The position numbers were made by a program, and so were the translations under genes. The notes below the pieces were generated by a model. That model saw only the letters and a program-made list of their open reading frames with translations. It was not told the origin of the DNA and ran no database searches. Positions 1 to 33,288 of a stretch of 33,288 nt of DNA are shown here, one piece after another. The stretch is from assembly GCA_013150915.1 (NCBI GenBank), contig JAADJE010000012.1, positions 91,820-125,107 on the forward strand, read 5' to 3'. How positions within the stretch are numbered: the first letter of the stretch is position 1; the number at the start of each line of letters is the position of its first letter. This stretch comes from Gammaproteobacteria bacterium (GTDB lineage: Bacteria; Pseudomonadota; Gammaproteobacteria; BMS3Bbin11).

Positions 1-142
1 TTTCGGTGCTGGTGCCGTGGAAGCCACTGTTTCAGGGCTTGGCGGGGCGGGACACCTCTTTATGTTGGGTGCGATTTTATTGTTGAGTCTCGTTATGGCA
101 CCACTGGCTACGGCGGCTGCTCTTCGTGTATCGGCTGAATAG
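1..142 (+). CDS. ccmB: CcmB C-terminal fragment, heme exporter membrane subunit
   Basis: The window opens inside a gene read in frame from base 2 and stopping with TAG at 140-142. The last 46 or so residues are a hydrophobic helix (around FMLGAILLLSLVMAPLATAAALR) and a short charged tail, as at the C-terminus of CcmB. CcmB is the inner-membrane permease of the CcmAB ABC complex, which works with CcmCD to release heme-loaded CcmE during System I cytochrome c maturation. The identification rests largely on position, immediately upstream of ccmC in the standard ccmABCDEFGHI order. The 5' end and ccmA lie outside the window. Confidence 0.8.
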   Translation, partial: FGAGAVEATVSGLGGAGHLFMLGAILLLSLVMAPLATAAALRVSAE

Positions 143-207
143 AGACAGGTTGGCTATACGGTGTCATCATTGGAAGTTGAATTGCTAATATTTTAGTGTA
201 GAATTAT

Positions 208-957
208 ATGAGTCCGAGAACATTCAACTGGTTTAAATATTCTTCACCGACTACTTTTTACCCGCTGGCAGGAAAGCTTGTACCCTGGTTTTCAACCCTT
301 GCCGTAATCCTTATTTTTATTGCCCTGTATATAGGCTTCTATGTTGCACCTACGGATTACAAGCAGGGCGAGGGCTACAGAATTATTTTTGTCCATGTGC
401 CAGCATCCTGGATGTCAATGTTCATCTATCTGGTGATGGCCTTCTGGGCCATATTAGGGGTGATTTTTAATACACGTGTTTCAGGCATGATGGTACAGGC
501 ACTGGCACCTACCGGTGCTATGTTTACCTTTTTAGCGTTGTGGACGGGGGCTTTCTGGGGAAAGCCAATGTGGGGAACCTGGTGGGTTTGGGATGCGCGG
601 CTGACCTCGGAATTGATTCTGTTTTTCCTTTATATTGGCTATATTGCGCTACATTCATCGATTGATGATAAGCGGCGGGCAGATCGAGCAACCGCCATTC
701 TGATACTGGTTGGGGTTGTTAATATTCCGATAATTTATTATTCGGTAGAGTGGTGGAATACCCTGCATCAGGGTGCTTCAATTAGTGTGAAATCCGGTTC
801 GAGTATGGCATCTACCATGCTAATCGCTATACTGATTATGACCCTGGGTTTTTGGGCTTATAGCATTGCTGTGGCGCTGGCAAGAGTGCGCTCAGTCATC
901 CTCGAACGTGAACGGGATACTCACTGGGTAAGTGAATTAGCTGAGATAAAACGATGA
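208..957 (+). CDS. ccmC: CcmC, heme-handling membrane protein of cytochrome c maturation
   Basis: This 249-aa polytopic membrane protein loads heme onto the chaperone CcmE. The tryptophan-rich periplasmic heme-binding loop (WWD domain) is visible around residues 122-133 (GTWWVWDARLT). The two flanking histidines expected as axial heme ligands are His63 (in HVPASW) and His187 (in WWNTLHQG). Six or so hydrophobic helices span the chain and the length is normal for CcmC. The ATG at 208 starts a full-length family match. The stop overlaps the ccmD start as ATGA, so the two are translationally coupled. About 65 bases separate it from ccmB. Confidence 0.97.
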   Translation: MSPRTFNWFKYSSPTTFYPLAGKLVPWFSTLAVILIFIALYIGFYVAPTDYKQGEGYRIIFVHVPASWMSMFIYLVMAFWAILGVIFNTRVSGMMVQALAPTGAMFTFLALWTGAFWGKPMWGTWWVWDARLTSELILFFLYIGYIALHSSIDDKRRADRATAILILVGVVNIPIIYYSVEWWNTLHQGASISVKSGSSMASTMLIAILIMTLGFWAYSIAVALARVRSVILERERDTHWVSELAEIKR

Positions 958-1157
958 AAGAATTTCTTAACATGGGTGGTTATGCTCTGTATGTATGGGG
1001 CGCGTTTGGTATGACAGCATTACTGATGCTGGCAGAACCGCTTCTTGTCCGCAGCCGACGAAAAGTCACGCTGCGGCAGGTTTCAAGCCTCGTCCGCAGC
1101 AAGACAGTGCAACGGTCAATAAAACCATCAACAAATACATCGGGCGACCTCAAATGA
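954..1157 (+). CDS. ccmD: CcmD, small membrane subunit of the heme release complex
   Basis: This 67-aa protein has one hydrophobic helix (about residues 9-28, GGYALYVWGAFGMTALLML) followed by a basic cytoplasmic tail. That is the usual CcmD plan, including the conserved YVW segment at the start of the helix. CcmD stabilises the CcmABC-CcmE complex and is needed to release holo-CcmE. Both ends overlap neighbours by four bases (ATGA with ccmC and with ccmE). A longer reading in another frame from 995 covers the same DNA but is only an upstream extension of ccmE. Confidence 0.93.
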   Translation: MKEFLNMGGYALYVWGAFGMTALLMLAEPLLVRSRRKVTLRQVSSLVRSKTVQRSIKPSTNTSGDLK

Positions 1158-1618
1158 AAGCCAGGAAAAAAAGATTGATATTTATATTTGTGGGCCTCGT
1201 CTTCCTTGGGCTTGCCTCCTGGCTAGTTTTCAATGCCCTGGGGAATAACATGTCCTATTTCTACTCTCCCACTGAGGTAGTCCAGAAAAAAGCGCCTGAA
1301 GATCATCTGTTCAGGTTGGGAGGCATGGTAGTAGAAGGGAGTCTACAGCGTGGTCAGGCGCTTACGGTGCGCTTTGCCATAACGGATACCGCGAATGCCG
1401 TCAATGTCGAGTACACGGGAATTCTGCCCGATCTGTTTGATGAAGGGCAGGGTGTTATCGCACAGGGGAAACTCAATACTGCGGGTATTTTTGTTGCCAC
1501 TGAGGTGCTTGCCAAGCATGACGAGAAATATATGCCACCTGAAGTCGCGGATGCGTTAGAAAAGGCCGGCAAAATGAAGACTGATGTACCGGCTACGGAG
1601 TTGCAAAATGATTCCTGA
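1154..1618 (+). CDS. ccmE: CcmE, periplasmic heme chaperone
   Basis: This 154-aa protein has an N-terminal membrane anchor (about residues 8-27) and a periplasmic OB-fold domain. The heme-attachment histidine is His122 in the conserved VLAKHDEKY segment, with the tyrosine ligand four residues later. It takes heme from CcmC and hands it to CcmF/CcmH. I chose the ATG at 1154, which overlaps the ccmD stop as ATGA. The frame is open further upstream to 995, but that stretch has no family character and lies inside ccmD. The 3' end overlaps ccmF by 11 bases. Confidence 0.96.
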   Translation: MKARKKRLIFIFVGLVFLGLASWLVFNALGNNMSYFYSPTEVVQKKAPEDHLFRLGGMVVEGSLQRGQALTVRFAITDTANAVNVEYTGILPDLFDEGQGVIAQGKLNTAGIFVATEVLAKHDEKYMPPEVADALEKAGKMKTDVPATELQNDS

Positions 1619-3572
1619 AATTGGGCAGTTTGCACTTATCCTTGGGCTGGTGTTTGCACTGGTACAGACGACTTTACCGCTCGCCGGGGCACATTTCGGT
1701 ATTGCCAGCTGGGTGGCCGTAGCAAAACCAGCCGCCCGGGCACAATTATTGTTTGTCGCCATTTCTTTTGCCGCATTGACCTGGAGTTTCCTGACCCATG
1801 ACTTCTCAGTCAAATATGTTGCGGTGAATTCCAATACACAATTGCCTACCCTGTATCTGTTTTCAGCCGTATGGGGTGCTCATGAGGGCTCATTGGTACT
1901 CTGGGCGTTGGTACTTTCCCTTTGGACAGCCTCTGTCAGTCTGTTCAGCCGCAGTATTCCACCAAAGGTGCTGGCCCGGGTCCTGGGGGTAATGGGTTTT
2001 GTCAGTGTCGGTTTTATTCTTTTCATTCTGGTAACCTCCAATCCTTTCGAAAGGTTGGTGCCGGCGGCTATTGAAGGCCGTGATCTGAATCCCCTGCTGC
2101 AGGATATTGGACTGATTCTTCATCCGCCTCTCTTATACATGGGCTATGTCGGCTTCGTTGTCCCATTTTCATTCGCCATAGCGGCCATGTTAGGTGGACG
2201 GCTTGATGCCGCATGGGCACGCTGGTCGCGTCCCTGGACCCATGTTGCCTGGGTTTTCCTTACTCTCGGCATTCTGCTGGGTTCATGGTGGGCCTACTAT
2301 GAACTGGGCTGGGGGGGCTGGTGGTTCTGGGATCCAGTAGAGAATTCCTCCTTTATACCGTGGCTGGTTGGCACGGCACTGATGCACTCACTTGCGGTGA
2401 CGGAAAAACGTGGAACCTTCAAGGCATGGACGGTGTTGCTGGCAATCTTCACTTTTTCACTTAGTCTACTCGGAACCTTTCTGGTTCGATCCGGTGTTCT
2501 GACATCGGTGCATGCCTTTGCTTCTGATCCTGCACGGGGTGCATTTATTCTCGTTTTTCTCGCTGTGGTCGTAGGCGGTTCACTTTTAATCTATTCGTGG
2601 CGCGCCTCGCAAATACGAAGTCATGTTCATTTCGATATTCTATCGCGCGAGACAGGGCTTTTGTTGAACAATGTTTTTCTTGCGGTTGCGGCAACTAGCA
2701 TACTACTTGGTACCCTTTATCCATTAATTGTTGATGCCTTAGGTATAGGTAAGATTTCAGTTGGCCCACCCTATTTCAACAGTGTATTTCTTCCTTTGAT
2801 GGTCCCCCTGGCAATCTTGCTCGGTGTTGGTCCGCTGTTGCGCTGGAAGCGTGATTCGTTCCATCGTGTATGGACAAAGGTCTGGCCAATCGGCGCCCTT
2901 AGTCTGGTCATTGGGGGGCTGTTTCCATTGTTGGTAATGGATTTCTATGACGTCCGGGCAGCCTTTGGCATGATACTGGCGGTATGGGTGCTGGGCGTTA
3001 CTCTGAGAGTGCTTTTTGAGCAGGCCAGGGGGCGTGGTTTTATCTCAGTTTCACGTTCGTTCTGGGGCATGACACTCGGTCATATCGGTATTGCAGTGTT
3101 CATTATGGGCATTACGCTGACTTCAATCTACAGCACTGAAAAGGATATTCAGCTTGCGCCAGGTGAAAGTTACGACTTGGCTGGTTACACGTTTCGATTC
3201 GACGGTGTAACAAAGATCACCGGTGAAAATTACGGTGGATCAGAAGGCAAGCTGACCATAACAAAAAAAGGTGTATACATCACAACCATGAAACCGGAAA
3301 AGCGTAAATATCGGGTTCAGAAACAGCCATTGACCGAAGCGGCGATTGACGCAGGCCTGTTTCGAGACCTGTTTGCTGCCCTTGGCGAACCATTGGGTAA
3401 CAAAGGTGCCTGGAGCTTACGTGTCTACCACAAACCATTTCTTCGCTGGATTTGGCTGGGCGCTCTGATCATGACTCTGGGTGGGTTGTTTTCCGCCAGT
3501 GACCGGCGCTACAGAAAGTTGGCAGGTCGGAAAAAAAAGCAACGTGCAGTGGTAACTGAGGCGGTATCGTGA
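1608..3572 (+). CDS. ccmF: CcmF, cytochrome c heme lyase subunit
   Basis: This 654-aa multi-spanning membrane protein is the catalytic core that ligates heme to CXXCH motifs of apocytochromes. The WWD heme-binding motif lies around residues 236-246 (GGWWFWDPVEN) and is followed by the usual hydrophobic helices. The soluble periplasmic domain near residues 510-620 and a final C-terminal helix are present. The ATG at 1608 gives the typical CcmF N-terminus (MIPEIGQFALILGL); the frame can be read from 1584 but those eight codons lie within ccmE. The gene overlaps ccmG by four bases (GTGA). Confidence 0.98.
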   Translation: MIPEIGQFALILGLVFALVQTTLPLAGAHFGIASWVAVAKPAARAQLLFVAISFAALTWSFLTHDFSVKYVAVNSNTQLPTLYLFSAVWGAHEGSLVLWALVLSLWTASVSLFSRSIPPKVLARVLGVMGFVSVGFILFILVTSNPFERLVPAAIEGRDLNPLLQDIGLILHPPLLYMGYVGFVVPFSFAIAAMLGGRLDAAWARWSRPWTHVAWVFLTLGILLGSWWAYYELGWGGWWFWDPVENSSFIPWLVGTALMHSLAVTEKRGTFKAWTVLLAIFTFSLSLLGTFLVRSGVLTSVHAFASDPARGAFILVFLAVVVGGSLLIYSWRASQIRSHVHFDILSRETGLLLNNVFLAVAATSILLGTLYPLIVDALGIGKISVGPPYFNSVFLPLMVPLAILLGVGPLLRWKRDSFHRVWTKVWPIGALSLVIGGLFPLLVMDFYDVRAAFGMILAVWVLGVTLRVLFEQARGRGFISVSRSFWGMTLGHIGIAVFIMGITLTSIYSTEKDIQLAPGESYDLAGYTFRFDGVTKITGENYGGSEGKLTITKKGVYITTMKPEKRKYRVQKQPLTEAAIDAGLFRDLFAALGEPLGNKGAWSLRVYHKPFLRWIWLGALIMTLGGLFSASDRRYRKLAGRKKKQRAVVTEAVS

Positions 3573-4102
3573 AACGCTATCTTATCCCCTTTGCAATATT
3601 TGTTGTTCTGGTTATTTTTCTGGCCATTGGTCTGAAGCTGGATCCGAGTTATATCCCCTCGCCCTTTATTGGTAAGCCAGCACCCGAATTTGATTTGCCC
3701 GATTTGCATAATCCCAATCAACGGCTCAAGACTTCAGATTTGAAAGGCCAGGTGTGGGTACTGAATGTCTGGGCCTCCTGGTGCACAGCCTGTCGTGCTG
3801 AGCACCCAGTAATTCAACGTCTGGTCTCTCTGAATATTGCTCCAGTATACGGTTTGAACTACAAGGATAAACCAGAAGATGCCAAGAAATGGTTGCAGGA
3901 ACTGGGTGATCCTTACAAAGCTAATCTGGTGGACAGGACCGGTGATGTGGGTATTGACTGGGGCGTTTATGGCGTACCGGAAACCTTTGTCATCGATAAA
4001 AAGGGGCTTATCCGTTACAAGTATATAGGCCCACTAAGCAATGGGGTTGTCGATGCTGAGATTGTACCTCTATTGCGAAAATTAAACGCGGAGGCGGATT
4101 AG
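3569..4102 (+). CDS. ccmG: CcmG/DsbE, thiol-disulfide reductant of the Ccm system
   Basis: This 177-aa membrane-anchored thioredoxin-fold protein has an N-terminal helix at about residues 5-21. The active site is WCTAC (Cys72, Cys75) followed by RAEHP, where the acidic glutamate is typical of CcmG. The cis-proline loop is GVPETFVID. It keeps apocytochrome or CcmH cysteines reduced in the periplasm so that heme can be attached. The dipeptide between the cysteines (TA) differs from the PT of the E. coli protein, but the surroundings are clearly CcmG. It starts with GTG and overlaps the ccmF stop. Confidence 0.96.
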   Translation: MKRYLIPFAIFVVLVIFLAIGLKLDPSYIPSPFIGKPAPEFDLPDLHNPNQRLKTSDLKGQVWVLNVWASWCTACRAEHPVIQRLVSLNIAPVYGLNYKDKPEDAKKWLQELGDPYKANLVDRTGDVGIDWGVYGVPETFVIDKKGLIRYKYIGPLSNGVVDAEIVPLLRKLNAEAD

Positions 4103-4104
4103 GA

Positions 4105-4566
4105 ATGCGGATAAAGAAAGGGTTTATTCCCATTGTTTTGACGTTGCTTGTAGTTTCAGTGTCATCGCAGGCCGTTATTGATGTCTACCAGTTTGATGAT
4201 CCGGAAAAGGAGGCCCTGTACAAGAAATTAACCGGGGAATTGCGTTGCACTGTCTGTCAGAATCAGCCTATCAGTGATTCCAATGCTGATTTGGCCAAGG
4301 ATCTGCGCCGGAAAACCTACGAAATGATTACTGCGGGAAAAGATGAAGAGTTTGTGCTGAATTTTATGACACAGCGCTTTGGTGATTTTATTCTCTTTCG
4401 ACCGCCTTTTCAGAGCAATACCTTAGTTCTCTGGATTGGCCCATTTATCATATTGATTGTTGCTGTGTTTTTTCTGATCAAGTTTATACGCCGGTCTACG
4501 GATGATATTCCCTTAACGGACACGGACAGGGCTCAGGCAGAACAATTACTGGAGCGAGACAAATAA
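4105..4566 (+). CDS. ccmH: CcmH, apocytochrome thiol oxidoreductase (CcmL-type)
   Basis: This 153-aa protein has a signal-like N-terminal helix, a periplasmic three-helix domain and a C-terminal transmembrane helix near residues 110-132. The redox motif is LRCTVCQNQ (Cys48, Cys51), close to the family LRCxVCQNQ signature. With CcmG it reduces or presents the apocytochrome cysteines to the CcmF heme lyase. The family length is usual, with no fused TPR domain; that part is the separate gene ccmI downstream. Its TAA overlaps the ccmI ATG by one base (TAATG). Confidence 0.96.
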   Translation: MRIKKGFIPIVLTLLVVSVSSQAVIDVYQFDDPEKEALYKKLTGELRCTVCQNQPISDSNADLAKDLRRKTYEMITAGKDEEFVLNFMTQRFGDFILFRPPFQSNTLVLWIGPFIILIVAVFFLIKFIRRSTDDIPLTDTDRAQAEQLLERDK

Positions 4567-5822
4567 TGTCATTCTGGATTTTATCGACAATTATGGTGGC
4601 TGCTGGCCTTTTATTACTTACTCCGGCACTGCTTAATAGAAAAACCGTGAAGATGGATGATGATCGTGAACAAAATATCACTATCGCCAGAGAGCGGATA
4701 CAGGAATTGAAGGCCGAGCTAGAGGCCGGAACCCTATCAGAGGAGACTTACCAACAGACACTGGAAGAGCTAGAAAAAAGCCTGCTCATTGATGTTGCCG
4801 ATGTAGAAGTTTTGTCGGAAAAGATGTCTGATAAATCTTCCTGGAAGATGTTGGTTGCAGTGGCTGTCATTGTGCCAGTATTGAGTTTTGGCATGTATGA
4901 CATGCTGGGTTCTCCACAATATCTAGATGTTGTCGGACCGGGGAAACACCAAGAAACTCCTCCCGGCCTCACTACTTCCAGGGCAGGAAAATTGCCTTCA
5001 ATGGAGGAAATGATCGCAGGTCTCAAAAAGAAAACAGCTGAGGATCCGAATAATCCGGATGGCTGGTATCTGCTTGGACGTTTATATGCGGCCAAGGAGC
5101 AGTTTCCTGATTCTGTTAAGGCTTATGAAAAACTGGTCGAGGTCACTGACCGTCTACCCACTGCTCTGGTCGTGCTGGCAGATTCAATTGCCATGACCCA
5201 GGGGGGTAGCTTGTCAGGACGTCCTCTACAGTTATTAACGGAAGCCCTCGAAAAGGAGCCATCAAATTCTACAGCCTTGTGGATGGCAGGGCAGGCGGCA
5301 GCCGATAAGAAACAATATATTGAGGCCATTGATTACTGGCAGCGTGCAGCCCTGGGTTTAAAAGAGCACAAAGAGATGTTGGGTGAATTGAACTCAATGA
5401 TTAACGAAGCAGTTGTTTTGGCTAAAGAGGCTGGCATGAATGTCGCTGAGATTAACCTGCCTGAACCTCCCCTAGTTGCTTCAATTCCCATTGATATCAT
5501 TGTTGATCCTTCCTTGCAGGATAAGATTCAGGAAAATGATGTTCTGTTTATATTTGCCAGAGCAGTTTCAGGCCCTCCAATGCCGTTGGCTGCGATTAAG
5601 CGCCAGGCCAGCGGATTCCCACTGACCATCGTGCTAAATGATTCGTCTTTACTGCGTCCCGATATCAGCCTGCTGGATTATAATCAATTAAGCATTACTG
5701 CACGGATTTCGCACAGTGGGCAGCCTGCCGCGCAGGGCGGTGATCTGCAGAGTCAGACTCAGCTGGTTAGCCCCACATCAAATTCCAAGATTATTCTGAA
5801 GATTGATAAACTACTGCCCTGA
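4566..5822 (+). CDS. ccmI: CcmI (CycH), TPR apocytochrome c chaperone
   Basis: This 418-aa protein has two N-terminal transmembrane helices (about residues 3-23 and 93-113) that flank a cytoplasmic coiled segment with the ARERIQELKAELEAGTLSEE motif typical of CcmI. A periplasmic TPR region follows (about residues 150-290, including PDGWYLLGRLY), then a C-terminal beta-rich domain. CcmI binds the C-terminal helix of apocytochromes c and delivers them to CcmF/CcmH. It is the last gene of the ccm cluster and overlaps ccmH by one base. A gap of more than 300 bases follows. Confidence 0.95.
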   Translation: MSFWILSTIMVAAGLLLLTPALLNRKTVKMDDDREQNITIARERIQELKAELEAGTLSEETYQQTLEELEKSLLIDVADVEVLSEKMSDKSSWKMLVAVAVIVPVLSFGMYDMLGSPQYLDVVGPGKHQETPPGLTTSRAGKLPSMEEMIAGLKKKTAEDPNNPDGWYLLGRLYAAKEQFPDSVKAYEKLVEVTDRLPTALVVLADSIAMTQGGSLSGRPLQLLTEALEKEPSNSTALWMAGQAAADKKQYIEAIDYWQRAALGLKEHKEMLGELNSMINEAVVLAKEAGMNVAEINLPEPPLVASIPIDIIVDPSLQDKIQENDVLFIFARAVSGPPMPLAAIKRQASGFPLTIVLNDSSLLRPDISLLDYNQLSITARISHSGQPAAQGGDLQSQTQLVSPTSNSKIILKIDKLLP

Positions 5823-6154
5823 TCAAGATTGACCGATTTGATTGAGATAGCCGTTATTTTTCTGAAGCTATTTTATCCAGAGAGCCTCTGATTAACGGTC
5901 AACTCTGTTATGCCTCCTCCCTAACGGGGCTAACAGAGACTGATCCATGCGCCACATTACAAAATATCTTACCAGGTGTATACACGCCTTCAACGCGCGC
6001 CTTGTGAATCCCCCCGAAAGCCAAAGGCATGACATGTTACCAGATGTTTCCAGGCGTTAGGCTTGCCAATCATTTCTGCAAAAGTTAAAGTAGATAGATA
6101 ACTATATATATTAACTTACTGTTATAATTCAATGTTCACCTGATACTCTGAGTA
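5823..6154 (+). other. Intergenic gap with a hairpin and a TIR-like fragment
   Basis: I see no gene in these 332 bases. A possible stem-loop has 8-bp arms CTCTGTTA at 5903-5910 and TAACAGAG at 5931-5938 around a 20-base loop. It could mark the end of the ccm transcript, although no T-tract follows. Just before it, CCTCTGATTAA at 5885-5895 matches 11 bases of the terminal repeat of the palindromic element near 12.6 kb, perhaps an old remnant. A TATAAT box at 6123-6128 could serve the next gene, but I see no good -35 partner. Confidence 0.35.
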
Positions 6155-7039
6155 ATGAGCGACAACAATAAACTTTACCGGTTGGTCTTTACAGGCAATT
6201 TATTGCCGGGAAATTCCAGAAAAAAAGTTATCTCTCGTTTGCAGCAGATGTTGCACCTGGACAAGGAGAAAGCTTCACGTCTCGTTGCTGGAAAGCACAA
6301 ACAGATCAATAAGAAGCTGACACTGGACAGAGCAGAGAAACTTAGGCTACTCATTCTGAAACAGGGTGCTGAATGTGTATTGTTGCCTATAGAAGAATCA
6401 TTTGTATCTACGCAGCAGTTACCCATGTTTATTCGCAATGGGGATAGCCGTATTCGGCAGAATAACTCTTCTCGTCATAATCAAAGTACAGGAAAGGCTG
6501 CTGTCCAGAGTGCAGCCAGACAAGCTGGTCCAGAGGAATCAATTAGTCGCATTAGAAAACGTTCGATGCCACTGAGTAAAAGTACACAATTGAAATATTT
6601 GTTCTATGCCATCTTTTTTATGATCATTGAAGCTATTGTGGTCTGGAACATTAAACCTGTGCCACAAACATGTGATTGTTCTAATAGTCAGGAAAATATA
6701 TTATCTTCTACAGATGTAAATAAAATTTCCACCGTCGTACGGCAGAAGGTTAGAGTGAAACAGCTGTCACCCGCTGCGACAGAAACAATGGAAAAACTGA
6801 GAAATATTTCTGTCCGGACAAGTTTATGGTTCGCCGACCAGGATAGAGAAATTAGCCCCGCCGATGTTAGCTGGATATGGATACAGGGTGACATTGGAAT
6901 CAGTGTACGCGAAATGAATGATAGCTGGGGGAATGCAATCAGGTATTTTGGTAAAGAGGATCGCTTTGAGTTGCGCTCGTCTGGGCCAGACAAAATATTT
7001 TATACTGGTGATGACATTTTCAGGGAATTACTTATCTAA
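6155..7039 (+). CDS. Unnamed membrane protein with shared N-domain and GspG-like C-terminus
   Basis: I do not recognise this 294-aa protein as a named family. Residues 8-78 (from YRLVFTGNLLPG to GAECVLLP) are paralogous to the start of the next gene. Then come a low-complexity basic linker (about 95-145), one transmembrane helix (about 148-167) and an extracytoplasmic part. The final 45 residues (DSWGNAIRYF, SSGPDKIFYTGDDI) resemble the C-terminal calcium-binding loop of GspG type II secretion pseudopilins, where a WGN turn and a GxD segment recur. No prepilin cleavage motif is visible, so it is not a normal pseudopilin. The ATG at 6155 has only a weak ribosome binding site. Confidence 0.75.
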   Translation: MSDNNKLYRLVFTGNLLPGNSRKKVISRLQQMLHLDKEKASRLVAGKHKQINKKLTLDRAEKLRLLILKQGAECVLLPIEESFVSTQQLPMFIRNGDSRIRQNNSSRHNQSTGKAAVQSAARQAGPEESISRIRKRSMPLSKSTQLKYLFYAIFFMIIEAIVVWNIKPVPQTCDCSNSQENILSSTDVNKISTVVRQKVRVKQLSPAATETMEKLRNISVRTSLWFADQDREISPADVSWIWIQGDIGISVREMNDSWGNAIRYFGKEDRFELRSSGPDKIFYTGDDIFRELLI

Positions 7040-7092
7040 ATGAACGCTAATTGATCCTGATATGTTCAGGTGAAATCTAAAAGGCACTATAA

Positions 7093-8007
7093 ATGACTAT
7101 GCCCATACTTGATGATGATCAACAATATCGTCTTGTTTTCCCCGGAAATATCCTTCCGGGTTCGGACCACGATGAAGTGGTTTTTGATCTGGCACGTCTT
7201 TTGAAAACATCGCCTGACAGGGCGATAAAACTGGTTTCCGGAAAAAGGAGACACGTAAAACGCACGTTTGTTTATAAAAAAGCAGACCAGTTACGGGTAC
7301 AGGTTCTTCAATTAGGGGTGGAATGTGAACTGGAGCCGGTTGGTGGTAGCACCCGCTCTTCTAAAACTAAAAAAAATAAGCGTAAAAAACCTTTTCCAAA
7401 GCCTGAAAACCTTGCCATGCAGCCCGTAACATCAAACCAGACATCCGATCAGGAAAAGTCCTACAGCGAAACAATGGCTGAGTTTCAGAAGCATGCCAGC
7501 GCCAACAGGGCACGAAAAAAGATGGAAACAGGGCTTGATGACGTTGCGTTATCTTTCGATACTGAGGGGAGCCAGCATGAGAAAAGTGCTTCCCTCAAAA
7601 GTATTAGGCGTCGACTAGCTCAGTTTGTCGGTGAAAATATCGATAATTATCTACCAATATTCGATAGGTTTCAGCAGGATAAGAACCCGCATTTTGTTTT
7701 TACATGGCATTGGCCAGCCTTTTTTGTGCCTTTTTTCTGGGCAATTTATAGAAAGCTTTGGGGTTGGTCTGTAGTCATATTCATCAGTACAATATTTTCG
7801 CCACTGACAAATATACTCTGGGGAACGGTTGCTAATTATATTTACTACCGGCATAGCATCCAGAAAATCAAATCAATACGGCAGCGGTATCACTCCGGTA
7901 AGATTGATGAAAAATTGTCAGAAGAAGGGGGTACCAGTACGCTGGCTTTGTCGGTGGTACTGCTTATAATTTTGTTGCTGGTGAACGGTGTGTACTGGAT
8001 GCGTTAA
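7093..8007 (+). CDS. Paralogous N-domain protein with a DUF2628-like membrane C-terminus
   Basis: This 304-aa protein shares its N-terminal region (residues about 12-82, YRLVFPGNILPG to GVECELEP) with the preceding gene. A charged lysine-rich linker follows. The C-terminal third contains a tryptophan/phenylalanine-rich membrane segment (HFVFTWHWPAFFVPFFWAIY, about 196-215) with two or three further helices, resembling DUF2628-type small membrane domains. The function is unknown. It lies 53 bases after its paralogue and is probably co-transcribed. The shared front half attached to different membrane parts suggests a sensing or adaptor domain used twice, which is an inference. Confidence 0.75.
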   Translation: MTMPILDDDQQYRLVFPGNILPGSDHDEVVFDLARLLKTSPDRAIKLVSGKRRHVKRTFVYKKADQLRVQVLQLGVECELEPVGGSTRSSKTKKNKRKKPFPKPENLAMQPVTSNQTSDQEKSYSETMAEFQKHASANRARKKMETGLDDVALSFDTEGSQHEKSASLKSIRRRLAQFVGENIDNYLPIFDRFQQDKNPHFVFTWHWPAFFVPFFWAIYRKLWGWSVVIFISTIFSPLTNILWGTVANYIYYRHSIQKIKSIRQRYHSGKIDEKLSEEGGTSTLALSVVLLIILLLVNGVYWMR

Positions 8008-8123
8008 TTTCCTTCGGTATTTTCAACGTCAGAGATCCTCATAAGAAATTCCGGTAAATATAAAACAGACAAGATCCCAAGAATAAAGAATGGCGATCAT
8101 AATTCGGACAGGCATGATGGTTG

Positions 8124-8153
8124 TTGACAATCTAAATAAGAATAAGTATCATT
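8124..8153 (+). promoter_or_regulatory. Promoter with overlapping Fur-like box upstream of the FTR1 gene
   Basis: TTGACA at 8124-8129 and TATCAT at 8147-8152 are separated by 17 bases, a good sigma-70 pair. The stretch AATAAGAATAAGTATCATT (8135-8153) overlaps the spacer and -10. It matches about 15 of 19 positions of the repeated GATAAT-type Fur pattern when aligned to AATGATAATCATTATCATT. Iron-dependent repression of the iron permease that starts at 8189 fits. The Fur assignment is an inference from sequence likeness and context. Confidence 0.55.
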
Positions 8154-8188
8154 AAGTTTAATTTCAGTCACTTTCTAGCGCTCATTTT

Positions 8189-10096
8189 ATGAAACCCTAT
8201 TTTCTACTGCTTTGTACGTTGTTATTACCGATAACTGCAAATGCTTCAACTGATATTCAGCAGTTGTTACAACTCGTAGATTATATTGGTGTCGATTACT
8301 CAGGCGCTGTAAATGATGGTCAGATTACCCATGCCGGGGAATATGACGAAATGAGAGATTTTTCTAAAGCCATATTCGAGCAATCACAGTCATTAGCTGC
8401 CTCTGCACGAAAAGCTGAAATTGTAGAATTGTCGCGCCAGCTGATCACACAGGTAAAGGGAAAAGGGGAAGCGGTTGATATTAACAGGATAGCGGCTGCT
8501 ATCCGCAGCAATGTGATTGCTTCTTATGATGTTGCCGTTATCCCGGGACAAGCGCCCGATTTGCAGAGAGCGAAGCAGTTATATGTTGAGCAGTGCAGTA
8601 GTTGCCATGGAGATCGTGGTATGGGAGATGGCCCTGCAGCAATCAATATGGATCCACCACCTGTCGTTTTTACCGACTACAATCGTTATCGGGAACGAAC
8701 AGTATATGGCCTCTTTAATACGATAACTCAGGGTGTTGCCGGTACGCAGATGAAGGCCTACCCACAGCTAAATGATATCGATCGCTGGGGCCTGGCTTTT
8801 TTAACCAGTGCTATGGCTCAGACTGGTGAGTCAGTAAAGCAGGGGGGGGCCGTGTATGACAGGGATGGAATACGTCAGATTCCACTGGATCTGCTTAAGC
8901 TAACCACGACCACACCCGCACAAAGTGAAAAAAGTTACGGTATCGAAGGCCTGGCTTTAATGGCCTTTTTGCGTAGTCGACCGGATGTGTTATTTAGTCG
9001 TGGGAATGCAGCCTTGCTGACTTTCGCAAAAGAGGAAATGTCAGACAGTCTCGATGCCTATCAGAAGAATAAACCGAAGCTGGCATACAAATTAGCCGTG
9101 AAAGCTTATCTAGAAGGTTTTGAACTCATTGAAAATGGTCTCAATACCATTGATCCCGAACTTCGTGTGTCAATAGAAAAATCAATGACGGCCTATCGAA
9201 ACCTGATTCGTGACGGCCTGCCAGCAGCTGAACTTGAGGTAGAAACACACCGTATCCAGGCATTACTGCAAACGGCTGCAGATAAACTCGATAGAACTCG
9301 CCTCAGTGGTGGCGCTGCATATGCCAGTGCCATGGTTATACTGTTGCGCGAAGGCCTCGAAGCGCTGCTGGTTATTGCTGCACTTGCGGCATTTCTGATC
9401 AGGATTGATCGACGGGATGCATTAAAATGGTTGTATGGGGGTGTTTTTGTGGCACTGCTTCTGGGTGCGGTTACGTGGTGGGCATCGACATATGTAATAG
9501 ATATTTCCGGTATGCAGCGCGAAATAACAGAGGGTCTCGCTGCTCTGCTGGCTGCGGCTGTACTCTTTTACGTTGGTTTCTGGCTGCACAGTAAAACCGG
9601 TGCCACACAGTGGAAAGAATTTATCGAGAACAACATTCAAAAGGCGCTCGGTAAGAGTACACTTTGGGGCCTTAGCGGACTGGCATTTATTGCCGTCTAC
9701 CGTGAGATACTGGAAACAGTTCTGTTTTATCAGGCATTATGGATTCAAACTGAAAAGTCCGGCCAGCACATGATTTTTACCGGTTTCCTTGTTGCCTCTG
9801 CCATTCTGGCGGTAGTCACATGGATTATCCTGCGCTATTCTGCCCGTCTGCCGTTACGACAATTTTTTGCTGTTAGCAGTATTTTCATGTTTCTGATGGC
9901 AATTGTCTTTGCTGGGAAGGGAATAGCTGCTCTGCAGGAAGCAGGGGAACTGGGAATGAATCCTGTTAGTTTTCCAACCGTAGATTTATTAGGAATCTAT
10001 CCTAATATTCAGGGTCTGCTGGTACAATTAGCGTTGCTGATTGTTGCAATACTCATGTGGCTAAGGTCGAATAGGGCTAGCACTCAGGTAAGTTAG
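8189..10096 (+). CDS. FTR1-family iron permease fused to a cytochrome c domain
   Basis: This 635-aa protein has a signal peptide (residues 1-20), a periplasmic part with one c-type heme motif (CSSCH, residues 136-140, followed by GDRGMGDGPAA), a helical linker, and a C-terminal seven-helix FTR1 permease domain. Two REXXE iron-binding motifs characteristic of Ftr1/EfeU are present: REGLE at 387-391 and REILE at 505-509. Known relatives import iron, with oxidation or electron transfer on the outer side. The fused heme domain could carry electrons from iron being oxidised or reduced during uptake (inference). The promoter just upstream carries a Fur-like box. The ATG at 8189 has a weak ribosome binding site but gives a clean signal peptide. 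Confidence 0.93.
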   Translation: MKPYFLLLCTLLLPITANASTDIQQLLQLVDYIGVDYSGAVNDGQITHAGEYDEMRDFSKAIFEQSQSLAASARKAEIVELSRQLITQVKGKGEAVDINRIAAAIRSNVIASYDVAVIPGQAPDLQRAKQLYVEQCSSCHGDRGMGDGPAAINMDPPPVVFTDYNRYRERTVYGLFNTITQGVAGTQMKAYPQLNDIDRWGLAFLTSAMAQTGESVKQGGAVYDRDGIRQIPLDLLKLTTTTPAQSEKSYGIEGLALMAFLRSRPDVLFSRGNAALLTFAKEEMSDSLDAYQKNKPKLAYKLAVKAYLEGFELIENGLNTIDPELRVSIEKSMTAYRNLIRDGLPAAELEVETHRIQALLQTAADKLDRTRLSGGAAYASAMVILLREGLEALLVIAALAAFLIRIDRRDALKWLYGGVFVALLLGAVTWWASTYVIDISGMQREITEGLAALLAAAVLFYVGFWLHSKTGATQWKEFIENNIQKALGKSTLWGLSGLAFIAVYREILETVLFYQALWIQTEKSGQHMIFTGFLVASAILAVVTWIILRYSARLPLRQFFAVSSIFMFLMAIVFAGKGIAALQEAGELGMNPVSFPTVDLLGIYPNIQGLLVQLALLIVAILMWLRSNRASTQVS

Positions 10097-10161
10097 CACC
10101 TGTTGATGCCGCCAGTTCTGTGTACGTATGAGGGCAGCCCGAACAATACAAGGAGAAATAT

Positions 10162-10551
10162 ATGTATGCTTTTTCAACCACTACCAGTAAATCCTATGAT
10201 GAGGCAGTAGCCGATGTCACAGAGGCTTTAAAGGAACAGGGCTTCGGGGTGCTGACTGAAATTGACGTCAGTGCCGTTCTAAAAAAGAAACTGGATATCG
10301 ATAAACGTCCGTATATTATTCTCGGTGCCTGTAACCCGGTACTGGCTAATCAAGCGATGGAAGCTGAACCCGATATTGGACTTTTATTGCCCTGTAACGT
10401 TGTTGTCAGGGAGGAAGAAGATGGCAGTATTACCGTTGCGTTTATGGATCCATCCGCTATTCTTGCACTGGTCGATAACCCCGTTATTCCCGCACTGGCA
10501 GCTGAGGTGCGCAGCCGGTTGAAAAAAGTTTGTGATGCTATAGCACCCTGA
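10162..10551 (+). CDS. DUF302 domain protein
   Basis: This 129-aa soluble protein belongs to the DUF302 family, recognised by the YDEAVADVTEALKEQGFGVL opening, the GACNP segment and the LLPCNVVV strand. The two cysteines in GACNP and LLPCN are in the positions usual for the group. The biochemical role is unknown; these proteins often lie beside cytochromes or redox genes. A strong AAGGAG sits upstream of the ATG. It lies between two cytochrome c fusion genes, probably in the same transcription unit as the FTR1 gene 65 bases upstream. Confidence 0.88.
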   Translation: MYAFSTTTSKSYDEAVADVTEALKEQGFGVLTEIDVSAVLKKKLDIDKRPYIILGACNPVLANQAMEAEPDIGLLLPCNVVVREEEDGSITVAFMDPSAILALVDNPVIPALAAEVRSRLKKVCDAIAP

Positions 10552-10597
10552 CACCACACTCTGATTTGGACCTCTATCTGTACACTTGGGTTCGTTT

Positions 10598-11734
10598 ATG
10601 ATCCAGAAAGCTTTATTACTGTTTATTTATGGGTATTTGCTTGTTCCCAATCTGTCCTATGCGGCGGCAAGATGGTACTCAGATGACCAGGTAACTAAGG
10701 GCGCGAGCTTATATGCCAGTTACTGTGCTGGATGCCACAAGGCAAACGCAGAGGGAACCAAAAACTGGCGCAAAACAGGCAGCAATGGTAAATATCCACC
10801 ACCGCCACTTAATGGCACAGCACATGCCTGGCACCATTCGATAAAAGTTTTGGGCAGTACTATCCGGAATGGAGGCATTAAGCTTGGTGGTACCATGCCC
10901 GCATTTAAAGATAAACTTGATGCCGGACAGACACTGGATGTCATCGCCTTTTTCCAGTCCAAATGGAACGATAAAGCTTATTCAGCATGGCTGAAACGAA
11001 ACCCGATCCCTCAACAGGAGAAAGTATCTGTTAGAAGGAACGTTGCCGGTAAAAATAAGACCGGAGATCCTCGCACAGTCAACCTGCAAAAACTTTTACC
11101 CGGTAGAACCATCAGTACACCCGAAAAAACACCTGTAAATGGAATTTACCGGGTAAGGATAGGAAATAAATTTGCCTATGTTACGGAAGACGGAGAGTAT
11201 GCCCTGGTGGGTAATCTCCTGGATCTAAAGAATGGTATCAATCTTACTCAGCAGGCACAGGCCAGAGAAAATATTCCTCTACTGAGATCATTTCCCGAAA
11301 AAGAGTTAATTATTTTCAGGGCAGAAGGTAAAGAAAAGGCCACCATCAGTGTCTTTTCTGATACCAGTTGCCCCTTTTGCAAGAAATTTCACAGGGAAGT
11401 TCCACAATTACAGAAAGCCGGTGTGAGTGTGCGCTATATACCCTTTCCCAGAGGGCTAGATAAAGGTCCGGGATATAAAGATATGTTATCGGTTTGGTGT
11501 TCGGCGGATCGAAATAGGGCAATAAATATCGCAATGGGTATTAGCAAGGGTAAGCTAGAAAATAGAAACTGCGGTGCTGACAAGGTTCTTCGAGCAGGTT
11601 TTGAGTTAGGTAAGCGGCTTGGTGTGCAAGGAACACCAACCCTGTATTTACCCGATGGATCTTCGATACGCGGGTACGTGACGGCACAAAAAATTATTGA
11701 GAGCCTCACCCGAAAGAAAATTATACGGCAATAG
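10598..11734 (+). CDS. Cytochrome c-DsbC fusion, periplasmic disulfide isomerase-like
   Basis: This 378-aa exported protein has two parts. After a signal peptide (residues 1-23) comes a monoheme cytochrome c domain with CAGCH at 43-47 and a likely axial methionine near Met100 (GGTMPAF). Residues about 160-378 match DsbC/DsbG: the N-terminal dimerisation segment (GIYRVRIGNKFAYVTEDGEY), the thioredoxin-like active site CPFC (258-261), the second cysteine pair seen in DsbC (Cys301, Cys325), and the cis-proline loop GTPT (345-348). It would isomerise or reduce disulfides with electrons possibly exchanged through heme (inference). I chose the ATG at 10598, which starts the signal peptide, over an in-frame TTG at 10586. 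Confidence 0.9.
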   Translation: MIQKALLLFIYGYLLVPNLSYAAARWYSDDQVTKGASLYASYCAGCHKANAEGTKNWRKTGSNGKYPPPPLNGTAHAWHHSIKVLGSTIRNGGIKLGGTMPAFKDKLDAGQTLDVIAFFQSKWNDKAYSAWLKRNPIPQQEKVSVRRNVAGKNKTGDPRTVNLQKLLPGRTISTPEKTPVNGIYRVRIGNKFAYVTEDGEYALVGNLLDLKNGINLTQQAQARENIPLLRSFPEKELIIFRAEGKEKATISVFSDTSCPFCKKFHREVPQLQKAGVSVRYIPFPRGLDKGPGYKDMLSVWCSADRNRAINIAMGISKGKLENRNCGADKVLRAGFELGKRLGVQGTPTLYLPDGSSIRGYVTAQKIIESLTRKKIIRQ

Positions 11735-11784
11735 GCAGATGTCGAGACAGGTTTTTTTGTTAATGAGCAAAGATAAAGAAGGCT

Positions 11785-12558
11785 TTGTTAAATAACCTTA
11801 AACGCTGGTATCGATCTACGGTGCTGCGCGATACACGTATCCCATTTCAGCTCTGGCAACAGAGTACCCGCATGCTTTCTTTGTTTAATCGGCTCAATAC
11901 CAGGCAACTTACCCGTTTACGTAAGCTGACTGGACTTTTCCTGCATGAAAAACAGTTTACTGCAGCCGCAGGGATGGCGCTGTCAGACAAGATGAGAGTG
12001 CAGATTGCTGCCCAGGCCTGCCTGCTGATTCTAAACAGAAATCTTAGCGATTTTGATGGTTGGTATGAAATTATTGTGTACCCCGATGCCTTTATTGTTG
12101 AATATGAACACGTTGATGAAGCCGGTGTATTGCACAGTTCAGAACGAACATTGGGTGGTGAGGCGTGGGGGAAAGGGCCGGTCATCCTTTCATGGGCAGA
12201 TGCGGATCCGGAAGGGCAAGGCGCACGTCATTTTGGATCCAATGTTGTGCTGCATGAATTTGCCCATAAACTGGATATGCTAAACGGTGTTGCAAATGGA
12301 ATGCCGGTATTAAATAAAGATATGAAGAGAGAGGACTGGACCCGTATATTTAGCTGTGCATATGAACGTTTGCTCAGAGAGCTGGAACACGGATATCATG
12401 TTTCTATTGATCCTTACGCTGCCCAAAGTCCCGCGGAGTTTTTTGCCGTGGTATCAGAATACTTCTTTATGGCACCCGAATTTTTACAAAAACATTACCC
12501 CGGTATATACCGGGAGGTGTCTTTGTACTACCGCCAGAACCCATTGAAACAGGTTTAA
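11785..12558 (+). CDS. mtfA: MtfA-family M90 zinc peptidase
   Basis: This 257-aa cytoplasmic protein of the MtfA family (peptidase M90) has the zinc motif HEFAH at residues 157-161, followed by KLDMLNG. The downstream acidic ligand region is AEFFAVVSEYFF. In E. coli MtfA binds the Mlc repressor and so affects glucose PTS control; its own substrate is not settled. The chain length matches the family. The only in-frame upstream start is a TTG at 11785, preceded closely by AAAGAAGG. An ATG at 11763 is in a different frame and stops after ten codons. A palindromic element lies just after the stop. Confidence 0.9.
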   Translation: MLNNLKRWYRSTVLRDTRIPFQLWQQSTRMLSLFNRLNTRQLTRLRKLTGLFLHEKQFTAAAGMALSDKMRVQIAAQACLLILNRNLSDFDGWYEIIVYPDAFIVEYEHVDEAGVLHSSERTLGGEAWGKGPVILSWADADPEGQGARHFGSNVVLHEFAHKLDMLNGVANGMPVLNKDMKREDWTRIFSCAYERLLRELEHGYHVSIDPYAAQSPAEFFAVVSEYFFMAPEFLQKHYPGIYREVSLYYRQNPLKQV

Positions 12559-12565
12559 GAAAACA

Positions 12566-12747
12566 TTAAGGAACCTCTGATTAATTCTGGACGAAGTGGA
12601 TTGCGATCTAAAATATTCAGATTTGAGGCGGAAATCGCACGTAATAGCTGGCTATTGCGAAGGTTTCCAACGAAAAAGCTGGATATTTTAGGCGTGGATA
12701 TTTTAGGCGTAAGATACGAGTTCATGAATTAATCAGAGGTTCCTTAA
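12566..12747. mobile_element. MITE-like palindromic element with perfect 22-bp terminal inverted repeats
   Basis: The ends 12566-12587 and 12726-12747 are exact reverse complements over 22 bases; the inner 20 read AAGGAACCTCTGATTAATTC. The outermost TTAA could be a 4-bp target duplication, as in IS5-type insertions. Inside are a second inverted pair (CTAAAATATTCAG at 12608-12620, CTGGATATTTTAG at 12679-12691), a central hairpin around 12640-12659 (CGTAATAGC-TG-GCTATTGCG), and a tandem 15-mer, GGATATTTTAGGCGT, at 12681-12695 and 12696-12710. There is no coding capacity. It fits a non-autonomous element moved by a transposase elsewhere. It could also end transcription of mtfA by folding. Confidence 0.85.
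12681..12710 (+). repeat. Perfect 15-bp tandem duplication inside the MITE-like element
   Basis: GGATATTTTAGGCGT occurs twice back to back without mismatch. Only the first copy is needed to pair with the left arm at 12608-12620, so the second copy looks like a recent slip-strand duplication. Copy number may differ between elements elsewhere in the genome. Confidence 0.9.
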
Positions 12748-12875
12748 TTGTTGTATGCTCAACATATGCTTAATAACACCTCTATTGGTTGGCGCTATTA
12801 ATTAATGAATGTGACAGGAAAAATAGAATTAATTAGAATTCTAAATTTGATAACAGCCAGTGACTGTTTAGAAGG

Positions 12876-13655
12876 ATGAAATATCCAAGGATTACAGCCC
12901 AACAGGTAATACTTCGTATTGCGGTCGTCATTTCGGCGGCAGAATTCTTCATAATGCTTTCGTTGGAGGCCTATCCATACACTTTCTCTCATACGACAGA
13001 AGCTGTGCTCGATGTAGTATTACTGGTTTTAGTATCCTCACCGGTCATTTATTACTGGATAATAAACCCATTCAAGCGAGAACGTGACGAGGCCATTATC
13101 GAACTTGCCGATATGGCCTACAGTGACCCACTCACCGGCCTGCCAAATCGCAGAGCTTTCCTGAAATATATGGAACAAACACTTGCAGAATGTGCCAGGC
13201 ATCATATTCACGCCGCTCTGATTCTGATCGATCTTGATGAATTTAAATGTGTAAATGACAGCTATGGGCATGAGGCAGGTGATGCCGTACTTATTGAAGT
13301 TGGACAACGGTTACGAAATGGTATGAGGAAAGAGGATGTTGTCAGCAGGGTTGGTGGAGATGAATTTATAATTCTGATAAAACAACTCAATGATGTGAAC
13401 GTCAAGGCAGCGAAGGAGGCCATGGCTTTTGCAGAAAAAATCAAGCGTTCGCTGGCAGAGCCCGTCAAATATAAGAAAAAAATTATTCCACTGGATTCCA
13501 GCCTGGGTGTAAATCTACTGGGTTCTGAGACCTACAAAATTGAGGCAGAAATACGTAAAGCCGATATAGCAATGTATCATGCCAAACGGATGGGGAGAGG
13601 GCATGTGGTCATGTATGACTCTTCGATGGTGAGTCGAGAAACAAGTCGTAATTAG
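12876..13655 (+). CDS. Membrane-bound diguanylate cyclase (GGDEF domain)
   Basis: This 259-aa protein has two N-terminal transmembrane helices (about residues 8-30 and 42-62) with a short extracytoplasmic loop and no recognisable sensor domain. A GGDEF domain follows from about residue 80. The active site is GGDEF at 160-164, and an RxxD inhibitory site (RKED, 151-154) sits exactly five residues before it, so both catalysis and product inhibition look intact. It should make cyclic di-GMP from two GTP. The SDPLTGLPNRRAF motif marks the domain start. No EAL domain is present. The ATG at 12876 follows GAAGG. Confidence 0.93.
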   Translation: MKYPRITAQQVILRIAVVISAAEFFIMLSLEAYPYTFSHTTEAVLDVVLLVLVSSPVIYYWIINPFKRERDEAIIELADMAYSDPLTGLPNRRAFLKYMEQTLAECARHHIHAALILIDLDEFKCVNDSYGHEAGDAVLIEVGQRLRNGMRKEDVVSRVGGDEFIILIKQLNDVNVKAAKEAMAFAEKIKRSLAEPVKYKKKIIPLDSSLGVNLLGSETYKIEAEIRKADIAMYHAKRMGRGHVVMYDSSMVSRETSRN

Positions 13656-13825
13656 ATACCTGAAGGCAGCGCTATCCGCTGATGGCACAGTGGCTGGGGC
13701 TGAACAGGTAGCGATAAAGCCCTCATATCCGCATCAGAACGGGCACAGTCAGAAGTAAAGTGGCTAAAAAACGGTTAATGATCCCACCCAGTAGTGTTTT
13801 ATAAAGGGGGGTAATTCTATTAATA

Positions 13826-14488
13826 TTACTGTTCTTCCACGGGCATACCAGCGTGTTTCCATTCTGGAAAACCCTCCTCCATCCTTCTTGCAGTTCTGCC
13901 GTGTTTTCTGAGCTCTGCTACGGCATCAAAGGCCAGTACGCAATGCGGTCCACGACAATAGGCTACTATTTCCTGTACAGTGTCCAGTTCATTAAGGCGC
14001 TTTTTTAATTCTGATAACGGAACATTGATGGCGCCGGGGACATGGCCAGCGTTGAACTCCTCTGTTGGTCTAACGTCAATGACTGTTACCAGGCCATTAT
14101 TCACACGATCTAATAGCTCTTCGCGGGCAATGGGTTCAAGGTTGTCCTTTATTGTCAGGTAACTATCAACCAATTTACCCACATCAGCAAGCTCTCTTTC
14201 CGCAACCCGGCGAAGCGAGCTAAGGAGGTCTACGACATCGTCGCTGCTGAGCCTGTAAAAGACTTTAAGTCCCTCCTTCCGAGAGGTCACTAACCCAGAC
14301 TGTCGGAGTTGTTGTAAATGTTGTGAGGTATTTGCCACAGAGAGACCAGATACTCTGGCCAGCTCATCTACACTACGTTCTCCCTGCGCAAGGAACTCGA
14401 GCAACTCGAGACGATTGCCGTTGGCCAGTGCTTTACCTACACGGGCAAACTGACTAAATAGATTCTGCTTAAAGTTTCCGCTTGACAT
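13826..14488 (-). CDS. ArsR-family regulator fused to a rhodanese domain
   Basis: This 220-aa protein has an N-terminal winged helix of the ArsR type (about residues 15-95; recognition helix near SVANTSQHLQQLRQSGLV) and a C-terminal rhodanese domain (about 122-218). The rhodanese active loop is CRGPHC (Cys178, Cys183). The DNA-binding part has no cysteine at all, so the classic ArsR metal site and the BigR/SqrR dithiol are absent. Any thiol or persulfide sensing must lie in the rhodanese part (inference). I chose the ATG at 14488, which gives MSSGNFKQNLF; the frame is open 23 codons further but these lie in the divergent promoter region. It diverges from the arsenic-island genes. Confidence 0.92.
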   Translation of the reverse strand: MSSGNFKQNLFSQFARVGKALANGNRLELLEFLAQGERSVDELARVSGLSVANTSQHLQQLRQSGLVTSRKEGLKVFYRLSSDDVVDLLSSLRRVAERELADVGKLVDSYLTIKDNLEPIAREELLDRVNNGLVTVIDVRPTEEFNAGHVPGAINVPLSELKKRLNELDTVQEIVAYCRGPHCVLAFDAVAELRKHGRTARRMEEGFPEWKHAGMPVEEQ

Positions 14489-14524
14489 ATTATTAAATGC
14501 CTGTATCCTTTTCAAGTAGTTAAT

Positions 14525-14562
14525 TGAATAGTAGACTATAACGGGTATTATAGCCACTATTG
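14525..14562. promoter_or_regulatory. Divergent regulatory region with nested inverted repeats
   Basis: A dyad CTATAA at 14537-14542 and TTATAG at 14549-14554 (6-base gap) is flanked by a second pair, AATAGT at 14528-14533 and ACTATT at 14557-14562, off by one base in spacing. A plus-strand promoter candidate, TTGAAT at 14525-14530 and TATTAT at 14547-14552 (16-base spacer), lies across it. It sits between the ArsR-rhodanese gene and the desaturase gene, the place expected for an operator used by that regulator. The binding claim is an inference. Confidence 0.55.
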
Positions 14563-14611
14563 AACATATTCAGCAACTTGTTTGCTATTTGGAATGAATT
14601 GGAGCCGAGCA

Positions 14612-15490
14612 ATGAACCTGGAAGAATTTATTATGTCAAACGAGAAGTCTATACGGATGGGGTTCTTCTTTGGTGTGTTGGTGATGATGGCTCTGTGGGA
14701 GATAGCTGCACCGAGGCGTAAGCTCACAGTATCCAAGACATTGCGCTGGATCAACAACCTTGGCCTGGTGTTTCTTAATTCATTCATTCTACGCCTGCTA
14801 TTCCCCGCGGCTGCCATCGGTGTCGCCGTGACGGCAAGTCAGCAGGGTTGGGGACTGTTCAATGTCTATGAACTTCCACTTTATGTCACTGTAATTGTAT
14901 CGGTCGTGATTATGGATTTCGTTATTTATGTCCAGCATGTCATGGTGCATGCCATTCCGATTCTGTGGCGTTTGCATCGAGTTCATCATGCTGACCCAAA
15001 CTTCGATGTGACGACGGGCGCACGATTTCATACGCTGGAAATTGTCCTTTCAATGCTGATCAAGTTTGCCACCATCCTGCTGCTAGGCCCACCCGTGGTT
15101 GCCGTTATTCTCTTTGAGATCATTCTTAATATTACCGCCATGTTTAACCACGGCAATATTGGTTTGCCACCAGCCCTCGATCGTGTTCTACGCTGGATCG
15201 TTGTAACTCCAGATATGCATAGAGTACATCATTCGGTCGAGGATGATGAAGCCAATAGTAATTTCGGCTTCAGCCTGACATGGTGGGACCGTTTATTCGG
15301 CACCTATCGCAATCAGCCGCGCGGTGGACATAAAGAGATGACTATCGGTATCCATAACTATCGTGATACAAAAGATATTTCATGGATTACCGGTATGTTG
15401 CTGCTTCCATTTCGAGGAAAAATTTCCGAGTACGCAATAAATCGTCGTCAATGGAGTGGTGCAAATGAGGTTATAACGGATGAAAAATAA
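14612..15490 (+). CDS. Sterol desaturase/fatty acid hydroxylase-family membrane protein
   Basis: This 292-aa integral membrane di-iron oxygenase family protein has the histidine clusters of the family: HVMVH and LHRVHHAD in the middle, NHGN further on, and MHRVHHSVEDDEANSNFG near the end. Relatives hydroxylate or desaturate lipids; the substrate here is unknown. I chose the ATG at 14612 (MNLEEFIMSN), preceded by GGAG, over the in-frame TTG at 14582. It is the first gene of the rightward arsenic-island train and overlaps the next gene by 11 bases, so they are translated together. A role in altering the lipid part of an arsenic-containing lipid is possible but unproven. Confidence 0.88.
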   Translation: MNLEEFIMSNEKSIRMGFFFGVLVMMALWEIAAPRRKLTVSKTLRWINNLGLVFLNSFILRLLFPAAAIGVAVTASQQGWGLFNVYELPLYVTVIVSVVIMDFVIYVQHVMVHAIPILWRLHRVHHADPNFDVTTGARFHTLEIVLSMLIKFATILLLGPPVVAVILFEIILNITAMFNHGNIGLPPALDRVLRWIVVTPDMHRVHHSVEDDEANSNFGFSLTWWDRLFGTYRNQPRGGHKEMTIGIHNYRDTKDISWITGMLLLPFRGKISEYAINRRQWSGANEVITDEK

Positions 15491-16442
15491 ACTGATTCGC
15501 ATCGGTCTGTTTCTTTTACTGGCAACAGGTATTGCATTTGCCATCATTTATCGAGATCAGTTCAATGCTGAGATACTGGAAAACTGGGTAAAAGAGGCAG
15601 GTGCGGCGGGTCCTGTTATTTATATTTTAATCTATGCAGTGGGTACCCTGTTTTTTTTACCGGGTTCAGTACTGACGTTGACAGGTGGGGCCTTGTTCGG
15701 CCCGGTAATGGGAACCTTTGTTAATCTAACTGGAGCGACCCTGGGCGCATTGGGATCCTTCCTGGTTGCACGTTATCTGGCACACGAATGGGTAGAAAAC
15801 AAGACAGGAGGACGTATCAAAACATTGATGGATGGGGTGGAGGCTGAGGGCTGGAGGTTTGTCGCCTTTGTCCGACTTGTTCCCCTGTTCCCGTTTAATC
15901 TTTTGAATTATGCACTGGGTTTGACGCCTATCAAACTTCTCCATTATGTCGTAGCGACATACGTCTTTATGTTGCCGGGAGCAATTGCCTATACCTATCT
16001 TGGTTATGCCGGTCGTGAAGCGATCGGAGGCGGTGAAAGCTTAATTCAGAAAGGCCTGCTGGCACTGAGTTTACTTGCGCTCATTGCCTTTCTGCCACGC
16101 CTGATTGGCAAGATGCGCCAGGGACCAACAATTGATATTCCAGAACTTAAAAACCGATTGGACGCAAATGAAATACTGTTACTTGATGTGCGTACTGCTG
16201 AGGAATTTGTTGGTGAGCAGGGCCATATTGAAGGTGCACTGAATATTCCTGTCGAAGAATTATCAAAGCGGATCGATGAATTAACTGATTACATTGAACG
16301 CTCAATTGCAATTGTATGCCGAACTGACAGGCGTTCGGCCAGGGCGGCATTACTTCTGGCTGAACACGGTTTCCATGATGTTCATGTTGTACGTGGTGGA
16401 ATAACCAAGTGGATTGCAGCGCATCTGGCGGTAGTGCATTGA
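15480..16442 (+). CDS. TVP38/DedA-like membrane protein fused to rhodanese
   Basis: This 320-aa protein has residues 1-212 forming a TVP38/TMEM64 (SNARE-associated, VTT) membrane domain: first helix about 5-23, the FLPGSVLTLTGGALFG motif at 59-74, and VRLVPLFPFNLLNYALG at 131-147. Residues about 215-318 form a rhodanese domain with DVRTAEEF and the active cysteine Cys280 in IVCRTDRRS. VTT proteins act in lipid or small-ion movement across membranes; the rhodanese part would handle sulfane sulfur on the cytoplasmic side. TVP38-type proteins are common companions of mercuric-reductase-like flavoproteins, as here. The start overlaps the desaturase gene by 11 bases. Confidence 0.92.
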   Translation: MKNKLIRIGLFLLLATGIAFAIIYRDQFNAEILENWVKEAGAAGPVIYILIYAVGTLFFLPGSVLTLTGGALFGPVMGTFVNLTGATLGALGSFLVARYLAHEWVENKTGGRIKTLMDGVEAEGWRFVAFVRLVPLFPFNLLNYALGLTPIKLLHYVVATYVFMLPGAIAYTYLGYAGREAIGGGESLIQKGLLALSLLALIAFLPRLIGKMRQGPTIDIPELKNRLDANEILLLDVRTAEEFVGEQGHIEGALNIPVEELSKRIDELTDYIERSIAIVCRTDRRSARAALLLAEHGFHDVHVVRGGITKWIAAHLAVVH

Positions 16443-16493
16443 ACCGTTGATTTTACATTTACAAGTGCCGACATACCGGCAAAGGAGAGCAAC

Positions 16494-16721
16494 ATGGACA
16501 TAGTCGATATTTTAATTTACATTCACCCAGACTTACTGGCAAACCAACGTGTAAAGCTTGAAGAGACGATAAGCTCCAGTGAAGGTATTATGTCGGTTCA
16601 TTTTAGTCCACAACATACACGCGAATTGACCGTAGCCTATAACCCGGAGACGACTAGCTCGAAAACGATCCTCGAGCAGGTCAGGTTATGGGACAGAGAA
16701 GCCACGATGGTGGGATTATAG
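16494..16721 (+). CDS. Small HMA-fold-like protein lacking CXXC
   Basis: This 75-aa protein has the alternating pattern of a ferredoxin-like (heavy-metal-associated type) fold: strand DIVDILIYIH, helix through QRVKLEETISS, strand IMSVHFSP, strand ELTVAYNP, helix SKTILEQVRLW. The metal-binding CXXC of true HMA domains is missing; there is no cysteine, but histidines are present. An AAAGGAG lies ahead of the ATG. It is 51 bases after the TVP38-rhodanese gene and likely co-transcribed. The function is unknown; it could be a non-metal protein-protein module. Confidence 0.75.
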   Translation: MDIVDILIYIHPDLLANQRVKLEETISSSEGIMSVHFSPQHTRELTVAYNPETTSSKTILEQVRLWDREATMVGL

Positions 16722-16744
16722 ATACATTATTCAGGAAGGAATTT

Positions 16745-16894
16745 ATGACGAGTCAATTCGGAACTGCAGTCGTGTCTCACAAATAAAGTCATACAACCGA
16801 GCTGCCGAATACATTTACACTGGAAAATACCTGTCTATCGGATTACGTGGATGAAAAGGATAAGGATAAACTCGATGAATGCCCGGAACGATGA
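16745..16894 (+). pseudogene. Small decayed gene with one in-frame stop
   Basis: AGGAAGGA precedes an ATG at 16745. The reading continues 50 codons to TGA at 16892-16894 but has an in-frame TAA at codon 14 (16784-16786). The rest encodes a charged stretch (LSDYVDEKDKDKLDECPER). I do not recognise the family. The good ribosome binding site and long continuation after one stop suggest recent inactivation rather than chance. Confidence 0.4.
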
Positions 16895-16925
16895 GTAATG
16901 GGAAAAGGTCAAATGGGGCATATCT

Positions 16926-17007
16926 ATTAATTCATGTATAATTATATTGACTCCAGAATTTTCTATTTCTACGATAAGAATCTTCGTCATAGCCAGCTAT
17001 TACGAAG
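16926..17007. repeat. Degenerate copy of the palindromic element near 12.6 kb
   Basis: ATTAATTCATG at 16926-16936 matches the inner edge of the terminal repeat of the 12.6-kb element (opposite orientation). About 50 bases later a near-perfect hairpin (CTTCGTCATAGC at 16982-16993, CA loop, GCTATTACGAAG at 16996-17007) matches that element's central palindrome. The spacing between the two matches is similar in both places (about 78 against 94 bases). The terminal repeats themselves are not recognisable here, so this is an eroded remnant. Confidence 0.5.
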
Positions 17008-17033
17008 TACATGGATAAACAAGCACTGGATGA

Positions 17034-17132
17034 CAGGGTGTCATTGAACCGCTGAGTGATCCTTGCCTTGATATAGCAGATTTTGAATCACAATCTGATA
17101 AATTTACAATTAATAAAGGTACCCATAAGTAA
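17034..17132 (+). pseudogene. Fragment of an unrecognised coding sequence
   Basis: An open stretch with no start codon runs from after a TGA at 17031 to TAA at 17130-17132. It encodes a protein-like sequence (GVIEPLSDPCLDIADFESQS and DKFTINKGTHK). Its end touches the damaged start of the flavoprotein remnant that follows, as if the two were once adjacent genes of one operon. The family is not identified. Confidence 0.35.
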
Positions 17133-17294
17133 TCTGAAATAGCACTTATATCTGGTGACGGCATCGGTGGTATTGTCGCTACAACACGATGGTGTAATCG
17201 ACTGATACCGGAACATCACGTTGTATTATTCGAGGGTGAAGCGGCATGTATTTACTCCCTCGTTTTCTCACACAGAATAATATTGAATGGCTAA
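17125..17294 (+). pseudogene. Remnant of a sulfide:quinone oxidoreductase-like flavoprotein
   Basis: From 17133 the reading gives IALISGDGIGGIVATTR, then RLIPEHHVVLFEGEA. This matches the N-terminal FAD-binding fold of SQR/FCSD-type oxidoreductases (normally a GGGxGG loop, then PxxHxVxLxE). The expected start reads ATA AGT AAT CTG AAA at 17125-17139 with one base missing before ATA GCA, so both start codon and frame are lost. The first glycine of the dinucleotide motif is replaced (GDGIGG). A stop occurs at 17292-17294 after only about 50 residues, and the rest of a roughly 400-residue protein is absent. This is a broken gene, probably decayed in place. Confidence 0.6.
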
Positions 17295-17329
17295 GTCGAT
17301 AAAAGCTTAGCGAGCAAGGAGCCTGCCAC

Positions 17330-18538
17330 ATGAAAAAAAAGTCTGTCATCATCATCGCATTAGTCATTGTTATAATTGGTTTTTTTACGTGGCGTTTTAT
17401 TCGTCCGATGGAAATATTTGTCGTTGATGATCGGTTTGCCTATCCTGTTGATACATCCGAGGTGCCGCCTGTACTGGGTGACCTGAGTGCAGAGACCTGT
17501 GGCTCGTGCCATACAGAATTTTATCGGGAATGGCGTACGACAATACACAGTAAGGCTTTCACCGATCCTTATTTTCAGGCTGACTGGAAGTTTGAAGATA
17601 AACGAGATAGTTGCCGACTGTGTCACACGCCACTCGATCGTCAGCAACCGCAGACAGTTCTGGGTTACCGGGATGCATCTAAATGGGATCCAGTGCTTGA
17701 GGAAAATCCAAATTTTGATTCCAAACTTCAACACGAGGGTGTGACCTGCGCCGCCTGTCACTACCGTGAGGGGAAAATAGTGGGTGTACTCGACAATGTT
17801 AATGCACCGCATCCGGTAAAGAAGCTGGAGAATGCGAATGAAGTCTGCGTTCGCTGTCATGTGGTCGATGGCAAGCGCTGGGATACCTTTTACCGCTTTC
17901 CTCCCTGCGGCACGGTTGCTGAAATTCAATCATCAAAAGGTACTGTAAAAAGATCAGGCGAAACAGTCGTACAGGATATTGCATCGCTGGGCTGTGTAGA
18001 CTGCCACATGCCGGCAATTAAGCGACCACTGGTTGAGGGTGGTGTGGTGCGTAATGCGCGACAGCATCTGTGGCGAGGTGGGCACGATCCGGAAATGGTC
18101 AAGAAGGCCTTTACGGCGGATCTGTTTGAAGTAGCATTAACAAAGAAGAATAAAAGAAAATTCACCTTTGAAATCACGAATACAGGAACCCGCCACTATC
18201 TGCCTACAGGTACACCTGATCGCTATCTATCAGTCAATATGAAACTGCTTGATTCACAGGGAAAAGTTCTAAAAGAACAGTATCATAAACTGATACGGAA
18301 AATGATGTGGCGGCCGTTTATTATTGACCTGGCTGATACACGCCTTCCTTACGGTAAGCCGCGTCAGTACTCCATGGAATATTCAACGGGTGAATTTAAC
18401 AATGCCGCTGCCATAGAGGTGAAAGTGCGCTATCACCTGGTCAATGAGAAAAGGCTTAAGCGAATAAACTATCAAAGTAAGGAACCTATTGATTATGAAG
18501 TGTTCTCAAAGCGTATCGATCTTTCAGAAGCCGAATGA
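17330..18538 (+). CDS. Membrane-anchored pentaheme cytochrome c
   Basis: This 402-aa protein has one N-terminal helix (about residues 5-23) that anchors it facing the periplasm. Five CXXCH heme motifs are visible: CGSCH at 57, CRLCH at 95, CAACH at 140, CVRCH at 173 and CVDCH at 222. The heme part resembles the cytochrome c554-type multiheme family. Residues about 260-400 form a heme-free, beta-rich domain (FTFEITNTGTRHYLPTGTPD). AAGGAG precedes the ATG. The next gene, a mercuric-reductase-like flavoprotein, starts 10 bases after its stop. It probably moves electrons between the quinone pool and periplasmic partners; the substrate is not known. Maturation would need the Ccm proteins. Confidence 0.92.
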   Translation: MKKKSVIIIALVIVIIGFFTWRFIRPMEIFVVDDRFAYPVDTSEVPPVLGDLSAETCGSCHTEFYREWRTTIHSKAFTDPYFQADWKFEDKRDSCRLCHTPLDRQQPQTVLGYRDASKWDPVLEENPNFDSKLQHEGVTCAACHYREGKIVGVLDNVNAPHPVKKLENANEVCVRCHVVDGKRWDTFYRFPPCGTVAEIQSSKGTVKRSGETVVQDIASLGCVDCHMPAIKRPLVEGGVVRNARQHLWRGGHDPEMVKKAFTADLFEVALTKKNKRKFTFEITNTGTRHYLPTGTPDRYLSVNMKLLDSQGKVLKEQYHKLIRKMMWRPFIIDLADTRLPYGKPRQYSMEYSTGEFNNAAAIEVKVRYHLVNEKRLKRINYQSKEPIDYEVFSKRIDLSEAE

Positions 18539-18548
18539 GTAAAAATAA

Positions 18549-19973
18549 ATGAAAAAGTTTGACCTGGTGGTTATCGGTGGTGGGACAGGCGGGCTTATTG
18601 TCACCAGCGTTGCCGCGCAACTGGGCTTAAAAGTCACTTTGATTGAGCGTAAAGAAAAACTCGGTGGTGACTGCTTACACACGGGCTGTGTCCCAAGTAA
18701 GACCCTTATTCATACCGCAAAAGTGGCTTCACTGATGCGAAGAGCGGATGAATACGGACTTGAGAGTGTGGCGCCTGAGGTGGATTTAGCTCGTGTCAGT
18801 GATCATGTTCAATCGGTCATTGATCAGATCCAGCCTCACGATGATCCCGAACGTTTTCGTGGTTATGGTGCGGAGGTGGTGTTTGGTCACGCCAGCTTTA
18901 TTGACCCATATACTGTCGAAGTCAATGGGCAAAGTATACAAGGTCGTCGCTTTGTCATCGCCAGTGGCTCCCGCCCTTTTATACCGCCAATTCCTGGACT
19001 TGATGAAGTACCGTACCTGACCAATGAAAATATTTTTTCCCTTCGAGAGCTGCCTGTGAGACTAATCGTACTTGGCGGTGGTGCTATCGGGGTAGAGATG
19101 GCACAGGCATACGCCAGGTTGGGCAGTCAGGTGACGATAGTTGAGCGGTTGCCGCATCTGTTGCCACAGGAAGACCCTGAGATTAGTGACATGCTGGCAG
19201 CAAGCCTAAAAAAGGAAGGCATAGACATCCTTACCACTACATCGGCGGAGCATGTCAGTAAAACGGATGATATCTATCGCATGCGATGTAGCCGTGAAAG
19301 TGAGAGAGATATAGAATTAGAATGTGATGCTCTGCTGGTTGCTGTCGGCAGAAGGCCCAACGTAGAAAATATGGGACTGGATGCTGTGGGAGTTGTGTAC
19401 GATAACAAGGGCATCAAGGTCGACAGACGATTGCGCAGTACAAGTAAACATATCTTTGCCTGCGGTGATGTGACGGGGCCTTATCCGTTTACCCACATGG
19501 CGGAGTACCAGGCCGGTATCGTTATCAGCAATGCCGTATTCCGCTTCCCGAAAAAAACCGATTACAGGGTCGTCCCCTGGGTAACCTACAGTGATCCGGA
19601 ACTGGCCAGGGTAGGCATCACGGAACAACAGGCAAAAGAACAGGGCATAGACGTAGATGTCCTGAGATTCCCTTTCAACGATATTGACCGGGCTTTGGCC
19701 GAGGTCGAGACGGCCGGTGAGATGAAGATGATTAGTCGTAAGGGAAAAATACTCGGTGCGACAATACTTGGCCCGCACGCCGGGGAGCTGATACATGAAA
19801 TTGTGCTGGCAATGCAGGCTGGGCTGAAGATAGGTGATATCTCTGGGACTATCCATGCTTATCCGACATTGGCACAGATTTCTAGACGAACAGTAAATAC
19901 CTATTATGGTGAGAAGTTGTTCAGTGACCGCACACGAAAGGTGGTAGGTTGGATAAACAAACTACTGTCTTGA
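18549..19973 (+). CDS. Mercuric-reductase-like FAD/NAD(P) disulfide oxidoreductase
   Basis: This 474-aa class I pyridine nucleotide-disulfide oxidoreductase has an FAD loop GGGTGG near the N-terminus, redox cysteines Cys42 and Cys47 (GGDCLHTGCVPSK), the NAD(P) loop LGGGAIGVEMA, and the dimerisation domain with HAYPTLAQ (His436). It lacks both the N-terminal HMA domain and the C-terminal cysteine pair of true MerA, so mercury reduction is unlikely. The usual acidic partner of the catalytic histidine is Gln443 here. Such proteins often accompany TVP38-type membrane proteins, as two genes upstream. The substrate is unknown; a thiol, persulfide or arsenic-thiol compound would fit the locus (inference). 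Confidence 0.9.
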   Translation: MKKFDLVVIGGGTGGLIVTSVAAQLGLKVTLIERKEKLGGDCLHTGCVPSKTLIHTAKVASLMRRADEYGLESVAPEVDLARVSDHVQSVIDQIQPHDDPERFRGYGAEVVFGHASFIDPYTVEVNGQSIQGRRFVIASGSRPFIPPIPGLDEVPYLTNENIFSLRELPVRLIVLGGGAIGVEMAQAYARLGSQVTIVERLPHLLPQEDPEISDMLAASLKKEGIDILTTTSAEHVSKTDDIYRMRCSRESERDIELECDALLVAVGRRPNVENMGLDAVGVVYDNKGIKVDRRLRSTSKHIFACGDVTGPYPFTHMAEYQAGIVISNAVFRFPKKTDYRVVPWVTYSDPELARVGITEQQAKEQGIDVDVLRFPFNDIDRALAEVETAGEMKMISRKGKILGATILGPHAGELIHEIVLAMQAGLKIGDISGTIHAYPTLAQISRRTVNTYYGEKLFSDRTRKVVGWINKLLS

Positions 19974-20015
19974 ATAATTTATTTACTAACGTACCTTTAA
20001 GGATTACAGAAATCC

Positions 20016-20975
20016 ATGCTAGCAACTTTACCATTACTTGAAGAAACTGATTTTCCTGCCATCCGCCGAGGTAAGCTGGAAATTTTACAAGTTAACATTG
20101 GCTACCTTTGTAACCAGAGTTGTTTGCACTGCCATGTCGATGCCGGTCCGAATCGAAAGGAGCAGATGGATCGGCAAACGGTTGATGATCTGATCGGTTT
20201 CTTGAAGAAAACAGATATTCGGATACTTGATATTACCGGTGGCTCACCAGAGATAAATGAACACTTCCGTTATCTGGTGACGGTTGCCAGAAAGCATGGG
20301 GTACATGTTATTGATCGTTGTAACCTGTCTATACTGAATGAACCTGGGCAGGAAGATCTTGCTGAATTTCTTGCCTCACAAGAGGTTGAAATTGTTGCTT
20401 CTATGCCCTGTTACCTTAAGGATAATGTTGATGCACAACGCGGTAAAGGTGTTTACCGATCCAGTATCGCAGGCTTACACAAACTCAATGCGCTTGGATA
20501 TGGAAAACCCGGCACAGGTTTGACGCTGAATCTGATGTATAACCCGCAGGGCCCGTCACTGCCGCCTGCTCAAGACATACTGGAAGCAGATTACAAACGC
20601 GAATTACAGCAGCGGGAGCGCGTGGAATTTAATAGTCTCTTTGTTTTAGTCAATATGCCCATCAAACGTTTCGGTAGCATGTTGATATCGAAGGGTCAGT
20701 TCAGTGAGTATATGCAGCTGCTTAAAGATAACTATGAAGCATCAAACCTGAAGAGCGTTATGTGTTGTACGCTGATCAGCGTGGACTGGCAGGGCTATGT
20801 TTATGATTGTGATTTTAATCAGATGCTGGAACTTCCGTTGTACATTCAGGGTCGAACAAGGACTCACATAAACCAGATCAGTGTTGATGACTTGAAGGGA
20901 AACCCCATTGTCATTGGGGATCATTGTTATGGTTGTACGGCTGGTCAGGGTTGTAGTTGTAGCGGGGCCTTGTAA
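20016..20975 (+). CDS. arsS: ArsS, radical SAM arsenosugar biosynthesis protein
   Basis: This 319-aa radical SAM protein has CX3CX2C at Cys32, Cys36 and Cys39 (CNQSCLHC), which binds the 4Fe-4S cluster and S-adenosylmethionine. The SPASM-like C-terminal segment (CYGCTAGQGCSCSGAL, residues 304-319) carries the extra cysteines of the ArsS family. In known systems ArsS works after ArsM and forms the 5'-deoxyadenosyl dimethylarsine intermediate on the way to arsenosugars. It lies upstream of two glycosyltransferases and arsM, which supports the assignment. ATG at 20016; 42 bases from the flavoprotein. Confidence 0.95.
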   Translation: MLATLPLLEETDFPAIRRGKLEILQVNIGYLCNQSCLHCHVDAGPNRKEQMDRQTVDDLIGFLKKTDIRILDITGGSPEINEHFRYLVTVARKHGVHVIDRCNLSILNEPGQEDLAEFLASQEVEIVASMPCYLKDNVDAQRGKGVYRSSIAGLHKLNALGYGKPGTGLTLNLMYNPQGPSLPPAQDILEADYKRELQQRERVEFNSLFVLVNMPIKRFGSMLISKGQFSEYMQLLKDNYEASNLKSVMCCTLISVDWQGYVYDCDFNQMLELPLYIQGRTRTHINQISVDDLKGNPIVIGDHCYGCTAGQGCSCSGAL

Positions 20976-21055
20976 CGGCAGTAAAAGACTTGAGACTAAG
21001 GACTAAGAATTATTATAAGGGTTATGATTCGGGGAGTCTATAATGAAGGTCAAAG

Positions 21056-21730
21056 ATGAAAATTTCTATTATCATACCTGCGCGTAATGAAGCGGAGAAT
21101 ATAGGCAGTTTGTTGCAGTCATTGCAGATGTTTCGTAAAAATGGCCACGAGCTAATTTTGGTTGACGGTTACAGTGAGGACAAAACAGCCAGTATTGCCG
21201 ATCCCCTGGTCGACAAACTGATTAAAACACCGGCCAGCCGAGCCCTGCAAATGAATGTGGGTGCTGGTGAAGCGACAGGGGATGTACTGTGGTTTCTCCA
21301 TGCTGACAGTATCGTCCCGAAGCAGGCGGATAGGTTGATCATCAATGCGGTAACGATGAAGACCTTTACCTGGGGTCGATTTGATATCCGTTTAAGTGGC
21401 CGACAGTACCTCTTCCGTCTAGTGGAAGCGAGTATGAATCTACGGTCACGGTTGACCGGTATCGCAACGGGTGATCAGGGTGTTTTTGTGAGCCGTGGAT
21501 TATTCTACAAGGCCGGTGGTTTTCCAGAGCAGTGCCTGATGGAAGATGTCGCCCTGAGCAAACACCTGAAGAAATATCAGGCTCCGATTTGCTTGCACGA
21601 AAAGCTGGAGACTTCAAGCCGAAGATGGGAACAGCGCGGCATCATCCGCACTATTTTATTGATGTGGCGACTTCGTTTGGCTTATTTTCTTGGTGTCCCC
21701 GTGGACAAACTGGCATTACACTATGATTGA
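21056..21730 (+). CDS. Family 2 glycosyltransferase of the arsenosugar cluster type
   Basis: This 224-aa GT2-fold protein has the N-terminal SIIIPARNEAENIGSLL, an acidic DXD-like site in FLHADS, and an ED motif (LMEDVALSKHLK). It matches the TIGR04283 group, named for co-occurrence with arsenosugar genes. It is expected to transfer or build the sugar part of arsenosugars or a linked glycolipid; the exact donor and acceptor are not shown by sequence. The end contains a short amphipathic helix (LRLAYFLGVPVDKLALHY). It abuts the next gene by overlap of possible starts. Confidence 0.9.
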   Translation: MKISIIIPARNEAENIGSLLQSLQMFRKNGHELILVDGYSEDKTASIADPLVDKLIKTPASRALQMNVGAGEATGDVLWFLHADSIVPKQADRLIINAVTMKTFTWGRFDIRLSGRQYLFRLVEASMNLRSRLTGIATGDQGVFVSRGLFYKAGGFPEQCLMEDVALSKHLKKYQAPICLHEKLETSSRRWEQRGIIRTILLMWRLRLAYFLGVPVDKLALHYD

Positions 21731-21738
21731 TCAGAGTA

Positions 21739-22374
21739 ATGATTAATAAGGATTTCAAATACCCGTCTACAAAAATTCTTGTCTTTGCTAAGGCCCCTGA
21801 AGAGGGGAAAGTAAAGACCCGACTGGCGAGCAGTATCGGTGATAAGGCGGCACTAAGTTTCCACGAACAGATGCTTGAGCGGACACTGGAGACGGCGTGC
21901 AAATATAAGCTTGCCAGTGTGGAATTACATGTTTCAGGAAATACTGATCACTCGCTGATTCAGTCATTGGCCATACAATATGACATCATAGTCAGAGCAC
22001 AGTACGGGAGCGATCTGGGTGAGAGGATGTATTATGCGCTTGAACAGTCCCTCCTTGGCTGCCGTTACTGCGTGCTAATAGGGACAGATTGTCCTACCAT
22101 GAATGTTGATTATCTGGCTAACGCATTCACTGCACTGATACGGGGGCAGGATGTAGTATTGGGGCCTGCGGAAGATGGTGGCTACGTACTTATTGGGGTA
22201 CGACAGGCAAGCAGAGACTGGTTTAATAATATCGCCTGGGGCAGTCGCCATGTACTCGAGCAGAGTCGGCAGAAGATACTGGCCAATGGTGCACAGCTTG
22301 AAGAATTACAACCTCTCTGGGATGTGGATCAGATAACAGATTTTCAGCGTTGGCAGCTGCAAACGGGCATGTGA
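21739..22374 (+). CDS. Nucleotidyl/glycosyltransferase of the arsenosugar cluster type (DUF2064)
   Basis: This 211-aa protein of the TIGR04282/DUF2064 group has ILVFAKAPEEGKVKTRL near the start, GTDCPTM in the middle and GPAEDGGYVLIG further on. These are the three conserved blocks of this GT-A-like nucleotidyltransferase fold. It is usually paired with the TIGR04283 transferase, as here, and the two probably act one after the other on the sugar. I prefer the ATG at 21739 to an in-frame TTG at 21727 that would overlap the upstream stop. arsM follows after 33 bases. Confidence 0.9.
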   Translation: MINKDFKYPSTKILVFAKAPEEGKVKTRLASSIGDKAALSFHEQMLERTLETACKYKLASVELHVSGNTDHSLIQSLAIQYDIIVRAQYGSDLGERMYYALEQSLLGCRYCVLIGTDCPTMNVDYLANAFTALIRGQDVVLGPAEDGGYVLIGVRQASRDWFNNIAWGSRHVLEQSRQKILANGAQLEELQPLWDVDQITDFQRWQLQTGM

Positions 22375-22407
22375 TGCAATTAAATAAATGTTATTTCGGA
22401 GGATATT

Positions 22408-23214
22408 TTGAGCCAGCTTAAAGCAGATGTACTGCGGCAGAGAGTAAGAAAAGCCTACACGGAAGTAGCAGAAGCAGATACCGGTGGCGACTGTTGTGGG
22501 GAAGTCAGCTCCTGCTGTGGTGTTTCAGATGATGAACAGATCAATGCCATCATTTCGTCTCGCCTGGGTTATACGCAGGATGATCGGGATGCTGTGCCCG
22601 ATGGTGCGGACATGGGGCTGGGATGTGGTAACCCGCGTGCAATCGCCAGCCTGAAAGTTGGTGAGACAGTTCTTGATCTGGGTAGTGGCGGGGGCTTTGA
22701 TGTATTCCTGGCGGCACAGGAAGTAGGTGAAGCCGGTCACGTAATCGGTGTTGATATGACTCCGACTATGATAAGCAAGGCAAGATCTAACGCAGAAAAG
22801 GCCAATTTTTCAATGGTTGAGTTCCGTCTCGGGGAGATCGAGCATCTACCTGTTGCCGATAAGAGCGTCGATGTCATTATCTCAAATTGTGTGATCAATT
22901 TGTCTCCTGATAAGTCACAGGTGTTTAGAGAAATGTTTCGCGTATTGAGAACGGGGGGCAGGCTGGCGATCTCCGATGTGGTGGCGACTACGGAACTGCC
23001 CGAATCCATACGCAACGATCCTTATCTGCATTCTGCCTGTGTGGGGGGGGCAGAACGCATTGAGTATCTTGAGAAAATCATACAACAGGCTGGCTTCATC
23101 AACATAATTATCCAGCCCAAGGATGACTCACGTGAATTTATCCGTGATTGGGTGCCGGGATCAAAAGTGGAAGACTATGTCGTATCAGCGACTATAGAAG
23201 GAATTAAGGGCTAA
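22408..23214 (+). CDS. arsM: ArsM, arsenite S-adenosylmethionine methyltransferase
   Basis: This 268-aa class I methyltransferase has the SAM loop VLDLGSGGGFDV (about residues 88-99). Three of the conserved arsenic-binding cysteines are present: Cys73 (LGCGNP), Cys161 (SNCVINL) and Cys211 (CVGGA), matching Cys72, Cys174 and Cys224 of the algal enzyme CmArsM. Extra cysteine pairs lie at residues 29-30 and 36-37 (CCGEVSSCCG). It methylates As(III) stepwise to mono- and dimethyl arsenicals, the substrate for ArsS. The start is TTG at 22408 with GGAGG five bases upstream. It is the last gene of the rightward train; the MerR gene converges on it. Confidence 0.95.
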   Translation: MSQLKADVLRQRVRKAYTEVAEADTGGDCCGEVSSCCGVSDDEQINAIISSRLGYTQDDRDAVPDGADMGLGCGNPRAIASLKVGETVLDLGSGGGFDVFLAAQEVGEAGHVIGVDMTPTMISKARSNAEKANFSMVEFRLGEIEHLPVADKSVDVIISNCVINLSPDKSQVFREMFRVLRTGGRLAISDVVATTELPESIRNDPYLHSACVGGAERIEYLEKIIQQAGFINIIIQPKDDSREFIRDWVPGSKVEDYVVSATIEGIKG

Positions 23215-23451
23215 CCCCCTATTTTCTGTATTTCTAATATCTTTCTATGTATTAAGCCGTAATACATGGAAGGATAATACTAATAGTCATTAGAAGGGAT
23301 CAAACAAAGGAGAAAAAGAAAAAGGCGACAGCGTGTTATCGGGGTGTTTACCCAGTGTGTTAACGTTTGGTTGGGTGACAACAGTGCCTGTGCCCACAAC
23401 GACAATTATAATTATAATATGCAGACATACAGGGTTCGGGTCACAACGCGC

Positions 23452-23868
23452 TCAATTCTTCTCGATTCCCTTCAGATCTATTCTGTCAATGATAGGGCAG
23501 CCGTCAGCAGAGCCTCTACAGAGATTCAGTAATAATTGCAGTTCATTACGCAGCGTAGTCAATTCTGCAAGGTGGCACTCAATGTCGCCCAGCTTGTTGG
23601 CTGTTAGCTCTCGAACTTCATTTTTTGCATGATGAGGGTCTTCGCGCATTTTCAGCAAATTGGCAATCTCTGCCAGACTGAAGTTCATTTTCTGAGCACG
23701 CTGTATGAAGCGCAGGCGTGAAAGATCACGGTCATCATATTGGCGAACCCCCCCGTTTGATCTGGCGACAGGGGGCAAAAGTTTGATTTTTTCATAATAG
23801 CGCAGCGTGTCAGTACTGATGCAAAGCTGCTCCTTAACATCGCCAATCCGGTAAAATCGGCTGTTCAT
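23452..23868 (-). CDS. MerR-family metal-responsive regulator
   Basis: This 138-aa MerR-type activator has an N-terminal winged helix (FYRIGDVKEQLCISTDTLRY), a long dimerisation helix (about residues 78-112), and a C-terminal metal loop with Cys117 and Cys124 (CRGSADGC). The spacing resembles ZntR/CadR-like loops, so a soft metal ion is the likely signal. Which metal cannot be told from sequence. Its gene has a 19-bp-spacer promoter directly upstream, so it is probably autoregulated. It faces arsM tail to tail, about 237 bases apart, and that gap shows no clear gene. Confidence 0.9.
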   Translation of the reverse strand: MNSRFYRIGDVKEQLCISTDTLRYYEKIKLLPPVARSNGGVRQYDDRDLSRLRFIQRAQKMNFSLAEIANLLKMREDPHHAKNEVRELTANKLGDIECHLAELTTLRNELQLLLNLCRGSADGCPIIDRIDLKGIEKN

Positions 23869-23901
23869 GAGTTGTGACCTCGTAGAATGGTTCCCGTATA
23901 A

Positions 23902-23932
23902 ATTATAGTACCTGGAGCCAACTTTAGGTCAA
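23902..23932 (-). promoter_or_regulatory. MerR-type promoter with 19-bp spacer and dyad operator
   Basis: On the minus strand TTGACC (23927-23932) and TATAAT (23902-23907) are separated by exactly 19 bases, the hallmark of promoters switched on by MerR proteins. The spacer carries a dyad with ACCT and AGGT arms (ACCTAAAGTTGGCTCCAGGT). It reads into the MerR gene that begins at 23868, indicating self-control. Confidence 0.8.
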
Positions 23933-24223
23933 GAATTTTCGTATACTTTCATTTTTTAAGGGTGTATCCATAAAGACTGCTAAATGTTGGATTGTGATTC
24001 AGAACCTGTAATATGGGACAGTGCTTGCGGGTTTACTCAATGAATTATTGCAGAAGGATCGTAGACGGCACGCTATTTCTCATAAGATTGTTAACGCTTG
24101 GGGCAATCGTGTTGGAGATGATGTGCCAGGAAATGAATAGAGATATCCCTGTGGTTTGAGCAGGGAACTAGAGCGGCTTTTTAAGGGTCAACAGAATTAT
24201 AATTTCATAAGGAAACGAAGAGT
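23933..24223 (+). other. Gap before the FMN protein, with a possible 39-codon fragment
   Basis: No confident gene is seen here. One stretch, GTG at 24021 to TAG at 24138-24140, reads as a protein-like sequence (LAGLLNELLQKDRRRHAISH then KIVNAWGNRVGDDVPGNE) and may be the tail of a lost gene, since a stop sits ten bases or so before it. No strong ribosome binding site precedes it. I see no clear promoter for the next gene. Confidence 0.25.
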
Positions 24224-25807
24224 ATGACGGCAAAACACGGGTTTGTTCTTATCTCGATTATCAGCACGCTACTAATTCTTCTCATCAGCCAGTACTGGTC
24301 ACCCATGTACTGGGCCCTTGTCGTTGTTTTGCCAGTGATTCTTCTTGGTATCTATGACATCCTTCAGAAACCTCATACCATACTTAGAATCTACCCTGTT
24401 ATTGGGCATGTGCGCTATCTGTTTGAATCCGTTCGCCCCGAAATACAGCAATATTTCGTTGAATCAGATATTAATGGGACACCCATCAACAGAGAGTTTC
24501 GCTCACTGGTTTATCAACGGGCCAAAGGCAACAATGATACCCGCCCATTCGGTACTCAGTTCGATGTCTACCGTAATGGTTATGAGTGGGTCAATCATTC
24601 ACTTAATCCTAAAGTGATAACAAACCATCATCCACGAGTTATCTTTGGTGGCCCACACTGCAAGCAGCCTTATGCTGCATCACCACTCAACATATCAGCA
24701 ATGAGTTTTGGCGCGCTGAGTAAGAATGCGATATCGGCCCTTAACAAGGCGGCAAAACGGGGGGCTTTTTATCACAATACCGGGGAAGGTGGAATTAGCC
24801 CCTACCATCTCGTTGGAGGCGCTGATCTGGTCTGGCAGATAGGCACAGGTTACTTCGGCTGCCGTGATGAGTGGGGTAATTTTGATGCCGATAAATTTGC
24901 TGAAAGGGCCACCTATGACGTGGTAAAAATGGTCGAAATTAAGCTTTCTCAAGGGGCTAAACCTGGGCATGGCGGGATCCTTCCGGTAGCAAAGCTAACA
25001 CAGGAAATTGCAGACATAAGACATGTTCCCATGGGGCAGGATGTTATTTCGCCTCCTGCCCACAGTGTATTCGATAGCCCCGTAGGGCTACTCGAATTTG
25101 TTGAAAAATTACGTAAATTATCGGGCATGAAACCAGTTGGTTTCAAACTTTGTGTCGGCAGCACCGTAGAGTTTCTGTCTATTGTCAAGGCGATGCTGGA
25201 AACAGGCATTACGCCTGATTTTATTACCGTTGATGGTGGGGAAGGGGGAACCGGTGCCGCACCAATAGAATTGACGAATTCTGTTGGTACACCGCTACGT
25301 GACGGATTGATCTTCGTCAATAATGCTCTGATAGGTACCGGGTTGCGTGATCGTATAAGAATCATCGCTTCCGGTAAGGCCCTGTCTGCTTTCCACATGG
25401 TAAGGCTGATGGCGCTGGGGGCCGATACGGTAAATGCAGCGCGTGCAATGATGTTTGCACTGGGGTGCATTCAGTCGCGAAGCTGTAATACAGACCTTTG
25501 TCCTACTGGTGTAGCAACACAAAATCCGGCGCGATTCAAAGCGCTGGATATCGAGCACAAGTCAAAAAGGGTAGCCAATTACCATGCGGCGATGATTGAA
25601 AATCTACTTGAACTCATTGCTGTAGCAGGACTTGAGTCCCTTGAACAACTTGAACCCAGACATATCAATCGGCGTGTCAGTGGTACCAATGTAAAAAACT
25701 ACAGTGAGCTTTATCCATCTATTAGCTGTAACTGTTTACTGACCGAGTCATCGATTCCTCCAGTTTGGCAGTCTGGTTGGAAACAGGCTACTGCAACAGC
25801 ATGGTAG
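24224..25807 (+). CDS. Membrane-anchored FMN-binding glutamate synthase-like protein
   Basis: This 527-aa protein has two N-terminal transmembrane helices (about residues 6-44) and then a domain matching the FMN/TIM-barrel part of glutamate synthase (GltB). Signatures include GAKPGHGGILP (about 244-254), FITVDGGEGGTGAAP (333-347) and the cysteines Cys415, Cys421 and Cys426 (SCNTDLCPTGVATQ), which in GltB hold a 3Fe-4S cluster. The glutaminase and GXGXG domains are absent, so it is not a complete glutamate synthase. Family members of this membrane-anchored kind are common but lack an assigned reaction. AAGGAA precedes the ATG. The stop overlaps the next gene by seven bases. Confidence 0.9.
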   Translation: MTAKHGFVLISIISTLLILLISQYWSPMYWALVVVLPVILLGIYDILQKPHTILRIYPVIGHVRYLFESVRPEIQQYFVESDINGTPINREFRSLVYQRAKGNNDTRPFGTQFDVYRNGYEWVNHSLNPKVITNHHPRVIFGGPHCKQPYAASPLNISAMSFGALSKNAISALNKAAKRGAFYHNTGEGGISPYHLVGGADLVWQIGTGYFGCRDEWGNFDADKFAERATYDVVKMVEIKLSQGAKPGHGGILPVAKLTQEIADIRHVPMGQDVISPPAHSVFDSPVGLLEFVEKLRKLSGMKPVGFKLCVGSTVEFLSIVKAMLETGITPDFITVDGGEGGTGAAPIELTNSVGTPLRDGLIFVNNALIGTGLRDRIRIIASGKALSAFHMVRLMALGADTVNAARAMMFALGCIQSRSCNTDLCPTGVATQNPARFKALDIEHKSKRVANYHAAMIENLLELIAVAGLESLEQLEPRHINRRVSGTNVKNYSELYPSISCNCLLTESSIPPVWQSGWKQATATAW

Positions 25808-26475
25808 TGCGTCCTCGTTTTAGTTTCCTGATATGCCTGGCGATTCTTACGTCGGGCAGTTATTCCATTCCTCTTTATTCCGACACATTTGTCAGTCAGG
25901 AGATTTCAAACTTTGCTTTTAATGGCCTGGCAGACTGGGAAGAAAAAAGCTTCAAGGGGAATACATCTTATAACGTCGTTTACCTGGATGGGGAATATGT
26001 GCTACGGGCTAATAGTCTGGCAAGTGCATCAGGACTATATAAAAAATACCCTGTCAACCTGAAAAAGACCCCCTACCTGAACTGGCGTTGGCGAATCGAG
26101 AATAGGATAAATAGTGGGGACGAAAGAACAAAATCCGGTGATGATTATGCGGCACGTATCTACCTTATTATGGATGGCGGATTATTGTTCTGGAAGACAA
26201 GTGCACTCAGCTATGTTTGGGCGAATACAGCGGTTAAGGGATCAACATGGGATAACGCTTATGCAGGCAAGTCAGTTAAGATGCTAGCTTTAAGATCGAC
26301 AGGCGATGTCACAAAAAAATGGCTGATAGAAAAGCGCAATGTTTATGAAGACCTGAAGAAGGTCTTTGGCAAGGAGATAAGCACTATTGATGCTGTGGCC
26401 GTTATGACAGACACCGATGATAGTGGCAGTAAAGTAATATCGTATTATTCCGACATCTTTTTTTCAGTAGACTGA
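25801..26475 (+). CDS. DUF3047 exported protein
   Basis: This 224-aa protein has a signal peptide (residues about 1-23). The mature part is the DUF3047 type, with a beta-rich carbohydrate-binding-like look: LNWRWRIENRIN, DDYAARIYLIMDGG, LSYVWANTAVKGSTWDNAY and AVAVMTDTDDSGSKVISYYS. The function is unknown. I chose the ATG at 25801, which overlaps the upstream stop, over a TTG at 25765 that lies inside the upstream gene and gives a poor signal sequence. It is coupled to the FMN protein, so they may act in one process. Confidence 0.85.
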   Translation: MVVRPRFSFLICLAILTSGSYSIPLYSDTFVSQEISNFAFNGLADWEEKSFKGNTSYNVVYLDGEYVLRANSLASASGLYKKYPVNLKKTPYLNWRWRIENRINSGDERTKSGDDYAARIYLIMDGGLLFWKTSALSYVWANTAVKGSTWDNAYAGKSVKMLALRSTGDVTKKWLIEKRNVYEDLKKVFGKEISTIDAVAVMTDTDDSGSKVISYYSDIFFSVD

Positions 26476-26684
26476 TGCTAGTGCAGTGTTTGTTTGAATT
26501 TTCAGCGGTCTTTGTGAGGAAAATTTAAGCCCCTAAAATCTGTTGTCTCTCGCAGAATTGGTATCCCTGCAATTTCTGTGAGAAAGTCTCATGGGGCAGA
26601 AATGAATTACAATATAACTATCAGATATTTGCAAAATTTTGTAAAATCAGGTAATCGAAATCAATACCTTAACTGGAGTAAAGA

Positions 26685-27011
26685 ATGGAATTATCTATTG
26701 CCCTTGATAAAGAAGGATACCTGATCAATCCGGAAGAATGGAACGAAGACGTTGCGAATAAACTGGCCATGTCTGAGGGGATAACAATAAATAAAGAATA
26801 TTGGCCAATACTGAGCTTTATGAGGGAGTATTATTTTATGCATGGTGTGGCACCGGACGTCAGGCATACCGTTGAACACCTTGTGAGAAAACACGGTTAT
26901 GACAAAAAGGTAGCAAAGAAGTATCTTTTCAAATTATTCCCATATGGCTATGTCAAACAGGCATGCAAGCTCGCTGGGATGAGGCGGCCACGCGCATGGA
27001 GCACGGGATAA
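26685..27011 (+). CDS. TusE/DsrC-family protein lacking the penultimate cysteine
   Basis: This 108-aa member of the DsrC/TusE/DsvC fold has INPEEWNEDVANKLA, KEYWPILSFMREYY, PDVRHTVEHL and a flexible C-terminal arm. DsrC uses two arm cysteines, 11 residues apart, and TusE uses only the last. Here the inner one is kept (Cys94, QACKLAG) while position 105 is Trp (RPRAWSTG), and there is no other cysteine in the chain. It therefore cannot form the DsrC trisulfide between arm cysteines and lacks the TusE persulfide site. A regulatory or altered sulfur-carrier role is possible. GGAG precedes the ATG. It converges with the cysZ-like gene with only two bases between. Confidence 0.88.
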   Translation: MELSIALDKEGYLINPEEWNEDVANKLAMSEGITINKEYWPILSFMREYYFMHGVAPDVRHTVEHLVRKHGYDKKVAKKYLFKLFPYGYVKQACKLAGMRRPRAWSTG

Positions 27012-27013
27012 AC

Positions 27014-27751
27014 TCAGTTTTTGGGTTCCAGTTCCTTTACCCAGTATAGTGTTGCACCTGATACTGCTGCTGGCATTACAAGTAGATTTAACAAAGGTAC
27101 AAAGGAACAGAGTGTTGCCATGCCACCGAAGCCCATACTGGTGAGGTGATGCTGGCGTAGGCTGGCGCGAACCTGTTTGAAGCGAATGCCATGGTTATCC
27201 ATCGGATAATCAGCATATTCAAGTGACAGTATCCATGCTATGAAGTAGATCCAGAAAAAAGGGGCTGCAAGATTTAACACGGGAATAATAAACAGAATCA
27301 GCAATGGGATTGCCCAGAGTATAAAGTAAGTAATTTTACCCAGTTCATTCATCAATGCAGGCAGGAATTCTTTAATAAAATTGCCAGTATTAAAGGGTTC
27401 ATAGGCTTCACCTTTCAGATGTGCCTCCACGCGTTCGGCCAGAAAGCCATTAAATGGCGCGCCAATTAGATTCGCAATAATCGTAAAGGTAAAATACCAG
27501 ACAAGTAGAAAGCTAACCGCCAATAATGGCCAAAGTAAATAACGCAGACCGCTGGTCCACCAACTGTTGCCTGAAGGCAGGAATCGTTCCATCATCAGCT
27601 CAAAATAACCGATGCCGGCATAGGCCAGTACAACAAATACCACCAGAGTAATCAGTATTGGCCACAGCGTAAACGGGCGAATGCCCGGTTTCCAGATTAG
27701 AGCCAGACCTTTAGTAAAATATCCGGCACCGGTAAATAGATTGCCTTTCAT
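27014..27751 (-). CDS. cysZ: CysZ-like sulfate permease (EI24 domain)
   Basis: This 245-aa membrane protein of the CysZ/EI24 family has four or more hydrophobic segments, the conserved LIGAPFNGFLAERVE loop, and LSLEYADYPMDNHGIRF followed by a basic RASLRQH stretch. CysZ mediates sulfate uptake for cysteine synthesis in enterics. The start MKGNLFTGAGYFTKGL is typical. It lies tail to tail with the DsrC-family gene. The sugar kinase gene lies just upstream on the same strand. The transported substrate here is inferred from the family only. Confidence 0.9.
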   Translation of the reverse strand: MKGNLFTGAGYFTKGLALIWKPGIRPFTLWPILITLVVFVVLAYAGIGYFELMMERFLPSGNSWWTSGLRYLLWPLLAVSFLLVWYFTFTIIANLIGAPFNGFLAERVEAHLKGEAYEPFNTGNFIKEFLPALMNELGKITYFILWAIPLLILFIIPVLNLAAPFFWIYFIAWILSLEYADYPMDNHGIRFKQVRASLRQHHLTSMGFGGMATLCSFVPLLNLLVMPAAVSGATLYWVKELEPKN

Positions 27752-27801
27752 AGAAATGTTTCATATTTGGCGGATGGTTTAAAAAAATATTCAGGTGCTG
27801 A

Positions 27802-29073
27802 TTATAACCTGCCAGCGGCAAGAAGTGCGCTGCCGTAGGCGGCTTGTTTTTGTTTTGCCTGCAGGAAGGGACGATCAACTATCCGTTGTCTTATCCTGCT
27901 CCAGACCGGGTTGTGGGCACCACTACCGCTGGACCGAACGGATAGAACTGGCTCGTTTGTCAATTCTTCGAGTAGATCATATCCCTGTTTTTCAATCCGT
28001 GCGATGCCTTCAAATATGGCCTGAAGGTATTCTGACCTGGTGTCGGGTACAGGATACATAACGGGCAGTTTTTCAGGGTCAGGGAAGGGGAATCGTTCGC
28101 CTTTTGATGGCAGGGGATAATAGTTTAGTCCTGTACGCCGGTCAGGATTTATTTGTTCTGACAGGCTGAGCAATTCGTCAAGGGTAAAATTTGCTTTCAG
28201 TACGGCGCCACCCGTATTCGATGCGCCACCCGCCAGCCATCGCTGTTGATCGAGACGATGGCTGTATATTCCATGGGTATTTGAGTGGATAGACTTTTGT
28301 GTACAAAGCTTAAGTACCAGTGTAGAGCCCAGTGAGGTGACGGCCTCGCCGGGCTGTCCTGCACCGCTGGCGAGAAAGGCTGCGATGCTGTCTGTAGTCC
28401 CTGCATGCAGTCGCGTGGATTCGGGGAGGCCGAGTTGCCTGGCTATACGGGGTGATATATATGCCACAGGCTTACCGGGGGGGGAGATACGTGGGAACGC
28501 TCCCTTACCGATATCAATTTCTGTCAGCCAGTCAGGCCAGGTCAGGGTTTCAGGGTCAAAGCCCAGGTTCAGGCCATTATTCCAGTCACTGATGCCAGGG
28601 CTGTCTGTAAACTGTGACAGTACCCAGTCTGCCTGCTGCTGGATGAAATATTTGCCAGCAGGAGTATAGTTTTGGAACAGCCAGACTGCCTTGGCCAGAG
28701 CGCTGGTTCGGCTACAGGCAGGGACTGTAGAGGTTTTTCTGCATAATTCTTTGACCAGTTCGGCAGGCCGCACATCGTTATACATTAAAACCGGACTGAC
28801 AGGCTTGTTTTGGGGATCAGTCAGCAAAGTAGTGCCGGAAGTTCCATCTATAGCAATGGCCTGCAGGCCGGCCAGATCCTGTTGGGAGGATAGCTGTTGC
28901 AGGCAGTCAAGCACAGCTTGCCACCAGTCCTCTGGCTGCTGGCTTAGCCTTCCTTCCTGACTGAAACTGCCGGGCAAAGCGGTGTTTGAGGAGGCTAGAA
29001 TCTGATCCGTGTCGCTAATCAGTATTGCTCTGACACCGGAGGTGCCGATGTCAAGACCCAGGAAGCTGTCCAT
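27802..29073 (-). CDS. FGGY-family carbohydrate kinase
   Basis: This 423-aa sugar kinase has the N-terminal phosphate-binding FLGLDIGTSGVRAIL, AIDGTSGTTLL, MYNDVR, a central LHAGTTDSIAAFLASGAG, LGSTLVLKL, and C-terminal VRSSGSGAHNPVWSRIRQ. The order is right for FGGY kinases, but the chain is shorter than the usual 480-520 residues. It is close in length to the short D-ribulose/xylulose kinase-like proteins of cyanobacteria and plants, so a pentulose substrate is my best guess. Substrate identity cannot be read from sequence. It is on the same strand as queF, 20 bases apart. Confidence 0.85.
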   Translation of the reverse strand: MDSFLGLDIGTSGVRAILISDTDQILASSNTALPGSFSQEGRLSQQPEDWWQAVLDCLQQLSSQQDLAGLQAIAIDGTSGTTLLTDPQNKPVSPVLMYNDVRPAELVKELCRKTSTVPACSRTSALAKAVWLFQNYTPAGKYFIQQQADWVLSQFTDSPGISDWNNGLNLGFDPETLTWPDWLTEIDIGKGAFPRISPPGKPVAYISPRIARQLGLPESTRLHAGTTDSIAAFLASGAGQPGEAVTSLGSTLVLKLCTQKSIHSNTHGIYSHRLDQQRWLAGGASNTGGAVLKANFTLDELLSLSEQINPDRRTGLNYYPLPSKGERFPFPDPEKLPVMYPVPDTRSEYLQAIFEGIARIEKQGYDLLEELTNEPVLSVRSSGSGAHNPVWSRIRQRIVDRPFLQAKQKQAAYGSALLAAGRL

Positions 29074-29093
29074 AACTTGAAAAAAAACCTAAA

Positions 29094-29492
29094 TCAGTCG
29101 TTGAATTGTGGATCTGAGGGTATGGTTCCGTGCCAGTCTGGTTTAGAATATTGTGCGGTGACAGTGGTATAGATGCCACCTCTCACATGGAAGCGGGCAC
29201 AGAGCCTCAGGTAGCGCGGGGAGGTCGCCGCTACCAGGTCATCAAGGATGGCATTGGTGACGGCTTCGTGAAACGTGCCTTCATCACGGTATGACCAGAT
29301 ATAAAGTTTTAGTACTTTTAGTTCGATGCAGAATTTATCCGGGATATAGTCCAGATACAATGTGGCAAAATCCGGCTGGCCAGTCTTCGGGCACAGACAG
29401 GTAAACTCCGGCATGCGGATGCTAACGGTATAATCACGATCTGAATTGGGGTTATCAAATACGTCGAGTTCTTTACTTGGTTTTGTAGACAT
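29094..29492 (-). CDS. queF: QueF, NADPH-dependent 7-cyano-7-deazaguanine reductase
   Basis: This 132-aa single-domain QueF reduces preQ0 to preQ1 in queuosine tRNA modification. The catalytic cysteine is Cys34 in [13 protein letters not shown], with the acidic residue Asp41 seven positions on. The family motif appears as [20 protein letters not shown] (57-76), including the His-Glu pair at 75-76. The length fits the short, Bacillus-like form rather than the two-domain E. coli form. The start at 29492 diverges from smc. Confidence 0.95.
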
Positions 29493-29564
29493 GAACGGGT
29501 TTCCAACGATTACTATTATGACGGGCTGTAATTTTAGCCGATTTACACTGGCACATGGAACGGG

Positions 29565-32500
29565 ATGCGTCTAAAGAAAATTAAACTCGCAGGCTTCAAG
29601 TCCTTCGTTGACCTCACATCTGTAGAATTTCCTTATCTCCTGACTGGTGTAGTCGGCCCTAACGGTTGTGGAAAATCAAATATTATAGATGCAGTGCGCT
29701 GGGTAATGGGCGAATCTTCCGCCAAAAATCTACGCGGTGAAAGGATGGAAGATGTCATATTTAGCGGCTCTCAGGCACGAAAACCGGTGGGCAAGGCATT
29801 TGTCGAACTAATTTTTGACAATACTGTGGGTAAAAAGGCACCCGGTGACTATGCCCGCTATTCTGAAATATCTATCCGGCGTGAATTAAGCCGTGACGGT
29901 CGTTCAGACTATTTCCTCAATCGTACTCGCTGCCGTAAGAAGGACATCACAAGTATTTTTTTTGGTACGGGTCTCGGTCCTCGCGCCTACTCCATTATCG
30001 AACAGGGGATGGTGACTCGGATAATCGAGTCCCGACCTGAAGAACTTCGGGTCTTTGTTGAAGAAGCGGCCGGGATATCGCGTTACAAAGAGCGTCGACG
30101 TGAAACAGAGAATCGTATACGCCATACCCGGGAAAACCTTTCTCGTGTTGATGATATCCGCTCGGAGCTGGAGACCCAGCTGGCACGTCTGAAACGCCAG
30201 GCCAGCGCTGCGCGACGCTACAAAGCGCATAAACTGGAAGAGCGCCAGTTCCAGGGCGAGCTGCTGACCTTGCGCTGGAAGGGACTGACCGAGCAAATTC
30301 AGCAAGAGGAAGTTGAGCTTGGGAGACATCAGAAAAAACTCGATGAACAATTGGCAAAACAGCGCAAAACCGAGACAGGCATCGAGAAAAAACACCAGCA
30401 ACTGTACGACTTGAATGAATCGCTGAATCGGGCACAGGGGAATTTCTACCAGACCGGGGCTGAGGTGACCAGGCTGGAACAATCAATAAAACATGTGCGA
30501 GATACTTACCAGGAGAAACTATCCGAGAAGTCACAACTAACCGTTAGCATAGAAGAGGCGCGGAAAAATTACCTCAGGGATAGCGAAAAAGAAAAGACTC
30601 TGACAGAGAAATTGCAGTTGTCAGAGACCACATATGCAGAATTACTGCAAAAAAGTAAAAAAACAACTACTCGCCTTGGAGAAGCGGAAACGGTGATGCG
30701 TGACTGGCAACAGCGCTGGGAAACTTTTTCTATCCGTGCAGCTCAGCCTGTACGTGAAAAAGAAGTACAGAGTGCCCGCATAATACAGATCAATGATCAC
30801 ATCCAGCGCCTGCAACAGCGGCGTACGCGGCTGGAAGAGGAGAAGAAACGGCTTTCCACCAATATTCATGGGGATAACACCACCGAATTGCGACAGCAGC
30901 TGGAAAAACGGTTAGCTGCCTGTGCAGAGTTAAGTGCATCGATTGAGCTGCTCGATAAAGAAATTTCAGGTATACGACAGCAGGTAGAGAAAACCGGTAG
31001 CGAGCTCAATCAGGCAAAAGTCAGTCGGCAGCACAGTACCTCCCGTCTGGAAACGCTGCGTGAGCTACAGGATGCAGCGCTGGACCGAAATGACCAGTCA
31101 TTGCCACAATGGCTGAAACAAACGGGTCTGGTAGATACGATACGACTGGCAGATGCCATACAGGTGGAGCCCGGATGGGAAAGCGCCATTGACCGAGTGC
31201 TTGGAAGTGCCTTGAAAGCCGTTTGTCTGCATGGTCAGGAACTGCCACTGACTGCGCTCGGTGAACTTGCTGGAAAAGGCTCTACTTTTTTCGAACAAAA
31301 GGCCAGTGGCAGCACGTCGGAACAAACGTTGCTGCTGTCACGTATCTCTTCGACCGATGTCGATCTGAATACACGTCTGGCAAACATATATATCGCAGAG
31401 AACGTTGAAAAAGCCATTGGTATGCGGCCTGGGCTGCCTGCTGAGGCCGTAATTGTCACGCGTGATGGGACCCTGGTCGGTCATGACTGGCTGTCGATGG
31501 CGGGGGGGCAGAATGATGAGGCGGGTGTGATGGCGCGTCAGGCCGAGATAGAAAAGTTGGCCAGCCAGCAGGAATTATCAAAATCACTGATTGAAGACCG
31601 GGTTGCGCATTTTAATATTCTACAGAAGAAATTGTCTGAGAAAGACGCGCTAAGGCGTGACAATCGGCAACAATTGAGCCATGAAACGGCAAAAAATAAT
31701 GAGGATAATGCACAGTTACATCGCCTGGAGGCCCAGCTGGATCAGGTTCGTCGGCGTTTAACACAAGTGGACAATGAACTGAGCGAAATTGACGAACAGG
31801 TGCTCAATAATCAGTCAGAACTGAGTACCTCAGACAGAATATTGCGTGATGCAAGTCGTAATGAGCACGAGATTGACCAGCAGCGCGAGGAGCTGATTGC
31901 TGCACGAACGGCGCAGCAGGCAGCACTGGATAAAAAGCGCCAGGAAGCGCGTGGCATAAATGAGTCATTGCATCACTTACAGCTTCAACGACAGGAATGG
32001 GAAATAAGCCGACGCTCGCTACAGGAAAGTGTCCGACGTGGTCAACAGCAGATTGAACTGCTCAAACAGCGTGAAAGTGACCTCAACGGTGTGCTGGCCG
32101 ATGGAAAACAGCCGGAACAAGCAATGCAGGAGCAGCTGGCTGATTTGCTACAGCAAAAAGTTGAGCAGGAAACAATACTAAAGAAATTCCGAGAACAGGC
32201 CAATAGCCTTGATCAGGAAACCCGTGAAATGGCACTGCAGCGCCAGAATGAAGAACGTGCCTGTATGGTTTTAAGAGAGGCGCTGGATCAGGAGAAAATG
32301 AAGCGCCAGGAACAGTTTGTGCGCCGGCAGACGCTGGAAGAACAACTGGATGGCCTGGAGCTGGAAGTGGAAGACATCCTGGCCAGTTTGCCAGCAGAGG
32401 CCAACTTTACGGCCTGGGAAGAAAAGCTGGAGAGCATCTCCCATAAAATTACCCGGTTGGGTGCCGTCAATCTGATGGCGATAGAGGAATTTGAAGAGCA

Positions 32501-33071
32501 GTCTGAACGTAAGGATTATCTCGATAAACAACATGCAGACCTGTCTGAAGCACTGTCTACACTAGAAGGGGTCATGGGAAAAATTGACCGCGAGACGCGT
32601 ACACGTTTCAAGGAAACCTTCGATCTGATTAATGATGGGTTCCAGCGTTTTTTCCCGAAGCTTTTTGGTGGTGGCCATGCCTATCTGGAACTGACAGGTG
32701 ACGATTTGCTGGATGCCGGTGTCGCTGTGATGGCGCGGCCACCCGGTAAGCGAAACAGTACGATTCATCTGTTGTCTGGTGGCGAAAAAGCACTGACTGC
32801 CGTGGCGATGTTGTTCTCGATTTTTGAACTTAATCCAGCACCATTTTGTTTGCTTGATGAGGTTGATGCACCACTGGATGACACCAATGTCGCACGTTAC
32901 TGTGAGACACTAAAATCCATGACAGATCACACACAGCTAATCTTTATCACACATAACAAGGTAACAATGGAATCAGCGGGGACATTAATAGGTGTCACCA
33001 TGGCTGAACCAGGGGTATCACGGATTGTCAGTGTTAATCTCAATGATGCCGTACAACTGGTGGCTGGTTAA
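29565..33071 (+). CDS. smc: SMC, chromosome segregation ATPase
   Basis: This 1168-aa structural maintenance of chromosomes protein has Walker A GPNGCGKS at residues 31-38, a long coiled coil (about 165-500), a hinge (about 510-660, around [20 protein letters not shown]), a second coiled coil, the ABC signature [14 protein letters not shown] near 1069, and Walker [14 protein letters not shown] near 1093. It forms the Smc-ScpAB complex that organises and separates chromosomes. The length is normal. It is followed without a gap by zipA, the usual order in gammaproteobacteria that have Smc rather than MukB. Confidence 0.98.
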
Positions 33072-33288
33072 ATGGAATTACGTACAGCCTTATTTTTAAT
33101 CGGCATGGTAGTGATCATTTTCATTGCCTTTATCTCCTTCCACAGATCACGACAACAGACCTATAAATTACCTAAAAAAATGCATCGTTTTGGTCGTAAA
33201 AATGACGATGAAGTTGATCCATTATTTGAACCACGACAGGGGCCTTTAGCCACACCAAAGTTTTTACTAAATGAGAAAGGCGTATCGA
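33072..33288 (+). CDS. zipA: ZipA, N-terminal part (cut by window end)
   Basis: The first 72 codons are present. They give a short periplasmic start, one transmembrane helix (about residues 6-23, ALFLIGMVVIIFIAFISF), then a basic segment and the beginning of the acidic/proline linker. This is the plan of ZipA, the membrane anchor that binds FtsZ at the division site. The ATG directly follows the smc stop codon. Assignment relies on this topology and on the smc-zipA gene order. Confidence 0.85.
   Translation, partial: MELRTALFLIGMVVIIFIAFISFHRSRQQTYKLPKKMHRFGRKNDDEVDPLFEPRQGPLATPKFLLNEKGVS

Follow-up and report, generated by a model that had tools for sequence, protein, structure and literature searches.

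A conserved cytochrome c–DsbC fusion family in gammaproteobacteria, possibly serving disulfide repair under copper stress

The joining of a cytochrome c to a DsbC-type disulfide isomerase in one protein chain is real, conserved and apparently undescribed, and of the new insights that we can offer on the family that carries it, a copper-stress setting is the best supported. Whether the fusion is a periplasmic DsbC-type isomerase for stress by copper (or a similar metal), with a class I cytochrome c as a tethered domain, seems to us an evenly balanced proposition. It is the best explanation that we have, based on the domains themselves, the enrichment of copper genes among the neighbours and the literature linking copper to DsbC and ScsC, and at the level of sequence it builds on an export signal, on a heme site and DsbC catalytic and dimerisation elements that are all intact, and on selection on both halves. 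Throughout, the window means the whole stretch of gammaproteobacterial DNA that was analysed, 33,288 nucleotides in length.

The reading frame that encodes the fusion runs from an ATG at 10598 to a stop codon ending at 11734, with a TTG at 10586 as a possible alternative start, and its 378-residue product is laid out as a signal peptide, a class I cytochrome c, a variable linker, DsbC_N and the DsbC thioredoxin domain (Table 1). The heme domain is recognised by two Pfam models above their curated cut-offs, Cytochrome_CBB3 (PF13442, 6.4e-10, residues 31–118) and Cytochrom_C (PF00034, 3.1e-06), and the class I assignment reflects a CXXCH near the N-terminus of that domain and a Met ligand near its C-terminus. 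Sequence matches to solved DsbC structures are strong (4npb, 1.6e-29; 1eej, 3.4e-27) and align over residues 173–371, and in an alignment of 32 fusions the residues C43, C46, H47, M100, C258, C261, C301, C325, T346 and P347 are all 100% conserved. The original prediction of a single exported chain, in which a CAGCH heme domain precedes a DsbC complete with dimerisation segment, CPFC, second cysteine pair and cis-Pro loop, is thus borne out by the reading frame, the signal peptide, the Pfam matches and these invariant Cys, Thr and Pro positions. Between the halves, the linker varies from 11 to 25 residues across the family and has a conservation of 0.50, against 0.71 and 0.66, and being both short and poorly conserved it suggests a flexible tether. 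An AlphaFold model, built on an alignment of just four sequences for that reason, reached a pLDDT of 54 and gave a confident prediction for the DsbC catalytic part alone, and none for the heme domain. Heme maturation on the fusion appears possible, given the ccm genes in the window.

Table 1. Features of the fusion gene and its surroundings, in window positions
Feature	Position	Strand	Evidence
ccmC, E, F, G, H and cycH, upstream	208..5822	+	ORFs; Pfam for 4566-5819; synteny
Sigma-70-like promoter, TTGACA-17-TATCAT, before the FTR1 gene; 11/12 matches	8124..8152	+	Consensus scan only; shuffles give more promoter matches than the region
FTR1-family iron permease with N-terminal cytochrome c domain; likely same transcription unit as the fusion	8189..10096	+	Pfam FTR1 2.4e-34, Cytochrome_CBB3
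DUF302 protein, directly upstream of the fusion	10162..10551	+	PF03625 4.7e-27
Cytochrome c–DsbC fusion gene, 378 aa	10598..11734	+	ORF, translation, Pfam, full-length orthologues
Sec signal peptide, about residues 1-22 (MIQKALLLFIYGYLLVPNLSYA)	10598..10663	+	Direct sequence reading
Class I cytochrome c domain, residues 23-136	10664..11005	+	Pfam Cytochrome_CBB3/Cytochrom_C
Heme attachment motif C-A-G-C-H, residues 43-47	10724..10738	+	C43, C46, H47 invariant in 32 fusions
M100, probable distal heme ligand (GGTMPAF)	10895..10897	+	Invariant in 32 fusions
Variable linker, heme domain to DsbC_N	11006..11080	+	Least conserved part, raised dN/dS
DsbC_N dimerisation domain, residues 162-218	11081..11251	+	PF10411 E 6.8e-15, above curated cut-off
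DsbC catalytic thioredoxin domain, residues 242-368	11321..11701	+	PF13098 (Thioredoxin_2) E 1.1e-18, above curated cut-off; PDB DsbC matches
Active site C-P-F-C, residues 258-261	11369..11380	+	Both Cys invariant in 32 fusions
C301 to C325, second cysteine pair (by homology, the DsbC structural disulfide)	11498..11572	+	Cys invariant in 32 fusions; aligned to 1eej/4npb
T346-P347, cis-proline loop (GTPT)	11633..11638	+	Invariant in 32 fusions
MtfA-type peptidase M90, directly downstream; conserved neighbour in the genus	11785..12558	+	PF06167 2.2e-85, synteny

Full-length orthologues are present in the same genus (81% identity in G002 and 79% in G006), and purifying selection acts on the heme and DsbC halves alike, with within-genus dN/dS of 0.09–0.17 for the cytochrome domain, 0.16–0.30 for DsbC_N, 0.11–0.17 for the thioredoxin domain and 0.24–0.40 for the linker. 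Confinement to the genus is excluded by full-length members elsewhere: a class-wide sample of 369 genomes yielded them in G295 and G365, so that they are now known in the window's family and in two further gammaproteobacterial families, and within the family of G365 at least one full-length fusion, at roughly 40–46% identity, was found in 27 of 41 genomes. The heme domains of these more distant fusions are 44–64% identical to that of the window's fusion, and single-domain relatives 50–62%. No further full-length fusion turned up in a phylum sample of 398 genomes, and the distribution is therefore patchy. Plasmid spread was considered and rejected, as none of 72,556 plasmid records covered 80% of the query; scanning genome contigs with the fusion returned distant DsbC-like matches only, and viral sequences contributed a pair of distant DsbC-like proteins but nothing related to the heme domain. 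Long frames in G067, G367, G346, G320 and other genomes had also been candidates for additional fusions, and those that were read proved to be overlapping frames lacking a heme domain. As for novelty, the fusion protein falls short of the cut-off of every NCBIfam model, and NF008129, the DsbC equivalog model, scores 121 bits against a cut-off of 215, making this a member of the DsbC family and not, by that model, an equivalog. The original prediction knew of no described system with a direct electron path from heme to dithiol; for the cytochrome c–DsbC architecture, our literature search, in a collection with few subscription journals, found no account.

What links the family to copper is the company that its genes keep. 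Counting multicopper oxidase, CopB, Cu-ATPase and DUF411 as copper genes, one or more lies within 5 kb at 14 of 34 fusion loci as against 1 of 22 loci for unfused DsbC (Fisher p 0.002), and at 12 of 32 (p 0.008) once the two loci that supplied search seeds are removed, these p-values being optimistic in that related loci are treated as independent. Genes were labelled by BLAST against a small set of seeds, and Pfam confirmed the labels of representative proteins. At L095, for example, the order is Cu-ATPase, Met-rich protein, fusion, DUF411 and multicopper oxidase, together with a TolC-like protein and a MerR regulator; at L174 the fusion is accompanied by CopA, CopB, DUF411 and Cu-ATPase; and at L096 it adjoins a multicopper oxidase, and the locus also encodes a small cytochrome c and a Cys-rich exported protein. 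Indeed, the fusion recurs as a unit with these last two partners at about 15 loci. The genome of the window has, on another contig, a Pfam-confirmed cluster of Cu-ATPase, DUF411, small cytochrome and copA-copB, and its small cytochrome is 53% identical to the partner cytochrome of the fusion in L096. In addition, copA-copB, Cus or DUF411 clusters are home to several single-domain proteins akin to the heme domain, one of which is followed by DUF302. An HxWHH segment was considered as a copper-specific signature and rejected, since a 35% identical cytochrome at L213, outside copper loci, has HAWHH as well.

The Cys-rich exported proteins merit a description in their own right. Found at L147, L149, L152, L154–L157, L159–L163, L165, L168 and L096, they are mostly about 107–116 residues long, end in YRPPIA or PPIT, and are encoded just upstream of the small cytochrome c and usually also of the fusion. 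The one that was tested gave no Pfam match, and by eye only they resemble the CopL-like proteins encoded upstream of copA.

How might such a protein work? Two precedents from the literature are helpful here: a passage of PMC9040851, citing Hiniker et al. 2005, has an E. coli dsbC mutant as copper sensitive in air, and ScsC, an isomerase of copper resistance, has a subpicomolar affinity for Cu(I) (PMC8900818). In our proposal, the DsbC half would be kept reduced by DsbD and would reshuffle the wrong disulfides that copper makes, and its CXXC may, by analogy with ScsC, also bind Cu(I). More tentatively, the heme half could accept electrons one at a time from Cu(I) or its thiol-bound form, and might hand them to the small partner cytochrome, an oxidase or the respiratory chain, so that copper would be kept as the less toxic Cu(II). 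Such an explanation does not depend on two electrons being relayed directly between the heme and the dithiol. The most ambitious version, in which the CXXC captures Cu(I), the tethered heme draws off its one electron towards the respiratory chain and the disulfides made by copper are repaired by that same protein, we regard as unlikely. Counting against the copper reading in general are the window's own locus, which offers FTR1, DUF302 and ccm and no copper gene nearby, the 20 of 34 fusion loci with no copper gene within 5 kb, some of them on short contigs, and one orthologous group of fusions that precedes sdhCDAB and not copper genes.

The history of the family has been one of considerable domain traffic. 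In a tree of the DsbC domain, 35 fusions and four unfused proteins make up a single group with support 98, apart from 28 ordinary DsbC, and four changes between fused and unfused states are needed; an exclusive clade of all the fusions is rejected (AU p 8.6e-06), the four unfused proteins being nested among them. DsbC relatives without heme occur inside the fusion clade at L006, L007, L079 and L100, and in G003 and G004 the slot between DUF302 and mtfA is occupied by a heme-less DsbC that is about 60% identical to the fusion of the window. One early fusion with about three subsequent losses of the heme domain would fit this pattern, and a few independent gains would be a possible alternative history; the tree of the heme domain is too poorly resolved for dating the event. 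The converse variant, a heme domain and DsbC_N without any CXXC or thioredoxin domain, is represented by five proteins (L098, L175, L176, L179 and L181), and the suggestion that the protein of G160 C130 is a truncated fusion is excluded by the presence of this same architecture in five genomes. There is even a tandem form, consisting of a cytochrome, two DsbC_N and one thioredoxin domain (L173:6866-8245, 460 aa; L174:5273-6697, 475 aa). Since DsbC proteins without heme and heme–DsbC_N proteins without CXXC both exist, the two activities are separable, neither half needing the other, and the heme, DsbC_N and thioredoxin parts are evidently exchangeable modules. Behind the cytochrome–DsbC_N gene at L098, sequence reading suggests two transporter-like genes that resemble DUF1538, together with one PII-like and one CBS-domain-like gene.

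This modularity bears directly on what the heme domain is for. The gain and loss of domains, including the proteins with one or two DsbC_N just described, and the variable linker would both suit a heme domain that is mainly a localisation or docking module, bringing DsbC to a respiratory or metal-detoxification partner and playing no redox role towards the dithiol. We nevertheless consider this rather unlikely, because mere docking would require neither the heme ligands that are invariant in 32 fusions nor the strong purifying selection on the heme domain.

Beyond the architecture, the original prediction suggested that electrons might pass straight between heme and dithiol, and this second part is still hypothetical. 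The idea is that the heme and the CPFC dithiol swap electrons, allowing the respiratory chain to oxidise (or, against expected potentials, to reduce) the isomerase without DsbB or DsbD, and it draws strength from a covalent fusion kept across three families with all its redox residues invariant, and from a tether short enough to hold both centres in the same particle. Class I cytochromes c with His/Met ligation usually have potentials of about +0.2 to +0.35 V and DsbC one of about -0.13 V, so that electrons should flow in one direction alone, out of the dithiol and into the heme, and DsbC would be oxidised instead of the isomerase being fed; moreover, a one-electron heme is poorly matched to a two-electron dithiol. 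The exchangeability of the modules weighs against an obligatory relay, as do the natural variants that lack one centre or the other, and the linker is poorly conserved. DsbD, the normal reductant of DsbC, is also retained in the genome of the window in its complete three-domain form (790 aa, with DsbD_N, transmembrane and thioredoxin domains). Taking all of this together, a direct path looks unlikely.

The window's own locus raises a further alternative. Its neighbours had been named as an FTR1–cytochrome fusion and a DUF302 protein, which Pfam confirms, and taken to point to periplasmic metal or heme redox work; of this, a periplasmic metal redox setting is likely. DUF302 holds its position in G002, G003, G004 and G006, while the FTR1–cytochrome gene is shared with G002 and is not a conserved neighbour, a different gene taking its place in G006 and none in G003. 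The ccm genes are likewise upstream in G002 and G003. In G000 and G002 it is the fusion gene that comes after the ccm operon, and in G003 the unfused version, in keeping with a cytochrome c maturation accessory that would act as isomerase or reductase on apocytochrome thiols. Such a job is quite unlikely, however, given that CcmG and CcmH are already encoded in ccm, that the two other families show no ccm link, and that a role on apocytochrome thiols would leave the enzyme's own heme domain unexplained. Finally, an artefact of sequencing or assembly, against which the original prediction had cautioned, or a decaying chance fusion of genes, has no point in its favour and can be dismissed with near certainty in view of the orthologues in genus mates, 32 full-length homologues in independent genomes and a dN/dS well below 1 in both halves.

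Elsewhere in the window there are several genes that we simply record. Two adjoining genes at 6155-8007, of which G003 has only the first, have similar N-terminal halves (LYRLVFTGNLLPG and QYRLVFPGNILPG) and apparently represent a duplicated uncharacterised domain. An exported protein with several CXXCH motifs, a multiheme cytochrome, is encoded at 17330-18538, outside the fusion locus. An ArsR-rhodanese-like regulator, a radical-SAM protein, glycosyltransferases, an ArsM-like methyltransferase and a MerR regulator occupy 13826-14557 and 20016-23868, and from the sequence this looks like an arsenic or arsenosugar cluster. DUF302, a neighbour of the fusion gene in the window (10162-10551), reappears in an unrelated family at L064:9457-9846, where it comes right after a cluster of copA, copB and a cytochrome gene, and the two settings hint that DUF302 might act in metal redox chemistry.

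Should the copper-stress reading be correct in its fullest form, the fusion would be a new periplasmic redox enzyme, a heme-based cuprous oxidase coupled to disulfide repair. DsbC is needed under copper stress, and this family brings periplasmic thiol repair and a respiratory electron carrier together in one chain; the natural variants lacking either half make the link between thiol repair and respiratory electron flow directly testable. Attention is also drawn to a cytochrome c family of copper-resistance operons that appears to be uncharacterised.

Among known systems, the closest is DsbC of the Escherichia coli type (PDB 1eej, 4npb), which has the same dimerisation domain, CXXC, second cysteine pair and cis-Pro as the fusion, but no N-terminal class I cytochrome c, and the DsbC half of the fusion falls outside the clade of sampled ordinary DsbC. 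An ordinary DsbC is encoded as well in the genome of the window, on another contig. ScsC is alike in function, on the proposed reading, as a periplasmic thioredoxin-fold isomerase for copper resistance with a DsbD-like reductant (PMC8900818, PMC5524982), whereas it contains neither DsbC_N nor heme and occurs as a trimer or monomer. The fusion does not qualify as a ScsC itself, its similarity to ScsC chains being weak (6nen, 9e-05; 6mhh, 2e-04) and its immediate neighbours (FTR1, DUF302 and mtfA) including no ScsB-type gene. The single-domain cytochromes c of copper operons, for which our literature search found no characterisation, belong to the same domain family as the heme domain and have the AHAWHH and GGxMPxF segments in common with it, but carry no DsbC part. 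The neighbouring FTR1–cytochrome c fusion also joins a cytochrome c domain to a metal-handling protein, the differences being that it is a membrane permease and no thiol enzyme, and that its cytochrome domain is a different one. The last comparison is with a DsbC-like protein of Candidatus Magnetominusculus (L033:9713-10501), in which DsbC_N and thioredoxin domains follow a possible heme motif, GCDTNCASCHK, much as in the fusion, although the motif occupies only a few residues, a cytochrome domain was not detected and identity is about 27%. With its CASCHK placed directly before DsbC_N, this protein would be a possible second, independent way of heme-tagging a DsbC.
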